Source of the DNA: Halosolutus gelatinilyticus
Lineage (GTDB): Archaea; Halobacteriota; Halobacteria; Halobacteriales; Natrialbaceae
Assembly (NCBI RefSeq): GCF_023028105.1
Contig: NZ_CP095491.1
Coordinates: 1,302,001-1,366,000 of the forward strand
Reading direction: 5' to 3'
DNA length: 64,000 nt
Below, in pieces: positions 1 through 64,000 of the stretch (position 1 is the first letter of the stretch; the number at the start of each line of letters is the position of its first letter). A program made the translations under genes and the position numbers. The notes beneath the pieces were generated by a model that was not told where the DNA came from, made no database searches, and saw nothing but the letters and a program-made list of their open reading frames with translations.

Positions 1-744
1 CAGATACGGCGTGTAGCGCTCGATCCGATCGCGGTGACGTTCGTAGCCGGCGAGCAACAGCAGCGTCGGCAGAACGATCGCGACGATCACCGCGAACGAG
101 TAAACGAGCATCAGTTCGAGACAGCGATCGGTACCGGCGCCGCCGCAGATCGCGAGGATCTGGACGGGTTCCTCGTGGGCGAATCCGAGGAGAAGCGCCG
201 TCGTCCCGAGGGCAGCCAGCCCCCGTTCGGCGTGCTCCTCGCTGAGGTGGTGGTGGCCGCCGCCGGGAAGTGCCGAACGAACGCGGGCGAGTACACCGGT
301 ATCAGCGCCGTCAGCGTGGACGTGGTGATTCTGGGGACCGTGTTCGTGACAATCGTGCCCGTGGTGGTCGTGATGGCTGTGACGATCGTGACCGCGTTCG
401 TCGCGATGCGCGCGCTCCGGTTCGTGGCGATGGTGGCTGTGATCGCCGTGCCCGCCGCGTCGATACTCGTGGACGCCGAGCAGGATCAGGAGGACGCCCG
501 CGACGTAGCGCATCCACGGCCCCTCCGCGAATTCGGCGAAGGCGCCGAACCAGACGTACGCCACCACGAGCGCGACGCTGCTGAGGAGGTGTCCGATCCC
601 GAGCACCAGCGCCGCGACGACGCCGTACAACCAGCGCCGTCGTCGGTTCAGCGCGTACGTCGCCGCGATCGGCCAGCCGTGGTCCGGCAGGACGCCGTGA
701 ACGAACCCGATCAGGACGACGCCGGCGACGACTCCGATCTCCAT
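1..744 (-). CDS. NicO/UreH-like nickel-cobalt transporter, C-terminus cut by window edge
   Basis: The reading frame is open from an ATG at 744 to base 1, so at least 248 residues are present and the C-terminal end is outside the window. The protein begins with a membrane segment containing HGVLPDHGWP, followed by two more hydrophobic helices (about residues 38-60 and 75-92), a very His/Asp-rich loop (about 97-150, repeated HxH and HDHH patterns), and a further hydrophobic block starting LGFAHEEPVQIL. A His-rich central loop between membrane helices is typical of NicO/RcnA-type Ni2+/Co2+ permeases and related UreH-like proteins. Metal specificity is inference. LarE, a nickel-cofactor enzyme, lies 2.8 kb away, which fits nickel but does not prove it. 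Confidence 0.72.
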   Translation of the reverse strand, partial: MEIGVVAGVVLIGFVHGVLPDHGWPIAATYALNRRRRWLYGVVAALVLGIGHLLSSVALVVAYVWFGAFAEFAEGPWMRYVAGVLLILLGVHEYRRGGHGDHSHHRHEPERAHRDERGHDRHSHHDHHGHDCHEHGPQNHHVHADGADTGVLARVRSALPGGGHHHLSEEHAERGLAALGTTALLLGFAHEEPVQILAICGGAGTDRCLELMLVYSFAVIVAIVLPTLLLLAGYERHRDRIERYTPYL

Positions 745-879
745 ACGCGAACGGGGCGTACGAGGGGGTAAACAGGTTGTTATGACCGGTCTCGGGCGAC
801 CGTAATACGCCTGTTAGAAATTGATAACTTTCGAGTAGTATTGCTAAAAACCGCTATCCTCGACCACAATATTGTGAAT

Positions 880-1449
880 TTAGTTCCCGTCGTCGTACTC
901 GTACTCTTCCTCCGGATCCTCGACACCCTCCGTTCGCGAGCCCACCCAGGCGCCGAGCGAGAGCCCGTAGACGAGGTGGCCGGCGTGAAACAGCGCGAGT
1001 TCGTCGCCGCCGAGTCGAATACCGAGTAGTTCCTTCAACATCACTTGCGAGCCGAACGCCGAGAGGGCCATGCCGTAGATCATTCCCCAAATGATGCCCC
1101 GCTGCTCGGGCTCGATCGATCGCTCGGCGTCTTGCAGCGCGAACAGGCCGCCAAAGATCGCGCCCGCCTGGATTCCGTACGCAAAGTGCAAGAGGAGGCC
1201 GGCTATCGGGTGCTCGTCGGGATCGCCGCCGGCGACGTACTGCGACCAGAAGTTCGCCGACGGCGGCAGCGATCGCATGATCGGCAGCCGGAACGCCGTC
1301 ATGATGATGGTCGCGACGAACCCAGCCTGGAGCCCGCGAATCGCCGCGTAGACGGCGTGTTCGGTCTGCGACTGTTCGGCCGTCGCACGCGGCCCCTCGC
1401 GGGGTTCGCTCGTCGATCGAAACCGCGGGATCCGGTCTTGGAGAGCCAT
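880..1449 (-). CDS. Haloarchaeal multi-pass membrane protein of unknown function
   Basis: This 189-residue protein has a hydrophilic N-terminus (about residues 1-35), then four or so hydrophobic segments: about 37-58 (GLQAGFVATIIMTAF), 82-105, 118-140 and 155-172. It ends in an acidic tail (EDPEEEYEYDDGN). The glycine- and alanine-rich helices and the absence of catalytic motifs suggest a small integral membrane protein of a type seen often in haloarchaea. I do not recognise a characterised family. It is transcribed away from the oxidoreductase at 1664 and has no obvious operon partner. Confidence 0.7.
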   Translation of the reverse strand: MALQDRIPRFRSTSEPREGPRATAEQSQTEHAVYAAIRGLQAGFVATIIMTAFRLPIMRSLPPSANFWSQYVAGGDPDEHPIAGLLLHFAYGIQAGAIFGGLFALQDAERSIEPEQRGIIWGMIYGMALSAFGSQVMLKELLGIRLGGDELALFHAGHLVYGLSLGAWVGSRTEGVEDPEEEYEYDDGN

Positions 1450-1663
1450 GATGGAGACGATGTCGCTACCACGGACAGCCGCTTAACGGTCCGGCGCGCT
1501 GTCTAATGCCCGGCGGCTGGCGGCGACCGATCGGCGACAGGTTCGCCCCCGCGGCTGGACGGAGAGAGAGCGATGGATCCGCGCCCGGCAGGCCGATTTC
1601 GGCAGCCTTCGGCGGTCGAGGCCGAACGGTGCGTATTTACGGCGACTCCCGGAACGGCACAGC

Positions 1664-2635
1664 ATGAGATTCGGCGTTCTCAGCACGGCGGGAATCGCTC
1701 GGAAAGCCTTCCTTCCGGCTATCGAGCCGACGGAACACGAGGTAACGGCGATCGCGTCCCGCGATCCGGACCGGGCGCGGTCCGTCGCCGACGCGTACGG
1801 TATTCCGGAGTGGTACGATGGATACGACGACCTGCTCGCGGACGCGGACGTCGACGCGGTGTACGTTCCGGTGCCGAACGCGTTGCACGCCCGCTGGACG
1901 AAACGGGCGGCGGACGCCGGCCTCGACGTCCTCTGCGAGAAACCGTTGGCCGTCGACGCGGACGAAGCACGCGACGTCGTCGACCGCTGCGCCGAGCGCG
2001 GCGTGACGCTGATGGAGGCGTTCATGTACCGGTACCACCCGCGAACCGAGCGCGCGATCGCGCTGGCGCGCGAGGAACTCGACGCGGTGCGATCCGTGAC
2101 GGCGGCGTTCAAGTTCCCGCTGTTCGATCGGCCGGACGACGTTCGCCTCTCGCCGGAACTGGCCGGCGGCAGCCTGATGGACGTCGGCTGCTACGCCGTT
2201 TCGATCGCGCGACAGTTCCTCGGCGAACCCGAGCGAGCCTACGCGTACGCGAACGACTCCCGCGGGGCGGGCGTCGACACGGAACTGGCGGGCGTTCTGG
2301 AGTACGACGGGGCGTCGGCCCGGATCGCCTGCGGGTTCGACACGCAGGAGGTCCAGCGCTACCGCGTCGAGGCAGACAACGGCTGGATCGAGGTCGACGA
2401 CGCGTTCAACGGGCCGTCGGACGAGCGACTCGAACTCGAGTACGAGATCGACGGCCGCCGCGCCGTCGAGACCTTCGACGTCGTCGACCAGTACGGCCTC
2501 GAGATCGAAGCGTTCGCCGCGAGCGTCGAGGAGGGGCGCGAACCGCGGACCGGCGGCGAGGAGACGATCGCCAACATGCGCGCGATCGACGCGCTGTCCG
2601 AGAGCGCCGAACGCGGCCACCCCGTCGAGGTCTGA
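1664..2635 (+). CDS. Gfo/Idh/MocA family NAD(P)-dependent sugar dehydrogenase
   Basis: The 323-residue protein is a full-length two-domain Gfo/Idh/MocA oxidoreductase. The N-terminus reads RFGVLSTAGIARKAFLPAI, a Rossmann nucleotide-binding loop, and the family signature CEKPLAVD follows near residue 90. After it comes MEAFMYRYHPRTERA, the segment carrying substrate-site residues in glucose-fructose oxidoreductase-like enzymes; the C-terminal half is the beta-sheet substrate domain (GGSLMDVGCYAVSIARQFLGEP). Haloarchaeal proteins of this type include D-xylose 1-dehydrogenase (NADP+) and the Gfo6 group, so an aldose dehydrogenase is the most likely activity. The precise sugar cannot be read from sequence. 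It is monocistronic by spacing: the next gene starts 65 bp on and encodes an unrelated membrane protein. Confidence 0.85.
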   Translation: MRFGVLSTAGIARKAFLPAIEPTEHEVTAIASRDPDRARSVADAYGIPEWYDGYDDLLADADVDAVYVPVPNALHARWTKRAADAGLDVLCEKPLAVDADEARDVVDRCAERGVTLMEAFMYRYHPRTERAIALAREELDAVRSVTAAFKFPLFDRPDDVRLSPELAGGSLMDVGCYAVSIARQFLGEPERAYAYANDSRGAGVDTELAGVLEYDGASARIACGFDTQEVQRYRVEADNGWIEVDDAFNGPSDERLELEYEIDGRRAVETFDVVDQYGLEIEAFAASVEEGREPRTGGEETIANMRAIDALSESAERGHPVEV

Positions 2636-2699
2636 GCGGGTCGGCCAGTTGCGAACACCGGCAGGCTTAACCCGAATTCCCATCAACCGAATGTAACGA

Positions 2700-3473
2700 A
2701 TGTCGCGTGAGATCCCCCTCGACGCGCCGTCGATCATCACCGGCGGCTACGTCGGCGTGATCGCCGCCGCCGTCGGAACCCGCGTCGGTCTCGGGCGGAC
2801 GCCGCTGTTCGTCGGCTGCCTGCTCGCCGCCGCGATCGTCGCGCTCGCCGCCGGCGGACGGCCCTCCCTGTGGGTCGCGATGGGGCGGCGGCGGCTCCTG
2901 ACGCTGCCGATGGCCGTCCCGCTGGCGTCGTGTCTGGTACTGGTGGTCGGCCTCGAGTACGGGCTCGTCTCGGAGGCATACCGTACGCCGCTCCCGTGGT
3001 CGTTCGCGCTCGCGCTCGTCGGAATCGGGGTCTGGCAGACCGGGACCACCGCCTACGCCGAACGCGCCGCGGGCGATCGACGCGCGTCGTGGACCGCGAG
3101 CGCCGACGCGACGAGACGACGACGGAAAACCGTCGTCGTCACCCTCGGCGCCGTCGGCTGCGTCGGCGCGTTTTTCGTCGTCGTCTGGTACGGCGCTCCC
3201 TCGTTTTTCCTGTCGGGCATCGTCGCCTTCACGGTCGCCACCTGGATAACCGGCGATCGACAGCGCACGTACGACGCCTGCGAGCACGGCCTCCGGTTCA
3301 CCGAAACGGGCGCGGTCGGCTACCAGTTCACCCCCTGGGATCGGTTCGACGGCCGCCGCGAGACCGACGACGCGATCGTCCTCGAGCGTCGGTGGTGGAT
3401 CGACGAGCGGATGACCAAAGCGGACGTGCCGCCGGCGGCCCGCGAAGCGCTCGCGGCGTCGATCGGCGCCTGA
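2700..3473 (+). CDS. Membrane protein of unknown function
   Basis: The 257-residue protein has paired hydrophobic segments at about residues 12-30 and 34-52, further ones at about 62-82 and 90-112, and two more at about 142-160 and 163-182. A soluble C-terminal domain follows, beginning TYDACEHGLRF and containing YQFTPWDRFDGRRETDDAIVLERR. That soluble part has the look of the membrane-associated PH-like fold found after transmembrane pairs in many haloarchaeal proteins, but this is inference. No catalytic motif is seen. The gene sits between a sugar dehydrogenase and larE on the same strand, with a 66-bp gap to larE. Confidence 0.72.
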   Translation: MSREIPLDAPSIITGGYVGVIAAAVGTRVGLGRTPLFVGCLLAAAIVALAAGGRPSLWVAMGRRRLLTLPMAVPLASCLVLVVGLEYGLVSEAYRTPLPWSFALALVGIGVWQTGTTAYAERAAGDRRASWTASADATRRRRKTVVVTLGAVGCVGAFFVVVWYGAPSFFLSGIVAFTVATWITGDRQRTYDACEHGLRFTETGAVGYQFTPWDRFDGRRETDDAIVLERRWWIDERMTKADVPPAAREALAASIGA

Positions 3474-3539
3474 GCGATCGATCGGGGCGGGCGCCGCGAC
3501 GACAACGCGCTTTTGCCCGTCCGGTGCAAACGGGGGGCC

Positions 3540-4370
3540 ATGACACGGGTCGAGGCGAAACTCGAGGCCGCCCGCGCCGACCTCGAGACCCACGACGGCG
3601 TGCTGATCGCGTTCTCCGGCGGGGTCGACTCGAGCGTGGTGGCCGCGCTCGCCCACGACGCCCTCGGCGAGGACGCGATCGCCTGCACCGCGAAGAGCGA
3701 GACGCTCCCCGAGGCCGAACTCGAGGACGCGACGCGGGTCGCCGAGGAGATCGGCATCCGCCACGAGATCGTCGAGTTCTCCGAGCTCGAGAGCGATCGG
3801 TTCGTCGAGAACGACGACGATCGCTGCTATCACTGCCGGACGATGCGGCTGGGCGAGATGTTCCAGGCCGCCCGCGAGTTCGGCATCGAGACGGTCTGCG
3901 ACGGCACCAACGCGGACGATCCGGGCGCGGGCCACCGCCCCGGCCTCCAGGCGGTCGAGGAACTGGACGTCTACTCGCCGCTGTTAGCCCACGACGTCTC
4001 GAAGGAGGAGGTTCGCGCGATCGCCACCCACTACGGGCTCTCGGTCGCGGACAAGCCGTCGATGGCCTGTCTCTCCTCGCGCATCCCGACCGGCCTCGAA
4101 GTCACCGAGGAGCGACTCACCCGGGTCGAACGGGCCGAGGCCCTCCTGCGTCAGTGGGGATTCGACCAGTTCCGCGTCCGCGATCACGACGGCCTCGCCC
4201 GCATCGAGATCGCGCCGGACGAACTCGATCGGGCGCTCGATCAGGGGTTCGTCGAAACCGTCCGCGACGCGCTCTCGGACCTCGGGTTCGAGCACGTCAC
4301 GCTCGACCTGCACGGCTACCGGACGGGGAGCGTCAGCCCCGGTGGCGAGGACGCGGCGGAGTCCGATTGA
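3540..4370 (+). CDS. larE: ATP-dependent sacrificial sulfur transferase LarE
   Basis: LarE supplies sulfur to pyridinium biscarboxylate, giving the nickel-pincer nucleotide cofactor of lactate racemase-type enzymes. The 276-residue protein shows the PP-loop ATP motif SGGVDSS at residues 26-32, the downstream motif RCYHCR, the DGTNADD segment, and MACLSSRIPTG. Cys177 in that last motif matches Cys176 of the Lactobacillus enzyme, which gives up its own sulfur. I start at the ATG at 3540 rather than the upstream in-frame TTG at 3513, because family similarity begins at MTRVEAKLE. No larA, larB or larC is present in the window, so its client enzyme is not known from this context. Confidence 0.9.
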   Translation: MTRVEAKLEAARADLETHDGVLIAFSGGVDSSVVAALAHDALGEDAIACTAKSETLPEAELEDATRVAEEIGIRHEIVEFSELESDRFVENDDDRCYHCRTMRLGEMFQAAREFGIETVCDGTNADDPGAGHRPGLQAVEELDVYSPLLAHDVSKEEVRAIATHYGLSVADKPSMACLSSRIPTGLEVTEERLTRVERAEALLRQWGFDQFRVRDHDGLARIEIAPDELDRALDQGFVETVRDALSDLGFEHVTLDLHGYRTGSVSPGGEDAAESD

Positions 4371-4510
4371 TCGGAGCGGGAATCGGCTTCGAGCGTCGAG
4401 TAGCGTCGAGTATTTCTCCCGTGCACAGACTCGATGTAGAACACGTTCCAATAGCTATAAGTTAATCTAACGTGAATATTTTCCCGGAAGTCGTCTCCAA
4501 CGAGTCGCAG

Positions 4511-4618
4511 GGGCATGCGCCCAAATGCCCGGGTGCAGGAACACCCGAGACTGGCTTCCAAGCCGACAGGCTTCGAAAGCCATGCTACGCTTGTTACTCA
4601 CGAGACATAAACGTCTCG
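4511..4618. other. Cluster of four hairpins in a gene-free gap; candidate structured RNA or mobile-element remnant
   Basis: The 386-base gap between larE and the next gene (4371-4756) contains no convincing reading frame but holds four consecutive inverted repeats. GGGCAT (4511-4516) pairs with ATGCCC (4525-4530). GGGTG (4531-4535) pairs with CACCC (4542-4546). TGGCTT/AAGCCA (4552-4557, 4577-4582) encloses AAGCC/GGCTT (4560-4564, 4569-4573) with a GACA loop. CGAGAC (4601-4606) pairs with GTCTCG (4613-4618). The order does not make a tRNA: there is no 7-bp acceptor and no proper T-arm. It could be a small RNA, an attenuator-like leader 140 nt before the zinc-ribbon gene, or the leftover end of an insertion sequence. 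Confidence 0.4.
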
Positions 4619-4756
4619 CACGACGACAGTATCGCTCGCAAACAGCTACGGCGATCGAATCGTCCGGCCAGCGGCGATCGCGGCGAGCGATCGAGCGGCC
4701 GGTCGCTTGCGGCCGCGGGTCCGGAGCGATCGCGGGGATCGATACCGGGTGGATCG

Positions 4757-4945
4757 ATGACCGACGCATCCGCTGACGCGTCCTCGATCGGGGACTCGGG
4801 GACGCGATGTCCCGGTTGCGACGCGCCGATCGCGGTGATCGTGGGGACCGGCCCGCACGAATTCGTCGCCGCGCCGTGTGGCTGTCGGGTCTCGCCCGAA
4901 ACGCTCGGCCACACCCGCGATCGGAATCGGAGCGCGAACGAGTAG
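4757..4945 (+). CDS. Small cysteine-rich (zinc-ribbon-like) protein
   Basis: A 62-residue protein starts at the ATG at 4757. After a short Ser/Asp-rich lead it has RCPGCDAP and, about 25 residues later, APCGCRVSPETLG, giving a CxxC...CxC arrangement consistent with one bound zinc. Tiny single-zinc-finger proteins are very common in haloarchaea and most have no assigned role; some act as regulators or adaptor subunits. The start is chosen where acidic, haloarchaea-like codon use begins; the same frame is open much further upstream, but that part crosses the hairpin cluster and looks non-coding. Confidence 0.5.
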   Translation: MTDASADASSIGDSGTRCPGCDAPIAVIVGTGPHEFVAAPCGCRVSPETLGHTRDRNRSANE

Positions 4946-5091
4946 GGGGAACGGATTGGGGGTGCGACAGCACCCGACTGCCGTTTTTGCGCGGGCCGAG
5001 CGATCGATCGCTGAGTCGACCGCCTCCACGAAGGGGCGTTGATCGCAGTGATCGACGTCCAGTCTAGCAGTGTGCGCGTGATCGATCCGGT

Positions 5092-5382
5092 GACCTCGAT
5101 GGCGATGTGCCGGAAGCCCAGCCGGTTCGCCGGCGAGGGGTGTGCGCTCTCGTTGTCGGCCGGCGCATGGTACTTGACGAGTTCGAGCGTGCCGCTGCCG
5201 TCCGGCGCTCGCACCATCATCACCTCCGCTCGGACGCCGTCGAGCCCGTTGATCTCGTCCACAGACTCGCCCTCGACCAGCGTCCCGCCCTCGCGCTCGA
5301 ATCCCAGGTCGAGGAAGAACGCGGCCACGGCGTCGAGGTCATCGACGACAACACCCACATGATCGAAACGCAGCGTTCCCAT
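5092..5382 (-). pseudogene. Truncated VOC/glyoxalase-fold (methylmalonyl-CoA epimerase-like) gene
   Basis: From the ATG at 5382 the frame reads MGTLRFDHVGVVVDDLDAV and continues through a typical vicinal-oxygen-chelate betaalphabetabetabeta unit to GFRHIAIEV (residues 89-97). At that point a normal VOC protein would continue with the second half of its C-terminal unit for 35-45 residues. Here the sequence becomes unrelated, basic and low-complexity, and stays open by chance to 4594, antisense to the zinc-ribbon gene. The metal ligand on the first strand (His8) and the second His (HIAIEV) remain, but the last beta strands are missing. I read this as a deletion that removed the 3' third of the gene. 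Confidence 0.6.
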
Positions 5383-5663
5383 ATCGTTCCGTAATCGTTC
5401 GGCGCTATTGAACTCGTAGCACGTGTCTAGGGAAGCCGATAAGACTAGGCTAGCAAACCGGGAGAGTGGTGGTATGGGAAAGACGCTCTTCCACTTCGTC
5501 AAGCGGGTGACAATGCTCGCTCAAACGTATTCTGCTGCCGGCCTCACGAAGGTCAGTAATCCGAGCGGCTTCGACAGCGGACGGAGACCCTTCACGAACC
5601 GGCGTGTTCGATCGCGTCGAGTTAGGGCGATCGGTGAGCAAGCGTGCTTCCCGAGCGAATCGC

Positions 5664-5837
5664 TCAACTTTCAGTTTGTTCTCTCCACTCGTTTATTATC
5701 GTCGGAACGATGATACCGACGCCGAGGAGGACGACTCCCTGGGCGACTGCGCTGTCGGTAGCGGCCATCGTGCCGTACCAGAGAACGATTCCGAGTACCA
5801 CGAAGATAGCCACTATTTTTGTCTCCGTACTAACCAT
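5664..5837 (-). CDS. Small two-helix membrane protein
   Basis: A 57-residue protein starts MVSTETKIVAIFVVLGIVLW. It has one hydrophobic helix at about residues 6-24 and a second at about 32-50 (AQGVVLLGVGIIVPTIINEW), with a charged C-terminus (REQTES). I use the internal ATG at 5837 because the six codons before it in the longer frame overlap the AT-rich promoter zone. The composition and short loop suggest a conserved haloarchaeal membrane peptide without known function. Confidence 0.55.
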   Translation of the reverse strand: MVSTETKIVAIFVVLGIVLWYGTMAATDSAVAQGVVLLGVGIIVPTIINEWREQTES

Positions 5838-6040
5838 ACACGAGTATATTATCATTCGAACTAAATAACATATCGATCGATTCGGCGCCTGCGCGTACCA
5901 TGACGACGTCCCCGCTCGACGAACGCGAACCGAGTAGACGATCGCGAAGCGGGCCGACGGCGTCGGCGGCGATCAGTTCGACGAGATGCCCTGACTCCGC
6001 AGGCACGGAAGGTTTCCGGCCATCGCCGTTACCCCGACGT

Positions 6041-6886
6041 ATGAGCCCACAGTTTTCGGACGACGACATCGACAAGACCGTCGAAACTGCGGCGGGCGAG
6101 CCGATCGGCGTCGTGATCGCCGCCGACGAGAACACGGCGTACGTCGATCCGGACCCCGGCGTCGCGGACTCGATCAAGGCCGCCCTCGACTGGGGCGACG
6201 GATCGGACGATCCGCTGCCGGTCGCGAGCGACGCGGTCGCCGAAATCACCGACGAAAGGATCCAACTCGACGCCGAGGTCTCGAACGAGTACGACGAGAT
6301 GGGGACGATGGAGGACGAAGGGGAGAGCGGCCACTCCAGAGCGCACGAGCAACGGGGGGCCGGCACGTCTCCCAGAGAGCCCGTCGACTCGATCGACGAG
6401 GTCGAAACGGACGTCGGCGGATCCGGAACCGATTCGGACGCGGACGAACCCGACTGGTCGGATCCCGAGGTCGGCCGACAGGACGAGACCGACGCCGAAC
6501 CGGAGCGGTCCGGCGGCGCCGGTCCCGACGCGAATCGACAGGATGAGACCGATACCGAACCGGACGATATCGACGACACGGACCCCGGGATGGACGATTT
6601 CGACGAATCGGATCCCGGCGTCGAGGGAGATACTGACGATCCGTCCCTGTCAGACGCCGCCGGGGAGATCGACGGCGATCGGGAACGACGCAGGGACCCC
6701 ACGGCGGATCCGATCGAAGAGGTCAGCGGCGAAGCCCCCGAGGACCGGGAGACGATCGGATCGGGAACCCGCGACGACGTCGACGTCGATCCGAACGAGG
6801 TGACGGACGACGACCCGGAAGCGGAGATCGCTCCCGAGGAGGACGTCGGCGATCGAACGGACGACCGCACCGAAACCGACGGCTAG
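6041..6886 (+). CDS. PRC-barrel-domain protein with long acidic disordered tail
   Basis: The first 80 or so residues (MSPQFSDDDIDKTVETAAGE, then IGVVIAADENTAYVDPDPGV and ASDAVAEITDERIQLDAEV) form a PRC-barrel unit of the kind found in many short haloarchaeal proteins. The remaining roughly 200 residues are almost only D, E, S, P, G and R, with repeated DETD, EPD and DDTD stretches and no predicted fold. The start at 6041 is preferred because the longer frame from 5900 adds non-homologous basic sequence. PRC barrels are known in RNA processing (RimM), photosynthetic reaction centres and archaeal division (CdpB), so the role stays open. The gene converges with a small minus-strand frame, sharing the CTAG at 6883-6886. 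Confidence 0.75.
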   Translation: MSPQFSDDDIDKTVETAAGEPIGVVIAADENTAYVDPDPGVADSIKAALDWGDGSDDPLPVASDAVAEITDERIQLDAEVSNEYDEMGTMEDEGESGHSRAHEQRGAGTSPREPVDSIDEVETDVGGSGTDSDADEPDWSDPEVGRQDETDAEPERSGGAGPDANRQDETDTEPDDIDDTDPGMDDFDESDPGVEGDTDDPSLSDAAGEIDGDRERRRDPTADPIEEVSGEAPEDRETIGSGTRDDVDVDPNEVTDDDPEAEIAPEEDVGDRTDDRTETDG

Positions 6887-7056
6887 CGGTCGACGGGGAC
6901 GCGAGAGACGACGTTCGGTGACTCCCGTGGAGGCGAGTTGCCGCGGAACGCTCGATAATGCCGATCGTCGATTTCCAGCACTACTGGCGGTCGATCGTCC
7001 AGAATATAATCTATTTCCAGCCATCCGGACCGCCGTTCGACCAGTAATGTAGACAT
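6883..7056 (-). CDS. Possible small protein, unknown
   Basis: A 57-codon frame starts MSTLLVERRSGWLEIDYILD and continues with RPPVVLEIDDRHYRAFRGN. It is acidic in the middle and reads like a genuine small haloarchaeal protein rather than a shadow frame. It lies divergent to the gene at 7117 and its stop overlaps the stop of the PRC-barrel gene by four bases, a compact arrangement common in these genomes. No family is recognised. Confidence 0.35.
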   Translation of the reverse strand: MSTLLVERRSGWLEIDYILDDRPPVVLEIDDRHYRAFRGNSPPRESPNVVSRVPVDR

Positions 7057-7116
7057 CGTGCGGGAATATTGCTTCGGACGATACGAACGTAGCCTTTCGA
7101 CTGGTACCGGTATTCG

Positions 7117-7470
7117 ATGGACGACGTGCCGCCCGACTGGACGACGGAAACGAGTCGGACCTACACCCCCGCCCACAGCGATCGAGAATTGGAATATTGG
7201 ATCTACCGTCACGAGTCGGGCGATCTGCGGCTCAGGGTCGCCCCGGCCTCCCTCGACGGCGACGACCACCCCGGCTACGCGCTCACGGCGACGAGTTATC
7301 CCGGACTCGAGTTCTCCGAGACGATTCGCGTCAGAACCGTCCTCTTATTCGAACGCTGCGATCGGATCGCCCGCCAGTTCATGGCCCTCTTTTCGACCAG
7401 CTACGACGGCCCGGGATCGCTCGAAAACGCCCTGGAGTACGCGTACGAGCGAACCCGCGAGCACCGGTAG
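7117..7470 (+). CDS. Haloarchaeal hypothetical protein
   Basis: A 117-residue soluble acidic protein starts MDDVPPDWTTETSRTYT and contains the central strand-rich stretch ELEYWIYRHESGDLRLRVAP and a helical C-terminal half ending ENALEYAYERTREHR. No catalytic or metal motif is visible. Composition is fully typical of haloarchaeal cytoplasmic proteins. It converges on the PAP2-type gene 12 bp downstream. Confidence 0.6.
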   Translation: MDDVPPDWTTETSRTYTPAHSDRELEYWIYRHESGDLRLRVAPASLDGDDHPGYALTATSYPGLEFSETIRVRTVLLFERCDRIARQFMALFSTSYDGPGSLENALEYAYERTREHR

Positions 7471-7482
7471 GCGACGACGCGG

Positions 7483-8313
7483 TCACGGCTTCCGGTTCCC
7501 CAGCGCGGCTCTCGGGTCGCGATCGACGTCCTCCATCGGGGGGACGACGCGCAGCGCGATCAGGATGCTCAGGACGGCCAGGACGGCCCCGGCGACCACG
7601 TCGATCAGCCAGTGGATCCCGAGGAACATGGTCGCGATGACGATGTTGATCGTGACGGCCGTCGCGATCCACGTCCAGCGGGGGTACTCGTCGCGGGTCA
7701 GCCAAGCCAGCAGGGCGACGGTGACCGCCAGCGACGCGTGCAGGGAGGGAAAGACGTTCGCGCTCGAGTTCACCGCGCCTGTGAGCGTCGAGACCTCCGG
7801 GTACAGTTCGTACATCGGCTGGCCGACGTGGGCGAACGTTTTCCGCGGCCCGTACGCGATAAAGACCACGTAACAGATCGCCCCGATGCCGTAGTTGACG
7901 GCGTAGGCGACGAACAGCGTCGTGAGATACCGGCGCGTCGGGAGGAGAAAGTACGCCACCACGGGAAAGACCAGGACGAACATGAAACCGAACAGGTAGA
8001 TAAAGGTAAAGTAGCCGGCGAGGTCGTGCGGGATGGCCGCCTGGAGGTGGGCCACGAAGTCGCCTTCGACGGCCCGGAGTTCGTCGGTGACGTTCACTCC
8101 GATCAGCCGGGAGAGGTTCTGGCCGGTCGTGTGCGAACTCCGGTTGAACAGGTAGACGAGTCCGAGGAAGCCGGCGATCGGAGCGATGCGGATGATTCTC
8201 GTCCGGACCTCCGTCCGGTCGAGACGGAACGGGTTGACGCCGCAGACGATGCCCGTGAGTAGGACGAGGGTGCCGACGATGATCGCCTGGATGAGCAGTA
8301 GCTGGGAGAGCAT
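7483..8313 (-). CDS. PAP2-superfamily membrane phosphatase / phosphotransferase
   Basis: This 276-residue integral membrane protein carries the type-2 phosphatidic acid phosphatase signatures. PSLHAS lies at about residue 190 and GIHWLIDVVAG at about residue 233; the histidines of these motifs form the phospho-histidine and proton-transfer pair in the family. At least six hydrophobic helices are seen: about 4-24, 41-58, 99-122, 130-152, 193-205 and 215-255. Family members dephosphorylate lipid phosphates or transfer head groups, as in inositol phosphorylceramide synthase-like proteins. The canonical first motif KxxxxxxRP is not clear here, as in the AUR1-like subgroup. Substrate is probably an archaeal polar lipid intermediate; this is inference. 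Confidence 0.8.
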   Translation of the reverse strand: MLSQLLLIQAIIVGTLVLLTGIVCGVNPFRLDRTEVRTRIIRIAPIAGFLGLVYLFNRSSHTTGQNLSRLIGVNVTDELRAVEGDFVAHLQAAIPHDLAGYFTFIYLFGFMFVLVFPVVAYFLLPTRRYLTTLFVAYAVNYGIGAICYVVFIAYGPRKTFAHVGQPMYELYPEVSTLTGAVNSSANVFPSLHASLAVTVALLAWLTRDEYPRWTWIATAVTINIVIATMFLGIHWLIDVVAGAVLAVLSILIALRVVPPMEDVDRDPRAALGNRKP

Positions 8314-8466
8314 CGAGTAGGGGTGTCGATCGGTCGAATCCGTATCGGAATGGCCGAATTCGTGATCGTAAATAACGCGGCCGTGTGCAAAAAATGTTAC
8401 CGCCTGCTGGTGCGCCGTTTCACGACGGAGTGCGAATCCGTCGTCCGAGGGAAACCGCCGCTCGCG

Positions 8467-10233
8467 TCAGTCGTCCGACGGCGCCGTCGACTCGCTCGCC
8501 GTCGCAGCGTCCGCCGATTCGTCGCCGGCAAACGGGTACCACGCCTGCTTCCCGTCGGTCATGTACGGCGCCTCGAAGTCCGTCTCCTCGGGGTCGCAGA
8601 ATTCGACGAGCGCTTCCGTTCCGGTCGCATCGACCCACTGGCGGAACGTCTGCCCCTCGTCACGGTGTGCGGCGAACGCCTCGAGCAGGTTCCGGATCGC
8701 GCCCGGCGCCTCGTCGGCTGGCACCCGCTGGCGGATCCACTCGACGAACGAGGGATTCTCGCCGACGCCGCCGCCGACGCCGATGTCGAACGCCTCGACC
8801 ATCTCGCCGTCCTTCCTGGCGCGCATCCCCTGCAGCCCGATGTCGGCCGTCATCGCCTGACCGCAGTCCGCCGTACAGCCGGAGTAGTGCATCTTGAGTT
8901 GCGCCACGTCGTCCGGGAGGTCGACGTTCTCGTTGAACCAGCGCAGCATCCGGGCCATCCGAACCTTCGTCTCCGTGAGCGCGAGCGAGCAGAACTCGGT
9001 GCCGGTACAGGCCATCGCGCCGCGCTCGAAGACGCTCGGTTTCGGCGGATACGTCTCGAGCAGCGGTTCGTCGAACAGCGCCGCCAGATCGGCGTCCGCG
9101 ACGTCGACGAGGATCGGATTCTGCCGGCGGGTGAGCCGAACCTCGCCGGAACCGTACTCGTCGGCGAGGTCGGCGAGTTCGATCGCATCCGCGGCCGAAA
9201 GCCGACCGATCGGGACGCTCAGACCGACGTAATTCCGGCCGTCGGCCTGGTCGCCGACGCCGACGTGGTCGTGGCGGCCGGCCGCGGCCGGTTTCCCGGC
9301 GTTGTACGTGTACGTCTCGCGGAGATCCGTTCCCGCGGTCCGGAGTTCAAAGTCGACGTACTCCGCCTGAAGCGTCTCGCGGATCTTCGCCATCCCCCAG
9401 TCGTCCGCGAAGAATCGAGTGCGGTTCTTCGATCGGGTCTGCCGATCGCCGTGGTCGTGGTAGAGTTCGACGAAGCCGCGGCCGACCTCGTAGGCGTTTT
9501 CGGGCCGAACGAAGACGTCGAGCGGCGTCGCAGCGCGCGGCTGGCGGCCACCGAGACCGCCGCCGACGCGGACGTTGAATCCTCGCACCGCCTCGCCGCC
9601 GATCTCCTTCGTCGCCGGCTCGAACCCGATGTCGTTGATCGAGTCCTGGGCGCAGCCGACCGCACAGCCGGTCACGCTGATGTTGAACTTCCGGGGCATG
9701 TTCGCGAGCGCGTCGTCACCCCGCAGCTCCTCCTGAAAGCGTTCGAGCAGCGGCCCGGACTCGACGAACTCCTCGGCCTTCCCGTGGAGCGGACAGCCCG
9801 AGATGTTGCGCATCGTGTCGCCGCCGGCCGATCGAGAACTGACGCCGACGGACTCCAGCTTCTCCCAGATTTCGGGGACGTCTTCGAGTTCGACCCAGTG
9901 CAGTTGGATCGACTGCCGAGTCGTCAGATCGATCCAGCCGTTGCCGAACTCGGGGTTTTCGACCGGTCCGGTCGCGTAGTCGCGGGCGACCTCGGCGATC
10001 GCCCGGAGCTGTCCCGGCTCCAGGATGCCGCTCGCGTTCGTCAGGCGCATCATGAAATACGACTCCTGGCCGTCGCGCTGGTGGAACAGCCCCCAGAACT
10101 TGAACCGGGTGAACCACTCGTCGTACTCTTCCTCGGAGATCGACTCGAACCCCGTCTCCGCGAAGTCGAGTATGTGCTCGCGAACCTCGTCGCCGTAACA
10201 GCCCTCCTTGTACGTCTCCTTCTTATGCGCCAT
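8467..10233 (-). CDS. nirA: Ferredoxin-dependent assimilatory nitrite reductase
   Basis: The 588-residue protein reduces nitrite to ammonium with six electrons from ferredoxin. It has two ferrodoxin-like half domains and the siroheme-[4Fe-4S] site: CTGTEFC at about residues 407-413 and SGCTADCGQ at about 451-459 give the C-x5-C...C-x3-C ligand set. Upstream signatures include TTRQSIQLHW and TGCAVGCAQDS. Sulfite reductase is the main alternative, but the adjacent nasA on the same strand makes nitrite the likely substrate. The C-terminal 20 residues are a Ser/Ala/Asp tail. It has its own upstream region with the same 14-bp box as nasA, so it may be a separate transcript of the nitrate regulon. 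Confidence 0.9.
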   Translation of the reverse strand: MAHKKETYKEGCYGDEVREHILDFAETGFESISEEEYDEWFTRFKFWGLFHQRDGQESYFMMRLTNASGILEPGQLRAIAEVARDYATGPVENPEFGNGWIDLTTRQSIQLHWVELEDVPEIWEKLESVGVSSRSAGGDTMRNISGCPLHGKAEEFVESGPLLERFQEELRGDDALANMPRKFNISVTGCAVGCAQDSINDIGFEPATKEIGGEAVRGFNVRVGGGLGGRQPRAATPLDVFVRPENAYEVGRGFVELYHDHGDRQTRSKNRTRFFADDWGMAKIRETLQAEYVDFELRTAGTDLRETYTYNAGKPAAAGRHDHVGVGDQADGRNYVGLSVPIGRLSAADAIELADLADEYGSGEVRLTRRQNPILVDVADADLAALFDEPLLETYPPKPSVFERGAMACTGTEFCSLALTETKVRMARMLRWFNENVDLPDDVAQLKMHYSGCTADCGQAMTADIGLQGMRARKDGEMVEAFDIGVGGGVGENPSFVEWIRQRVPADEAPGAIRNLLEAFAAHRDEGQTFRQWVDATGTEALVEFCDPEETDFEAPYMTDGKQAWYPFAGDESADAATASESTAPSDD

Positions 10234-10342
10234 CGAGCACCACCCGGTCCCCGTTCGACCGATCGTGACTAAACCCTGGTTTTTTGCTGCCGAATATCTC
10301 GTAATTCACGTTACACACCCACATTTCCACGCAATATAATCC

Positions 10343-10356
10343 TAATCGTTTACAAA
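10343..10356 (-). promoter_or_regulatory. Nitrate-assimilation box upstream of nirA
   Basis: Read on the minus strand this is TTTGTAAACGATTA, identical to the box upstream of nasA. It lies 110-123 bp before the nirA start and is followed after two or three bases by the TATA-like element ATTATATT. That places the box where an activator would contact TFB or the BRE. The rest of the 326-base gap 10234-10559 has no gene that I can support. Confidence 0.5.
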
Positions 10357-10559
10357 TACCCAATTATTAGTCGATTCTGGCGCCGTGCGTGAGATGTTCA
10401 ATCGGCTCTAGTCTGTATTAGGACGGTGACGAGCAGTCGATCCGAAGAACGTGGACGATCGAGGGAGACGATCGCGAACCCAGAAACGTCGATCGTTCGC
10501 GCTTGACGACCGGTTCCCGAGAGCGCAATGAACGACGGTGACGGCGGCGAAGTCCGGAG

Positions 10560-12719
10560 TCAGTCGCCGGCCGACGCCGCGATCGGCCGGTCGCCGGACC
10601 GACGGGGCGGCTCGAACCGGACCGCACACTGCTTGACGTTCGGCTCCTTCGATCGCGGATCGACCGCGGGGAGCGTGAGGTCGTTGACCGCGGAGTGGTG
10701 GATCGGCAGCCAGACCACGCCGTCGGGGATCGACGGGTCCGACTCGATCCGAACGGTGACCGATCCGCGGCGGGAAACCACGCGGCCGTACCGGCGATCG
10801 GCGTCGGATTCGTGCTCGGACGCGGAATCGCTCCCCGCCGATCGTCCCTCGGCCTCGAAGACCGGCGCGAACGCGGCGACCGTCGCGGGACCGACGCGGG
10901 CGATCGGCGGCTCCGCCTCGCGGGTGCGAACGCCCGTGTTGTAGGCGTCCGGCCGCCGCGCCGTCGTCAGCGCGAGGGGGTACTCCTCGTCGGTCGGCTC
11001 CGGGAGCGGACGCGCGTCGGCGCCGGAGAACCGAGCGCGACCGGAGGGTGTCGGGAACGTCCACGTCGGCTCGGAGCCTTCCGCATCGCTCCCCTCATAG
11101 TATCGATACCCCCCAGAGACGTCGGGCGCCGGCGCCGGCCAGCGGACCGCGATTTCGGAATCGAGCCGATCGTGACTGATCCCCGAGAGATCGGCGGGCG
11201 TCCCCGCGGTCAGCGCCGCGAGCTCGTCGAAGACGGCCGCCGGCGTGCACGGGCCGTCGAACGGTCCGGGCGCGAGCCGATCGCCGATCGCGCGGATCCA
11301 CTCGAGATCCGTCCGAATCCCGGCGGGCGTCTCCGTTGCGGCGCGAACGCGGGAGACGGTCCGCTCCATGTTCGTGACCGTGCCCTCGGACTCACCCCAC
11401 GTCGCGGCCGGCAACACGACGTCGGCCAGTTCGACCGTCTCGCTGCGGAAGGCGTCCTGCACGACGAGGAACGCGTCGGCGAGTTTCTCGCGGGCGCGGG
11501 TCGCGTCGGGGAGCCCCGCGGCGGGGTTCGTCGCGACCGCGTACACGGCCTCGACGTCGTCGCCGATCGCGTCGACGATCCCGACCGGGCCGGGACCCGG
11601 GTCGTCGGGAAGTCGCGAGCGAGGGACGTCCCACGCGTCGGCCACTCGCTCGCGGTGGTCCGGATCCGTAAAGGGGCGGTGGCCGGGCCAGGTCCCCTTC
11701 GACGAACAGACCCGCGTTCCCATCGAGTTCGCCTGCCCGGTCAGCGAGAACGGCCCCGAACCGGGGCGCAGGTTGCCCGTCGCGAGGCAGAGGTCGATCA
11801 ACGCGCCCGCCATCGCCGTGCCGTTGACGCTCTGGTTGACGCCCATCCCCCAGTAGACGAGCGCGGGATCCTCGAGCGCCGCGGCGAGTCGATCGACGTC
11901 GTCCGGAAAGACGCCCGCAGTTTTCGCTGCCGCGGCCGCGTCGGGGAGTTTCTGCCGGAGGGAGTCGAACCCGTCGGTCGCCTCGGCCACGAACGTCTCG
12001 TCGACCCGATCGGTGTCGACGACGCGCGCGAGGACGGCCCGCGCGAGCGCGAGATCCTGTCCCGGATCGGGCGCGACGTGGCGATCGGCCTCGTCGGCCG
12101 TCTCGGTCGCGATCGGATCTACGACGAGCAGTTCGGAGTCCGCTTCGGTGGCCGACTGGCGGATCCACCGGAACATGACCGGGTGGGCGGCGGCCGGATT
12201 CGCCCCCCAGACGAGGTGGGTCTTCGCGTCGGGGATATCGTCGTAGGTCGGCGGCGGCGCGTCGCTCCCGAAGGCGTCGTAGTAGGCGGTGACGGCCGAG
12301 GCCATACACAGCGTCGTGTTGGCGTCGTAGTGCCGGGTGCCGATACCGCCGCGGGCGAGTTTGCCGAGCGCGTAGGCCGCCTCGTTGGTCTGCTGGCCGC
12401 TGCCGAGGACGGCGACCCGATCGCGCCCGCCCTCGAGCGCGGCGCCGAGTCCGGCGGCGGCCCGTTCGAGGGCGGTCTCCGGCGTCGTCGGGACGAGTTC
12501 CCCGTCGCGGCGGACGAGCGGCCGGGTCAGCCACTCGCCTCCGGGATCGGCGGTCTCGCTGACGCCGCGCTGGCAGGCCAGTCCCCGGTTGACGGGATGG
12601 GCGGCGTCGCCCCGGACGACGTCGAGGCCGTACCCCCGGTCGACGCCGCGTTGGACGTGGCCGCAGCCGACCGCACACCGCACGCACGTGGTCGGAACGA
12701 GATCGGTCACGGACGACAC
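10560..12719 (-). CDS. nasA: Assimilatory nitrate reductase, molybdopterin oxidoreductase
   Basis: The 719-residue enzyme reduces nitrate to nitrite in the cytoplasm. The N-terminal [4Fe-4S] ligands are Cys12, Cys15, Cys19 and Cys49 (TCVRCAVGC ... GLACQRG). NTTLCMASAV places the candidate Mo-ligating Cys at 138. The middle carries the usual Mo-bis-MGD segments (VYWGMGVNQSVNGT, LTGQANSMGTRVCSSKGTWPGH) and the C-terminal dinucleotide-binding domain begins near LTTARRPDAYNTGVRTREAE. There is no twin-arginine signal, which fits an assimilatory rather than respiratory enzyme. It precedes nirA on the same strand. No nitrate transporter or partner subunit is encoded nearby. Confidence 0.9.
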   Translation of the reverse strand: MSSVTDLVPTTCVRCAVGCGHVQRGVDRGYGLDVVRGDAAHPVNRGLACQRGVSETADPGGEWLTRPLVRRDGELVPTTPETALERAAAGLGAALEGGRDRVAVLGSGQQTNEAAYALGKLARGGIGTRHYDANTTLCMASAVTAYYDAFGSDAPPPTYDDIPDAKTHLVWGANPAAAHPVMFRWIRQSATEADSELLVVDPIATETADEADRHVAPDPGQDLALARAVLARVVDTDRVDETFVAEATDGFDSLRQKLPDAAAAAKTAGVFPDDVDRLAAALEDPALVYWGMGVNQSVNGTAMAGALIDLCLATGNLRPGSGPFSLTGQANSMGTRVCSSKGTWPGHRPFTDPDHRERVADAWDVPRSRLPDDPGPGPVGIVDAIGDDVEAVYAVATNPAAGLPDATRAREKLADAFLVVQDAFRSETVELADVVLPAATWGESEGTVTNMERTVSRVRAATETPAGIRTDLEWIRAIGDRLAPGPFDGPCTPAAVFDELAALTAGTPADLSGISHDRLDSEIAVRWPAPAPDVSGGYRYYEGSDAEGSEPTWTFPTPSGRARFSGADARPLPEPTDEEYPLALTTARRPDAYNTGVRTREAEPPIARVGPATVAAFAPVFEAEGRSAGSDSASEHESDADRRYGRVVSRRGSVTVRIESDPSIPDGVVWLPIHHSAVNDLTLPAVDPRSKEPNVKQCAVRFEPPRRSGDRPIAASAGD

Positions 12720-12846
12720 CTCCGCGAGGGACGGACGGATAGGACGGACACGGACCGCGGTTTACAACCGTACCGCACGGTGTCAAATTTGGACGATAGC
12801 ATCCACTTTTTCACGGCATCACGAAACGTACGAGGGAACTAAACCG

Positions 12847-12860
12847 TAATCGTTTACAAA
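12847..12860 (-). promoter_or_regulatory. Nitrate-assimilation box upstream of nasA
   Basis: The minus strand reads TTTGTAAACGATTA, an exact copy of the box before nirA. It is 128-141 bp upstream of the nasA start and is followed by GGTTTAG, a weak TATA-like element at the same relative distance as in nirA. The gap 12720-13094 otherwise holds only this promoter and, toward tatC, sequence in which I see no gene. Confidence 0.5.
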
Positions 12861-13094
12861 CTACGCTTTTCTAGATTCGATCTACTAGCTCCCGGTGATA
12901 TACGGTCGGATAGGGAGAATATAAGGTCGGGAAATCGGCAGCAGGAGCGTCCGATCGAACGAACGTCTACGGCGGTGAACGGATCGCCAGCGCGACACGC
13001 GGAGATTCGGATCCCTGATCGGCGAACTGGAAGCGGCGGACATTGCGCAGGCAGCGCGACGAGCGAGCGCCGGAACGCACGGACGCGGCGGAGG

Positions 13095-14042
13095 TTACTC
13101 CCTGCCGACCCACTTCAGAATCAGCAGCGTTCCCTCGAACAGCGCGATCATCGTCACTGCGACGAGGATCGGCGCCATACCGGTCGGGTCGAACGCGAAC
13201 ATGAACGCGAGGCCGCCGAACGCCGCCCAGAAGTACAGCCGCTTCTGTGCGAGCCAGCGGCGGGTCGTCACGCCCATCATGATCGCGAGCATGATGAACA
13301 GCGGAATCTGGAAGACGATCGCGAGCAGGCCCGTCAGCGTGATGATCATGTCGAACGTCTCGCCGAGCGCGTAGGCGATGTTGGCGCTTCCCTCCGCGTA
13401 GTAGGTGAAGTACCGAAAGAGGATGGGCAACACCAGGAAGTACGAAAACAGCATGCCGATCGCGCCGAGCACGACGCTCGTCGGCACCGCCGCGAGGTAG
13501 TACTTGCGCTCGTGGGGGTACAGCCCCGGCCGCATGAACAGGTAACACTCGTAGACGAACGCCGGCAGCGCCACCATGATCCCCAACAGCGCGGAGACCT
13601 TGATCCGGGTTAGCCACAGTTCGAGCGGGTGGTAGACGTGCGGCGGCGGCACCTCCGCTTCCGCGTAGGGAAAGACGTTGTGCCAGACGTGGTCGATCGC
13701 TTGCGACGCGCCAAGCAACCCGATCGCGGTCCCGGCGGAGCCGATGAGCAACACGACCGCCAGCCGGAGGATCATCTCCTCGATGTGATCGGCCAGCGGC
13801 ATCTCCTCGTCGTCCGGCGGCGTCGAGATCCCGCCGACATCGTCGTCGGGGTCGGGGTAACTCGGTTCTCGCCGTTCGGGCTCGCCGTGATCGACGACGC
13901 CCTCGCCGTCGGTCCGCGTTTCGGGCGCGTCGTCGGCCGCATCGGAATCGGCGGTAGATGCGTGAGAATCGTCGTCCCGCGGCGCCTCCCGTGGCTCGTC
14001 GGCGTCGGCGGCGTTCTCATCTGCTCCCGGCTCGTCCGACAT
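13095..14042 (-). CDS. tatC: Twin-arginine translocase subunit TatC (single-domain, TatCo type)
   Basis: This 315-residue protein has a very acidic cytoplasmic N-terminal extension (about residues 1-80), then the TatC core. PLADHIEEMILRL opens the conserved cytoplasmic region, where the family has a conserved HLxELRxR-like motif that binds the twin-arginine signal. Six membrane helices follow, with the characteristic RPGLYPHERKYY loop at about residue 172. TatC recognises Tat signal peptides, and most haloarchaeal secreted proteins use Tat. The gene is divergent from the double TatC at 14195, with 152 bp of shared promoter DNA. No TatA is encoded in the window. Confidence 0.93.
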   Translation of the reverse strand: MSDEPGADENAADADEPREAPRDDDSHASTADSDAADDAPETRTDGEGVVDHGEPERREPSYPDPDDDVGGISTPPDDEEMPLADHIEEMILRLAVVLLIGSAGTAIGLLGASQAIDHVWHNVFPYAEAEVPPPHVYHPLELWLTRIKVSALLGIMVALPAFVYECYLFMRPGLYPHERKYYLAAVPTSVVLGAIGMLFSYFLVLPILFRYFTYYAEGSANIAYALGETFDMIITLTGLLAIVFQIPLFIMLAIMMGVTTRRWLAQKRLYFWAAFGGLAFMFAFDPTGMAPILVAVTMIALFEGTLLILKWVGRE

Positions 14043-14194
14043 CTAGCGCGATATAAATACCCCGGCGGTTATAGGCCTTTTTCTTACGGACACTGTGTAG
14101 TGCTGACAAGGGCCGATTTCCCGGCGGCCGCGGTTCCTCGGGTTGCGGTACTCGAAAGGTTGATAACCGGATATCAGTTACCAATGAACAGTCA

Positions 14195-16522
14195 ATGAGT
14201 TCTGCCGTCGACGAGGACACGGCCCGAGCTATCAACACTGGTCGCGAAACTCTCGGTGCGCTGCTTTCGAGCGTTCAAACGCACCTCCAGAAGGTGTTCA
14301 TCGTCTTCGTCATCGGCTTCCTCGGTTCCTTCTACGCGCTTCGCATGTTCATCTGGGGCTTCCTCGAAGCGACCGCGAAGGCGGAGATGGGTCCCCTCGT
14401 CCGGGACTCTACGGAGATCATCACCCGCACGCCGTTCGAGGTGATCCTCCTGCAGGCGAAGATCGGGATGTTTGTGGGAGTCATCGTCGCCATTCCGGCC
14501 CTGTTGTACCTCTCCCGGGATACGCTACGCCAGCGCGGATTCACGAGCGCCGTCCCGATCTCGAAGTCCTACGCGGCCGCCTTCGTGCTCGTGTCGGTCA
14601 CCCTCTTCACGGGCGGCATCGTCTACGCCTACGGCGTCTTCTTCCCCTACGTGTTCGACTTCCTCGCCGGGAACGCCGTCAAAGCCGCCGTCAAACCCAG
14701 CTTCGGCATCACCGAGTTCACCGAGTTCATCGCGCTCCTGACGATCTCGTTCGGCCTCGCGGCCCAGCTTCCGCTGTTGATGGGCGTGCTCGCGTACACC
14801 GAGATCGTCCCCTACGAGACCTTCCGCGACAAGTGGCGCCACGCGATGGTCGGCATCGCCGTCTTCGGCGCGCTCTTCTCGCCGCCCGATCCGTTCACGC
14901 AGATCATGTGGGCGCTGCCGATGGCCGCCCTCTACGTCTTCAGCCTCGGCCTCGCGAAGGTCGTCACCAACACCCGTCGTCGCGGCGCGGCTGACGGTCC
15001 CGGCGACGGAACGGCCCTCATCAAGAAGCGCGTCCTCCAGTTCGGCGGTGTGATCGCGATCCTGACCGCAGCCGCGACCGCGGCCGTCAATCGGGGCGGG
15101 TTCGACTACCTCCGGGAGTCGGTCTATCCGGCGTTTCCGAGCGCAATCCGGCCGAGTGGAACGGGCGGCCTCGAGGCGATCGCCGTCGAGCACGGCCTGC
15201 TCGGCGAGATCGCCGTCGGCCTGATCGTCGCGCTCCTGGTCGGACTGGTCGTCCTGCTGGGCTATACGCTTCGAGTGCTCCAGCGGCCGGTCTACCCGCG
15301 CGAGGGCGACATCCGGACGGCGGACGACCCGGACGACGTCGACTTCGAGACGCTGGAAGCCGACGACGTCGAAGACGTGCCCACGGCCGTGTTCCTCAAC
15401 ATGGGGGAAGAGGAGGCTCTCGAGTACTCCCGGCAGGCGATGTACGACGACGATCGGGACAAGGCGCAGGCGATCCTCAACCGCTTCGATCGGCTGCAGG
15501 AGCAGGCGGCCGACGACGGATCGGGCGACGGCTCCGGCAGCGCGGCAAGCGCGGGCGGAAGCGGGGCGACAGCGGCGGACGAGGAGGAAGGCAACGTCGT
15601 CGCGAGCACCGCCGCCGGAATGCTCGATCCGTTCACCGAGGACGAGACCACCGAAGACGACATCGGCGGCTACGCCTACGACATCGCCTTCATCCTCAAC
15701 AGTCTGACCTCGAAGGTGTTCCGCATCGTCGGGGTGTTCATGCTCGTCATGGGCGGGACCTTCTTCTGGCTCTACCAGGGCGGCCTGGGTAACGTCCTCA
15801 TGATCTTCCTCAACCGGCTCCCCGACCACGTCTTGGAGGAGGTCGCGACGCGAAACAACGTCGACCTGTCCGAGATCCACTCCCTCAACGAACTCATCAT
15901 GGAGATGGATATCGTCATCGCGCTCCACCCGGTCGAGGTGCTGATCTTCGAGGTGAAGGTGAGCACGCTCGCCGCGATCGTCACCGTCCTCCCCATGGTG
16001 CTGTACTACGCCTGGCCCGCCGCCAAGGAGCGCGGGCTGGTTTACGGCGATCGGCGTGTGTTCGTCGTCTGGGGCGGCTCGCTGTTCGCCGGCTTCGCGT
16101 TCGGAACCTACCTCGGGTTCTTCTGGGTCGCGCCGGCGGTCATCTCCTACCTCGTCGCGGATGCGATCAGCAACGGGATGGTCGTCTCCTACCGCATCAG
16201 CAGCTTCTTCTGGTTGGTGATCTTCACGACCGTCGGCATCGGCTTTCTGTTCAACATCGTCGTGACGATGGCGCTGTTTCACGTCGGTGGCATCGTCAAC
16301 TACCGCACGATGCTGCGCCGGTGGCGCCCGGTCGTCGTCGGCATCTTCACGGTGGCGGCCTTCCTCAGCCCGAAGGGCATCCTGACGATGCTGCTGTTCG
16401 CGATCCCGATCGCGCTGACCTACATGCTCGGACTCGCCGTGCTGTACGTGCTCACCGGCGGCGGACGGCTCCTCGGCGGCGGCGGGGGCGGCGAGGCCGA
16501 AGCCAGCGTCGCTACCGAGTGA
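14195..16522 (+). CDS. tatCt: Double-length TatC translocase (two fused TatC domains, TatCt type)
   Basis: The 775-residue protein contains two complete TatC units in tandem. The first (about residues 15-260) has LLSSVQTHLQKVFIVFV, RDTLRQRGF and the FITEF-type loops. The second (about 480-765) repeats the pattern from DIAFILNSLTSKVFRIV with PAAKERGLVYGDRRVF. They are joined by a roughly 180-residue acidic cytoplasmic linker with extra hydrophobic helices. A fused 14-helix TatC is known only in haloarchaea and is called TatCt in Haloferax. The start at 14195 overlaps a four-codon ORF (14184-14198). Several secreted proteins in this window carry Tat signals and would be substrates of one of the two translocases. 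Confidence 0.93.
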   Translation: MSSAVDEDTARAINTGRETLGALLSSVQTHLQKVFIVFVIGFLGSFYALRMFIWGFLEATAKAEMGPLVRDSTEIITRTPFEVILLQAKIGMFVGVIVAIPALLYLSRDTLRQRGFTSAVPISKSYAAAFVLVSVTLFTGGIVYAYGVFFPYVFDFLAGNAVKAAVKPSFGITEFTEFIALLTISFGLAAQLPLLMGVLAYTEIVPYETFRDKWRHAMVGIAVFGALFSPPDPFTQIMWALPMAALYVFSLGLAKVVTNTRRRGAADGPGDGTALIKKRVLQFGGVIAILTAAATAAVNRGGFDYLRESVYPAFPSAIRPSGTGGLEAIAVEHGLLGEIAVGLIVALLVGLVVLLGYTLRVLQRPVYPREGDIRTADDPDDVDFETLEADDVEDVPTAVFLNMGEEEALEYSRQAMYDDDRDKAQAILNRFDRLQEQAADDGSGDGSGSAASAGGSGATAADEEEGNVVASTAAGMLDPFTEDETTEDDIGGYAYDIAFILNSLTSKVFRIVGVFMLVMGGTFFWLYQGGLGNVLMIFLNRLPDHVLEEVATRNNVDLSEIHSLNELIMEMDIVIALHPVEVLIFEVKVSTLAAIVTVLPMVLYYAWPAAKERGLVYGDRRVFVVWGGSLFAGFAFGTYLGFFWVAPAVISYLVADAISNGMVVSYRISSFFWLVIFTTVGIGFLFNIVVTMALFHVGGIVNYRTMLRRWRPVVVGIFTVAAFLSPKGILTMLLFAIPIALTYMLGLAVLYVLTGGGRLLGGGGGGEAEASVATE

Positions 16523-16606
16523 CGCCGGCCCGGTCGGGACCCCGCTCGAAACGACCACCTTATCCGGGTTCGGCGCCATTTTCTCACTACGGATCGGAAA
16601 TCTCAG

Positions 16607-17491
16607 ATGACGTCGACGGACCAAACGGAATCGATCGCGAGGACGCTACTTGGGAGCAAGTGGAAACCTCGGTTAATCGTCGCGCTCGCGACCGACGGAA
16701 AGACCGGGTTCGGAGCGCTCAAGCGCGATCTCGACGGCATTTCGAACAAGGTCCTCTCGACGAACCTCGAGGAACTCGTCGAGTACGGCGTCGTGAACAG
16801 AGACGTCATCCAGGAGCACCCGCGGCGAGTCGAGTACGAACTCACCACCGCCGGCTTCGAACTGTACGCGATCCTCGGATCGATGACCGCCTGGGATAGC
16901 GCCCACATCGAGGGTGAGGGCTTGCCGACGGTGTTGCTGGCCGACGACGATCGGCGCCTGCTCGAGTTGTTCTCGGTCTGGCTGGCGGCGGAGTACGACG
17001 TGATAACCACGTCGAACGGACGCGACGCGCTCCACCTGCTGGATGACTCGATCGACGTCGCGATCTTCGATCGTAACATGCCGGAGTTGCGCGGCGAAGA
17101 GGTGGCCGCCGCCATCGAGATCGAGCGTCGGCCGCCGACCGCCATCCTCACGTCGAAGCAGGTATCCCCGGCTGACGTCTCGTTGCCGGCGGATCTCCTG
17201 TTGCAAAAACCGATCACGAAGACCGAACTCCACGACGCGATCGAGGAACTCCGCCGACTCGACGACGAGTCGCCGATCGCTCGCGACGTCCTGGCCCGGA
17301 AGCGACGGCTCGACTTCGTCGAGACGCACCTCGGATCGGTAGTGACGACCACACCGCCGTACCGAACGGCGGAGGCCGAACTGGAGCGGATCGAAGCCGA
17401 GCGCGCGGCCGCGCTCGAAGCGCGCGAACCGTGGCGCAAAGCGCTCGGGTCGAGCGCGAACGAATCGGGCGCCGACGAACGCGAGGAGTGA
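16607..17491 (+). CDS. HxlR-type winged helix fused to REC receiver and HalX domain
   Basis: The 294-residue protein has three modules. Residues 1-95 are an HxlR/MarR-like winged helix (LLGSKWKPRLIVAL, FGALKRDLDGISNKVLSTNL). Residues 104-215 are a complete receiver: the acidic pocket ADDD, phosphoacceptor Asp155 in IFDRNMP, the switch residue in AILTSKQ, and the conserved lysine in LQKPI. Residues 220-285 are a HalX helical domain (ELHDAIEELRRLDDESPIARDVLARKRRLDFVE, in part). Ordinary haloarchaeal HalX regulators have REC-HalX only and no obvious DNA-binding module, so the fused HxlR domain is unusual. The next gene, 69 bp on, is a REC-histidine kinase, a likely partner. Confidence 0.88.
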   Translation: MTSTDQTESIARTLLGSKWKPRLIVALATDGKTGFGALKRDLDGISNKVLSTNLEELVEYGVVNRDVIQEHPRRVEYELTTAGFELYAILGSMTAWDSAHIEGEGLPTVLLADDDRRLLELFSVWLAAEYDVITTSNGRDALHLLDDSIDVAIFDRNMPELRGEEVAAAIEIERRPPTAILTSKQVSPADVSLPADLLLQKPITKTELHDAIEELRRLDDESPIARDVLARKRRLDFVETHLGSVVTTTPPYRTAEAELERIEAERAAALEAREPWRKALGSSANESGADEREE

Positions 17492-17560
17492 GCGGCGGTC
17501 GCGGACGCCCCGTCCGCGACTCGAGGAGAGGGTTTTGTAACTGCGGCGCCTTTCGACGGT

Positions 17561-18673
17561 ATGAAAACCGTATCGTCCGATCAGTACGCGGTGTTACTCG
17601 CCGAGGACGACGAGGATCAGACGTGGCTGTACCGAGCGATGATGAACCAAACGACGGCGATCGAAGGGGCGGTTCCGTCGTTCGCGACCGAGACGGCCGG
17701 AACGCTCGAAGAGGTCACGGCCGCGCTCGGGGATGCGGATCCGGCCGTCGATCTGGTTCTCCTCGACCTGAACCTGCCCGACTCCTCGGGACTCGAGACG
17801 CTGGAGGCGGTGCTCGACGAAACCGACGTCCCGGTAGTCGTCCTGACCGCCATGGACAACGACACGATCGGACGGACGGCGGTCGAGCGGGGAGCGCAGG
17901 ACTTTCTCGTCAAAGACCACGTGACGCCGCGGCTGCTCACGCAGACGGTCATCTACGCCATCGAGCGGACGAGACAGCTCGCCGAACTCAAACGACAGCG
18001 CCGCGAGTTGGCGGTGTTGAACTGGTTGATCCGCCACGAGATCAGGGACGACGCGGCGGTCGTCCTGGGGTGGGCCGCCGGCCTGTCGCCGTCGGATCCC
18101 GGCGAAGAACGGATCGTCTCGCGAATCGTCGAGGCGAGCGACCACATCGTCGGGCTGACCGAGTCGGTCGGCGCGTTCGTCCAGGCCCTCGAAAAGCCCG
18201 ACGGCGACCTGACGTCGGTCGATCTCGCGTCCGTCCTCCGCGAAGAGGTCGATCGGCTCGAGCAGCGGCATCCGGACGTCGCCGTGGCGCTGGAGGGCGC
18301 CGACGACGCGGTGACGGTTCGAGCCGATCGCTTCCTCACCGCGGTCGTTCGAACGCTCCTGTCGAACGCGGTCGGCCACGCCGACGACGAGTCGCCCGAA
18401 GTGGAGATCGCGTTCGTCACCGACGAGCGCGAGGACCGAACGACCGGCGGCGATCCGCTGCTCGGGATCGCGGTATCGGACAACGGATCGCCGAGTTCGT
18501 CGCGTCCGCGACGCTCCGCTGCCGACCGGGATTTCACGGCGACGGAGTTCGACGACGATGCCGAACTGTACCTCGTCCACCTGTTCGTCGATCGGTACGG
18601 CGGTCGACTCGAGGTCGAGCGCGATCGAGCGGGCAGACCGACCGCCCGCGTGCTCCTCGAGCCCGGCGACTGA
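17561..18673 (+). CDS. REC-histidine kinase hybrid
   Basis: The 370-residue protein begins with a receiver domain (AEDDEDQTWLY, phosphoacceptor Asp69 in LLDLNLP, VVVLTAMDND, LVKDHV). A short coiled linker leads to a dimerisation helix with H-box LIRHEIRDD (His159). The ATPase domain has N-box LLSNAVGHA and the G1-type DNGS, and ends HLFVDRYGGRLEVE. There is no membrane segment or input domain beyond REC, so it probably relays phosphate from another kinase. The co-oriented HxlR-REC-HalX gene upstream is the likeliest output. Confidence 0.88.
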   Translation: MKTVSSDQYAVLLAEDDEDQTWLYRAMMNQTTAIEGAVPSFATETAGTLEEVTAALGDADPAVDLVLLDLNLPDSSGLETLEAVLDETDVPVVVLTAMDNDTIGRTAVERGAQDFLVKDHVTPRLLTQTVIYAIERTRQLAELKRQRRELAVLNWLIRHEIRDDAAVVLGWAAGLSPSDPGEERIVSRIVEASDHIVGLTESVGAFVQALEKPDGDLTSVDLASVLREEVDRLEQRHPDVAVALEGADDAVTVRADRFLTAVVRTLLSNAVGHADDESPEVEIAFVTDEREDRTTGGDPLLGIAVSDNGSPSSSRPRRSAADRDFTATEFDDDAELYLVHLFVDRYGGRLEVERDRAGRPTARVLLEPGD

Positions 18674-18731
18674 CGCCGAGCCCCCGCCGGCTGCCGGACT
18701 GGTAGCTCGTCACCAGGGTGCTGCTGGGTCG

Positions 18732-19646
18732 CTACTCGACAACTGTCACGTCGAACTTCCCGCGCCAGCGGTAGCGCCGGCCGCCCCAGACGAACGTCCG
18801 GCGGACGAGCCCGTACAAAACGAGGGGGACGAACACGAACAGCGCCGGGTAGGCCAGCACTGCCGTCCACCGGCGGACGCCCAGGACCTCGTTGACGGCG
18901 AGGTGCAGCACCGTCAGGGCTACCGCCGCAGGGAGCGGGGCCAGGGCCGTCCCTGCAAGGACGAGCAGCGAGACGAGCCATGTTCCGGTGATGGCACCGG
19001 GAAAATGCCACCGGAGAATCTGCGTCCACCGGACCGGGCGCTCGACCGCCTCGTGGATGGACCCCCCGATCGGGACGATGCGCGTCCGACCAACATTCGT
19101 TACCTGGAGGTACTCCATGAGGAGGCCGTCGTCGCTGACGGTTCGCCGAAGTTCGTCGAGAAATGCGGCCTCGTTGATGTCGCCTCGGTCGAACATGACC
19201 ACACCACCCCAGATCTGGTTGCCGAGGTAGAGGGGCAGCGAGCCAGCCGCGGCGTACAGCGGTTCGAGCAGCACCGACAGTGGGTCCTGCCCGACGAAGT
19301 ACGGCACCTCCGAAACCGGTCCGTGTTTCTCATAGTCCGTGCTGAGGGTCGCCAGCCAGTCCGGGGGGTGGTGGAAGTCGTCGTCCGTCCAGATAAGACG
19401 GTCGTGGCGCGCGGCCTCCATCCCGGTAGCGATGGCGTTGGCCTTCCCTGAACAGCCCTCCGGCTCGCCGGCGGCGACGAGCCGGATGCCCTCAGGGTGG
19501 TCTTCCCAGCCGGCGACGGGGTCGTCCTCGCCGTCGTGGATGACCAGAAGTTCGTCACCGTCGCCAAGTTGGGCGGCCAGTTCCGCGCAGGCGTCGGTCC
19601 ACCTCGTCGTCGGCAAGATAATACTCGTCGGCGGCCGGTCAGACAT
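18732..19646 (-). CDS. Membrane-anchored family 2 glycosyltransferase
   Basis: Starting at the ATG at 19646, the 304-residue protein is a GT2 enzyme. It has SIILPTTRW at the nucleotide-sugar-binding strand, LIWTDDDFHHPPDW as the metal-binding DxD-type motif, and QILRWHFPG, resembling the Q-x-x-RW motif of processive GT2 enzymes. Three hydrophobic helices occupy the C-terminus (about residues 205-275), followed by a basic tail. The acceptor is unknown; surface polysaccharide or glycolipid synthesis is likely. The gene has only about one GATCG in 0.9 kb, against roughly ten in the neighbouring kinase gene, suggesting foreign origin. It is divergent from the regulator at 19746. Confidence 0.8.
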   Translation of the reverse strand: MSDRPPTSIILPTTRWTDACAELAAQLGDGDELLVIHDGEDDPVAGWEDHPEGIRLVAAGEPEGCSGKANAIATGMEAARHDRLIWTDDDFHHPPDWLATLSTDYEKHGPVSEVPYFVGQDPLSVLLEPLYAAAGSLPLYLGNQIWGGVVMFDRGDINEAAFLDELRRTVSDDGLLMEYLQVTNVGRTRIVPIGGSIHEAVERPVRWTQILRWHFPGAITGTWLVSLLVLAGTALAPLPAAVALTVLHLAVNEVLGVRRWTAVLAYPALFVFVPLVLYGLVRRTFVWGGRRYRWRGKFDVTVVE

Positions 19647-19745
19647 GACAGTTATCCCTCCTCGACAGGGGGCGATGAGTGCGCTGCCGGTGATCCATGG
19701 ACGCTTATAGTCACTACTTTTGCTGCAGCGCCCCATCGCTGGTAC

Positions 19746-20408
19746 ATGCGCTACGTTACCGTCGTGGCCTACCCCGACGAAAGGGGAATCAACCGGCTCG
19801 ACCGGCGGGTCAACGAGCTCGGCCTGGCGTACCGGGCCATCCACCGCATGGAACTCCTCGCCGACGACACCGTCGCGATGTTCGCCGAGTGTCGCGGCGA
19901 CATCGAGGAGCTCCGTCGGATCCTGTCGGAGTCGCCGGAGGTCTTCGAGTTCTCGATCACCGGCGACGATGCCGGGTTCTTCGCTTACACGCGCTACGCG
20001 GCGGACGACCTGACCCGGATGCTCATGGAGGGCCGGCGCGAGTCGTCCTACCTGATCGACATGCCAGTCGAGCACACCGACGACGGCGGCCTCCGCGTGA
20101 CCTACATCGGTACGGAGGCGGCCTTCGCCGACGCGCTCTCCGAGCAGCCGGACGGCGTTAGGGTCGAGGTCGAGCGGACCGGCCCGTACACGCCTGGCCC
20201 CCGCCACGTCATTTCCCAGTTGACCGGGCGCCAGCGCGAGGTGCTCGAAGCGGCGGTCGACCTCGGCTACTACCGCGAACCCCGCGAGGCGACCCACGAC
20301 GAGATTGCGGCGGCGATCGGGCTCTCCGAGACGACCGTCGGCGAGCACCTCCGGAAGATCGAGGCGACCGTGTTCTCGTCGCTCAACATCGGCGCCACTG
20401 ATCGGTGA
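19746..20408 (+). CDS. Bacterioopsin-activator-like HTH-10 regulator
   Basis: The 220-residue protein starts MRYVTVVAYPDERG and has the usual HTH-10 layout: an N-terminal alpha/beta Bat-like sensory region of about 150 residues, then the DNA-binding domain. That domain is opened by QLTGRQREVLEAAVDLGYY and completed by THDEIAAAIGLSETTVGEHL, the recognition helix. The effector is unknown. It sits head to head with the glycosyltransferase 99 bp away and may regulate it. The ATG at 19746 is chosen because upstream in-frame sequence lies within the divergent gene. Confidence 0.85.
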   Translation: MRYVTVVAYPDERGINRLDRRVNELGLAYRAIHRMELLADDTVAMFAECRGDIEELRRILSESPEVFEFSITGDDAGFFAYTRYAADDLTRMLMEGRRESSYLIDMPVEHTDDGGLRVTYIGTEAAFADALSEQPDGVRVEVERTGPYTPGPRHVISQLTGRQREVLEAAVDLGYYREPREATHDEIAAAIGLSETTVGEHLRKIEATVFSSLNIGATDR

Positions 20409-20577
20409 TGCGACCGGCCGTCTCGGAACACTCCTGCTTCGGTCCGTTGCATTCTCGCCTGCGACTGGCTCGTGAACACCGCTCTTATTGGCAAAGTCCG
20501 ACGTCCGTTGGGCTTTTATTGGATTACCGTGGATATGAATAAGAGAATACTATGAGAGGGGTTGGCAGCATAGACAG

Positions 20578-20626
20578 GATTCACACCGTCCGATTACACC
20601 GATTCAAATCTGATGGGATTATACCG
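20578..20626 (+). promoter_or_regulatory. Three near-identical GATT-ACACCG boxes before a ribbon-helix-helix gene
   Basis: GATTCACACCG (20578-20588), GATTACACCG (20592-20601) and GATTATACCG (20617-20626) are direct repeats with start-to-start spacings of 14 and 25 bp. They end 11 bp before the ATG at 20638. Ribbon-helix-helix proteins commonly bind tandem direct repeats at their own promoters, so this is a candidate autoregulatory operator. The rest of the gap 20409-20577 shows nothing else that I can name. Confidence 0.4.
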
Positions 20627-20637
20627 GTGTTCTAATT

Positions 20638-20814
20638 ATGCCGAAAATCAGCGTCGAAATCCCGCAGGAACTCCTCGACGACCTCGACGAGCACGTCGGC
20701 GACGACGGGAAGTTCGTCAACCGCAGCGACGCGATTCGCGCCTCGATCCGGAAAACGCTGGACATCTTGGACGAGATCGACGATCGACACGATCGACTCG
20801 AAGCGAAGGAGTAG
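20638..20814 (+). CDS. Ribbon-helix-helix (CopG-family) transcriptional regulator
   Basis: A 58-residue protein runs from the ATG at 20638 to TAG at 20812-20814. MPKISVEIPQELLDDLDEHV is the beta strand plus first helix of an RHH fold, and NRSDAIRASIRKTLDIL is the second helix with the RSDAIR pattern typical of CopG/NikR-like regulators. The C-terminal DEIDDRHDRLEAKE is charged and helical. Such proteins act as dimers and bind DNA with the N-terminal strand. Three direct repeats lie just upstream. The next small gene starts 52 bp on and may be cotranscribed. Confidence 0.8.
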   Translation: MPKISVEIPQELLDDLDEHVGDDGKFVNRSDAIRASIRKTLDILDEIDDRHDRLEAKE

Positions 20815-20866
20815 TGAGAGTAATTTCCAAAAACAATTATATGCGTTGCGGAGAGTGTCGTCGACA

Positions 20867-21121
20867 ATGACAGCAACCGGTGATCAACGTGACGGAGCGC
20901 GGCCCGAGACGATCGAGCTTCCCGCGACGGAGGCGACCCAGCGCGCGCTCCACGAGGCGACCGGCCACCTCTACGACGAACTCGCGGTGGCAGCCGAGGA
21001 AACGGCGTCCGAGCGAGAACAGCTTCCCGACGCCGTCTTCGAGGCGATCGAATCGCTCTACGTGGCGACGGCCGAAGAATCGGTCTCGCGCGTCGAGATC
21101 AGCTACGAACGCATCGACTAG
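20867..21121 (+). CDS. Small acidic helical protein, unknown
   Basis: An 84-residue protein starts at the ATG at 20867. It is predicted mostly helical (ATQRALHEATGHLYDELAVA, then PDAVFEAIESLYVATAEE) and ends in a short strand VSRVEISYERID. I do not recognise the family. It follows the ribbon-helix-helix gene on the same strand by 52 bp, and its stop overlaps the stop of the convergent rlmE gene by four bases. Confidence 0.6.
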   Translation: MTATGDQRDGARPETIELPATEATQRALHEATGHLYDELAVAAEETASEREQLPDAVFEAIESLYVATAEESVSRVEISYERID

Positions 21122-21951
21122 TCCCGATCGAGTCGACGCGCGAACCCGAAGTTCGGTTTGACGTCCTCGACGCGAACGCGGACGGTCTCGCCTTCCTCGG
21201 CGTCCGGGACGAACAGCCGGTAGCCGTCGACCGACGCGATCCCGTCGCCTTCGGTGCCGACGTCGATGATTTCGACCTCGGGTTCGTCGCCCGCCCGTAC
21301 CGGCGCCGTGAGCCGCCCCTTGCCGATCAAGTAGAGCTCCGAGGATTCGTCGCGGGAGGCGTTGGGGGAGGTCGCGCGGACGTACTGGAACTCCGCCTCG
21401 ACGTCGGCCCGGTACTCGTCGACGTCCGGCCCCTCGAACACCTTTACGACGAAGTCCCCGCCCGTGTCGAGGAGGGAAAGCGCCGTCTCGAACGCCTGGC
21501 GCGCGAGGTGCAGCGATCGGGCCTGGTCGAGCGAGTACTCGCCGGACATGTTGGGCGCCATGTCCGAGATCACCGCGTCCGCGGGCCCGCCGGCCCGCTC
21601 TGGACTGGCGGCGGTAGCCGCCCCGTCGACCGTGCCGTCCGCGGCGTCGATGACCCGATCGCGCGTTCGCTCCTGGGTCATGTCGCCGCGGATCGTCTCG
21701 ATCCGATCGTTCACGTCGGGGTCGTCGAAGTCCTTGATCCGCTGGAGGTCGACGCCGATCACGGTTCCCCTCGGGCCGACCTTTTCGGCGGCGACCTGGA
21801 GCCAGCCGCCGGGCGCGGCCCCGAGGTCGACGACCGTGTCCCCGCGATCGATGACGTTCTCTAACTCGTCGAGCTGTTTGAGTTTGTACGCGGCGCGGGA
21901 GCGGTACCCTTCTTGCTTGGCCTTGTTGTAGTAGTGGTCCTTTCGTGCCAT
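21118..21951 (-). CDS. rlmE: 23S rRNA (uridine-2'-O)-methyltransferase RlmE with TRAM domain
   Basis: The 277-residue protein is an FtsJ/RrmJ methyltransferase that uses S-adenosylmethionine to methylate a ribose 2'-OH in 23S rRNA. Seen in order: SRAAYKLKQLDE (with the first catalytic Lys), VVDLGAAPGGWLQVA (SAM loop), ISDMAPNMSG (catalytic Asp), FVVKVFEGPD (second Lys) and SSELYLIGKG (catalytic Glu), completing the K-D-K-E tetrad. Residues from about 215 on form a TRAM RNA-binding domain (VRVRVEDVKPNFGFARR), the usual archaeal extension. An acidic insert lies near residues 105-125. Confidence 0.93.
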   Translation of the reverse strand: MARKDHYYNKAKQEGYRSRAAYKLKQLDELENVIDRGDTVVDLGAAPGGWLQVAAEKVGPRGTVIGVDLQRIKDFDDPDVNDRIETIRGDMTQERTRDRVIDAADGTVDGAATAASPERAGGPADAVISDMAPNMSGEYSLDQARSLHLARQAFETALSLLDTGGDFVVKVFEGPDVDEYRADVEAEFQYVRATSPNASRDESSELYLIGKGRLTAPVRAGDEPEVEIIDVGTEGDGIASVDGYRLFVPDAEEGETVRVRVEDVKPNFGFARRLDRD

Positions 21952-22107
21952 GGTTACGAAGACGCCGCCGGCTCGCCCCGATCGGCGGCTCGATCGATCG
22001 CCGTCGCGGGCGACCCCGGCTCGGTCATGGTCCGATGGAGGGGATCGGTGCTGAAAGGGTTGACGTACTCGGGCCGCGCGCCGCGGCGCCGCGACCGTCG
22101 TCCGACA

Positions 22108-24504
22108 CTACCCCGAGAGATCGGCCCGCCGCAACAGTTGCGCGTTGACCGCGACGATTACCGTACTCGCAGACATGAGGATTGCGCCGATCGCGGGCGA
22201 GAGCAGGATGCCGATCGGGGCGAGGATCCCCGCCGCCAGGGGGAGCGCGAACACGTTGTAGCCGGCCGCCCAGACGACGTTCTCCTGCATCTTTCGGTAG
22301 CTCTTCCGGCTGAGACGCACGAGTTTTGCGACGTCGCGCGGGTCGTTCTCGACGAGCACCACGTCGGCCGATTCGACGGCGACGTCGGTGCCGGACCCGA
22401 TCGCGATCCCAACGTCGGCGCGGGTGAGCGCGGGGGCGTCGTTGACGCCGTCGCCGACCATCGCGACGAGGTTCCCCTGCTCCTGGAGCGAGACGATCTT
22501 CTCGTCTTTGTCCCCGGGCAACACCTCAGCGAACACGGTGTCGATGCCGAGTTCGTCGGCGACGGCGCGGGCGACGTCCTCGCTGTCGCCGGTCAGCATC
22601 GCGACCTCGATGCCCATCCCCTGCAAGGCGTCGATCGCCTCGAAACTCGGGTCGCGGATCACGTCCGCCAGCGCGATCGCGCCGACGACCCGCTCGCCGC
22701 GGAGCGCGTAGACGACGCCCTCGCCTCGATCACCGGCCTCGCGGGCGAAGTGCCCGAGTTCGGGCCCGGGTTCGACGTCGAGGTATCGAAGCAGGTTGGG
22801 ACCACCGACGAAGACCGTCCGTCCGTCCCGATCGCGGGGTTCACTTTCGCCGGTCGATCCGCCGGCGCCGCCGGAGGTCGCGACCGGAACCGCGTCCCGT
22901 TCGATCGTCGCCCGAACTCCTCGCCCTTCGAGCGCCTCGAACCCTTGCACGTCGGGGACGGACAGGTCGCGGCCCCGCGCTTCGTCGCGGATCGCCTCCG
23001 CGATCATGTGTTCGGAGTCGCCCTCGGCGGCAGCCGCGAGCGTCAGGACGTCGTCCTCGGTCCAGCCATCGATCGGTTCGACCGCGACGACGCCCTGCTC
23101 GCCCGCCGTGAGTGTCCCGGTCTTGTCGAAGACGACGGTATCGAGATCGCGCGCCTCCTCCATCGCGATCCGATCGCGGACGAGGATCCCGTTCCGGGCG
23201 GCCATCGAGGTGTTGATCGCCACGACGAGTGGGACGGCCAGGCCCAGCGCGTGCGGGCAGGCGATGACGAGGACGGTGACGACGCGTTCGACTACCGGCA
23301 GGCCGAAACCGGCGGCGGCGGTCCAGGCGACGGCCGTGATCGCCGCGACGGAGAGCGCCGCGTAGAACAGCCACCCCGCGGCCCGATCGGCGAGTACCTG
23401 CGTCCGCGATCGGCTCTCCTGGGCCTCCTCGACGAGTCGCATGATCCCCGAGAGGGTCGTCTCGTCGCCGGTCGCCGAAATTCTGACGCGGAGGCTACCG
23501 TCCCGGTTGGTCGTGCCGCCGATCACCTCGTCGCCGGGTTCCTTCTTGACGGGCTTCGACTCCCCGGTGATCATCGACTCGTTGACGTTCGACTCGCCCG
23601 CCTCGACGATCCCGTCGGCGGGGACGTTCGATCCGGGCCGGACGAGGACGAGGTCGCCCGCCCGGAGGTCGTCGACGGACACCTCCTCGATTTCGCCGTC
23701 GTCGCGTTCGTTGCGCTCTCTGCCCTCGTCTCCGTCCCTGCCTTCCGCGATTCGCTCGGCCGTGTCCGGCAGCAGTTCGGCGAGTTCGTCGAGCGCACCC
23801 GAGGCCCGCCTGACGGACCGCATCTCGATCCAGTGGCCCAACAGGAAGATGACGATCAGCGTTACGAGTTCCCAGAAGAACGGCTCGCCGATCGCGAACA
23901 GCACGGCCGCGAGGCTGTAGGCGAACGCGACGGTGATCGCCAGCGAGATGAGGAGCATCATCCCGGGTTCGCGGTTCCTGGCTTCGACCGCGCCCATCCG
24001 GAGGAACGGGACGCCGCCGTAGGCGAAGACGGCGACGCCGAGCACGGGCGCGACGAACTCGCTTCCCGGGACGGTCACGGCGGTAAATCCGAACCACTCC
24101 TGAAGCATCTCGCTGTAGTACAACACCGGCAGCGAGAGCGCGAGACAGACGAAAAAGCGCTTCCTGAACATCGCCTCGTGATCCGAGTGGTCGACGTGCG
24201 CGCCGTGGTCCTCGCCGCCGTCGTGTCCGTCGCCGCGTCCGTCGTCGTCGTGTGCTTCGTCGTGCCCGTCGTCTGCGTTCGCCTCGCGTTCGCCGTCCGC
24301 ACCGGCGGTCTCCGAGTCACGCTCGCCGAGGTCGCGCTCCGCCCGATCGGCGCGTCGCTCGGCCGGCTCGTCCCCGGGTCCCGGCGCGCCGCGGTAGCAG
24401 TCGCAGACGCGACAGCACGGGCAGTAGTCGTCCGTCGGCGTTCGTCCTCGAGTCGACTCGGCCGTCGCGGCGGCGCCGACGCGGTCGCGGCCCGGATCAG
24501 CCAT
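22108..24504 (-). CDS. copB: Copper-type P1B ATPase with CPH motif (CopB-like)
   Basis: The 798-residue pump has the P-type ATPase set: TGES, phosphorylation motif DKTGTLT (about residue 458) and GDGVND. The membrane ion motif is CPH ([10 protein letters not shown], about residue 413), the signature of P1B-3 CopB-type exporters rather than CPC. No HMA domain is present. Instead the N-terminus has a cysteine cluster (Cys28, 30, 31, 34, 36 in [10 protein letters not shown]) followed by an acidic stretch and a His-rich segment (about 78-112), likely metal-binding. Eight membrane helices are expected. A CPC-type copper ATPase lies 2.8 kb away on the other strand, so the region handles copper in two ways. 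Confidence 0.88.
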
Positions 24505-24644
24505 CGCGCTTCCCTTGTCCGCGAATCGCCATAGTTCTCACACGCGCAGTACGGACGACGGTCGGGACGATGGCTCCGCACCCCGCACGGGACTGCCGTT
24601 TAGAACGGACCGCTCCGATCGGCGAGCACCGCGGACCGATCGAC

Positions 24645-25289
24645 TCAGTCGAACGCGTCGCTGACGAGCCGTCGCTCCGCCTTTCGAAGGTGTTCGCCGA
24701 CCGTGCTGGGCGCACAGCCGAGGACGTCGGCGATCTCTTCGTGGCTCGTTTCGCTCGGATGCTCGTAGTAGCCCAACTCGTACGCGGTGCGAAGCACCTC
24801 GCGCTGGCGATCGGTCAGCGACCGGCCGCGGTGGACGCCGTTCCGGTAGGTGCCGACCTCGAGGACGGTAACTTCGAGCGTCGGCGGCAGCGCCTCGAAG
24901 GCGTCCGAGAGGTCCGACGGCGCCCCGACGACCGTCATCACGACGCTCTCGAGGTGAAACGTCGCCGGGAGCAGGACGACGAGGCTGTCTCGGGTGAGTC
25001 GATTGCGGAGGAGGCCGATCTCCGGCGGGGCGCGAAACCGGACGTAGGCGTAGACGACGCCATCCTCCGCGCCCGAAACGTCCCACGCCAGGACGTCGGC
25101 GTCCGCTTCGAGGACGGACCGGACCGTCTCCTCGGGGGCCTCGATCGAGAGCGCGTACGTCGGCGTGTCGGTATCCTCGACGCCGCCGGCGAGCAGGTGC
25201 ACCGAATCGACGCCGTCGGCTTCGGCGAGGGTCGTGATCGGCGTCTCGGCTCCGGGCATTCCGATCCGAGCACGAACGTATTCCATCAC
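24645..25289 (-). CDS. Bacterioopsin-activator-like HTH-10 regulator
   Basis: The 214-residue protein opens MMEYVRARIGMPGAETPIT, has a Bat-like alpha/beta sensory half, and ends in the HTH-10 domain: SLTDRQREVLRTAYELGYY followed by SHEEIADVLGCAPSTVGEHL. The signal is unknown. The gene is divergent from the cytochrome P450 (84 bp between starts) and downstream of nothing obvious, so it may control the P450 or the nearby copper pumps. Both are guesses from position. Confidence 0.83.
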   Translation of the reverse strand: MMEYVRARIGMPGAETPITTLAEADGVDSVHLLAGGVEDTDTPTYALSIEAPEETVRSVLEADADVLAWDVSGAEDGVVYAYVRFRAPPEIGLLRNRLTRDSLVVLLPATFHLESVVMTVVGAPSDLSDAFEALPPTLEVTVLEVGTYRNGVHRGRSLTDRQREVLRTAYELGYYEHPSETSHEEIADVLGCAPSTVGEHLRKAERRLVSDAFD

Positions 25290-25372
25290 CGGTTCGGTTC
25301 TCCGCTGTAACGTATAAACTACCGGTTCAGACCGGCAGTGAATCCAGTCATCGTCCGCGCGAACGACCGCCC

Positions 25373-26722
25373 ATGAGCGAGGCGATACCTACGGCCGATC
25401 GACTCCCGGTGCTCGGAAGCGCGCTCGACGTTGGACGGGATCCCTTCGGATTCCTGGAAGAAGCGGCGGCGACCCACGGGCCGGTGTTTCGCGTCTCGAT
25501 CCCCGGCCCCTCGTTCGTGTGCTACGCCGGCGCCGACCTGGTCGAGCGGGTGCTCGCCGGGGATCCGGATCGGTATCGCAAGGATCTCGAGAACGCGACC
25601 TGCTCGGCGAGTTGCTCGGCGAGGGGTTGCTCACCGCCCGCGGAGAGAGCTGGGAGCGCGGCCGCGAACACGTCCAACCCGCGTTCTATCCGGGTCGGCT
25701 CGAGGAGTACGCCCGGGACATGCTCGATCGCTCGGAAGCGACGGTCGCCGACTGGGAAGACGGCCAGCGGATCGACGTCTACGAGCGCGCGACCGACCTC
25801 ACGCTCTCGATCGCGGCGACGACGATGTTCGGCGCCGATCGAATCGCCGAGACGGACGTGATCGCCGACGCCGCCGAGGCGATCACGACGCGGTTCGAAC
25901 CCTCGCGGGTGCCCGTCGAGATCCCGCTGTGGGTGCCGACGCCGGCGCCGGCGGTATCGGCGCGCGACGGACAAACTCGACGACGTCGTCGAAGACCTCG
26001 TTCGGCGACGGCGAGAGGCGCTGAACGAGGGCGCCGAGGACGCTGCGAACGCCGACGGCGCTGCGGACGCCGGTGACGGAACCGATCTCTGTTCGGTGCT
26101 GGTGTCGGCGGGAGAAGCCGGCGCCCTGTCGGACGACGAGATCCGCGATCACCTCGTCACGATGCTCTTCGCAGGCCACGAGACCACCGCGATCGCGCTG
26201 ACGTACGCGCTCGGGTTGCTCGCGACCCACCCCGACGAGCAGGAGCGCGTGCTCGAGGAGGTTCGCGGCCCGGACGAACTCTCGGCGAGAACGGCCCTCC
26301 CGCACACCGATCGCGTGGTTCGCGAAACCCTCCGTCTCTACCCGCCGGCGTACATGCTCCACCGCCAGACGACGGCGAAAGATACCGTCGCGGGATACGA
26401 GGTCCCCGCGGAGACGCGGGTCGTCCTCCCCGCGTGGGCGATCCACCGGAGCGATCGGTACTACGACGATCCCGGTGCGTTCCGGCCCGTTCGCTGGTCC
26501 CCCGAGATGCGCGAGGCCCTCCCCGAGTACGCCTACTTCCCGTTCGGCGGCGGGAAGCGCCAGTGCGTCGGCCGGCGGTTCGCTCTCCTCGAGCTCCGGC
26601 TGGCGATCGCGACGATCCTCCGATCGGTGCGACTGGAGGCGACGCCCGCGACGGAGTTGACGCCGACCGCTGCGCTCACGGCCCGTCCCGACGGGCCGGT
26701 GTGGGTGCGGATCCGCCGGTAA
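25373..26722 (+). pseudogene. Cytochrome P450 interrupted by two compensating frameshifts
   Basis: All parts of a P450 are present but in different frames. Residues from MSEAIPTADRLPVLGSALD run in one frame to about 25595. The next part (DLLGELLGEGLLTARGE to PLWVPTPAP) is one base earlier in phase, to about 25955. The rest (RRYRRATDKLDDVVEDLV onward) returns to the first frame. The last part has intact I-helix AGHETTA, K-helix ETLRLYPP and heme ligand FPFGGGKRQCVG. So one base is effectively lost near 25590 and one gained near 25955. Either the gene is freshly broken or the assembly has two indels. Total length (about 449 codons) equals an intact P450. Confidence 0.82.
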
Positions 26723-26747
26723 GCCGCTATCCGAGCGAATCCAAGTC

Positions 26748-26876
26748 TCACAGTTCGAACAGGGCGAGATAGATCGATAGCAGCGCCATCGTCGCCATCA
26801 TCCCCGCGACGACGCGCCGCGTCGTGACCGTCCACTCGCTGATGCTTTCCGGCTCGAGTCTCCCGAGGGAGCGCAA
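26748..26876 (-). CDS. Possible very small membrane peptide (TTG start)
   Basis: A 42-residue frame from a TTG at 26876 reads RSLGRLEPESISEW then VVAGMMATMALLSIYLALFEL to a TGA at 26748. The C-terminal half is one hydrophobic helix and the N-terminal half is charged, the layout of single-span membrane peptides. There is no ATG except internal ones, and no family is known to me. The rest of the gap 26723-27263 up to the copA promoter holds nothing else that I can support. Confidence 0.28.
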   Translation of the reverse strand: MRSLGRLEPESISEWTVTTRRVVAGMMATMALLSIYLALFEL

Positions 26877-27186
26877 CGGGAGTCCCCGCCCGAGTGCGGA
26901 AAACCGTCACCAACTTGCGACCAGGGGAACGGTCGCGAAGACGGCGAGAGGGCCCGTTCGATCAGATCAGTTCGTCGAGGTGAGACGGTAATCAGTCGTT
27001 GGTCCGCCCTCCGCTCCGGTTCCCGGGACCGTGCGACGGATCGCTGCCAGGACCGATCCGATCGCCCGCTGGGGCTCGCAATCGTCCGTTTCATCGGCAG
27101 TGTTTCGATCGGCGAATCGCCGACGGTGCCGATCGGCCGCGCACGCGTCGACACGAGACCGCGTGTCTCTCCGCATTCCGCTTTAC

Positions 27187-27226
27187 TTTCGAAAATCAAA
27201 AGGCGATAACACTTCGCTTTCGAAGG
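27187..27226 (+). promoter_or_regulatory. Twin TTTCGAA palindromes before copA
   Basis: TTTCGAAA (27187-27194) and CTTTCGAAGG (27217-27226) have the same palindromic core, with centres 31 bp apart, about three helical turns. They lie 38-77 bp before the copA ATG. Two phased palindromes at this distance suit binding by a dimeric copper-responsive regulator around the basal promoter. Confidence 0.4.
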
Positions 27227-27263
27227 CACAACCCGCTTGAAGGTGTAGCCCCTACCATCACAT

Positions 27264-29930
27264 ATGAGGACCAGACGGGCGCACCTCGAGATCACGGGGA
27301 TGTCCTGTGCGACGTGTTCGGGAACCGTCGAGGACGCCGCGACCGATTTCGACGGCGTCGAGTCGGCGAGCGCGAACTACGCGACGGACGAGGGGACCGT
27401 CGCGTACGATCCCGACATGGTCTCGCTTTCCGAGATCTACGAGGCGATCGAGTCGGCCGGCTACGAGGCGGTTTCGGAGACGAAGACGATCGCCGTAATG
27501 GGCATGTCGTGTGCGACTTGTTCCAAGACCGTGAGCGAGGCGGTCGAGGACTTGCCCGGGGTGCTCCGGGCGGACGTGAACTTCGCCTCGGATGAGGCCC
27601 GAGTCGAGTACAATCCGAACGACGTCTCGCTCGCCGAGATCCGAGACGCGATCGAGTCGGCCGGCTACGATCCCGTCCGCGACGAGGTCGAGGAGACCCA
27701 GGGCGAGAGCCAGCGCGAGCGCGCCGTCGAGCGGGAACTGCGACGCCAGCGCCGACTGGTGATCGGCGGCGGCCTGCTGACGCTGCCGTTCGTGCCGATC
27801 ATGCTCGCGATGGTCGGCCTCGTTTCGCTGCCGACGACGATCGCGGGGATCGATCTCGACTGGCTCGGGTTCGTCGTCGCGACGATTCTGATGGGGACGC
27901 TCGGCAGGGAGTTCCTCGTCGGCGCCTGGCGAGCGTTCTCGCACAACCGCCGGGCGAACATGGACACGCTCGTCGCGATGGGCTCCTCGACGGGCTACGT
28001 CTACAGCGCGGCGGTGCTGTTCGGCCTCATCGGCGGATCGGGGACGTACTTCGAGGCCGTCGCGTTCATCCTGTGGTTTATCACCCTCGGCAACTGGCTC
28101 GAGGTCCGATCGAAGGCTCGTGCGGGCGACGCGCTGCGCGAGTTGCTGGAGATGGAGGCCGACGAGGCCACCGTGGTCGTGGACGGTGAGGCGAAGCAGG
28201 TCCCCCTCGAAGACGTCGATCCGGGCGACGTGATGAAGGTTCGCCCGGGCGAGAAGATCCCGACCGACGGCGTCGTAGTGGAAGGTCAGAGCGCGGTCGA
28301 CGAGTCCATGCTCACCGGCGAGTCCGTCCCCGTCGAGAAGAGCGAGGGCGACGACGTCGTCGGCTCGACGATCAATGAGAACGGCGTGCTCCTCGTCGAG
28401 GCGACGCGGGTCGGCTCCGAGACGGCGATTCAGCAGATCGTCGATCGGGTCAAGGAGGCCCAGTCGCGCCAACCCGACATCCAGCGGCTGGTCGATCGGG
28501 TCAGCGCCTACTTCGTCCCGGCGGTGATCGCCAACGCCGTCTTCTGGGCGATCCTATGGTTCCTCGCCCCCGACGCGCTGTACGGCGTCTCGTCGGCGCT
28601 CGGCGCCTGGATTCCGCTGCTCGATCCCGTCGGCGGCGGTCCCGTCGCCGGCGGCGTGCCGGTCCTGGAGTTCTCCGTGATCGTACTCGCCTCCGCGGTG
28701 TTGATCGCCTGTCCCTGCGCGCTCGGATTGGCGACGCCGGCCGCGACGATGGTCGGGTCGACGCTCGCGGCGACCAACGGCGTCCTGTTCAAGGGCGGCG
28801 ACGTGCTCGAACAGGTCCGCGGCGTCGACACCGTCGTTTTCGACAAGACGGGAACGCTCACCCGCGGCGAGATGACGCTGACCAACGTCGTGCCGATCGA
28901 GTCGGCCGCGGTTCCCGACGGTGGTGAAGCGGCGCCCGACGGCGGAGAGGCGAGTGAAGCGAGGCGATCCTCGTCGGAGCTCCGTTCCGACGGCGGGCTG
29001 ATGGCCGGCCGGGAGGAATCGCTGGAGTCGTTCCTGCTCGGTGCCGCGGCGACCGCCGAATCCGGCTCCGAGCACCCGATCGCCCGTGCGATCGTCGACG
29101 GCGCCGAAGACCGCGGCGTTTCCGTCGGCGACCACGGGGAGTTCGAGAACGTCCCCGGCCGCGGAATCCGCGCGGAGACCGATCGCGGCACCGTTCTGAT
29201 CGGGCGCCAGAAACTCCTGGAGGACGAGGGGATCGACACCGGACCCGCGGCGGAGGTCCTGTCGCGCCTCGAACGCGAGGGGAAGACGGCGATGCCGGTC
29301 GCGGTCGACGGCGCGCTCGTCGGCGCGCTCGCCGTGGCCGACGAGGTCCGCGAGAGCGCGACGGAGACCGTCGCGGCGCTCCGAGCGCGCGGTACCGAGG
29401 TCGTGATGCTCACCGGCGACAACGAACGGACGGCCCGCGCGGTCGCCGAAGAGGTCGGGATCGACCCCGAGAACGTCCGCGCGGAGGTCCTGCCGGAGGA
29501 CAAGGCCGACCACGTCGACGTGCTGCAAGCGGACGGAGCCAGCGTCATGATGGTCGGCGACGGCGTCAACGATGCCCCCGCGCTGACGGCCGCCCAGATC
29601 GGCGTCGCGATCGGCTCCGGCACCGACGTCGCGATCGAGTCGGCGGACGTGACCCTGATGCGCGACGACCCCGCTGACGTGCTCAAGGCCGTCCGCATCT
29701 CGGAGGCGACGATCTCCAAAGTGCGCCAGAACCTCTTCTGGGCCTTCGTCTACAACGCGACGCTGCTCCCGATCGCCTCGCTCGGCCTCCTGAACCCCGC
29801 GCTCGCGGGCCTGGCGATGGCCACCTCCAGCGTGAGCGTGATGACCAACAGCCTCGCGTTCGCCGCGTACGACCCCCACGAGGACTATCGGCTGTGGATT
29901 ATGCGGCCGATCGAATGGCTTCGAAAATAA
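27264..29930 (+). CDS. copA: Copper-translocating P1B-1 ATPase CopA with two HMA domains
   Basis: The 888-residue exporter begins with two heavy-metal-associated domains, each with GMSCATC (Cys15/Cys18 and a second copy near residues 80-86). The membrane motif [14 protein letters not shown] (CPC near residue 483) identifies a Cu+ pump. Actuator TGES (near 350), phosphorylation motif DKTGTLT (near 529), an HP motif in SEHPIARA, and [10 protein letters not shown] (near 765) are all present, so the pump looks active. A low-complexity insert (about 552-590, rich in G, E, S) lies in the nucleotide-binding region. No chaperone gene accompanies it. Two palindromes in its promoter suggest copper regulation. 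Confidence 0.93.
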
Positions 29931-29967
29931 TCCGTAACTGACTACTACTGCAACGGAAACGACAGTT

Positions 29968-30151
29968 CTGAAAACACCACGAAAGCCCTGACCTTCTCGA
30001 CCGGTTGCGACTCGTTGCGGTCGCCGCTTCACTGCAGTCCTTACGTCGTCTCACCGGATCGAGCGCGTCAGCCCCTTTCATCCCCACCCGTGTCGGCTGA
30101 CCGGGAGGCCACCGCGGGTGGGAATGAAAGGGGCTTTCGTGGTGTTCTCAG
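29968..30151. repeat. Nested inverted-repeat element, 184 bp
   Basis: Outer arms of 21 bases (29968-29988 and 30131-30151, core ACACCACGAAAGCCC) are inverted copies with one mismatch. Inside them, arms of 21 bases (30070-30090 and 30115-30135, core CCCCTTTCAT / ATGAAAGGGG) form a hairpin with a 24-base loop, also with one mismatch. The right outer and right inner arms overlap by five bases (30131-30135), so the two stems compete at that point. The element fills most of the 267-base gap between copA and the SpoIIM-like gene. It looks like a small non-autonomous mobile repeat or the remnant end of an IS element; I cannot name the family. Confidence 0.6.
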
Positions 30152-30197
30152 CTGCCTCGCCGATCGTTGCTAGGGATCACTGACTAACGAGCGGTTC

Positions 30198-31121
30198 CTA
30201 CAGTGCCTGATCGGGAAAGAGCAGTTCGGCGATCGCGATGGTCAGGTAGGCTTCGATAAACGCAGCGAGGACGAGCAACAGCCAGCCGAAGGCGACGAGG
30301 ACGGCGGTCCGTCCCAGGTACGATTTCGTGAACAGGTCGTCCCGGCTCCCGGTGAACCGCTGGGCAGCGCGGTGGAGCAGACGGAATCCGACGCCGGCAG
30401 CGATGAACAGCGCGGGCAGTTCGAAGATCCCGTGGGGAACGATCAGCACGACGATCAACCCGAGTCCCGCCTCCGATCCGAGGGCGAACAGCAAGTTCCC
30501 GATGATGACGCCGTTGAACAGCATGATGAGCGCCGTCACGAGTCCGAACGTCAGGGCGCCGAGGATCACGGCCAGAAACGGCGGCGTGTTATTGGTGATG
30601 AAAAACGACGCCGACAGATCGATCTCGCCGGCGAGTTCCTCCTCGCTGAACTCCTCGCTCAGGAGGTCGAGGAACAGTTCGGTGAGGTCGACGCCCACGG
30701 CGACGAGGAGGGCGCCGACGATCGCGCCGAGTCCGAACAGACCGGCAGCGAAGCCGACGTACCGCCGGTGTTCGGCCCACGCCGCGGCCAGGGCGGCGAC
30801 GAGGTCGATCGAACTCGCCCGGGAGACGGCGACGATCGCGCCGAACCCGGCCGCGAGGACGACCGCACCCGCGGCGGCGACGGCCGCGTCGTGGACGGCG
30901 TACGTGGCGACCCCCGTGAGCGCCGAAACGGCCGCGAGCGCGAGTGCGAGGCTGGTCCACCTGCCGATCGAATCCGGGTCGGGACCCGTCCGTTCCGCTC
31001 CCGTCCCGCCGCCGGAACCGTTCGGATCCGTCGGCGATCGATCGCGTCGTTCGGCCGCCCTCGCGGCCGTTTCGCGGCTGGTGTCGGGCCCGTCCTCGCC
31101 GCCGTTTCCGGCCTCGCTCAT
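30198..31121 (-). CDS. SpoIIM/DUF95-family membrane protein
   Basis: From the ATG at 31121 the protein has 307 residues: a disordered charged N-terminus (about 1-50), then membrane helices in two groups. The core has the family motifs FITNNTPPFLAVILGA, LFNGVIIGNL and VPHGIFELPALFIAAG. The last helix is preceded by GRTAVLVAFGWLLL. SpoIIM-like proteins are widespread outside spore formers; their function is unknown there, and links to membrane remodelling or transport are suggested. The first ten codons of the longer frame are dropped because MSEAGNGG fits acidic haloarchaeal starts better. Confidence 0.85.
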   Translation of the reverse strand: MSEAGNGGEDGPDTSRETAARAAERRDRSPTDPNGSGGGTGAERTGPDPDSIGRWTSLALALAAVSALTGVATYAVHDAAVAAAGAVVLAAGFGAIVAVSRASSIDLVAALAAAWAEHRRYVGFAAGLFGLGAIVGALLVAVGVDLTELFLDLLSEEFSEEELAGEIDLSASFFITNNTPPFLAVILGALTFGLVTALIMLFNGVIIGNLLFALGSEAGLGLIVVLIVPHGIFELPALFIAAGVGFRLLHRAAQRFTGSRDDLFTKSYLGRTAVLVAFGWLLLVLAAFIEAYLTIAIAELLFPDQAL

Positions 31122-31285
31122 AGGTGTTCCTTTCTCGACGTGTCGCATAAACCCGCCGACTGGAGCCGTGGCCGCCGGCGGTCAACCGGTTCGATCGGCG
31201 GTTCGAAAACGGGCGCCGATTCGAGATCGGACGCGGCGATCGAGGAATCGACAGTATAAGTCGCTCCGGCGAGAATCCCCGGGCG

Positions 31286-32584
31286 ATGACGACCCTTGCA
31301 CTCACCGGGGGACGGGTACTGCGTCCCGACGCGACGGTGACGCGCGCCGACGTGCTGATCGACCAGGACGACGGGACGATCCGTGAGATCGGCGACGACC
31401 TCGCGGCGGACGCCGACGAGACGATCGACGCGACGGACGCGCTCGTTACGCCGGGATTCGTCAACGGACACTGTCACGTCGCGATGACGCTCCTGCGGGG
31501 CAACGCCGACGACAAGCCCCTCGACGCGTGGCTGCAGGAGGACATCTGGCCGGTCGAGGCCGAACTGACGGCCGACTCCGTCCGCGCCGGTACCGAACTC
31601 GGCGTCCTCGAGATGATCAAAGGGGGGGTCACGGCCTTCGCGGACATGTACTTCTTCGTCCCGACGATCGCCGACGTCGTCGCGGAGGCAGGCCTGCGCG
31701 CCCGGCTCGGCCACGGCGTGATCTCCGTCGCCAAGGACGAGGACGCGGCCCGCGAGGACGCCTGGGAGGGTCTCGACGTCGCCGAGGAGATCGACGGCAT
31801 GGGTGATGGTCGGATCTCGTCGGCGTTCATGCCCCACTCGCTGACGACCGTCGACGAGCAGTACTTAGACGAGTTCGTGCCGGCAGCCCGGGATCTCGGC
31901 GTGCCGCTTCACTACCACGCGAACGAGACCCGCGATGAGGTGGCGCCGATCGTCGAGGAGCGCGGCGTGCGCCCGCTCGCCTACGCCGCGGAGAAGGGGA
32001 TGCTCGAACCCGAGGACTTCATCGCGCACGGCGTCCACCTCGACGGGAGCGAGATCCAGCTGCTCGCGGAAGCCGGCACGAGCGTGATCCACTGCCCGGC
32101 GTCGAACATGAAGCTGGCCAGCGGAATGGCGCCCGTCCAGCGCATGCTCGATGCGGGCGTCACCGTCGGCCTCGGAACCGACGGCGCGGCCTCGAACAAC
32201 GACCTCTCGATGCTCGACGAGGCCCGCGACGCGGCCATGCTCGGGAAGCTCGCCGCTGACGACGCCAGCGCGGTCCCCGCCGAAGCCGTCGTCGACATGC
32301 TCACCGGCGCGACCGCCGACGCGATCGGCCTCGAGACGGGACGCCTCGAACCGGGCGCGCCGGCCGACCTCGCGGTGATCGACCTCGAGAAACCGCATCT
32401 CACCCCAACTCACGACCTCGTGAGTCACCTCGCGTACGCCGCCGCCGCGGCCGACGTCCGCCACACGATCTGCGACGGACGCGTGCTCATGCGCGATCGG
32501 AAGGTGCTGACGCTGGACGAGGCGGCGGTCCGAGCGCGCGCGGAAGCGGAAGCGGCGGCGCTGCTCGAACGGGCCGAGAACTGA
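31286..32584 (+). CDS. mtaD: 5-methylthioadenosine / S-adenosylhomocysteine deaminase
   Basis: The 432-residue amidohydrolase carries metal ligands NGHCHVAMT (HxH near residues 61-63), ALTTVDEQYLDE with HYHANETRDE downstream, AHGVHLDGSEI, and the final Asp in LGTDGAASNNDLSML. It deaminates 5'-methylthioadenosine or S-adenosylhomocysteine. In methanogens and other archaea this enzyme feeds SAH recycling through inosylhomocysteine. Its location 1.2 kb before ahcY on the same strand supports a role in the methyl cycle. Guanine or cytosine deaminase are less likely alternatives because the TGES-like guanine motifs are absent. Confidence 0.9.
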   Translation: MTTLALTGGRVLRPDATVTRADVLIDQDDGTIREIGDDLAADADETIDATDALVTPGFVNGHCHVAMTLLRGNADDKPLDAWLQEDIWPVEAELTADSVRAGTELGVLEMIKGGVTAFADMYFFVPTIADVVAEAGLRARLGHGVISVAKDEDAAREDAWEGLDVAEEIDGMGDGRISSAFMPHSLTTVDEQYLDEFVPAARDLGVPLHYHANETRDEVAPIVEERGVRPLAYAAEKGMLEPEDFIAHGVHLDGSEIQLLAEAGTSVIHCPASNMKLASGMAPVQRMLDAGVTVGLGTDGAASNNDLSMLDEARDAAMLGKLAADDASAVPAEAVVDMLTGATADAIGLETGRLEPGAPADLAVIDLEKPHLTPTHDLVSHLAYAAAAADVRHTICDGRVLMRDRKVLTLDEAAVRARAEAEAAALLERAEN

Positions 32585-32731
32585 TCGAGATCCGATAATC
32601 CCCGGATATCGAGGTCGAAAAATGAACGCTCTCTCGGGCCGATAAACGTTATAAACTATTTTCAGGCGTTTTCGGAACGTCCCGAACTACCGCGGGGGGT
32701 TATTCAGTGATCCTTGAATGTCTCGATCGGG

Positions 32732-33442
32732 ATGAATAGAAACAGACTGCTCGTGGCGGCGTTGGCCGCCCTCATGACCCTGTCCGTGCTCGCCCCCGCG
32801 GGAGCGGTGGCAACACAGGAGGATGGCAGTGAAGACGATCTGACGATCTCCGTCGCACAGGACGACGGTATCGTCGTTACGGTCGAATCGAACGGGACCG
32901 CCGTCGCGAACGCGACGGTCGGCGTGTCGGTGGCCGACGAGAACGACACGTACGCGGGGACGGGAACGTACACGACCGACGAGAACGGCACCGTCACCCT
33001 CGACGCCCCGACGGGCAACGAGAGCGTCGAGGTTTCGATCGAGGCGTCGGCCGACGGCGCGTCGGCGGAGACGACGGTGACGCTCGACCCCGTCGAGGAG
33101 GACGGACCGGAGAACTTCGGGGACCTCCTCAACGAGTTCAAGGAGAACGAGTTGACCGACGGCGAGCCGCAGGGACTCCAGATCGCATCATTCGTCGTAC
33201 AGTACAACCCGGGCAACGCGCCCGATCACGCCGGCCCGCCGGCCCACGCCGGTCCACCAGGTGAAGATAACGAGAAGGACAACCAGGGCCCGCCGGAACA
33301 CGCCAAGGGTCCGTCCGACGATGAGAGCGACGAGGCCGACGAGGGCGAAGAAGTCGACGCCGAGAGCGAAGACGATGAAGACGGCGAAGACGACAGCAAG
33401 GGTAACGGAAACGGTAAGAAGAACGGTCACGGCAAACGGTAA
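32732..33442 (+). CDS. Secreted Ig-like-domain protein with acidic tail
   Basis: From the ATG at 32732 the protein (236 residues) has a Sec signal peptide MNRNRLLVAALAALMTLSVL ending near APAGAVA. A single beta-sandwich-like domain follows (ISVAQDDGIVVTVESNGTAV ... VTLDAPTGNESVEVSIEASA), of the carboxypeptidase-regulatory or Big/Ig-like type. Then comes a linker with DHAGPPAHAGPP repeats and a strongly acidic tail ending in KGNGNGKKNGHGKR. It lacks a C-terminal anchor, so it is probably released or loosely bound to the cell wall. Function is unknown. Confidence 0.75.
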   Translation: MNRNRLLVAALAALMTLSVLAPAGAVATQEDGSEDDLTISVAQDDGIVVTVESNGTAVANATVGVSVADENDTYAGTGTYTTDENGTVTLDAPTGNESVEVSIEASADGASAETTVTLDPVEEDGPENFGDLLNEFKENELTDGEPQGLQIASFVVQYNPGNAPDHAGPPAHAGPPGEDNEKDNQGPPEHAKGPSDDESDEADEGEEVDAESEDDEDGEDDSKGNGNGKKNGHGKR

Positions 33443-33759
33443 CTGACCGCCGAACGCCGATACCTGCCGAGGCGATCGACGGGCCCCGACCGACGACTCG
33501 CACGCGAGTCGCGATGTCAGAGGCACGTTCTCGTCGCCGGAGCCCGTGATCGATCGGCCGCTCGCGGCGCGCGGGCGCAGCCGATCGAATATGAAGCGCT
33601 CGAAACCACCGGATTGACCCGCCTGAGGGAGGGTCGTATGGATCTGTTCGAATGCGCGCCCCCAGAGGGGTGCGTCGCACCCGATCGATTCTCCACGCCG
33701 ACGTCGTCAGCTGACGCTGGTTCGGTAGCGTTTTGCCTCCGGTCGCACTCTGTCGACAC

Positions 33760-35043
33760 ATGAGCGAGTACCCCCCGATCAGCGAGCAACTCGACGCAGT
33801 CGAGTCCGCTCGGGAAGAGGGCCGCCGAAAGATGGACTGGGCAGCCCAACACATGCCCATCCTCGAGCGCGTCCGCGAGGAGTTCGTCGCGGATCGCCCC
33901 TTCGAGGGCGAACGCATCGCGATGGCGATGCACGTCGAAGCCAAGACCGCCATGCTCGTCGAGACGCTCGCGGAGGGCGGCGCCGAGGTCGCGGTGACCG
34001 GCTGCAATCCGTTATCGACTCACGACGACGTCTCGGCCGCGCTCGACGTCCACGAGAACATCACCAGCTACGCCAAACGCGGCGTCGACGACGAGGAGTA
34101 CTACGCCGCGATCGAGGCCGTCATCGCCCACGAGCCGACGATCACCGTCGACGACGGGATGGACCTCGTCGCGGCGATTCACGAGGATCACCCCGAGCTG
34201 ATCGACGACATCGTCGGCGGCTGCGAGGAGACCACCACGGGCGTCCACCGCCTGCGCGCGATGGACGACGACGGCGCCCTCGAGTACCCCGTCTTCGCGG
34301 TCAACGACACGCCGATGAAGCGCCTGTTCGACAACGTTCACGGCACCGGCGAGTCCTCGCTGGCGTCGATCGCGATGACCACGAACCTCTCGTGGGCCGG
34401 CAAGAACGTCGTCGTCGCGGGCTACGGCTACTGCGGCAAGGGCGTCGCGAAGAAGGCTGCGGGCCAAAACGCGAACGTCATCGTCACCGAGGTCGAGCCC
34501 CGTCGCGCGCTCGAGGCCCACATGGAGGGTTACGACGTGATGCCGATGGCCGAGGCCGCCGAAGTCGGCGACGTCTTCCTCACGACGACGGGCAACCGCG
34601 ACGTCGTCGTCGAGGAGCACTTCGAGAAGATGAAAGACGGCGTCCTGCTGGCGAACGCCGGCCACTTCGACATCGAGGTCGACCTCGACGCGCTCTCCGA
34701 TCTCGCCGTCGACACTTACGAGGCACGGGAGGGCGTACGGGCCTACGAACTCGACGACGGTCGCCGGCTGAACGTGATCGCCGAGGGCCGGCTCGTCAAT
34801 CTCGCCGCGCCGATCTCGCTCGGCCACCCGGTCGAAGTCATGGACCAGAGCTTCGGCGTCCAGGCCGTCTGCGTCCGCGAGATGCTCGAAAACAGCGACG
34901 AGTACGACGCGGGCGTCCACGACGTGCCGGACGAACTGGACAGGGAGATCGCCGAGATCAAACTGGCGGCCGAGGGCGTCGAATTCGATGCGCTGACCGA
35001 CACCCAGCGCGACTACATGGACTCCTGGGACCACGGAACGTAA
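33760..35043 (+). CDS. ahcY: Adenosylhomocysteinase
   Basis: The 427-residue enzyme hydrolyses S-adenosylhomocysteine to adenosine and homocysteine, keeping methylation reactions running. Signatures seen: NPLSTHDDVSAAL, ETTTGVHRLRAM (the substrate site), AVNDTPMKRLFDN, and the NAD+ Rossmann loop VVVAGYGYCGKG near residue 225. The C-terminal tail is shorter than in eukaryotes, as usual in archaea. Start at 33760 because MSEYPPISEQLD matches archaeal homologues; the upstream frame is non-coding. The preceding 317-base gap (33443-33759) contains its promoter and one GC-rich inverted repeat (GCGCCCCCAGAGGGGTGCG), nothing else. Confidence 0.95.
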   Translation: MSEYPPISEQLDAVESAREEGRRKMDWAAQHMPILERVREEFVADRPFEGERIAMAMHVEAKTAMLVETLAEGGAEVAVTGCNPLSTHDDVSAALDVHENITSYAKRGVDDEEYYAAIEAVIAHEPTITVDDGMDLVAAIHEDHPELIDDIVGGCEETTTGVHRLRAMDDDGALEYPVFAVNDTPMKRLFDNVHGTGESSLASIAMTTNLSWAGKNVVVAGYGYCGKGVAKKAAGQNANVIVTEVEPRRALEAHMEGYDVMPMAEAAEVGDVFLTTTGNRDVVVEEHFEKMKDGVLLANAGHFDIEVDLDALSDLAVDTYEAREGVRAYELDDGRRLNVIAEGRLVNLAAPISLGHPVEVMDQSFGVQAVCVREMLENSDEYDAGVHDVPDELDREIAEIKLAAEGVEFDALTDTQRDYMDSWDHGT

Positions 35044-35131
35044 TCGCGACTCGATCGAGATCAAGCGATCGAGAAGCACGCGGCAGAATCGCGACGTCTG
35101 GATCGGCGGCGAATCGGACGCGGATTCCTCG

Positions 35132-35305
35132 CTACGGCCGAACCTCGATCGTCACGTCGGACTGGATCCAGGCGTGTTCGTTCTTGGGATCGACGATCAT
35201 GCCGACGCGCGTCGATCCGACGTCGTACTCCTCGTAGACTTCCCTGATGAGCCCGCCGCGCGACCCCCCGTAGATCGACGTCGATCGGTGATCCCCCTCG
35301 CGCAT
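35132..35305 (-). CDS. Small conserved haloarchaeal protein downstream of HalOD1
   Basis: A 57-residue frame starts MREGDHRSTSIYGGSRGGL and continues REVYEEYDVGSTRVGMIVD then NEHAWIQSDVTIEVRP. It starts two bases after the stop of the HalOD1 gene on the same strand, so the two are almost certainly one operon. The composition, a short helical part then beta strands, and its strict coupling to HalOD1 suggest a small adaptor (possibly the DUF7331 type, from memory). Confidence 0.65.
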   Translation of the reverse strand: MREGDHRSTSIYGGSRGGLIREVYEEYDVGSTRVGMIVDPKNEHAWIQSDVTIEVRP

Positions 35306-35307
35306 CG

Positions 35308-35556
35308 TCAGTCGTAGACCCTGCCGTCGACCGCGACCGTTCCCTCACCGCTGACGGTGACCGTGTGACCCAGATACTCGAAGCGCACCGAAACCGACTC
35401 CTTGCCCGTGCACAGCCGATCGAGGGCGGTCGGATCGATCGCGCTGTACAGCGGCGGGTGTAGATCGAGCGCGTCGGTTCCGCTGGCGTCGGCGACGGCT
35501 TCGATCACTCGCACGCTTACCTGGTCGGTTCCCGTTGCGAGAGTGCTGCGATTCAT
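35308..35556 (-). CDS. HalOD1 output-domain protein
   Basis: An 82-residue protein made only of a HalOD1 (halobacterial output domain 1) unit: SVRVIEAVADASGTDALDLH, PLYSAIDPTALDRLCTG, then the strand pair SVRFEYLGHTVTVSGEGTVA. In larger haloarchaeal proteins HalOD1 follows receiver domains; as a stand-alone protein it is assumed to be an output or scaffold module. It is divergent from the big PAS/GAF regulator at 35670, sharing 113 bp of promoter DNA, and cotranscribed with the 57-residue gene downstream. Confidence 0.82.
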   Translation of the reverse strand: MNRSTLATGTDQVSVRVIEAVADASGTDALDLHPPLYSAIDPTALDRLCTGKESVSVRFEYLGHTVTVSGEGTVAVDGRVYD

Positions 35557-35600
35557 TGTCAGCCATCACGGTTCGATCGGGTATCGGCGTATCCATTATC

Positions 35601-35641
35601 TGTATAGTGACGCCCGCTGTTTGGGGGATATATGTATAGTG
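35601..35641 (+). promoter_or_regulatory. Direct repeats TGTATAGTG in divergent promoter
   Basis: TGTATAGTG occurs at 35601-35609 and 35633-35641, 32 bp apart (about three helical turns), in the 113-bp region between the divergent HalOD1 and multi-PAS regulator genes. The second copy ends 28 bp before the ATG at 35670, so it overlaps the probable TATA position of that gene (GGATATATGTATAG). A phased pair suits a dimeric regulator, possibly the HTH-10 protein itself. Confidence 0.35.
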
Positions 35642-35669
35642 TCTCATCACGTAGGTGGCGGTGATCCTA

Positions 35670-38600
35670 ATGAGCGTTCGGGGAGAATCCACCGGTAGAG
35701 CGCGAAACACGACGGCAGGTGTTGATCGGAAACCGCGGTGGCCGGCCCTCGGGTTCGGCGTGATCGCGGTCGTCGTCCTCGTCCTCGCCGTCCGGGCGAT
35801 CGGCGTCGACGGCACCCACCTGGCCCGCCCACCGAGCGGACTCGCGCCGATCGGCGTCCTCGGTCTCGTCGCGTGGGACGGTCAGAAAGACGCGATTAGT
35901 CGGCTGGCGACGTCGGTCGAACGGCTCGCCGCGGGCGAAGACGACGTCGACCTGCCGAGGGACCGCCGCGACGAGATCGGGCACCTCTCGCAGGCGGTCG
36001 ACGAACTGGCGGAAACGCTGGCCGACAGCGAACGGCGACTCGAGGCCGAGCGCCACCGCGCCGACGCCGTTCTCGACGCGGTCGACGACGTCGTTCTCGT
36101 CGTCGGCGAGGACGGCGCGCTTCGTCGCTGGAACGAATGCCTCTGCGAGGTGACCGGCCACGCCGACGCCGAACTCGAGTCGATGCGGGCGATCGATCTC
36201 GTCGCCGAGGCCGACCGGAAGCAGATCGAGACTGCGATCGACGACGGATTCGAGACGGGACCGACCCGCGTCGACGCGGCCCTCGAGACAACGACGGGGA
36301 CGGCCGGTTCCCGCGAGTTCGTCGTTCGGCCGACCGCCGATCTCGACGGGCGGCCGACCGCGGTGATCACCGGTCGAGACGTCGCCGAGCGCGCGGATAC
36401 CGACCGACGGCCCCACGATCGCGAGCGGCACGCGGCGTACACGGACGACATTCTCGACGCGGTCGACGACATCTTCTACGTTCTCGACGACGACGGGTAT
36501 CCCAGACGCTGGAACGAGCGCCTCCGCGAGGTGACCGGTTACGCCGACGCCGAGATCGAGTCGATGCACGCGACCGAGTTCTTCGCCTCCGAGGATCGCG
36601 AGGCGGTCGCCGAGGCCATCGAGACGGTGGTAGCGGGAGGGAACGATCGCGTGGTGGTGTCGTACCTGACCGCCGACGGGAAGGCGATCCCGTACGAGTT
36701 CACCGCGTCCCGGATCGAGGATCCGGACGGGAATCCGGTGATCGCCGGGATCGGCCGCGACGTCTCGGACCGCGTGGAGAAAGAACGGAAGCTCCGGAAG
36801 CGCGAGCGCCAGCTCTCGACGCTCATGAGCAACATCCCCGGCATGGTCTACCGCTGCCAGAACGAGCCCGACTGGCCGTTCGAGTTCGTCAGCAAGGGCT
36901 GTACGGAACTCGTCGGATACGAGCCGGAGGCGCTGGTCGACGGCGACGTGAACTGGGCGACGGACGTCCTGGACGAGCGTGGCGAGGATCTCTGGGAGAC
37001 TGTCCAGCGGGCCGTCGCGGAGCGGGAGCCGTTCCGGGCGACGTATCCGATCGAGACCGCCGACGGCGAGCGGCGGTGGGTGAGCGAACACGGTCGCGGC
37101 GTGTTCGCCGAGGACGGCACCCTCGACTGTCTGGAGGGCGTCATGATCGACATTACCGATCGGATCGAGAGCGAGCGCGAACTCGAGCGGACGCGACAGC
37201 TGCTCACCCAGGCCCAGCGCCTGACGAACGTCGGCGCCTGGGAACTCGACCTCACCGCCGAGCCCCCCGAACTGGAGTGGTCCGACGGCGTCGCCCGGAT
37301 CCACGGCGTGGCGACCGACGTCGAGATCGATCCGGCGGACGCGATCGCGTTCTACCCGCGCCAGGACCGCGATCGGGTCGAGGACGCCCTCGATCACGCC
37401 ATCGAAACCGGCGAGAGCTACGATCTCGAACTACAAATCGAACGGAGCGACGGCGAACGGCGGTGGGTGCGGACGATCGGCGATCCGGTCGCGAAAGCCG
37501 GCGAGATCGTCGCGGTCCGCGGCTCGATCCAGGACATCACCGACCACAAGGAGCGCGAACGCGAACTCGAGCGGTACGAAACGATCATCCAGGCTCTCGG
37601 CGATCCGGTCTACACCCTGGACGAGGAGGGCTACTTTCGGTTCGTCAGCGACGCGATCGAACCGTTGACGGGGTACGAGCCGTCGGAACTCGCCGGCGAA
37701 CACGTCTCGACGTTCATGACCGAGCGCGATCTCGAGGACGCCCGGGAGCTGGTTCGAGACCTGCTCCGGACCGACTCCGCCTACGCGACGCTCGAGATGG
37801 CGCTTCCGACGGATGACGGCGACGTGATCGAGGCCGAAAACCACATCGCGCTGTTGCCGACGGACGACGGCTCGTTCGCGGGTACCGCCGGCGTCGTCCG
37901 CGACATCACCGACCGAAACAAGCGCGAGCGCGAACTCGAGCGGACGACGGATCTGCTCGAGCGCATCGAACGGATCGCGTCGGTCGGCGGCTGGGAGATG
38001 GACGTCCGCGCCGAACCGCGAACGGAAACCTGGACCGAGGAGCTCTACCGGCTGCACGACGTGCCCACGCACGTGAGCCCCGACCTCGAGCTGGCGATCG
38101 GCGGCTACCACCCGGACGATCGAGAGGCGGTCCGCGAACGGATCGAGGCCGCGGTCGAGGCCGAGACGGGGTACGATTTGGAAGCTCGCCTGCAAACCGA
38201 TGCGGGCGAAAGCAGGTGGGTGCGAGCGATCGGTGAACCCATCTACGACGCGGACGGCGACCTCGTCACCTACCGGGGATCGGTACAGGACATCTCACAC
38301 CGAAAACGGCGGGAACTCGCCCTCGAGTCCCTCCACGACACCGCTCGCGGCCTGTTGCAGGCCGACTCCGCGACCGGGGTCGCCGACCTCGTCGTCGAGA
38401 CGGCCGCGGAGGTGCTCGACGTGGACGGCGTCGGCGTCTACCTCCTCGACGACGACTCGAACGCGCTCGAGCCGGCCGCCGTCACCGAGGGGTTCGTCGA
38501 CCGCTGTAACGGGACGCCGGCGATCCCGATCGGCGCCGACGACTCCGTCCTCTGGCACACGTTCGTGACGGGAACGCAGATGGTCTTCGGCGACGGCGCC

Positions 38601-40043
38601 GCCATCGAACACTCCCTGTTGTTCGACACCGGCGTCGACGGCGGGCTGTTGGTCCCGATCGGCGACCACGGCGTCTTCGTCTTCCTCGCGCCGCCGCCGA
38701 CGATCGACGAGGAGACGCGGCGGCTGATCGAGACGCTCGTCGCGACGACCGAGGCCGCGTTCGATCGCCTCGAGAGCGAGGCGAGCCTGCGCGAACGCGA
38801 TGCGGAGCTCGAGGCGCAGAACCGGCGGCTCAAACGCCAGATCGGGATCACCGAGATCATCCGATCGATCGATCAATCGCTGGTCCGGGCGACGAGCCGG
38901 GAGGAGATCGAACGGACGGTCTGCGAGCGGCTGGCCGACACCGACGACATCGCGTTCGCGTGGATCGGCAGGATGGATACCACCGAAGCCGGCGTCGAAC
39001 CCCGCGAGTGGGCCGGAGCGGCCGGCTCGTACCTCGATACCGCCTCGCTGCTGAGCGACGAACGGGCGCCGGAGCCCGCGGTGACGACCGCGCTCACCGA
39101 GACCTCGACGGTCGTCTCGAACGTCGTCACCGGCCTGCAGACCGAGCCGTGGCGAAAGACCGCGCTCGCCAACGACTTCGCGTCCTGTCTCAGCGTTCCC
39201 CTCTCGTTCGACGAGTACTCCTACGGCGTCCTCTCGGTGTACGCCGTCGAACCGGACACCTTCGGCGAGCTCGAACGGGCGGTGTTCGAGGAACTCGGCG
39301 AGAACATCGCGAACTCCATCAACGCCGTCCAGACGCGACAGGCGCTGCACGCGGACGCGCTCCTCGAACTCACGCTCGAGTTCGACGAGTCGGAGACGTT
39401 CCTCGCGCGACTCGCCCGGGAGACGGGAGCGACCGTCGAGTACGAGGGCGTCGCGACCCGCTCGGCCGACAAGACGCGCCTATTTGTAACGACTGCCGGC
39501 GCCGCGCCCGAGGTCGTCGAATCGGTCTTCGACGACCTCGTCTCCGTGGTCGATTTCCGACTCGTCTCCGAGGGGGACGATCGCTGTCTCTTCGAGGCAA
39601 CGGTCACCGGACCGTCGCTCGTCTCCCGGCTCCTGCGCCACGGCGCGGGCCTGCGATCGGTCCGCGCCACCGGGACGACGATCGAAGCGGTCGTCGACGT
39701 GCCGCCGACGACGAACGTCCGAGAGTTCGTCGAGATGCTCGCCGAGTGGTACTCGAGCGTCACCCTCGCCGGCCGACAGAACGTCGAGCGGACGATGCAC
39801 ACGCGGGAAGAACTGGTTTCGTCGCTGTTCGAGTCGTTGACCGATCGCCAACTCGAGGTGCTCCGGACGGCCTACTTCGCCGGCTTTTTCGAGTGGCCGC
39901 GCACGTCGACCGGCGAGGAGGTCGCCGCGATGCTCGGCGTCTCCCAGCCCACGGTCAACCGACACCTCCGGGTCGGTCAGCAACGCCTCCTGACGCAACT
40001 GTTCGGCAGCGAGGGCCACACGCTCGTCGGCGCCGAGACCTAG
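35670..40043 (+). CDS. Giant multi-PAS/GAF bacterioopsin-activator-type regulator
   Basis: The 1457-residue protein has an N-terminal membrane helix (about residues 26-46), a HAMP-like linker, and about six PAS domains (roughly 120-235, 255-375, 385-495, 505-630, 635-750, 755-880). They include two with VGAWELD/VGGWEMD starts typical of PAS_3. Two GAF domains follow (about 890-1040, 1065-1215), then a Bat-type domain and a C-terminal HTH-10 unit: SLTDRQLEVLRTAYFAGFF with GEEVAAMLGVSQPTVNRHL. There is no histidine kinase core, so it should sense directly and bind DNA. Redox, oxygen or light are typical PAS/GAF inputs; ligand is not predictable. Start at the ATG at 35670; a GTG at 35655 is possible. 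Confidence 0.85.
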   Translation: MSVRGESTGRARNTTAGVDRKPRWPALGFGVIAVVVLVLAVRAIGVDGTHLARPPSGLAPIGVLGLVAWDGQKDAISRLATSVERLAAGEDDVDLPRDRRDEIGHLSQAVDELAETLADSERRLEAERHRADAVLDAVDDVVLVVGEDGALRRWNECLCEVTGHADAELESMRAIDLVAEADRKQIETAIDDGFETGPTRVDAALETTTGTAGSREFVVRPTADLDGRPTAVITGRDVAERADTDRRPHDRERHAAYTDDILDAVDDIFYVLDDDGYPRRWNERLREVTGYADAEIESMHATEFFASEDREAVAEAIETVVAGGNDRVVVSYLTADGKAIPYEFTASRIEDPDGNPVIAGIGRDVSDRVEKERKLRKRERQLSTLMSNIPGMVYRCQNEPDWPFEFVSKGCTELVGYEPEALVDGDVNWATDVLDERGEDLWETVQRAVAEREPFRATYPIETADGERRWVSEHGRGVFAEDGTLDCLEGVMIDITDRIESERELERTRQLLTQAQRLTNVGAWELDLTAEPPELEWSDGVARIHGVATDVEIDPADAIAFYPRQDRDRVEDALDHAIETGESYDLELQIERSDGERRWVRTIGDPVAKAGEIVAVRGSIQDITDHKERERELERYETIIQALGDPVYTLDEEGYFRFVSDAIEPLTGYEPSELAGEHVSTFMTERDLEDARELVRDLLRTDSAYATLEMALPTDDGDVIEAENHIALLPTDDGSFAGTAGVVRDITDRNKRERELERTTDLLERIERIASVGGWEMDVRAEPRTETWTEELYRLHDVPTHVSPDLELAIGGYHPDDREAVRERIEAAVEAETGYDLEARLQTDAGESRWVRAIGEPIYDADGDLVTYRGSVQDISHRKRRELALESLHDTARGLLQADSATGVADLVVETAAEVLDVDGVGVYLLDDDSNALEPAAVTEGFVDRCNGTPAIPIGADDSVLWHTFVTGTQMVFGDGAAIEHSLLFDTGVDGGLLVPIGDHGVFVFLAPPPTIDEETRRLIETLVATTEAAFDRLESEASLRERDAELEAQNRRLKRQIGITEIIRSIDQSLVRATSREEIERTVCERLADTDDIAFAWIGRMDTTEAGVEPREWAGAAGSYLDTASLLSDERAPEPAVTTALTETSTVVSNVVTGLQTEPWRKTALANDFASCLSVPLSFDEYSYGVLSVYAVEPDTFGELERAVFEELGENIANSINAVQTRQALHADALLELTLEFDESETFLARLARETGATVEYEGVATRSADKTRLFVTTAGAAPEVVESVFDDLVSVVDFRLVSEGDDRCLFEATVTGPSLVSRLLRHGAGLRSVRATGTTIEAVVDVPPTTNVREFVEMLAEWYSSVTLAGRQNVERTMHTREELVSSLFESLTDRQLEVLRTAYFAGFFEWPRTSTGEEVAAMLGVSQPTVNRHLRVGQQRLLTQLFGSEGHTLVGAET

Positions 40044-40104
40044 TCCCGGACGTCGGCGATCGCGGAGAGGAACGCACAAGGAGCCGGTGCCCGTAGTCGG
40101 TCGC

Positions 40105-40908
40105 ATGGAGACGACACAGCGCGACGGCCCGATCTGGTCGACGATCGTCGCGGTCGGCCTGGCGGTACTCGGCATCCTCGCGACCCAGTTCACGACGCTG
40201 CCGGCGTTTCTGGTCGACCCCGCGCTCTTCGAGTCGCCGACGAACGCATCGATCGGGGGGCGAACACTCCTGTTGATCCTCAACTTCCTCGGGTTCGTCC
40301 TCGCCGGCGGCGCCTACCTGGCTTGGACCGGTCGGGGCTGGTCGTACGTCGACCTTCGGTGGCCGACGAAACGGGGCTGGCTCTACGTCCTCGCGGGGAT
40401 CGCGGGCAGCATCGCGTTCTACTTCCTCGCCAGCGTGCTCATCCAGATGCTCAGGCTCCCCACTGCGGACAGCCAGGTCCTCGATTACGTCGGGACCGAT
40501 CAGACGATGATCCTGGTCATGATCGTCATCGTCTTTTTCTTCAACGCCCCCGCCGAGGAGTTCCTCTTCCGGAACGTCGTCCAGAAGCGCCTTTATGCAG
40601 CCTTTACGCGGCTCCAATCGGTCGCCATCGCGAGTCTGATCTTCGCGCTGATCCACTTTCCGACCTACGTCCTCTACGCCGAGTCGATCGTCGCGACCGG
40701 CGTCTCGCTCGCGATCGTCTTCGGCGGCGCGATCATCTTCGGTTACCTCTACGCGGAGACGGACAACCTCGTCGTCCCGATCGCCGCTCACGCCGCCTTC
40801 AACGCCTTCCAGTTCGGCCTGCTCTATATCGCAATCGAGTACAACCTCGACGGCGCCGAGCCCACCACCTCGCTGCTCGTCGATCTCGTCGCGTCGATGC
40901 CGCTGTAG
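40105..40908 (+). CDS. CPBP-family intramembrane glutamic endopeptidase (CAAX protease-like)
   Basis: This 267-residue membrane protein has about eight hydrophobic helices and the three motifs of the CPBP/Abi family: PAEEFLFRNVV (Glu151, Glu152, Arg156), FALIHFPTYV (the FxxxH motif), and AHAAFNAFQFG. These residues form the Rce1-type glutamate protease site. Prokaryotic members process membrane proteins or peptides, or give bacteriocin immunity; the substrate here is unknown. The start at 40105 (METTQRDG) is preferred over 40087. Confidence 0.9.
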   Translation: METTQRDGPIWSTIVAVGLAVLGILATQFTTLPAFLVDPALFESPTNASIGGRTLLLILNFLGFVLAGGAYLAWTGRGWSYVDLRWPTKRGWLYVLAGIAGSIAFYFLASVLIQMLRLPTADSQVLDYVGTDQTMILVMIVIVFFFNAPAEEFLFRNVVQKRLYAAFTRLQSVAIASLIFALIHFPTYVLYAESIVATGVSLAIVFGGAIIFGYLYAETDNLVVPIAAHAAFNAFQFGLLYIAIEYNLDGAEPTTSLLVDLVASMPL

Positions 40909-41010
40909 TATCGCACTACTGCCACGTTTGGTTCGCGTTCGCACCGATTCGACCGCACTCGCGACCTCGACGTCCGTTCATTTATTATCTGGCGGCGGTG
41001 AGGAACCCGT

Positions 41011-41529
41011 ATGTCTCAGGCGAAGGGCGACCGCCGCGAGCGGGAACTCGTCAACGCACTCGACGACGCCGGCTTCGCGGTGATGCGCGCCCCCGCGAGC
41101 GGCTCCGCGACCGAACGCGAACTCCCCGACGTACTCGCCGGCGACGGCGACGTCTTCTACGCGATCGAAGCTAAATCGAGCGCCGGCGATCCGATCTACC
41201 TCTCCGGCGAGGAGGTCGAGGCGCTGACCTACTTCGCCCGGAACTTCGGGGCGAAACCCCGAATCGGCGTCCGGTTCGATCGGGAGGACTGGTACTTCTT
41301 TCACCCCGCCGACCTCTACGTGACCGACGGCGGCAACTACCGCGTCAAGAAGGAAACCGCGATCGCCGACGGGACCGACTTTACCGAATTCGTCGGCGAG
41401 AGCGAGAAGGTCACGCTCGACGCGATCGACGAGGCCGACTCCGGCCCCGACGAGGACATTCTCCGCGTCCTGAACGCCGTCAAGCAGGGCGTAATGGACA
41501 TCGACGAGGCCACCGAACTGCTCGAGTAG
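41011..41529 (+). CDS. hjc: Holliday junction resolvase Hjc
   Basis: Hjc cuts four-way DNA junctions in archaeal recombination. The 172-residue protein has the nuclease core [26 protein letters not shown] (Asp40) and YAIEAKSS (Glu53, Lys55), the E...D...ExK set of the endonuclease fold. The segment from about residue 125 on is an acidic helical C-terminal extension ([20 protein letters not shown]), longer than in thermophilic archaea but usual in haloarchaea. It marks the last clearly core gene before the long non-coding stretch and the glucan locus. Confidence 0.93.
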
Positions 41530-42738
41530 TCCGAATTTTCCGATCGGGACGTCCGTTGCAGGGTGTCGCGGCGAGGGAACAGGGTGATTCGGAGTCCGTA
41601 CCGCGGCCGGAAACTCAAGAACAGTTTATATTCCCCAAGGTATTGACCTATCTCGATTAGAGCTCTGATTTTTATAATAGTCAACGTTCGTATATATATT
41701 GCGTCGAACGCGTCCGATCGACCGGTCAGCGGCGGGCCACGAATCCGGTCGACTCCCCGGGATCGACACTGCCCGGATCGCGTTGCGATCGGCGAGCCCG
41801 CGATCGGATTCGGGGCGAATCAGGACCGGCCGTCCGACGAACACCGGACTCCGATTCGGACGAACCGCCGGTTGTCGCTCGAATCGGTCGAAACCAGGAA
41901 ATCGCGAGATCGTTCGGAGCGGCGAGAGACGGGACCGGCGGCGTTGCACCTCCGAACGCGGCGACGTCGCGCGACACGATGTCCGTCACGATCCGCTCTC
42001 GATTCCGGAGACGATCGCCGTAAATCAGGACCGATTGTATATCTATCAAATATCACATAGATAGCTAGAACTATTATATTTTCTGGGTGTTTTGTATCCG
42101 CAAGTGAAAACTTAATAGAAGTTTCTTCGTCGATCGCGTTCGGACTCAACCGGCGGTGCTCGGAGCGACCCGCATCGATCCGTCGGGAGCGCCGGCCAAA
42201 CGCGATCGCGGCGCAACCGCCGGATCACCGCCCCCTATTACAACAGTACGTGTGTAAAAATCAGTGTTGGAGATCGAATCTCGCCGGATGTGGAACTGTT
42301 TCGGACGGGCCGACCAGCGGCTTGCTACGGCCGGCGTAGCGCTCGGGGTGGACGCGAAGTCGACCGCTCGCATCGGTACACGCGGAGACCGCGTTGGGTT
42401 CCCAGTCGCGCGTTTTTGACCCACGAATTGACACGTACCTGAGATACGTTCGAGTTTGTTTATCAGCAGCCCATAAGATAGTGTGGTTACATTTCACCCC
42501 CGTCATTGTGTGGTGGTTCTTTTGAGAAATCGTGAAATAAATAGGTGGCAGATAGAATAGGTTGTGGGAAAAGTGAAAATCATTCTACTGTATTCTCGAG
42601 CGCGATATCCGCCGTAGACGGCGTCTACCCGGCAAGTTTCGGTCGCGGCGATCGCCGAGTGAGATTGGGACGATCTCGGCGACGAACCGATCGAGACGAA
42701 AAGGAATCAGTCGAGACGGGTCCCGCGACGCGGCGGGT
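41530..42738. other. 1.2-kb gene-free, AT-richer stretch before the glucan locus
   Basis: No reading frame here looks coding: all are basic and low in Asp/Glu. AT-rich islands occur at about 41630-41700, 42010-42130 and 42430-42600, each much richer in A+T than the flanking genes. I see no origin-type repeats, no tRNA, no CRISPR repeats and no terminal inverted repeats of an IS. It may be decayed mobile DNA at the border of the glucan island, or a long regulatory or RNA region. Confidence 0.5.
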
Positions 42739-44979
42739 TCAGTTATCGCGCGGCGGGGCGGCGAGTTCGAACGTTCGGTCCGCGACGAAAAGGCGGAGGC
42801 TTCCGTCGTCGAGTCGGCCGTCGCGCGATCGATCGAAGAGGCCGAGCTCGTCCGGGCTGATCCGGAGGTCGACGGTCGCTCGCTCGCCGGGTTCGAGATC
42901 GACGCGCTCGAACGCCCACAGTTCGCGGACGGGGGTCACGACCGAGCTGAACTCGTCCCGGCCGAACGCCTGGACGACCTCGCTTCCGCGTCGATCACCC
43001 GCGTTAGCTACCGTGACGCGGACCGCGAGATCCTCGCCCGGACAGATCGCGTCCGCAGAGAGGTCGATCGACTCGTACTCGACGGTGGTGTAGCTGAGGC
43101 CGTGGCCGAATTCGAACAGCGGGTCGTACGACGACGGATGCTCGTCGGACCCGATCGGGCGCGGGTGCGGCAGGTGGTTGAAGTACGTCGGGAGCGACTC
43201 CGCCGATCGCGGGATCGAGATGGGGAGCCGCCCGCCGGGTTCGGACTCGCCGAACAGCGTCTCCGCGATCACCTCGCCGCCGACCCGGCCGGGGTAGTAC
43301 GCCATGAGGATCGCCGGCACCGTCTCCGCCAGCCACTCGACGGCCAGCGGGCGGCCGGTGACCAGAACCGCGACGACTGGCGTCCCCGTCTCCGACACCG
43401 CCGTGACGAGATCGCGCTGCGCGTCTGGAAGCGAGAGTTCGTTCCGCGTCGGGAACTCGCCGGTCTCGCCGTCGGTCTCCGCGGACGGGCCGAACTCGTG
43501 GAGGTACCAGTCCTCGCCGAGGGCGACCACGGCGACGTCCGCCTCGGCCGCGCGCTCCGCGGCGGCGTCGATATCGACGGGCGCGTTGATCCCGCTTCCG
43601 GGTTCGTGGGTGACGGTCGTCTCGTCGTCGACGACGTCGGCGATCCCCTCGAGGATCGTCGTCCCCGGGACGCCGGCGTCCGCGTTGCAGCTCCATCCGC
43701 CGTTCTGGTGGACCATCTCGTCGGCGTTCGGTCCGGTCACGAACACCTCGTCGACGCCGTCGTCGAGCGGGAGCACGTCCCCGTCGTTTTGCAACAGGGT
43801 GAGCGACTTCCGGACGGCCTCGCGCGCGATGTCGAGGTGTGCGGGGGCACCCAGGACGTCCGCAGCGTCGGGGTCCGGGTACGGATCCTCGAAGAGCCCG
43901 AGCGCGAACTTCGCCCGCAACACTCGCTCGACACTATCGTCGATCGCCCGTTCGGACAGCTCGCCGCGGTCGACCAGTTCACGGACGTGCCGGGCGTGTT
44001 CGCCGCCGGCGACCGACCCGATGTCGAGACCTGCCTCCCGGGTCTGGCGCGCCGCCTCGATCGGCGTTCCCGCCGTGCGGTGTTCCTCGTGTAACTGGGT
44101 GATCCCGTTCCAGTCGGAGACGACGACCCCGTCGAAGCCCAGTTCCTCGCGGAGAAGCTCGGTCAGGAACCGCCGCGATCCGTGCGCCGGTTCGCCGTCG
44201 ATCGAGTTGTAACACGGCATCACCGCGCCGGCGCCCGCGTCGAGCGCCGTTTCGAACGGCGGGAGGAGCGCGTTGCGAAGCGTGTGCGAGGAGACGTCGA
44301 CCGGCGCGGCGTCCTCGCCGCGCGTGGGGACGCCGTAGGCCGGGAAGTGCTTCGCCGTCGCGAGCACCGAGGTCTCGTCGAGTTCGTCGCCCTGGTAGCC
44401 GCGGATCTCACCCGCGACCAGCGTACCGACGAGGAACGGGCTCTCGCCGTACGTCTCTCCGGTCCGGCCCCACCGCGGATCGCGCACGACGTCGCAGGTC
44501 GGACTGTAGTTCTGCGCGGCCCCGGTCGCGCGCATCTCCGCCGCCGTGATCCCGGCCGTGCGTTCGACGAGATCGGGACACCACGTCGCCGCCGCGCCGA
44601 GGTTGTTCGGAAAGACGGTCGACTCCTTGACGTACGCGTGACCGTGGATCGCGTCGGCGGCGAACAAGAGCGGGACGCCCAGTCGCGTCTCCTCGACGGC
44701 GTAGTTCTGCAACCGGCGCGCCGCGTCGACCGCGTCCGCGAGCGACTCGTTGGGCGACCCGCCCCAGCCGAAGGGGGCGACGGCGCCGATGTGGTACTCG
44801 TCGATCTCCTCGATGACGTCGTCGACTCCGTGGGGACCCTCGGCGAGCGTCCCGACGTAGGAGCCGGCCAGTTGGCCGATCTTCTCCGCGAGCGTCATCC
44901 GATCGAGCAGATCGGCGACGCGCGCTTCGATCGACAGCGACGGATCTAGGTACGGCTCGCTGTCCTCTAGGCTTGTCAT
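42739..44979 (-). CDS. Cytoplasmic GH3 beta-glucosidase
   Basis: The 746-residue enzyme has the GH3 layout: (beta/alpha)8 barrel (residues about 10-330), alpha/beta sandwich (about 370-590) and C-terminal FnIII domain. The nucleophile is Asp289 in VVVSDWNG. Other landmarks are LLFAADAIHGHAYV, NYSPTCDVVRDPRWGRTGET, ATAKHFPAYG and GHGLSYTTVEYE. It lacks a signal peptide, so it works on imported oligosaccharides and frees glucose from laminari- or cello-oligomers. It is divergent from the ABC importer. A motif shared with the GH16 promoter lies 11-27 bp before its start. Confidence 0.92.
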   Translation of the reverse strand: MTSLEDSEPYLDPSLSIEARVADLLDRMTLAEKIGQLAGSYVGTLAEGPHGVDDVIEEIDEYHIGAVAPFGWGGSPNESLADAVDAARRLQNYAVEETRLGVPLLFAADAIHGHAYVKESTVFPNNLGAAATWCPDLVERTAGITAAEMRATGAAQNYSPTCDVVRDPRWGRTGETYGESPFLVGTLVAGEIRGYQGDELDETSVLATAKHFPAYGVPTRGEDAAPVDVSSHTLRNALLPPFETALDAGAGAVMPCYNSIDGEPAHGSRRFLTELLREELGFDGVVVSDWNGITQLHEEHRTAGTPIEAARQTREAGLDIGSVAGGEHARHVRELVDRGELSERAIDDSVERVLRAKFALGLFEDPYPDPDAADVLGAPAHLDIAREAVRKSLTLLQNDGDVLPLDDGVDEVFVTGPNADEMVHQNGGWSCNADAGVPGTTILEGIADVVDDETTVTHEPGSGINAPVDIDAAAERAAEADVAVVALGEDWYLHEFGPSAETDGETGEFPTRNELSLPDAQRDLVTAVSETGTPVVAVLVTGRPLAVEWLAETVPAILMAYYPGRVGGEVIAETLFGESEPGGRLPISIPRSAESLPTYFNHLPHPRPIGSDEHPSSYDPLFEFGHGLSYTTVEYESIDLSADAICPGEDLAVRVTVANAGDRRGSEVVQAFGRDEFSSVVTPVRELWAFERVDLEPGERATVDLRISPDELGLFDRSRDGRLDDGSLRLFVADRTFELAAPPRDN

Positions 44980-44989
44980 GGATGTAGGT

Positions 44990-45006
44990 ATCTGAAACGG
45001 CAGTTA
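44990..45006 (+). promoter_or_regulatory. Glucan-locus motif at the GH3 promoter
   Basis: The + strand reads ATCTGAAACGGCAGTTA. The GH16 upstream region (52965-52981) has ATCTGAAACGAATGTTA, identical at 14 of 17 positions with mismatches only in the three-base middle. At GH3 it lies between the probable TATA (CTTATTAA, minus strand) and the start codon, over the expected transcription start, where a bound protein would repress. Confidence 0.45.
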
Positions 45007-45133
45007 ATAAGTGTATCCCCGCCGATCCAACGGGTCGATTCCGGCGACGGCACCGGACGCCGTCGAGCGAATCGTCCCCGATCGGAGAGCGAACGCACGC
45101 GCGGTAACGATAACAGCGTACTGAAAAGTTATG

Positions 45134-45152
45134 ATTTTCGAAAATTATATAA
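45134..45152 (+). promoter_or_regulatory. ABC-importer promoter: palindrome next to TATA box
   Basis: A perfect 12-bp palindrome ATTTTCGAAAAT (45134-45145) runs directly into TTATATAA (45145-45152), a strong archaeal TATA element. The TATA centre is about 32 bp before the ATG at 45181, giving a leaderless or very short leader. The palindrome covers the BRE and is a good operator candidate for the importer operon. Confidence 0.5.
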
Positions 45153-45180
45153 TAGAGGGTACGTAACGTGGAGTAGCACC

Positions 45181-46971
45181 ATGAGACGAGAGCACGTGTT
45201 ACCTAGCAGCGCAGAGACATCACGGCGTCGACTCCTGCAGCTCACCGGCGCGGCCGGCGCGGCGGCGCTCGCGGGTTGTTCCGGCGGCGGCGACGACTCC
45301 GAGTCGACCAACGAGGAGATCACCGGCGACGAACCGATGACCGATCGGACGTTCACCGCGCCGACAACGGTCCTCCCCGGCGACATGCAGTGGAATGCAG
45401 CGAACCAGAGCAACTATCCGGACCGCCCTGGCTTCGTGATCTTCGACCGGCTGGTGTACTTCCGGGCGACGACCGGCGAGTTCGTCGAGGGGGCGCTCGC
45501 CGACTGGGAGGTCGGCGAGGACGCGGCGACGCTGACCCTCCAGGACGACCTGTCGTGGCACAACGGCGAAGACGCCACGGCGGCGGACCTCGAGCGAAAG
45601 CTGCACATCGCACTGTACGACAATCACCCGATCGGGAACTTCACGTCGGTCGAAGACGTCGCGGCCGTCGACGATACGACCGTCGAGGTCGGACTCGAGG
45701 CCGACGTCTCCGAGCCGGTCTTTCTCAACTCGATCCAGAGCATGGAACTGGATATGCCGGCCGAACAGTACCAGGACATCCTCGAGGAGTTCGAGGACGA
45801 TCCCGAGGCGACGCCGCTCACCGATTTCGCGCCCGAGGAACCGATCGGCACGGGCCCGTTCGCGTACGAGAAGGCCGGCGAGCAGGAGCTGATCACCACG
45901 AGGTTCGAGGACTCCCACTGGGCCGACAACGTCAACTTCGCCGAGTACCGGTTCCTGTTCATCGACGGGAACGATCAGGCCTGGCAGGCGCTCCGCGGCG
46001 GATCGGTGGACGCCCTGCACAACATCTTCACGTCGCCGGACATCATCACGTCGTTCCCGGGGTCCGTCGTCGAGGTCCAACAGCCCGCCAACTGGGGGCT
46101 GTCGATCGCGTTCGACCACGATCACGAGCACTTCGGACAGCGCGAGGTTCGGAAGGCGATCGCCCACGCGATCGATCGCGAGATCATCGCGGAGAACTCG
46201 GCGAGCGGCGGCGACGCGAAGGCGCCCGTGAACAAGCCGACCGGCATCGTCGGGAACTTCGACGGCTCGGCCGACGACTGGCTCGACGATCCGGACGCCT
46301 TCGAGGACTACGCCGGGAAGAACACCGATCGAGCCGCCGAACTGCTCGAATCGGCCGGGTTCTCTCGCGAGGACGGCACCTGGGTCGACGAGGACGGTCA
46401 GACGCTCGCCTTCGAGTTCAAGGTGCCCGCCGCCTGGAACGAGTGGGTCGAGGCCGCGATCACGATCAACCAACACCTCCAGGATTTCGGCATCGAGACC
46501 AACCTCATCACCCGGGACGACGGCGTCTACTTCGGACAGGACCTCTACGGCGATCAGGGCTTCGACGCGGCCGGATTCTGGTGGTCCGACGGCTGGACGT
46601 ACCCGTACCACACCCTCGAGTGGAACTTGAACAGCTGGGACGCACAGAACGTCTACAACTACCCCGGGTCGGTCGAGATCCCGCCGATCGGCGAGCCCGA
46701 CGGCGAGCCCGAGACGATCGAGTTCGCCACAGAGTTCGAGGAGCTCGTCGGCATGGACCCCGAGGGAGACGAGACGCGACAGAGGATCAACGAACTGGCG
46801 TGGGCCTTCAACTACGACCTTCCGCAGCTGCCGATCCAGGAGAAGGTAGACCAGTGTTTCGTCTCGACCGAGAACTTCAAAGTCGTCGGCGACTCGGACC
46901 CGGACGCGTCGGTCCAGTACCCGACGACGTTCCTCCCGCGGATCGGGAAGCTCGTGGCGAAAGCGGAGTAG
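45181..46971 (+). CDS. ABC importer substrate-binding lipoprotein, family 5 (oligopeptide/oligosaccharide type)
   Basis: The 596-residue protein has a twin-arginine lipoprotein signal: SRRRLLQLTGAAGAAALAGC, with lipobox Cys33. The mature part is a family 5 solute-binding protein: TTVLPGDMQWN, EPIGTGPFAYEKAG, QREVRKAIAHAIDREIIAEN are typical. Family 5 receptors bind peptides, nickel or sugars; in Thermotoga and Pyrococcus related proteins bind cello- and laminari-oligosaccharides. Within this glucan locus, beta-1,3-gluco-oligosaccharides are the likeliest ligand (inference). It heads a five-gene operon. Confidence 0.88.
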   Translation: MRREHVLPSSAETSRRRLLQLTGAAGAAALAGCSGGGDDSESTNEEITGDEPMTDRTFTAPTTVLPGDMQWNAANQSNYPDRPGFVIFDRLVYFRATTGEFVEGALADWEVGEDAATLTLQDDLSWHNGEDATAADLERKLHIALYDNHPIGNFTSVEDVAAVDDTTVEVGLEADVSEPVFLNSIQSMELDMPAEQYQDILEEFEDDPEATPLTDFAPEEPIGTGPFAYEKAGEQELITTRFEDSHWADNVNFAEYRFLFIDGNDQAWQALRGGSVDALHNIFTSPDIITSFPGSVVEVQQPANWGLSIAFDHDHEHFGQREVRKAIAHAIDREIIAENSASGGDAKAPVNKPTGIVGNFDGSADDWLDDPDAFEDYAGKNTDRAAELLESAGFSREDGTWVDEDGQTLAFEFKVPAAWNEWVEAAITINQHLQDFGIETNLITRDDGVYFGQDLYGDQGFDAAGFWWSDGWTYPYHTLEWNLNSWDAQNVYNYPGSVEIPPIGEPDGEPETIEFATEFEELVGMDPEGDETRQRINELAWAFNYDLPQLPIQEKVDQCFVSTENFKVVGDSDPDASVQYPTTFLPRIGKLVAKAE

Positions 46972-46989
46972 CGGGGACGAGTCTCACAC

Positions 46990-48015
46990 ATGCAACGATA
47001 CTACATCGAACGCACGCTACAGGCGATCGTCACGGTGGTTTCGGTGATGAGCCTCGCCTTTTTTCTCATTCGGTTGATGCCCGGCAACCCCGCTGACGCC
47101 TATCGCGCGGAGCTCATTCAGAACAATCCTCAGCTGTCCCAGGCCGAGATCGACCACCGCGTCGAACGCAAACTCAACGTGATCCCGGACGCGCCGCTAC
47201 ACGAACAGTACGTGAACTACGTGACGGGGCTGCTTCGGGGCGACCTCGGCGAGTCGATCAACGAGGGCGTTCCGGTGTCCGAGATCATCGCGGAGGCGCT
47301 CCCCTGGACGATCTTCACGATGTCGATCGCGCTGTTGCTCTCCTTCGCGATCGGCATCTCGCTCGGCGCCCTGATGGCGTACAAGGAGGGGAGTTCCTTC
47401 GACAACGGATTCTCCGTGCTCTCGATCCTGTGCAACTCGATCCCGAACTACGTCGTCGGCATCCTGCTGATCTGGTTTCTCGGCCACCGGTTCGAACTGT
47501 TCCCCACCGGCGGACGGCACTCGACCGAGATGGACCGAACGGTGGAGCTACTGGCGCCGGTCGAGACCCTCGCGTTCCTCGGTGACGCGCTCTGGCACGC
47601 GGCGCTGTTGATCCTGTCGTACGCGATCGTCGCGGCCGGCGGGTGGGCCCTGCGAATGCGGGGCAACAGCATCCAGGTGCTCGGCGAGGACTACCTGCGG
47701 GTCGCGCGCCTCCGCGGGCTCTCGGAGCGGCGGATCGCGACGCGGTACGTGGGTCGAAACGCGGTGCTGCCGCTGTACACGGCGCTGCTGATCGCGATCG
47801 GCTTCGCGCTCGGCGGCAGCGTCATCCTCGAGCAGGTGTTCACGTACCCCGGCGTCGGCTACTACATGATCGAGGGGCTGGAGGCCCGCGACTACCCGCT
47901 CATGATGGGCGTCTTCCTCGTGATGACCGTCGCGGTCGTGATCGGCGTCTACGTCGCCGACCTCACGTACGGGCTGATCGATCCGCGGGCGCAGACGCGA
48001 GGGGGTGAGCACTGA
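46990..48015 (+). CDS. ABC importer permease, DppB/OppB family
   Basis: A 341-residue membrane protein with the DppB layout: first helix near residue 12-30, a periplasmic-side loop (AYRAELIQNNPQLSQAEIDH), then five helices. The EAA-type coupling loop reads DYLRVARLRGLSERRIATRYVGRN, which contacts the ATPases. It ends YGLIDPRAQTR, typical of this family. The start is 18 bases after the receptor gene, and its stop overlaps the next start in TGATG. Confidence 0.92.
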   Translation: MQRYYIERTLQAIVTVVSVMSLAFFLIRLMPGNPADAYRAELIQNNPQLSQAEIDHRVERKLNVIPDAPLHEQYVNYVTGLLRGDLGESINEGVPVSEIIAEALPWTIFTMSIALLLSFAIGISLGALMAYKEGSSFDNGFSVLSILCNSIPNYVVGILLIWFLGHRFELFPTGGRHSTEMDRTVELLAPVETLAFLGDALWHAALLILSYAIVAAGGWALRMRGNSIQVLGEDYLRVARLRGLSERRIATRYVGRNAVLPLYTALLIAIGFALGGSVILEQVFTYPGVGYYMIEGLEARDYPLMMGVFLVMTVAVVIGVYVADLTYGLIDPRAQTRGGEH

Positions 48016-49052
48016 TGAGCGAGCGAACGGAACCGCTGCACGCGATCGACGGGAGCGACGCGTTCGAAGCCGTCTCCGACAGGACGCTGACCCGAAAGGA
48101 GCGATACCGGCGACTGTTCGATCGGTGGGTCCTCGCCCCCGGCCGGATCGTCTGGAGCGAGCGCCGCGCTCGCGTCGGCGCGGCGATCATCCTGCTGTAC
48201 GTGGCCGTCGGTCTGCTCGGTCCGCGACTCTACACGGAACCGCGGACCAACCAGGGGCCGCGATCGCTCGCGCCGCTCGCGGAGGGGCTGGCCTACCCCC
48301 TCGGCACCGACAACCTCGGCCGCGACATCCTCGCTCAGCTGATCCACGCGACGCCGTCGATGCTGCAGATGATCATGGCCGGCGGCCTGTTCGTGACGGT
48401 CATGGGCGTCACCGTCGGCACGGTCTCGGGGTACGCCGGCGGCCGGACCGACCGGATCCTCTCGCTGCTCACGGACATCGTGATGACCATCCCGGGACTC
48501 CCGCTGATCGTCATCCTGGCCGCGCTGCTCGCGCCCCAGAACCCGATCGTGACGGGCCTCATCCTGACGGTCAACGTCTGGGCCGGCCTCGCCAGGGAGA
48601 TCCGATCGCAGGTCCTCTCGATCAGCCGCCACTCCTACGTCGAGGCGTCCCAGGCGATGGGACTCTCGACGCCGGGGATCATCGTCAAAGACATCCTTCC
48701 AAACATCATGCCGTACGTACTGATCACGTTCGTTAACGCCGCGAGACAGGTCATCTTCGCATCGGTCGGACTGTACTTCCTGGGCGTGTTGCCCTACGAC
48801 AGCGTCGTCAACTGGGGCGTCATGATCGATCAGTCGGTCAGCGGCGGCGCGATGCACGTCGTCTCGCTGGCCCACTGGCTGATCGCGCCGCTGGCGACGA
48901 TCACGCTCCTGTCGTTCGGGCTGATCCTGTTCTCGCAGGGCACCGATCGAATGTTCAATCCGCGCGTCCGTGCCCGACACTCTTCGACGACCGATTCGGG
49001 CGACGAACCGACCGACGGAGACGTCGCGACGACCGGGGGTGGGATCCGATGA
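48015..49052 (+). CDS. ABC importer permease, DppC/OppC family
   Basis: The 345-residue partner permease has the DppC-type N-terminal helix (AAIILLYVAVGLLG) and the GTDNLGRDIL motif of the family. The EAA loop is SRHSYVEASQAMGLSTPGIIVKD. The C-terminal end is extended by an acidic, disordered stretch (DSGDEPTDGDVATTGGG). It pairs with the preceding DppB-type protein to form the translocation channel. The start overlaps the previous stop by one base and its own stop overlaps the next start by four (ATGA). Confidence 0.92.
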   Translation: MSERTEPLHAIDGSDAFEAVSDRTLTRKERYRRLFDRWVLAPGRIVWSERRARVGAAIILLYVAVGLLGPRLYTEPRTNQGPRSLAPLAEGLAYPLGTDNLGRDILAQLIHATPSMLQMIMAGGLFVTVMGVTVGTVSGYAGGRTDRILSLLTDIVMTIPGLPLIVILAALLAPQNPIVTGLILTVNVWAGLAREIRSQVLSISRHSYVEASQAMGLSTPGIIVKDILPNIMPYVLITFVNAARQVIFASVGLYFLGVLPYDSVVNWGVMIDQSVSGGAMHVVSLAHWLIAPLATITLLSFGLILFSQGTDRMFNPRVRARHSSTTDSGDEPTDGDVATTGGGIR

Positions 49053-50107
49053 GCGGCCACTCCGGCGCCGCGGCCGCCGCGGCGACCGATCCGCGGTCCG
49101 ATCACGTCCTCAGCTGTCGGGACCTCTCCGTCGAGTTCCACATGGATCGCGGGACGTCGACGGTTCTCAACGGGATGGACATCGACATCGAGCGCAACGA
49201 GATCATCGGCGTCGTCGGCGAATCCGGCTCCGGAAAGTCGATGTTCGCGTCCGCGCTGCTGGACGCCGTCGTCGAACCCGGCATCACGTCGGGGACGGTC
49301 ACCTACCGGCCGTCGGACGGCGAGCCGATCGACGTCCTCGATCTCACGGACGATCGACTCCGACAGCTTCGCTGGGAGGAGATCTCGATGGTATTCCAGG
49401 GTGCCCTCTCGTCGTTCAACCCGACGCTGAAGATCCGCGGACACTTCGTGGAGACGCTCGAAGCGCACGGCTACGACGTTACGACGGGGATGGAACGCAC
49501 CCGCGAACTCCTCTCGGACCTGTACCTCGATCCCGATCGGGTGCTCGGTTCGTACCCGCACGAACTCTCCGGCGGGATGAAACAGCGCGCGCTCATCGCG
49601 CTCTCGCTCGTCCTCGAACCGGAGGTGCTCGTCATGGACGAGCCGACCGCCGCGCTCGACCTGCTGATGCAGCGCTCGATCGTCAGCCTGCTGTCGGACC
49701 TCCGGGACAAGTACGACCTGACGATGGTGTTCATCACGCACGACCTGCCGCTGGTGACGAAACTCGCGGACCGCATCGGCGTCCTCTACGCGTTCGAACT
49801 CGCGGAGGTCGGCCGGACCAAGGAGATCCTCCGGTCCCCGAAACATCCCTACACGCGAGCGCTGCTGAACTCGACGCCCGACATCGAGTCGCCCCTCGAG
49901 GAGATGCGGCCGATCGAAGGCTCGGCGCCCGACCCCGTCAACGTTCCGTCGGGCTGTCCGTACCACGAGCGGTGCCCCCTGGCGACCGGCGACTGTGCGA
50001 CGGTTAAGCCCGCGATGGAACCGGTCAGCGAGACCCACGACGTCGCCTGCCACCACTGGGATCGCGTCGACGACGAAATCGAACTGACCACGGAGGTGGG
50101 GCGATGA
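49049..50107 (+). CDS. ABC importer ATPase, DppD/OppD family
   Basis: The 352-residue ATPase carries Walker A GESGSGKS, signature LSGGMKQRALIAL, Walker B VLVMDEPTAALD and the switch His in VFITHDLPLV. Its C-terminal oligopeptide-transporter domain has the cysteine pattern GCPYHERCPLATGDC, which binds a [4Fe-4S] cluster in some relatives. A short Ala-rich N-terminal extension precedes the core. ATGA overlap links it with both neighbours, so it is translated in a coupled manner. Confidence 0.92.
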   Translation: MSGHSGAAAAAATDPRSDHVLSCRDLSVEFHMDRGTSTVLNGMDIDIERNEIIGVVGESGSGKSMFASALLDAVVEPGITSGTVTYRPSDGEPIDVLDLTDDRLRQLRWEEISMVFQGALSSFNPTLKIRGHFVETLEAHGYDVTTGMERTRELLSDLYLDPDRVLGSYPHELSGGMKQRALIALSLVLEPEVLVMDEPTAALDLLMQRSIVSLLSDLRDKYDLTMVFITHDLPLVTKLADRIGVLYAFELAEVGRTKEILRSPKHPYTRALLNSTPDIESPLEEMRPIEGSAPDPVNVPSGCPYHERCPLATGDCATVKPAMEPVSETHDVACHHWDRVDDEIELTTEVGR

Positions 50108-51186
50108 GCGCCGACGAGCCCGTCGTCTCGATGGAGGGCGTCGACGTCCACTTCGAGAAAGAGGGCGGCCTCAACCCCTTCGCGGACCCGCAGACGGTGC
50201 AGGCGGTCGACGGCGTCGACCTCGAGATCCCCGAGAACGACGTCGTCGCGATCGTCGGCGAGTCCGGCAGCGGAAAGACCACGCTGGGCAAGGCGGCCGT
50301 CGGCCTGCAGCGGCCGACCGGCGGCACCGTCAAATACCGGGAACAGGACGTCTGGAAGGCGAAAAAGCGGTTCTCGAAGCCGTCGATTCCGTACGACGAC
50401 ATCCGGCGATCGCTCCAGATCATCCACCAGGACCCCGGCTCGTCGCTGAACCCGCACCGGACCGTGGAGGCGTCGCTCGCCGAACCGCTGAAGAAGTACC
50501 AGACCGATCTCGGACCCGAGGACCGCGAGGCGCGGATCCTCGCGATGCTCGAGCGCGTCGGCATGACGCCGCCGCACGACTACGCCCGGCGGTACCCCCA
50601 CCAGCTGTCCGGCGGCGAGAAACAGCGGGTCGCGCTGGTCCGAGCGCTACTGATGAACCCCGATCTCATCCTGGCCGACGAGGCCGTCAGCGCGCTCGAC
50701 GTCTCGCTGCGCGTCGAGGTGATGGACCTCATGCTCGACTTACAAGAGCAGTTCGACACGTCCTTCCTCTTCATCTCGCACGACCTCTCGAACGCGCGCT
50801 ACCTGGCCGAGCACGCCGGCGGTCGACTCGGCGTGATGTACCTCGGCGAACTCGTCGAACTCGGCACCGCGGAGGAGGTTCTTCGGAACCCGCAACACCC
50901 CTATACGAAGGTGTTGAAGTGGGCCACGCCATCGCTCAGCCCGGACGAGGGCGCGGCGGAACCGCCGGTCCGGGAGATCGACATCCCCGACCCGGTCGAC
51001 CCGCCGTCGGGCTGTCGGTTCCACACGCGGTGTCCCTACGCGACCGAGCACTGCCGCGAGGCGACGCCCGATCGGCGCTCGATCGGCGCGGGCACGCACC
51101 GGGCGTCCTGCTTCCGCCTGGACGAGAGCAGCGACTACTGGCGCAGCGAGCCGCTCGAGGGCGCCAGCCTGGATGCGGACGAGTAG
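50104..51186 (+). CDS. ABC importer ATPase, DppF/OppF family
   Basis: The second 360-residue ATPase has Walker A GESGSGKTTLG, the Q-loop region IIHQDPGSSLNPHRTVE, signature LSGGEKQRVALVRAL, Walker B LILADEAVSALDVS and switch SHDLSNARYL. The C-terminal motif GCRFHTRCPYATEHC matches that of the DppD partner. Two different ATPases forming a heterodimer are the rule for this family. It is the last gene of the importer operon; 216 bases separate it from the convergent GH16 gene. Confidence 0.92.
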   Translation: MSADEPVVSMEGVDVHFEKEGGLNPFADPQTVQAVDGVDLEIPENDVVAIVGESGSGKTTLGKAAVGLQRPTGGTVKYREQDVWKAKKRFSKPSIPYDDIRRSLQIIHQDPGSSLNPHRTVEASLAEPLKKYQTDLGPEDREARILAMLERVGMTPPHDYARRYPHQLSGGEKQRVALVRALLMNPDLILADEAVSALDVSLRVEVMDLMLDLQEQFDTSFLFISHDLSNARYLAEHAGGRLGVMYLGELVELGTAEEVLRNPQHPYTKVLKWATPSLSPDEGAAEPPVREIDIPDPVDPPSGCRFHTRCPYATEHCREATPDRRSIGAGTHRASCFRLDESSDYWRSEPLEGASLDADE

Positions 51187-51402
51187 CGCGTCGATCGCCT
51201 TCGACGGTTTTTGCGATGCGTGTTCCGGCCGAGAGTCGGCGCGAGCGATCGCGATCTCGAGCAGCCGGCGTCAGCAACCGAGGTCGGTACTCGGGATGAC
51301 GAGAGCGAGACGCCGAGAAGCGGTGAGACGCCGGACGACGACGCTGAATAAGAGGGTACTCCCACCGGCGATCGCGGCGCCGGCGATCGTCTCGAGTCGC
51401 CC

Positions 51403-52815
51403 TCAGGCTTCCTGGAACAGTCGGACGTAGTCGATCTCCATCCGCTGGGGGAAGGTCGTCGTCGCGTCGGGCGGGCCGGGCCACTCGCCGCCGACGGCGC
51501 AGTTGAGGAGCAGCCAGAACGGGCCGTCATCGAACACCCACTGGTGGCCCTGGCTCTCGACGTCCTCGCGAGTGACCGTGAAGAAGTGCTCGCCGTCGAC
51601 GTACCACTTGATCACCCCGGGGTCCCACACCACGGAGAACACGTGGTAGTCGTCGGCGAAGACGCCGGTATCGAGGTGGTAGCCGCCGCCGATGGAGCCG
51701 CCGCCGGAGTAGCCGGGGCCGTGGACGGTGCCGTGGACCGCGTCAGGCTCGTTCCCGACCAGCTCCATGATGTCGATCTCGCCGTCGTCGGGCCAGGCCG
51801 TGTCGCCGGCCGGCAGCATCCAGTGGGCCGGCCACATCCCCTGATCCTGGACGAGTTTCGATCGGAAGTCGACGCGGCCGTACTGGAACTCCAGGTTGCC
51901 CTCGGTCACCAGCTTCCCGGAGGTGTAGTCGTACGTACCGTGTTCGTCGGAGACCTGCTCCTCGCGGATCTCGACGACCAGGTTGCTGTTCTCGACCCAC
52001 CGGTTGTCGGCGCTGTAGTACTGCTCCTCGCCGTTCCCCCAGCCGGGGATGCCGTAGTCGTGGCCGTTGCCCTCCTGGTCCTCCCAGACGGTCGTGTCGA
52101 GCGAGTCGCCGTCGAAGTGGTCGGCGAAGAACTGGTTCCACGATCGGCCGTCGAGGTTCCCCGGGTCGTCGGGATACGTTTCGCCGCCGTCGTCGTCCGA
52201 GGCGCGCAACTCGAAGTAGTTGAGGTTCCAATCGCCGGTCTCCGCGTGGACGCAGACGGCGTGCTGGCCGGCGGTTAGGTCGACCGTGCCGGCGGAGACG
52301 GTCGTCCAGTTCTGCCAGTCGCCGGTTCCGCCGAAGCCGATCGGGCCGGTGACGTCGGTGCCGTCGATTTCGACCCGGAACTGACCCCCGCTCGCGGCGG
52401 AGGCGACCCGGAGCTCCAGGTCATAGGTGTCATCGCGCTGGACGTCGACAGTGTACTCCAGCCACTCGCCGGCCTCGATCCAGCCGACGTTGTACCCGCC
52501 TTCGGTCGCGGATTCGATGTCGACGTCGTCGTCGCGGTACGCGCCGCCGGCGTTCCCCGCGGTGGCGTCGTGATAGGCGATGCCTTCACCGCCGACGTCG
52601 TAGTCCTCGGCCTCGACGCGGCCGGGGACGGTCCAGGCCGATCCGCCGTAGGGCTGTTGACCGGACGAGCCGCCGCACGCCGCCGCGCTCGTGGCCGAAC
52701 TCGCGAGGCCAACGCCGGACGCGGCGACCGCTGCCGCCCCCATAAATCGCCTTCGCAGTACGTTCTCTCCGCTCGATTCGTCTGTTGTCCGTTCCGATTG
52801 CTGCTTGTCTGTCAT
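51403..52815 (-). CDS. Secreted CBM6-GH16 endo-beta-1,3-glucanase (laminarinase-like)
   Basis: The 470-residue protein has a Tat signal (VLRRRFMGAAAVAASGVGLA, cut near SAAA), then a CBM6 carbohydrate-binding module (about residues 63-185, from PGRVEAEDYDVGGEGIAYHD to TGDWNLNYFELR). The GH16 catalytic domain (about 205-470) has the signature GEIDIMELVG with nucleophile Glu346, Asp348 and acid/base Glu351. The sequence ASN-free loop and QYYSADNRWVENSNLVVEI are laminarinase-like, so beta-1,3-glucan is the probable substrate. It works outside the cell. A motif shared with GH3 lies upstream. Confidence 0.9.
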   Translation of the reverse strand: MTDKQQSERTTDESSGENVLRRRFMGAAAVAASGVGLASSATSAAACGGSSGQQPYGGSAWTVPGRVEAEDYDVGGEGIAYHDATAGNAGGAYRDDDVDIESATEGGYNVGWIEAGEWLEYTVDVQRDDTYDLELRVASAASGGQFRVEIDGTDVTGPIGFGGTGDWQNWTTVSAGTVDLTAGQHAVCVHAETGDWNLNYFELRASDDDGGETYPDDPGNLDGRSWNQFFADHFDGDSLDTTVWEDQEGNGHDYGIPGWGNGEEQYYSADNRWVENSNLVVEIREEQVSDEHGTYDYTSGKLVTEGNLEFQYGRVDFRSKLVQDQGMWPAHWMLPAGDTAWPDDGEIDIMELVGNEPDAVHGTVHGPGYSGGGSIGGGYHLDTGVFADDYHVFSVVWDPGVIKWYVDGEHFFTVTREDVESQGHQWVFDDGPFWLLLNCAVGGEWPGPPDATTTFPQRMEIDYVRLFQEA

Positions 52816-52964
52816 CGTCTCTCGATCGTTGGATCCGCTGGTGGCTCTTCGCGTGCCACGTCGTCGCGTCTCCGGACGAACCGTCGGTCCGGGCTACGCG
52901 TCACCGGCTTCTGCTACCGAATGGCACGATCAACACATCATCATCCATGATATTAAGTCTCAGC

Positions 52965-52981
52965 ATCTGAAACGAATGTTA
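52965..52981 (+). promoter_or_regulatory. Glucan-locus motif at the GH16 promoter
   Basis: ATCTGAAACGAATGTTA matches the GH3 copy except in the three-base middle. On the minus strand it lies just upstream of a TATA-like CTTAATA (52951-52957), an activator-type position, 150 bp before the GH16 start. The 305-base gap 52816-53120 otherwise holds only the long GH16 leader, with no gene seen. Confidence 0.45.
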
Positions 52982-53120
52982 TGTAAACCGAGACTCACGT
53001 CTCACGATCCGCGTCGAACGCGTGTCGCTCGAACGCCTCGACCGCTGCGTCGACGATCGGTCGCCCGTGGCCCGCGACCGACCGATCGAGACCGGCCGAC
53101 GACCGGTGATCGACGAGTAC

Positions 53121-53360
53121 TCAATCGAGCCGACGGTACTGCCGACAGCGGTACAGCACGTAACTCGCAGCGAGGAATCCCGTCCCGATGAACGCGAAAT
53201 CGGCGACGAGTACGACCCTCGTTCCGACCCCGTCGGGTTGCAGCCACAGCGCCAGGAACAAGAGGACGAGCAGGACGGCTTCGAGGCCAAGCAACAGCGC
53301 GACGGCGGCGCGGTACTCACACATCGTCTTCCAGAACCGATCCGCGAAGTCGTCGGCCAT
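53121..53360 (-). CDS. Small two-helix membrane protein
   Basis: A 79-residue protein starts MADDFADRFWKTMCEYRAAV. It has hydrophobic helices at about residues 18-41 (ALLLGLEAVLLVLLFLALWL) and about 47-68 (VVLVADFAFIGTGFLAASYVL), with a basic C-terminus RCRQYRRLD. The role is unknown. It sits inside the glucan locus between GH16 and the G8 protein, on the GH16 strand, but nothing in its sequence ties it to sugar metabolism. Confidence 0.6.
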   Translation of the reverse strand: MADDFADRFWKTMCEYRAAVALLLGLEAVLLVLLFLALWLQPDGVGTRVVLVADFAFIGTGFLAASYVLYRCRQYRRLD

Positions 53361-53617
53361 CGGCGGAACTGATCGAGCGTTGGTACTTGAGTCTACCGAT
53401 CGTTACGGTCGGCGCGGATTCCGAGCGGCCGCTCGCGGATGATACCATTCGACACGAAGCGAGGACGGTTTCTTCACCACCCCACTACAGATAGTATTTA
53501 TGATAAAATGAATTATATTCGTTCGACACACAGTATTGTGGAAGCCGGTCAGGAGCGGTGAGTGCAGACGAGTCTTCGCATACGACCGTCGCCGGACCGG
53601 TACTCTAGGTGAACACA

Positions 53618-56377
53618 ATGACGGACGACTCCTGCAGGACGGACGAGCGGTATCGATCATCCCCCGACGAAACGGGCAGCGATAGCTACGACCGACGGTG
53701 GTTCCTCGAGATGGTCGGCGTCGGGACTGCCGGCCTCGTTGCCGGCGGGGCGACGGGGACGGCGGCCGCGGCTCCGGACGGCGAGTCGCCGGCACTCGAC
53801 CTCGTCGACGGCGATTCGGCGATCGAACAGCCGACGCACACGGCCGTCGGCGACGGGCGGTGGAACGATCCGACGACCTGGAACGACGGCGTCCCTGACG
53901 ACGACGCCAGGGTGGCGATTCCGTCGGGCGTCACGGTGACGCTGGGCGGCGAAACTGCGCGGCTCCACTGGCTCCGGGTGGACGGCACGTACCGCGTCGA
54001 CCCGGCCGCGGACTCCCACCTCCGCGCGGGCACGATCGTCTCGACAGCGGAAAGTACCGTCGAGATCGGCACGGCGGCCGACCCGGTGGGCCCGAACGCC
54101 ACCGCGACGGTGACGTTCGCGGATCGCGGGGCGATCGACGAGGGCTGGGACCCCGATCGCGTGAGCCGGGGACTGCTGGCGGGCGGCGACCTCGAGATCG
54201 TCGGCGCGGCGAAGACGGCCCACACGACTCTCGCCACGCACCCCCGTGCGGGAGACGGCCACCTCGAACTCGAGACGTCGCCGACGAACTGGCGGCCCGG
54301 CGACGCGCTGGTCGTCCCCGGCGTCTCGGCGCGGGAGAACCAGGACGAGGAAGTGACCGTCGCGAGCGTCAGCGGCTCGACGGTCGCCATCGAGGAGACC
54401 CTGGTACACGATCACGCCCCGCCGTCCGGGTACGACCTGGACTCGTACGTCCTGAACCTGGATCGGTCCGTCCGGCTCCGATCGGAAACCACCGAAATCA
54501 AGCGTCGCGGACACGTGATGGTGATGTCGCCGGGGTCCACGATCCGCCACGCCGGATTCTACGACCTCGGCCGAACCGACAAGACGCGGCGGTTCTCCGA
54601 TCCCCTGTACGGCGGCTCCGAGCTCGAACTGGACCCCACCGAGAACGTCAAATCCCGGTACTCGCTGCACTTCCACAGAACGGGGGCCGACTACGACCTC
54701 GATCCCCACGACGTCACCGGCTGCGTGGTCGCGCCCCGGACCGACGGCAACGGGTGGACGGGCAGCCCGGGGTGGGGGTTCACGAACCACCAGAGCTACG
54801 CCGCGATCGAGGACTGCATCAGCTACAAGGTCGTCGGGACGGGCTTTATGACCGAGACCGGCATCGAGATCGGACACTTCCGGAACAACTTCGCGCTCCG
54901 TTCGGCGGGCAGCGGCGACGATCCCGACTGGCGGGAGTTCATCGAGAACTTCAACCACGAGCGCAACATCGACGATTACGGTCACGGCGGCCACGGCTTC
55001 TGGCTGCACGGGCCGCTCGTCTCCGTCGAGAACAACGTCGCCGCGGGCCACCGGAATTTCGCGTTCGCCTACTGGACGCGGGCGCTCGGGGACTACGTCC
55101 CCGACGCGCTCCCCTTCGACGACCCTCGCGAGCAGAACGCGCCGTTCGACGAGATGACCGAGGCGGATCTCGGCCGCCACCGCGGCAACGTTCCGAACGT
55201 CCCCGCGTCGTACGCCGACGACAAGCCCTCCGAGGAGCACAACGTCGCGCCCGGCACCGGCGGCCCCAGCGTCGCCGAGTTCGCCCATGCCACCTACGAG
55301 GCCGACGACGGCACCGTCTACGTCGACGAGGGGTCGATCCCGTTCCGGAACGTCGACAACGTCGCCTTCGCCTCGGGCGCCGGCATCGACGTCATGAACG
55401 TCATGCGAGGCGCGTACGACGGGGAAATCGAAGGCGAAACCGAGTACTACGCCCGCATCGAGAATTTCACCGGCTGGAACCTCCGAGGACGGGACGGCGA
55501 GGACGAACTCCCGCACGCGAGCGTCGAGGGATTCGGCGGCGTCCGCGGGGTCGATCTCGGCATCGCCCTCCGCTACTCCGGGTACGCGACGGTGACGAAC
55601 TCGCGGCTGATCGGCGACGGGCGGGGCGTCGGCATCAGCCACAACATGCGCATGAACCACCTCGTCGTCGAAGACACCTCGATCGAAGGGTTCGAGGACG
55701 GGATCGGAGCGCTGAATCCGGGGCGAACCGACGTCAGTGGGTGCGACTTCGACAACGCGAACACCGACGTGTACGTAAGCGGCGACGACATCTTCGGTGG
55801 CGACGTGACCGTCGATCTGTGGGACATCGACGCCGACGAGACGGTCCGACTCGATCCGGGAGACGGCATGGATCAGGACCTCTCGCTCGACGGCGCCGCC
55901 CTGTACTACGAGGAGACCGCACCGCCCGAGGCCGTGGCGGATCCGCGAGTCGACGGCGGGTTGCTCGTCGACGACGGGTCGGACGATGACGAGAACCAGC
56001 CCGGCCTTCCGGTGACGATCGACGCGGTGGACTACGCCGATTCGACGGGCGACTACGAGATCGAGGGGAACGGCGAAGGCGGCGAATCGATCGGCTGGAT
56101 CGACGGCGGTAACTGGTGGGAGTACGAGCCGGCGATCGACGGCGACGTCGCCGCCGACGTCGTGGTGAACGTGTCGTCGCCGTACGACGACACGGCGTTT
56201 CACGTGACGGTCGACGGCCAGGACGTCTCGGGCACCGTCGACGTGCCTAACACCGGCGGCTGGCACGACTGGACCGACGTCACCGCCGCCGCTGACGTCG
56301 CGATCGGTCCCGACAGCACGATCCGCGTCGTCGCCGAGACCGGCTCCTGGAACGTCAACCGCCTCGAGTTGCGGTAG
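53618..56377 (+). CDS. Secreted G8 / parallel beta-helix / CBM6 protein, putative new glycan-active enzyme
   Basis: The 919-residue protein has a Tat signal (DRRWFLEMVGVGTAGLVAGG), then a G8 domain (about residues 75-190) with the defining DGRWNDPTTWNDGVPDDDA and VAIPSGVTVTLGG. The centre is a right-handed parallel beta-helix containing SRYSLHFHRTG, matching the (Y)(P/S)(I/L)HFH motif of PKHD1L1/CEMIP-type proteins, and a His/Gly-rich strand DYGHGGHGFWLHGP. A linker leads to a C-terminal CBM6 (about 795-919) nearly matching that of the GH81 enzyme. CEMIP in animals depolymerises hyaluronan, so a polysaccharide-cleaving role is plausible. Start at the ATG at 53618. Confidence 0.85.
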   Translation: MTDDSCRTDERYRSSPDETGSDSYDRRWFLEMVGVGTAGLVAGGATGTAAAAPDGESPALDLVDGDSAIEQPTHTAVGDGRWNDPTTWNDGVPDDDARVAIPSGVTVTLGGETARLHWLRVDGTYRVDPAADSHLRAGTIVSTAESTVEIGTAADPVGPNATATVTFADRGAIDEGWDPDRVSRGLLAGGDLEIVGAAKTAHTTLATHPRAGDGHLELETSPTNWRPGDALVVPGVSARENQDEEVTVASVSGSTVAIEETLVHDHAPPSGYDLDSYVLNLDRSVRLRSETTEIKRRGHVMVMSPGSTIRHAGFYDLGRTDKTRRFSDPLYGGSELELDPTENVKSRYSLHFHRTGADYDLDPHDVTGCVVAPRTDGNGWTGSPGWGFTNHQSYAAIEDCISYKVVGTGFMTETGIEIGHFRNNFALRSAGSGDDPDWREFIENFNHERNIDDYGHGGHGFWLHGPLVSVENNVAAGHRNFAFAYWTRALGDYVPDALPFDDPREQNAPFDEMTEADLGRHRGNVPNVPASYADDKPSEEHNVAPGTGGPSVAEFAHATYEADDGTVYVDEGSIPFRNVDNVAFASGAGIDVMNVMRGAYDGEIEGETEYYARIENFTGWNLRGRDGEDELPHASVEGFGGVRGVDLGIALRYSGYATVTNSRLIGDGRGVGISHNMRMNHLVVEDTSIEGFEDGIGALNPGRTDVSGCDFDNANTDVYVSGDDIFGGDVTVDLWDIDADETVRLDPGDGMDQDLSLDGAALYYEETAPPEAVADPRVDGGLLVDDGSDDDENQPGLPVTIDAVDYADSTGDYEIEGNGEGGESIGWIDGGNWWEYEPAIDGDVAADVVVNVSSPYDDTAFHVTVDGQDVSGTVDVPNTGGWHDWTDVTAAADVAIGPDSTIRVVAETGSWNVNRLELR

Positions 56378-56512
56378 CTTCCGCCCGCGATACCGGTTGC
56401 GCTCGCCAGCCGCCGTCGGATTCCGGCTCCCGAATCGCCGCCGATCTCGACGCCGTCGCCTCGAACCGAACGGACGACTTTGCCCCGTGATGCCATACCA
56501 CAATAATTATTA

Positions 56513-56552
56513 CTTCGGATTCGAGCTTAATACTAGATGCCGGAATCCGAAG
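56513..56552. promoter_or_regulatory. 10-bp-arm palindrome around the GH81 TATA box
   Basis: CTTCGGATTC (56513-56522) and GAATCCGAAG (56543-56552) are perfect inverted copies separated by 20 bases, centres 30 bp apart. The spacer contains CTTAATACT (56526-56534), a TATA-like element. The transcript would start near 56555, with a leader of about 115 bases to the ATG at 56672. Binding here would block TBP, so this is a strong repressor-operator candidate, possibly for the locus TrmB. Confidence 0.55.
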
Positions 56553-56671
56553 GGGAAGTGAGCTGACCGCGTCGGGCGGCCGACGATCGGCGTCCATCGT
56601 TCCGTGGGAACCTCGACGGCGCGGAGAACGGAGCGTGACGACCCCTCCGGATACCGGTATCCGCACTACCA

Positions 56672-59600
56672 ATGACACGCGACAACGACACTGACGACGA
56701 CGCGTTCGGCCTTCCACGGCGGACGTACTTACAGGGCATCGCTGCGGCGACCGCGATCGGTGCGAGCGTCGACGCCGCGTCGGCGGCCGTCGACGACTCG
56801 ACGATCGTGTCGGTCGGCGAGGGGAGTTACACGACCGAGATCCCGAGCGGCTACGACTACGCGGAGCCGATGACCGCGGCGGACGTCTTCACGACGGACG
56901 CCGAGGGCCCCCCGCTGCCGTCGAACGACTGGTGGAGCGGCCTCCACCTCGGGTACAACCCCTACGACGAGTACACGTACAGCCACTCCAACGGCGCGAC
57001 CGTCGCACTGCCGTACTACGGATTTCCGTCGGACATCGGGCTTTCGGTCCAGATTCCGGACACGTGGAAGGGCGAGTACCTGGACCAGCGCCTGGAGACC
57101 TCGAAGCTCGCCAAGATGGACGACGACGTGATCCCGCGGCTGTTCGTCGGCCACACGGCCGTCTCCACCTACGAGGACGTCCGCGTCGACGGCTACGGCG
57201 ACTGGAACGTCCGCGCCCGCTGGGGCGACGGAACCGCGACCAGCATGGACGTGACGATGGTGCGGGGCTCGCCGTTCATCTTCGTCGAGTACGAGGGCGG
57301 CGGCGCCGAAATCGAGCTGTACGAGTACTATCAGGACGACGGCGAGGGCGGCGACGACGCCGATCCGCTGGAGGAGGGTCGGATCGACGTCTTCGCCGAT
57401 CGGGGGAACGTTCTCGGCGTGACCCTGTACCCCGACGAGGACAACGACGAACTCGTCGACCAGCCGAAGTCGATCCAGCACTTCGGGCTGTACGCGCCTG
57501 AGGGCGCGACCTGGGACGGCGTCGGGACGGCGACCGTCTCCTCGCAGCTCGGTGGACAGGACTACCTGACCGTGGCCGTCCTCCCCGACGACGACCCGGC
57601 GACGCTGGACGAGTTCGGCGACTACGCCTACAACGTCGTTCGGGACACGACGGTCGACTGGGAGTACCGCGAGACCGACGCCAGCGGCGAGCCGGTCTCC
57701 GAAGTCGAGACGACGTTCGCGTTCGACATCGAGGAACGTCCCGAGAGCGCTGCCAGCGGGACGCTGGCCGGCCTGTTTCCCCACCAGTGGAAGCACTCCG
57801 ACGCTCCGCTGACCGACATCGAGTTCTGGTCGCCGAAAGGGACGATGAAGGTGTTCGCCGGTGACTCGTTCCGGACGACGCTGCGGTATCCCGGCATCCT
57901 CCCGTTCATGCCCGACGCGGGCACGGGCGACGACGCCCAGCTCGAACAGTACGTCGAGAACCTGGTCAACGACTACGACCCCTACGAGGCACAGGGCGTG
58001 CCGAACGAAGCCTACTGGGCCGGAAAGGACCTGATGCGCAACGCCGCGGCGATTCCGATCGCCGAGCAGCTCGGCCGCGACGACGCCACGCAGTTCTTCC
58101 GGGACGCCGTTCAGAAGCGACTGGAGTGTTTCTTCGACGTGGAGACGAACGAGTGGGAGGTCGGCGGCGAGACGTACGCGACCGAAGACGGTCAGGAGGT
58201 CACGTACTACCACGACGATCTGGGTATCTTCCAGACCTATCCCGGCGGCGAGTTCGGCGCCGTCGAGGCTATCAACGACCACCACCTACAGTTCGGCTAC
58301 TTCATCTACGTCGCTAGCGAAATCGCTCGACAGAACCCTCAGTGGGCCCAGGAGGACCAGTACGGCGGGATCGTCGAGCTGATGATCCGCGAGTACGCCA
58401 ACTGGGAGCGCCCGGACAAGTCCGCGCCGCAGGATCCCGCCACGAACCCCAAGGACGCGTTCCCGTTCCTGCGGACGTTCAGTCCGTACATCGGCCACTC
58501 CTACGCGGGCGGCATCCAGGGTAACGACTGGGGCGCCAACCAGGAATCGGCCTCCGAAGCGGTCGCGTCCTACGCGGCGATGATCCGCTGGGGTGAGATC
58601 ACCGGCAACGAGGAGCTGCGCGACGCCGGAATTTACCTCTATACCCACGAGATTCACGCCATGTGGGAGTACTGGTTCGACGAGGACGACGACTCCGTCC
58701 CGGACGACCTGGCGATCGACGTCGAGCCGCCCGGGTGGCGGATGGCGCTGCCCGGCGGCCAACTCGACTACAGTCCGATGGCCTGGGACGTCGGCTACTG
58801 GCGCCACGTCTACTGGGACATCGCCGACGCCATCGAACTGTACGGCATCAACTGGATCCCGACGGGGGGTCACTCGTTCTTCCTCGGGATGAACCAGGAG
58901 TACGCGCAGACGAACTGGGACAACCTGGTCGATGCGCGGGCGCACCTGGCTGACGGGTACGACCACATCGACATCCCGGACCCCGAGCGGGACTTCATGG
59001 ACGGCTGGCAGCAGGCCGCCGTCGTCTACCGGTCCATGTTCGACCCGGCCGGCGCGATCGACCTGCTCGACAGCGAACTGCCCATGGCGCCCGAGGGGAA
59101 CTCCTCGGCGTTCGTCTACCAATTCGCCCACGCCATGAACGGCGTGGGGACGCCCGACCACACGGTCGTCGCGGACGCGCCGTTCTACCAGGTGTTCGAG
59201 GACGGCGGCGAGCGGACCTACGTCGCCTACAACGCGAGCGACTCGCCCGTCACGGTGTCGTTCAGCGACGGCGCCTCGATAAGCGTGCCGGCGAACGCGA
59301 TGGCAACGTCCGACGGCGACGGCGGTAGCGGAGACACGACCCCGCCCACCGCCCCGTCGAACCTGACGACGACCGGGACGACCGAAACGTCGATTTCGAT
59401 CGAGTGGAATGCCGCCTCGGACGCCGGCGGTTCCGGCCTGCTGAACTACGCCGTCTACGTCGACGGCTCGATCGAGCAGACGACCGGCGCCGGCACGACG
59501 AGCGCCACCCTGACCGGCCTGGACGCGGACACGGAGTACGAAATCTACGTGACCGCACAGGACGGCGCGGGCAACGAGTCAGCCGCCTCCAACGCGGTCA

Positions 59601-60493
59601 GGCCGAGCACCGATCGGGACGACGGCGGCTCCGGCGGCGACGTCGTGACGGCGATCAACTGCGCCGGCGACGCCTACGCGACGAGCGACGGCACGGAGTT
59701 CCTCGCCGACCAGTACAACAGCAGCGGCGGCGAACTCACCGTCGGCGACGAGATCGCCGGCACGGACGACGATCCGATCTATCAAAGCGTCCGCGAGGGC
59801 GAGTTCGAGTACGCCATCCCCGTCGAGGACGGCAGCTACGAGGTGACGATCCACTTCGCCGAGCTGTGGTTCTCCGAGGCGGGCGATCGGCTACAGAGCG
59901 TCCACGCCGAGGGGACCGAGCGAATCACAGAGTATGACATCGTCGCCGAGGCCGGCGACGGTCTCACGGCGGTCCGGGAGACGTTCTCCGTCGACGTCAC
60001 CGGCGGCGAACTGAACCTGTTCTTCGAGGCGGTGCAGGACCAGGCGCACGTCGCGGCCATCGAGGTCGTCGACCCCGACGGGAGCGGGGACGACAGCAAC
60101 GACGGTGACGGCGAGCCGGAGCTACCCCAATCGGTCTCGTCGGTCGACTACGACGACGCCGAGGGCGACTTCGACACCGAGGACAACGGCGAGGGCGGCC
60201 AGTCGATCGGTTGGATCGACGCCGGCGACTGGTGGGAGTACGACGCCCCCATCGACACCGGCGGCTCCGTCGACCTGACCGCGCGGGTGTCCTCGCCGTA
60301 CGACGGGACGGCGTTCCGCGTCGAGGTCGACGGTCAGAACGTCTCGGGCACCGTCGATGTACCTAACACGGGCGGCTGGCACGACTGGACCACCGTGACC
60401 GCGGCGACCGACGTGACGGTCGACGCCGGCAGCACCATCCGGGTGGTTTCGGAATCCAACTCTTGGAACTTCGACGAATTGCGCCTAGAGTGA
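56672..60493 (+). CDS. Secreted multidomain GH81 endo-beta-1,3-glucanase
   Basis: The 1273-residue enzyme has a Tat signal (PRRTYLQGIAAATAIGAS), then a GH81 catalytic region (about residues 45-880). Landmarks are PLPSNDWWSGLHLGYN, VRGSPFIFVEYEGG, NDHHLQFGYFIYVA and NQESASEAVASYAAM, where Glu625 and Glu629 sit in the family's acidic cluster. An FN3 domain (about 892-982), a malectin-like domain (about 990-1145, AINCAGDAYATSDG ... NLFFEAVQDQAHVAAIEVVD in part) and a CBM6 (about 1155-1273) follow. GH81 enzymes cut insoluble and soluble beta-1,3-glucan at internal bonds. The malectin and CBM6 modules would hold the enzyme on the polymer. Confidence 0.93.
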   Translation: MTRDNDTDDDAFGLPRRTYLQGIAAATAIGASVDAASAAVDDSTIVSVGEGSYTTEIPSGYDYAEPMTAADVFTTDAEGPPLPSNDWWSGLHLGYNPYDEYTYSHSNGATVALPYYGFPSDIGLSVQIPDTWKGEYLDQRLETSKLAKMDDDVIPRLFVGHTAVSTYEDVRVDGYGDWNVRARWGDGTATSMDVTMVRGSPFIFVEYEGGGAEIELYEYYQDDGEGGDDADPLEEGRIDVFADRGNVLGVTLYPDEDNDELVDQPKSIQHFGLYAPEGATWDGVGTATVSSQLGGQDYLTVAVLPDDDPATLDEFGDYAYNVVRDTTVDWEYRETDASGEPVSEVETTFAFDIEERPESAASGTLAGLFPHQWKHSDAPLTDIEFWSPKGTMKVFAGDSFRTTLRYPGILPFMPDAGTGDDAQLEQYVENLVNDYDPYEAQGVPNEAYWAGKDLMRNAAAIPIAEQLGRDDATQFFRDAVQKRLECFFDVETNEWEVGGETYATEDGQEVTYYHDDLGIFQTYPGGEFGAVEAINDHHLQFGYFIYVASEIARQNPQWAQEDQYGGIVELMIREYANWERPDKSAPQDPATNPKDAFPFLRTFSPYIGHSYAGGIQGNDWGANQESASEAVASYAAMIRWGEITGNEELRDAGIYLYTHEIHAMWEYWFDEDDDSVPDDLAIDVEPPGWRMALPGGQLDYSPMAWDVGYWRHVYWDIADAIELYGINWIPTGGHSFFLGMNQEYAQTNWDNLVDARAHLADGYDHIDIPDPERDFMDGWQQAAVVYRSMFDPAGAIDLLDSELPMAPEGNSSAFVYQFAHAMNGVGTPDHTVVADAPFYQVFEDGGERTYVAYNASDSPVTVSFSDGASISVPANAMATSDGDGGSGDTTPPTAPSNLTTTGTTETSISIEWNAASDAGGSGLLNYAVYVDGSIEQTTGAGTTSATLTGLDADTEYEIYVTAQDGAGNESAASNAVRPSTDRDDGGSGGDVVTAINCAGDAYATSDGTEFLADQYNSSGGELTVGDEIAGTDDDPIYQSVREGEFEYAIPVEDGSYEVTIHFAELWFSEAGDRLQSVHAEGTERITEYDIVAEAGDGLTAVRETFSVDVTGGELNLFFEAVQDQAHVAAIEVVDPDGSGDDSNDGDGEPELPQSVSSVDYDDAEGDFDTEDNGEGGQSIGWIDAGDWWEYDAPIDTGGSVDLTARVSSPYDGTAFRVEVDGQNVSGTVDVPNTGGWHDWTTVTAATDVTVDAGSTIRVVSESNSWNFDELRLE

Positions 60494-60505
60494 GAACGCC
60501 TTCGA

Positions 60506-61642
60506 TCAGTCGTCCTCCGATGCGCGCTCGGCGATCGGCGCGTCGTCGGCGTCGACGCCGCTCGCACTCGTCGGCTCGTCGAACTCGATGGCCTCGAGGG
60601 AGATCCGAACCGCCTCGACGTCCTCGTAGACGGCGCCCCAGCCGCCGACGCTGTATCGATCGTCCTCGGCGACGACCTCGAGTTGCAGGAACCCGGCCAG
60701 CTCCTCGAACGACGGACGGCCGTCGACGCGGTAGACGCCCGGGTACGCGATGTCGGTGACGATCCCGGTGATCTCGCAGGGGTCGTTCGTGTCGACCCAC
60801 GTGCCCTCGATCGTCACCGCGACGTTCGCGCCGTCCGCCCACAGCGGCGCCACGTCGCGGACGAACTCCTCGAGAGTCATGTAGACGCACGGCGGATCGG
60901 TGTCCTCGTAGACGGTCTCCCAGAGGGCCCACACGCCCGTCTGAAAGTACCAGTGGAAGATAAACGAGAGGATGTAGTCGTCGATCAGGACGCCGAACGG
61001 CCTGTTGGCCCAGTCGTTCGGCGTGAAACACGTCTGTGTTCGGTCCGCGATGAGCAGGAACGGGCCAGGGATTCGGCAGGCGCGAAGCTCCGTCACCGTT
61101 TCGTCGAGATCGATGTCCGCGAGCTCGTCCGTCAGATCGTCGCCGTAGACGGCCACGTTCGTGACGACGCCGCGATCGCAGGCCTCCTGCAGGGCGTTCG
61201 TCAGGGCGCGGAATTGGTCGACGGTCGCGGACAGCTCGATGAAGCTCTCCGCGTCCCGGATCAAGTCGCGCGCCCGATCGACGACCGTCTCCTCGTGCTT
61301 GACGACGCTGACCGTGTGGTCGTTGACCGCCGGCTGCTCCCATCGGTCCTCGACCGCGTCCGCGGCCCTGTTCATCAGCGTCCCCCGCGATCGCAGCTGG
61401 CTGAGCACTTTGATCGGCTCCTTGGGGCGGGCGTGGAGCGTGTCCTGGTCGAACGTCTCGACGTAATCCATCCGCTCGAGCGCGCGGAGGGTGTCGTAGA
61501 TCTGGGACACCGGGACGGAACACTGGTTTGCGACTTCCACGGCCGGCGTCATTCCCTGCTCGAGTAGCGTGATGTAGGCGTCGGCCTGGTACGCGGTCAA
61601 CCCCGCGTCCTGGAGCGCGTCTTGGAGACGGTCCCTGTCCAT
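60506..61642 (-). CDS. TrmB-family sugar-responsive transcriptional regulator
   Basis: The 378-residue protein has an N-terminal winged helix (LQDALQDAGLTAYQADAYIT, PVSQIYDTLRALERMDYVE) and a coiled linker. A phospholipase D-like middle domain contains RALTNALQEACDRGV, and the C-terminal TrmB sugar-binding domain reads VAVTIEGTWVDTNDPCEITG. TrmB proteins bind maltose, glucose or other sugars and switch between repression and activation. Flanked on both sides by GH81 genes, it is the obvious regulator of this locus. It converges on the first GH81 gene, whose stop lies 13 bases away. Confidence 0.9.
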   Translation of the reverse strand: MDRDRLQDALQDAGLTAYQADAYITLLEQGMTPAVEVANQCSVPVSQIYDTLRALERMDYVETFDQDTLHARPKEPIKVLSQLRSRGTLMNRAADAVEDRWEQPAVNDHTVSVVKHEETVVDRARDLIRDAESFIELSATVDQFRALTNALQEACDRGVVTNVAVYGDDLTDELADIDLDETVTELRACRIPGPFLLIADRTQTCFTPNDWANRPFGVLIDDYILSFIFHWYFQTGVWALWETVYEDTDPPCVYMTLEEFVRDVAPLWADGANVAVTIEGTWVDTNDPCEITGIVTDIAYPGVYRVDGRPSFEELAGFLQLEVVAEDDRYSVGGWGAVYEDVEAVRISLEAIEFDEPTSASGVDADDAPIAERASEDD

Positions 61643-61892
61643 GCCCTCACCACTGGAGCACCTACTAATCAGTCTTTTGCAAATTCGGACGGCGAACCGG
61701 CGGCTTCGCGGGCGACACCGTTCGTGCCCGGGGATGATCGAGCGCGCGGCGTGTTGCGAGCGGACTCGATCCGTCGCGTCTCACCCCGAGAGAGGCATCG
61801 ACGCGGAACCGGCGGAGCCGATCGCGTCGTCCCGATCGCCGCCGGAATCGACGGGGGACGACGCGGACCCGAGTCCGATCGTTCCGCCGGGG

Positions 61893-64000
61893 TCAGTACT
61901 GGTGGGTGAACGCGTCGGAGACGTACTGGGTGCCGCCGCCGTCGTCCCAGACGAACCGGACGTCGATCGAGGAGCCGTCGCCGGCGGCGTCGCGAGTGTG
62001 AAGGTGGGTGCCTCCGTCGGGCTCCATGCGGTAGCCGATCCAACCGCCGCCGTCGTCGAACTGCACGTCGGCCCAGTCGGCGGCGTTGTTCGGATCGAAC
62101 TCCCAGTGGCTGGTGTCTCCGTCATCGACGACGGTCGCGGTCCAGCCGTCGCCGGCGTCGCCGGAGTAGGTGTTCCCGTCGCCGTTGTTGCCGTCATCTC
62201 CGTCGTCGCCATCGTCTCCGTCGTCCTCGCCGGTGGACGTCGCCATCGAGTTCGCGGGGACGTACAGCTCCGCGCCGTCGGAGAACGTCACGGTCGTCCC
62301 CGAGTCGCCGGCGTTGTAGGCGACGTAGGTCCGCTGCGTCCCGTCGCTGAATACCTGGTAAAACGGCGTGTCCGCGGTGACGGTACCGTCCGGCGCGCCC
62401 ATCTCGTGGAGGTTGTAGATCCAGTGGTAGGTCTGGGCGCGCGTGTGGCCGGGTTCGACCTCGTAACTGCCCTTTCGGGCCTCGAACTTGTCGACGGCGT
62501 CCTGTCCGTCCGAGAACGCGCGGTACATCCACATGAGGTCCGGCCAGTAGTCGAACTCGTCGGTCCCCTTGTTCGCGACGAGTTCGTCATAGTTCGCCGC
62601 GGGGGCCGCGTCGTCCCAGCCGAGGTGCAGGGAGTAGCCGGCGAACGGCAGCCAGTTGATCCCGTGGATGGCCTCCTCGTCCGCGGTCCACCAGGTGGCG
62701 TAGGCGTAGCCGTTGCCCCACACCATGCCGGCGGTGTCGTAGTCCCACGAGTCGGGGTGGTTCGTGCCGTCGGCGTCGAACCAGTACTCGTGGACGGCGT
62801 GGAGTTCGGTCGTGTACAGGTAGACGCCGAAATCGCGCAGCTCCTCGTTTCCGGTGTACTCGCTCCACTCGACGATCGCCGCGTACGCGTTGAGCGCCTC
62901 CGAGGAGGACTCCTGGTTGTTGCCGTCGGCGAACTTCGCGCCGCCGCCCTCCGCCCAGGAGTGCCCGCAGTAGGGGCTGAAGTTCCGCGCGAACGGGAAC
63001 ATGTCGTCCCCGCGGCTCGGATTGGCGTAGTCGCGGATCAAGTGTTCGACCATGCCGCCCCACTCGGACTCGGCGGCCCACCCGGGGTTCGTGCGCGCGA
63101 TCTCGGCGGCGGCGCGCACGTAGTAGCCGTAGTGAAAGTGGTGATCGGACAGCGACGACGCCGAGCCGTGGCTCTCGGGATAGCCGAGCAGCGTTCCCCA
63201 ATTGTCGTCGTAGTAGAACAGCTCCTCGGCGCCGCTCTCGGCCTGGAGCCACCGCTCGAGGTGGTCCCGCAGCGAGCCGACGATCGCGTCGCGCTTGTCG
63301 GGCAGGTCGAACTGCTCGGCCAGCGCCTTGCTCTCGACCAACCGGCCGTAGTCCTTGCCGACGTTGTACGTGTCGGGTCCCTCGATCGCGGTGTCGATCT
63401 CCTGGATGTACCCCCGCAGTTCGGCGGCGTCGTAGCTCCCCTCGTCGGGCAGGAACGGGAGCATGCCGCCGTAGTCGTAGGTCGTCGAGAACGACGGCCC
63501 GGCGACGGCGCGCATCTCCCCGCGCGGGGACGTGTACGTCGCCTCCAGCGTCTCGTCGTCGCTGTGTTTCCACTGGTGCGGGTGCAACGCGGTGATCGTT
63601 CCCGCGACCGCGCTCTCGGGTTTGTCGTCGGTCTCGAAGCTGAACGCGGTGCGCACCTCGGCGTTCGCCTCGTCGTACTCCCAGTCGACCGTCGTGTCGA
63701 CGACGAAGTTGTACGCGTACTCCTCGAACGTGTCGAGGGCGGCGGTCTCGGGCAGGGCGGCGATCGAGCAGTACCCCGCGCCGCCGAGGTCGTTGACGAG
63801 CGTATCGGTGCCGACGCCCGACCAACTCGTCCCTGACGGAGCGAACAGTCCGTAGTGGTGAGCGTCGATCGTGACGCCGAGGACGTTCCCCTCGTCGGCC
63901 CAGACCTCCGGCGCGTCGTCGAACGCGATCGCTGCGCCGCCGCCCTCGTACTCGCAGAACACGAACGGCGAGCCCTGCGCGAACGTCGCGCGCAGCGTCG
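61893..64000 (-). CDS. Second GH81 endo-beta-1,3-glucanase, N-terminus beyond the window
   Basis: The frame is open from 61893 to the window end, so about 702 C-terminal residues are seen and the signal peptide is missing. It reads FAQGSPFVFCEYEGGGAA, then LHPHQWKHSD, LSDHHFHYGYYVRAAAEIAR and GNNQESSSEALNAYAA, the GH81 acidic motif, and ends its catalytic part like its neighbour (VPANSMATS). A Asp/Gly linker (DDGDDGDDGDDGNN) leads to a roughly 90-residue domain with WEFDPNNAADW and VSDAFTHQY, resembling CBM56 beta-1,3-glucan-binding modules (inference). It is a divergent paralogue of the 56672 enzyme with different accessory modules. Confidence 0.9.
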   Translation of the reverse strand, partial: TLRATFAQGSPFVFCEYEGGGAAIAFDDAPEVWADEGNVLGVTIDAHHYGLFAPSGTSWSGVGTDTLVNDLGGAGYCSIAALPETAALDTFEEYAYNFVVDTTVDWEYDEANAEVRTAFSFETDDKPESAVAGTITALHPHQWKHSDDETLEATYTSPRGEMRAVAGPSFSTTYDYGGMLPFLPDEGSYDAAELRGYIQEIDTAIEGPDTYNVGKDYGRLVESKALAEQFDLPDKRDAIVGSLRDHLERWLQAESGAEELFYYDDNWGTLLGYPESHGSASSLSDHHFHYGYYVRAAAEIARTNPGWAAESEWGGMVEHLIRDYANPSRGDDMFPFARNFSPYCGHSWAEGGGAKFADGNNQESSSEALNAYAAIVEWSEYTGNEELRDFGVYLYTTELHAVHEYWFDADGTNHPDSWDYDTAGMVWGNGYAYATWWTADEEAIHGINWLPFAGYSLHLGWDDAAPAANYDELVANKGTDEFDYWPDLMWMYRAFSDGQDAVDKFEARKGSYEVEPGHTRAQTYHWIYNLHEMGAPDGTVTADTPFYQVFSDGTQRTYVAYNAGDSGTTVTFSDGAELYVPANSMATSTGEDDGDDGDDGDDGNNGDGNTYSGDAGDGWTATVVDDGDTSHWEFDPNNAADWADVQFDDGGGWIGYRMEPDGGTHLHTRDAAGDGSSIDVRFVWDDGGGTQYVSDAFTHQY

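Follow-up and report, generated by a model that had tools for sequence, protein, structure and literature searches.

What is a protein related to human TMEM2 doing among the β-1,3-glucan degradation genes of the haloarchaeon Halosolutus gelatinilyticus? The gene in question lies in a 64,000-nucleotide stretch of the chromosome, which we analysed as a whole and refer to as the window, and encodes a G8 domain, a parallel β-helix and a family 6 carbohydrate-binding module (CBM6). We favour the reading, at roughly even odds (about 0.5), that this focal protein is a Tat-exported, chain-cleaving polysaccharide-active enzyme of the G8/CEMIP β-helix superfamily, adapted to a β-1,3-glucan locus.

The open reading frame extends from an ATG at 53618 to a stop codon at 56377 and encodes 919 residues, exactly as the first-pass annotation had placed it, with an alternative GTG start possible at 53609. 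The protein is acidic (pI 4.2) and under purifying selection relative to its Natrialba asiatica orthologue, which together identify the frame as a real gene. Pfam searches bore out the G8, β-helix and CBM6 content proposed earlier. G8 (PF10162) scored 44.5 bits against a cut-off of 22.9, and CBM_6 (PF03422; 8.8e-13) scored 49.1 bits against 28.9. Downstream of G8, the CEMIP_beta-hel profile (PF24606; 5e-6) matched residues 346-487, with a borderline score in the window search (26.9 bits; cut-off 27.3) and one exceeding the cut-off in the whole-genome search (30.1 bits); the same profile matched all 26 haloarchaeal homologues at 0.001. The previously suggested Tat signal corresponds to a Tat-like DRRWFL sequence, whose R26 and R27 showed no variation in an alignment of the 26 haloarchaeal homologues, and the two motifs singled out in that annotation, LHFH at residues 350-353 and the His-rich strand at residues 455-466, are both present. 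The features of the gene are as follows:

53618..56377, plus strand: G8/parallel β-helix/CBM6 protein, 919 aa (open reading frame, translation, Pfam, constraint)
53618..53773, plus strand: Tat-like signal region, DRRWFL, with twin Arg at aa 26-27 (sequence inspection; R26/R27 invariance)
53876..54235, plus strand: G8 domain, aa 87-206 (PF10162, 1.7e-11; aligns to TMEM2 chain residues 41-164)
54263..55087, plus strand: conserved β-helix core, aa 216-490, CEMIP_beta-hel (PF24606; stretches 2 and 3 of the TMEM2 profile match; lowest pN/pS)
55355..55897, plus strand: C-terminal β-helix coils, aa 580-760 (weak Beta_helix match at aa 648-721; model strands with pLDDT of about 41-92)
56024..56368, plus strand: CBM6, aa 803-917 (PF03422, sequence comparison with the GH81 CBM6, Foldseek)

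No IPT domain was found with Pfam, no membrane span was noted by inspection outside the signal region, and a search for viral relatives returned none. Two long antisense frames, one of 948 aa over the G8 gene (53657-56503, minus strand) and one of 731 aa over the second GH81 gene, GH81b (61641-63836, plus strand; without a Pfam match), are shadows of GC-rich coding sequence.

The surroundings also agree with the first-pass annotation, which had placed the gene in a glucan locus: from 42739 to the end of the window, the DNA constitutes a β-1,3-glucan utilisation locus, in which the G8 gene is surrounded by the following genes:

42739..44979, minus strand: GH3 β-glucosidase (profile matches)
45181..51186, plus strand: Opp-type ABC transporter of five genes, comprising SBP_bac_5, two permeases and two ATPases (Pfam)
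51403..52815, minus strand: CBM6 plus GH16, divergently transcribed from the G8 gene (Pfam)
56672..60493, plus strand: GH81 with fn3, malectin and CBM6 (Pfam)
60506..61642, minus strand: TrmB regulator (profile matches)
61893..63962, minus strand: GH81 with CBM56, GH81b (profile matches)

Growth of haloarchaea on curdlan and laminarin has been credited to genes including GH81, GH16 and GH3 (PMC9726719). The genome carries a second GH16 gene outside the glucan locus (G000:C1:998315-998887). A haloarchaeal TrmB operator pattern, TACT-N7/8-AGTA, had 0 matches in the window, so that this search lends no support to co-regulation by TrmB.

G8/helix relatives, counted from search matches, occur in 21 of the 392 genomes of the order. 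Those closest to the focal protein are encoded by Natrialba asiatica (G246; 78% identity) and by genomes G353 and G315 (54% each); all three adjoin GH16 and lie near TrmB, and two of the three are also near GH81b and Opp. Wherever a glucan locus contains an intact G8 gene, a GH16 gene flanks it. Across all 21 G8-bearing genomes, GH16 is present anywhere in five, and adjoins the G8 gene in four of these. A universal G8-GH16 partnership in haloarchaea is ruled out by the 16 genomes without GH16, whose G8 genes have mostly unrelated neighbours. The genome that contains the window encodes two more G8/β-helix proteins, neither of them in a glucan locus (G000:C1:2415136-2418495 and G000:C1:16302-19592). 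The first of these (2.416 Mb) shares 56% identity with the focal protein and forms one clade with the four glucan-locus G8 genes (support 100/100), within which it nests beside the G353/G315 pair, so that the locus genes alone do not make up one side of a branch. Haloarchaea also encode G8 proteins of 725 aa on the major tree branch that does not hold the focal protein (L062:7812-9989 and L063:7455-9632); these are minimal, carry no accessory domains and score far higher on CEMIP_beta-hel (L062: 9.6e-39).

Beyond the haloarchaea, relatives were found on eight plasmid records, seven of Roseobacter type and one from Croceibacterium. All seven Roseobacter-type loci lie among polysaccharide biosynthesis genes, in exopolysaccharide clusters, and in five of them (L074, L086, L087, L088 and L089) one or two GH16 genes are located within 10 kb of the G8 gene. 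Because GH16 genes are common in exopolysaccharide clusters, this proximity is only suggestive. The G8-GH16 partnership holds for the glucan-locus genes and for most Roseobacter loci. On the Croceibacterium plasmid, two CEMIP-like G8 proteins (L077:907-3624 and L077:8923-11502) flank a TonB receptor gene; one of them matches CEMIP_beta-hel at 6.9e-86, and the pair groups with human TMEM2 in the tree.

Within glucan loci, the G8 gene is an accessory and dispensable part. Four sister loci (G389, G394, G288 and G393) contain Opp and TrmB; in three of them the stretch read also includes GH3, and in none does it include GH16 or a G8 gene. A GH81 match with an in-frame TAG was observed in a genome of the same genus (G389:C5:7256-9031). 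Two further loci document decay: in G279, a remnant of 122 codons (L060:9000-9368) retains the N-terminus together with residues 505 to about 567 and 866 to 918, its two internal deletions both being in frame, and G371 no longer has the G8 gene. Both loci also show a decayed Opp operon, with GH3, GH16, GH81b and TrmB still in place. With the remnant counted, the G8 gene occurs in five of the six loci with GH16 and in none of the four without (one-sided Fisher 0.024, uncorrected for kinship). Such losses, together with the absence from the four sister loci, are what one would expect of a locus passenger without current function that is heading for loss. We nevertheless consider this explanation very improbable for the gene in the window, as its reading frame is intact, pN/pS of its helix core relative to the N. 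asiatica orthologue is 0.17, within the range of the GH16, GH81 and Opp genes, and every residue that is identical in all 27 aligned sequences (see below) has been kept.

The enzyme reading gains from the way in which conservation is distributed along the protein. The C-terminal module differs between members, being CBM6 in the window and G246, fn3 plus CBM6 in G353, and malectin in G315, the 2.416-Mb paralogue giving no more than a very weak C-terminal match to CBM56. Modules swapped on a constant core suggest that the core is the working part and that the module serves to aim it, and the gradient of constraint agrees with this view, with pN/pS relative to the N. asiatica orthologue rising from 0.17 in the helix core to 0.22 in G8 and 0.46 in the CBM. 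As for the direction of aim, the focal CBM6 shares 63% protein and 76% DNA identity with the CBM6 of the adjacent GH81 (56672..60493), its Foldseek matches include the CBM6 of laminarinase LamC (5fui) and the β-1,3-glucan-binding 1w9s, and a sequence search likewise placed β-1,3-glucan-binding CBM6s among its best matches. The CBM6 in common with GH81 points to β-1,3-glucan itself or to the material around it. The first-pass suggestion of action on a glucan decoration drew no direct support from these results.

This module bears directly on a second explanation, namely that the protein is an enzyme for another polymer (uronate-containing, sulfated or the cell's own surface polymer) that is merely co-located with glucan genes. 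The idea draws on the Roseobacter relatives, whose exopolysaccharide biosynthesis clusters contain sulfotransferases, on other haloarchaeal G8 genes, which have no glucan genes nearby, on hyaluronan as the animal substrate named in the literature, and on the uronic-polymer lyases found among parallel β-helices. We regard it as unlikely, given that the focal CBM6 is closest to β-1,3-glucan-binding CBM6s and common to the neighbouring GH81, that the locus context recurs in four genomes, that no uronate genes were seen in the annotated part of the window, and that the isolations of PMC9726719 yielded no haloarchaea that grow on uronic polysaccharides.

To what extent does kinship with TMEM2 inform function? 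A profile built from the 26 haloarchaeal homologues and searched against PDB sequences matched only human TMEM2 (8c6i; 8e-28), in three colinear stretches. The AlphaFold model has a mean pLDDT of 74, with values that mostly exceed 90 in G8 and the initial coils and are mostly 84-97 in the core except for loops, and its best PDB match in Foldseek is again TMEM2 (E 9.6e-15, TM 0.45 by query length), followed by β-helix tailspikes and then by a capsule lyase with a β-helix. The CEMIP/TMEM2 kinship proposed by the first-pass annotation is thereby supported, and structure prediction, the check that it had suggested, yielded a predicted parallel β-helix fold with TMEM2 as top match. In the tree, TMEM2 groups with the Croceibacterium G8 proteins, and the other major branch unites the focal protein with haloarchaea and Roseobacter. 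CEMIP (KIAA1199/HYBID) and TMEM2/CEMIP2 are animal proteins reported as hyaluronidases, an activity that is disputed (PMC10206443, PMC10474455): purified human TMEM2 was inactive in one study (PMC10206443) and active in another (PMC10474455). Homology alone therefore cannot settle the activity of the focal protein, and for prokaryotic G8 family members no activity was known in the literature searched. The TMEM2 structure paper was unable to assign an active site; mutation of R265, D273 and D286 is reported to reduce activity, and all three residues lie in a lectin-like insertion (PMC10206443). No counterpart of this insertion (TMEM2 chain 165-335) was found in the profile alignment of the haloarchaeal homologues.

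Residue conservation nonetheless delineates a candidate active site. In an alignment of 27 sequences from haloarchaea, Roseobacter, Croceibacterium and human TMEM2, residues D229, E244, H266, R283, H299, Y348, H351, H353, H391, E413 and E417 are identical in all 27, and R347 in 26. With TMEM2 numbered as chain position + 82 (23 tag residues, then residue 106), the equivalents of D229 to H299 are D431, E446, H471, R490 and H519, and those of R347 to E417 are R546, Y547, H550, H552, H585, E608 and E612. The candidate residues, and the His-rich strand that had been proposed alongside them, map as follows:

54512..54514, plus strand: H299 (TMEM2 H519), candidate active-site residue (27/27; starts model strand 299-302)
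54656..54676, plus strand: RYSLHFH with R347, Y348, H351 and H353, candidate active site (invariance; model strand 350-356)
54788..54790, plus strand: H391 (TMEM2 H585), candidate active-site residue (27/27; model strand 388-398)
54854..54868, plus strand: E413 and E417 (TMEM2 E608, E612), candidates (27/27; after strand 410-412, before 418-422)
54980..55015, plus strand: GHGGHGFWLHGP, aa 455-466, His-rich strand (only G-H456 kept across the haloarchaeal branch)

H351 and H353 alternate with the hydrophobic L350 and F352 and should therefore face outward. Combining the secondary structure of the model with the alignment, we infer that H299, H351, H353, H391 and E413 lie on one sheet, in successive coils, at mid-helix. 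Most β-helix enzymes carry their active site in this region. It is also here that Niu et al. observed two obstructing loops in TMEM2, at 627-662 and 733-756 (PMC10206443). The H-F-H motif might bind a metal; the Ni2+ of the TMEM2 crystal was left out of this evidence, as the text searched does not say where it lies. Of the two motifs that the first-pass annotation had put forward as a site, LHFH is supported as a likely site, since H351 and H353 are each identical in all 27 sequences including TMEM2. The GHGGHG motif of the His-rich strand is rejected as a metal or catalytic site, because even close relatives do not keep its second and third His. At the second position G353 and G315 have V or I and others have Y, H464 at the third is replaced by Q in most of the haloarchaeal homologues, and neither TMEM2 nor the CEMIP-like bacterial proteins have the motif.

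Alternatively, the protein might be a non-catalytic glucan binder whose β-helix and CBM6 keep soluble or insoluble glucan on the surface of the cell or make it available to GH16 and GH81. No catalytic GH or PL profile was matched in Pfam or NCBIfam, all glucan-locus members looked at carry a binding module, the gene is accessory, and among animal G8 proteins TMEM2 has a disputed activity (PMC10206443) and PKHD1L1 is described as a stereocilia coat protein (PMC6707252). However, a scaffold should hardly require five His, four acidic residues, an Arg and a Tyr to be invariant in all three domains of life, and constraint is stronger on the helix than on the CBM, which leaves a purely binding role the main alternative, though a rather unlikely one.

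We retain the enzyme reading, under which the focal protein is probably a depolymerase directed to β-1,3-glucan material. The protein would be exported by the Tat pathway and anchored to β-1,3-glucan by its C-terminal CBM6, and a single continuous β-helix, of which G8 would form the N-terminal part as in TMEM2, would bind the chain along one face. The cluster of H299, R347, Y348, H351, H353, H391, E413 and E417 would then cleave the chain, most likely in endo fashion, ahead of or together with GH16, and the products, or the glucan laid bare, would pass to GH16, GH81, the Opp transporter and GH3. The analysis establishes the domains, the TMEM2 homology and fold similarity, the locus, the swapping of modules, the constraint on the core and the residue invariance; that the protein is catalytic, that the clustered residues act together and that the substrate is β-1,3-glucan or a polymer mixed with it is what we infer. 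Counted against this reading are the location of the residues that affect TMEM2 activity in an insertion absent here, the dispensability of the gene, the 16 G8-bearing genomes (of 21) without GH16 and the dispute over TMEM2. A broader and more tentative proposal is that the G8/CEMIP superfamily might be an ancient, unclassified polysaccharide-cleaving family with a shared mid-helix His/Glu/Arg/Tyr site (TMEM2 H519, R546, Y547, H550, H552, H585, E608 and E612), whose archaeal member would act on β-1,3-glucan without the lectin insertion to which activity in animals has been ascribed until now (PMC10206443).

Bacterial G8 proteins are already annotated as such. A G8 protein combining a Tat signal, CBM6 and a β-1,3-glucan locus was not found in the literature searched, nor was the cross-domain residue set, and a search on archaeal G8 proteins turned up only an unrelated flagellate study. 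For CEMIP and TMEM2, both enzyme status and active-site location are openly disputed; the comparison of archaeal, bacterial and human sequences narrows the candidates for the site to a dozen polar residues, mostly in one stretch of the helix and directly mutable, and the archaeal locus supplies the family with a testable substrate context, β-1,3-glucan. If the focal protein cleaves polysaccharide, it would point to a new enzyme family that includes human proteins.

Set against known systems, the focal protein resembles CEMIP and TMEM2 in architecture, with G8 beginning one β-helix, colinear homology across G8 and helix, and, in TMEM2, the identical elements GH-x-M, RY-x-x-H-F-H, H, E-x-G-x-E, FW and AAG. 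It differs in lacking the lectin-like insertion of TMEM2 (about 247-417, holding R265, D273 and D286), in carrying CBM6 where no C-terminal lectin-like domain is recognised, and in its Tat-like export signal, its β-1,3-glucan locus and its place on a different major tree branch. Fibrocystin (PKHD1) and PKHD1L1 likewise have G8 followed by parallel β-helix repeats (PMC13424714), but are membrane proteins of very large size that contain IPT and PA14 domains and for which catalysis is not established. The Roseobacter proteins, annotated as G8 domain-containing, PA14 or LamG, share the major tree branch of the focal protein, an SPGWG-x-x-x-H element and a frequent GH16 nearby, whereas their PA14, RTX repeats and Big_9, and their biosynthetic rather than catabolic surroundings, set them apart. 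Finally, the CBM6 modules of LamC (5fui) and BH0236 (1w9s) are like the focal module in both sequence and fold, yet they are joined to GH16 or another glycosidase, whereas here the CBM6 is joined to a G8 β-helix.
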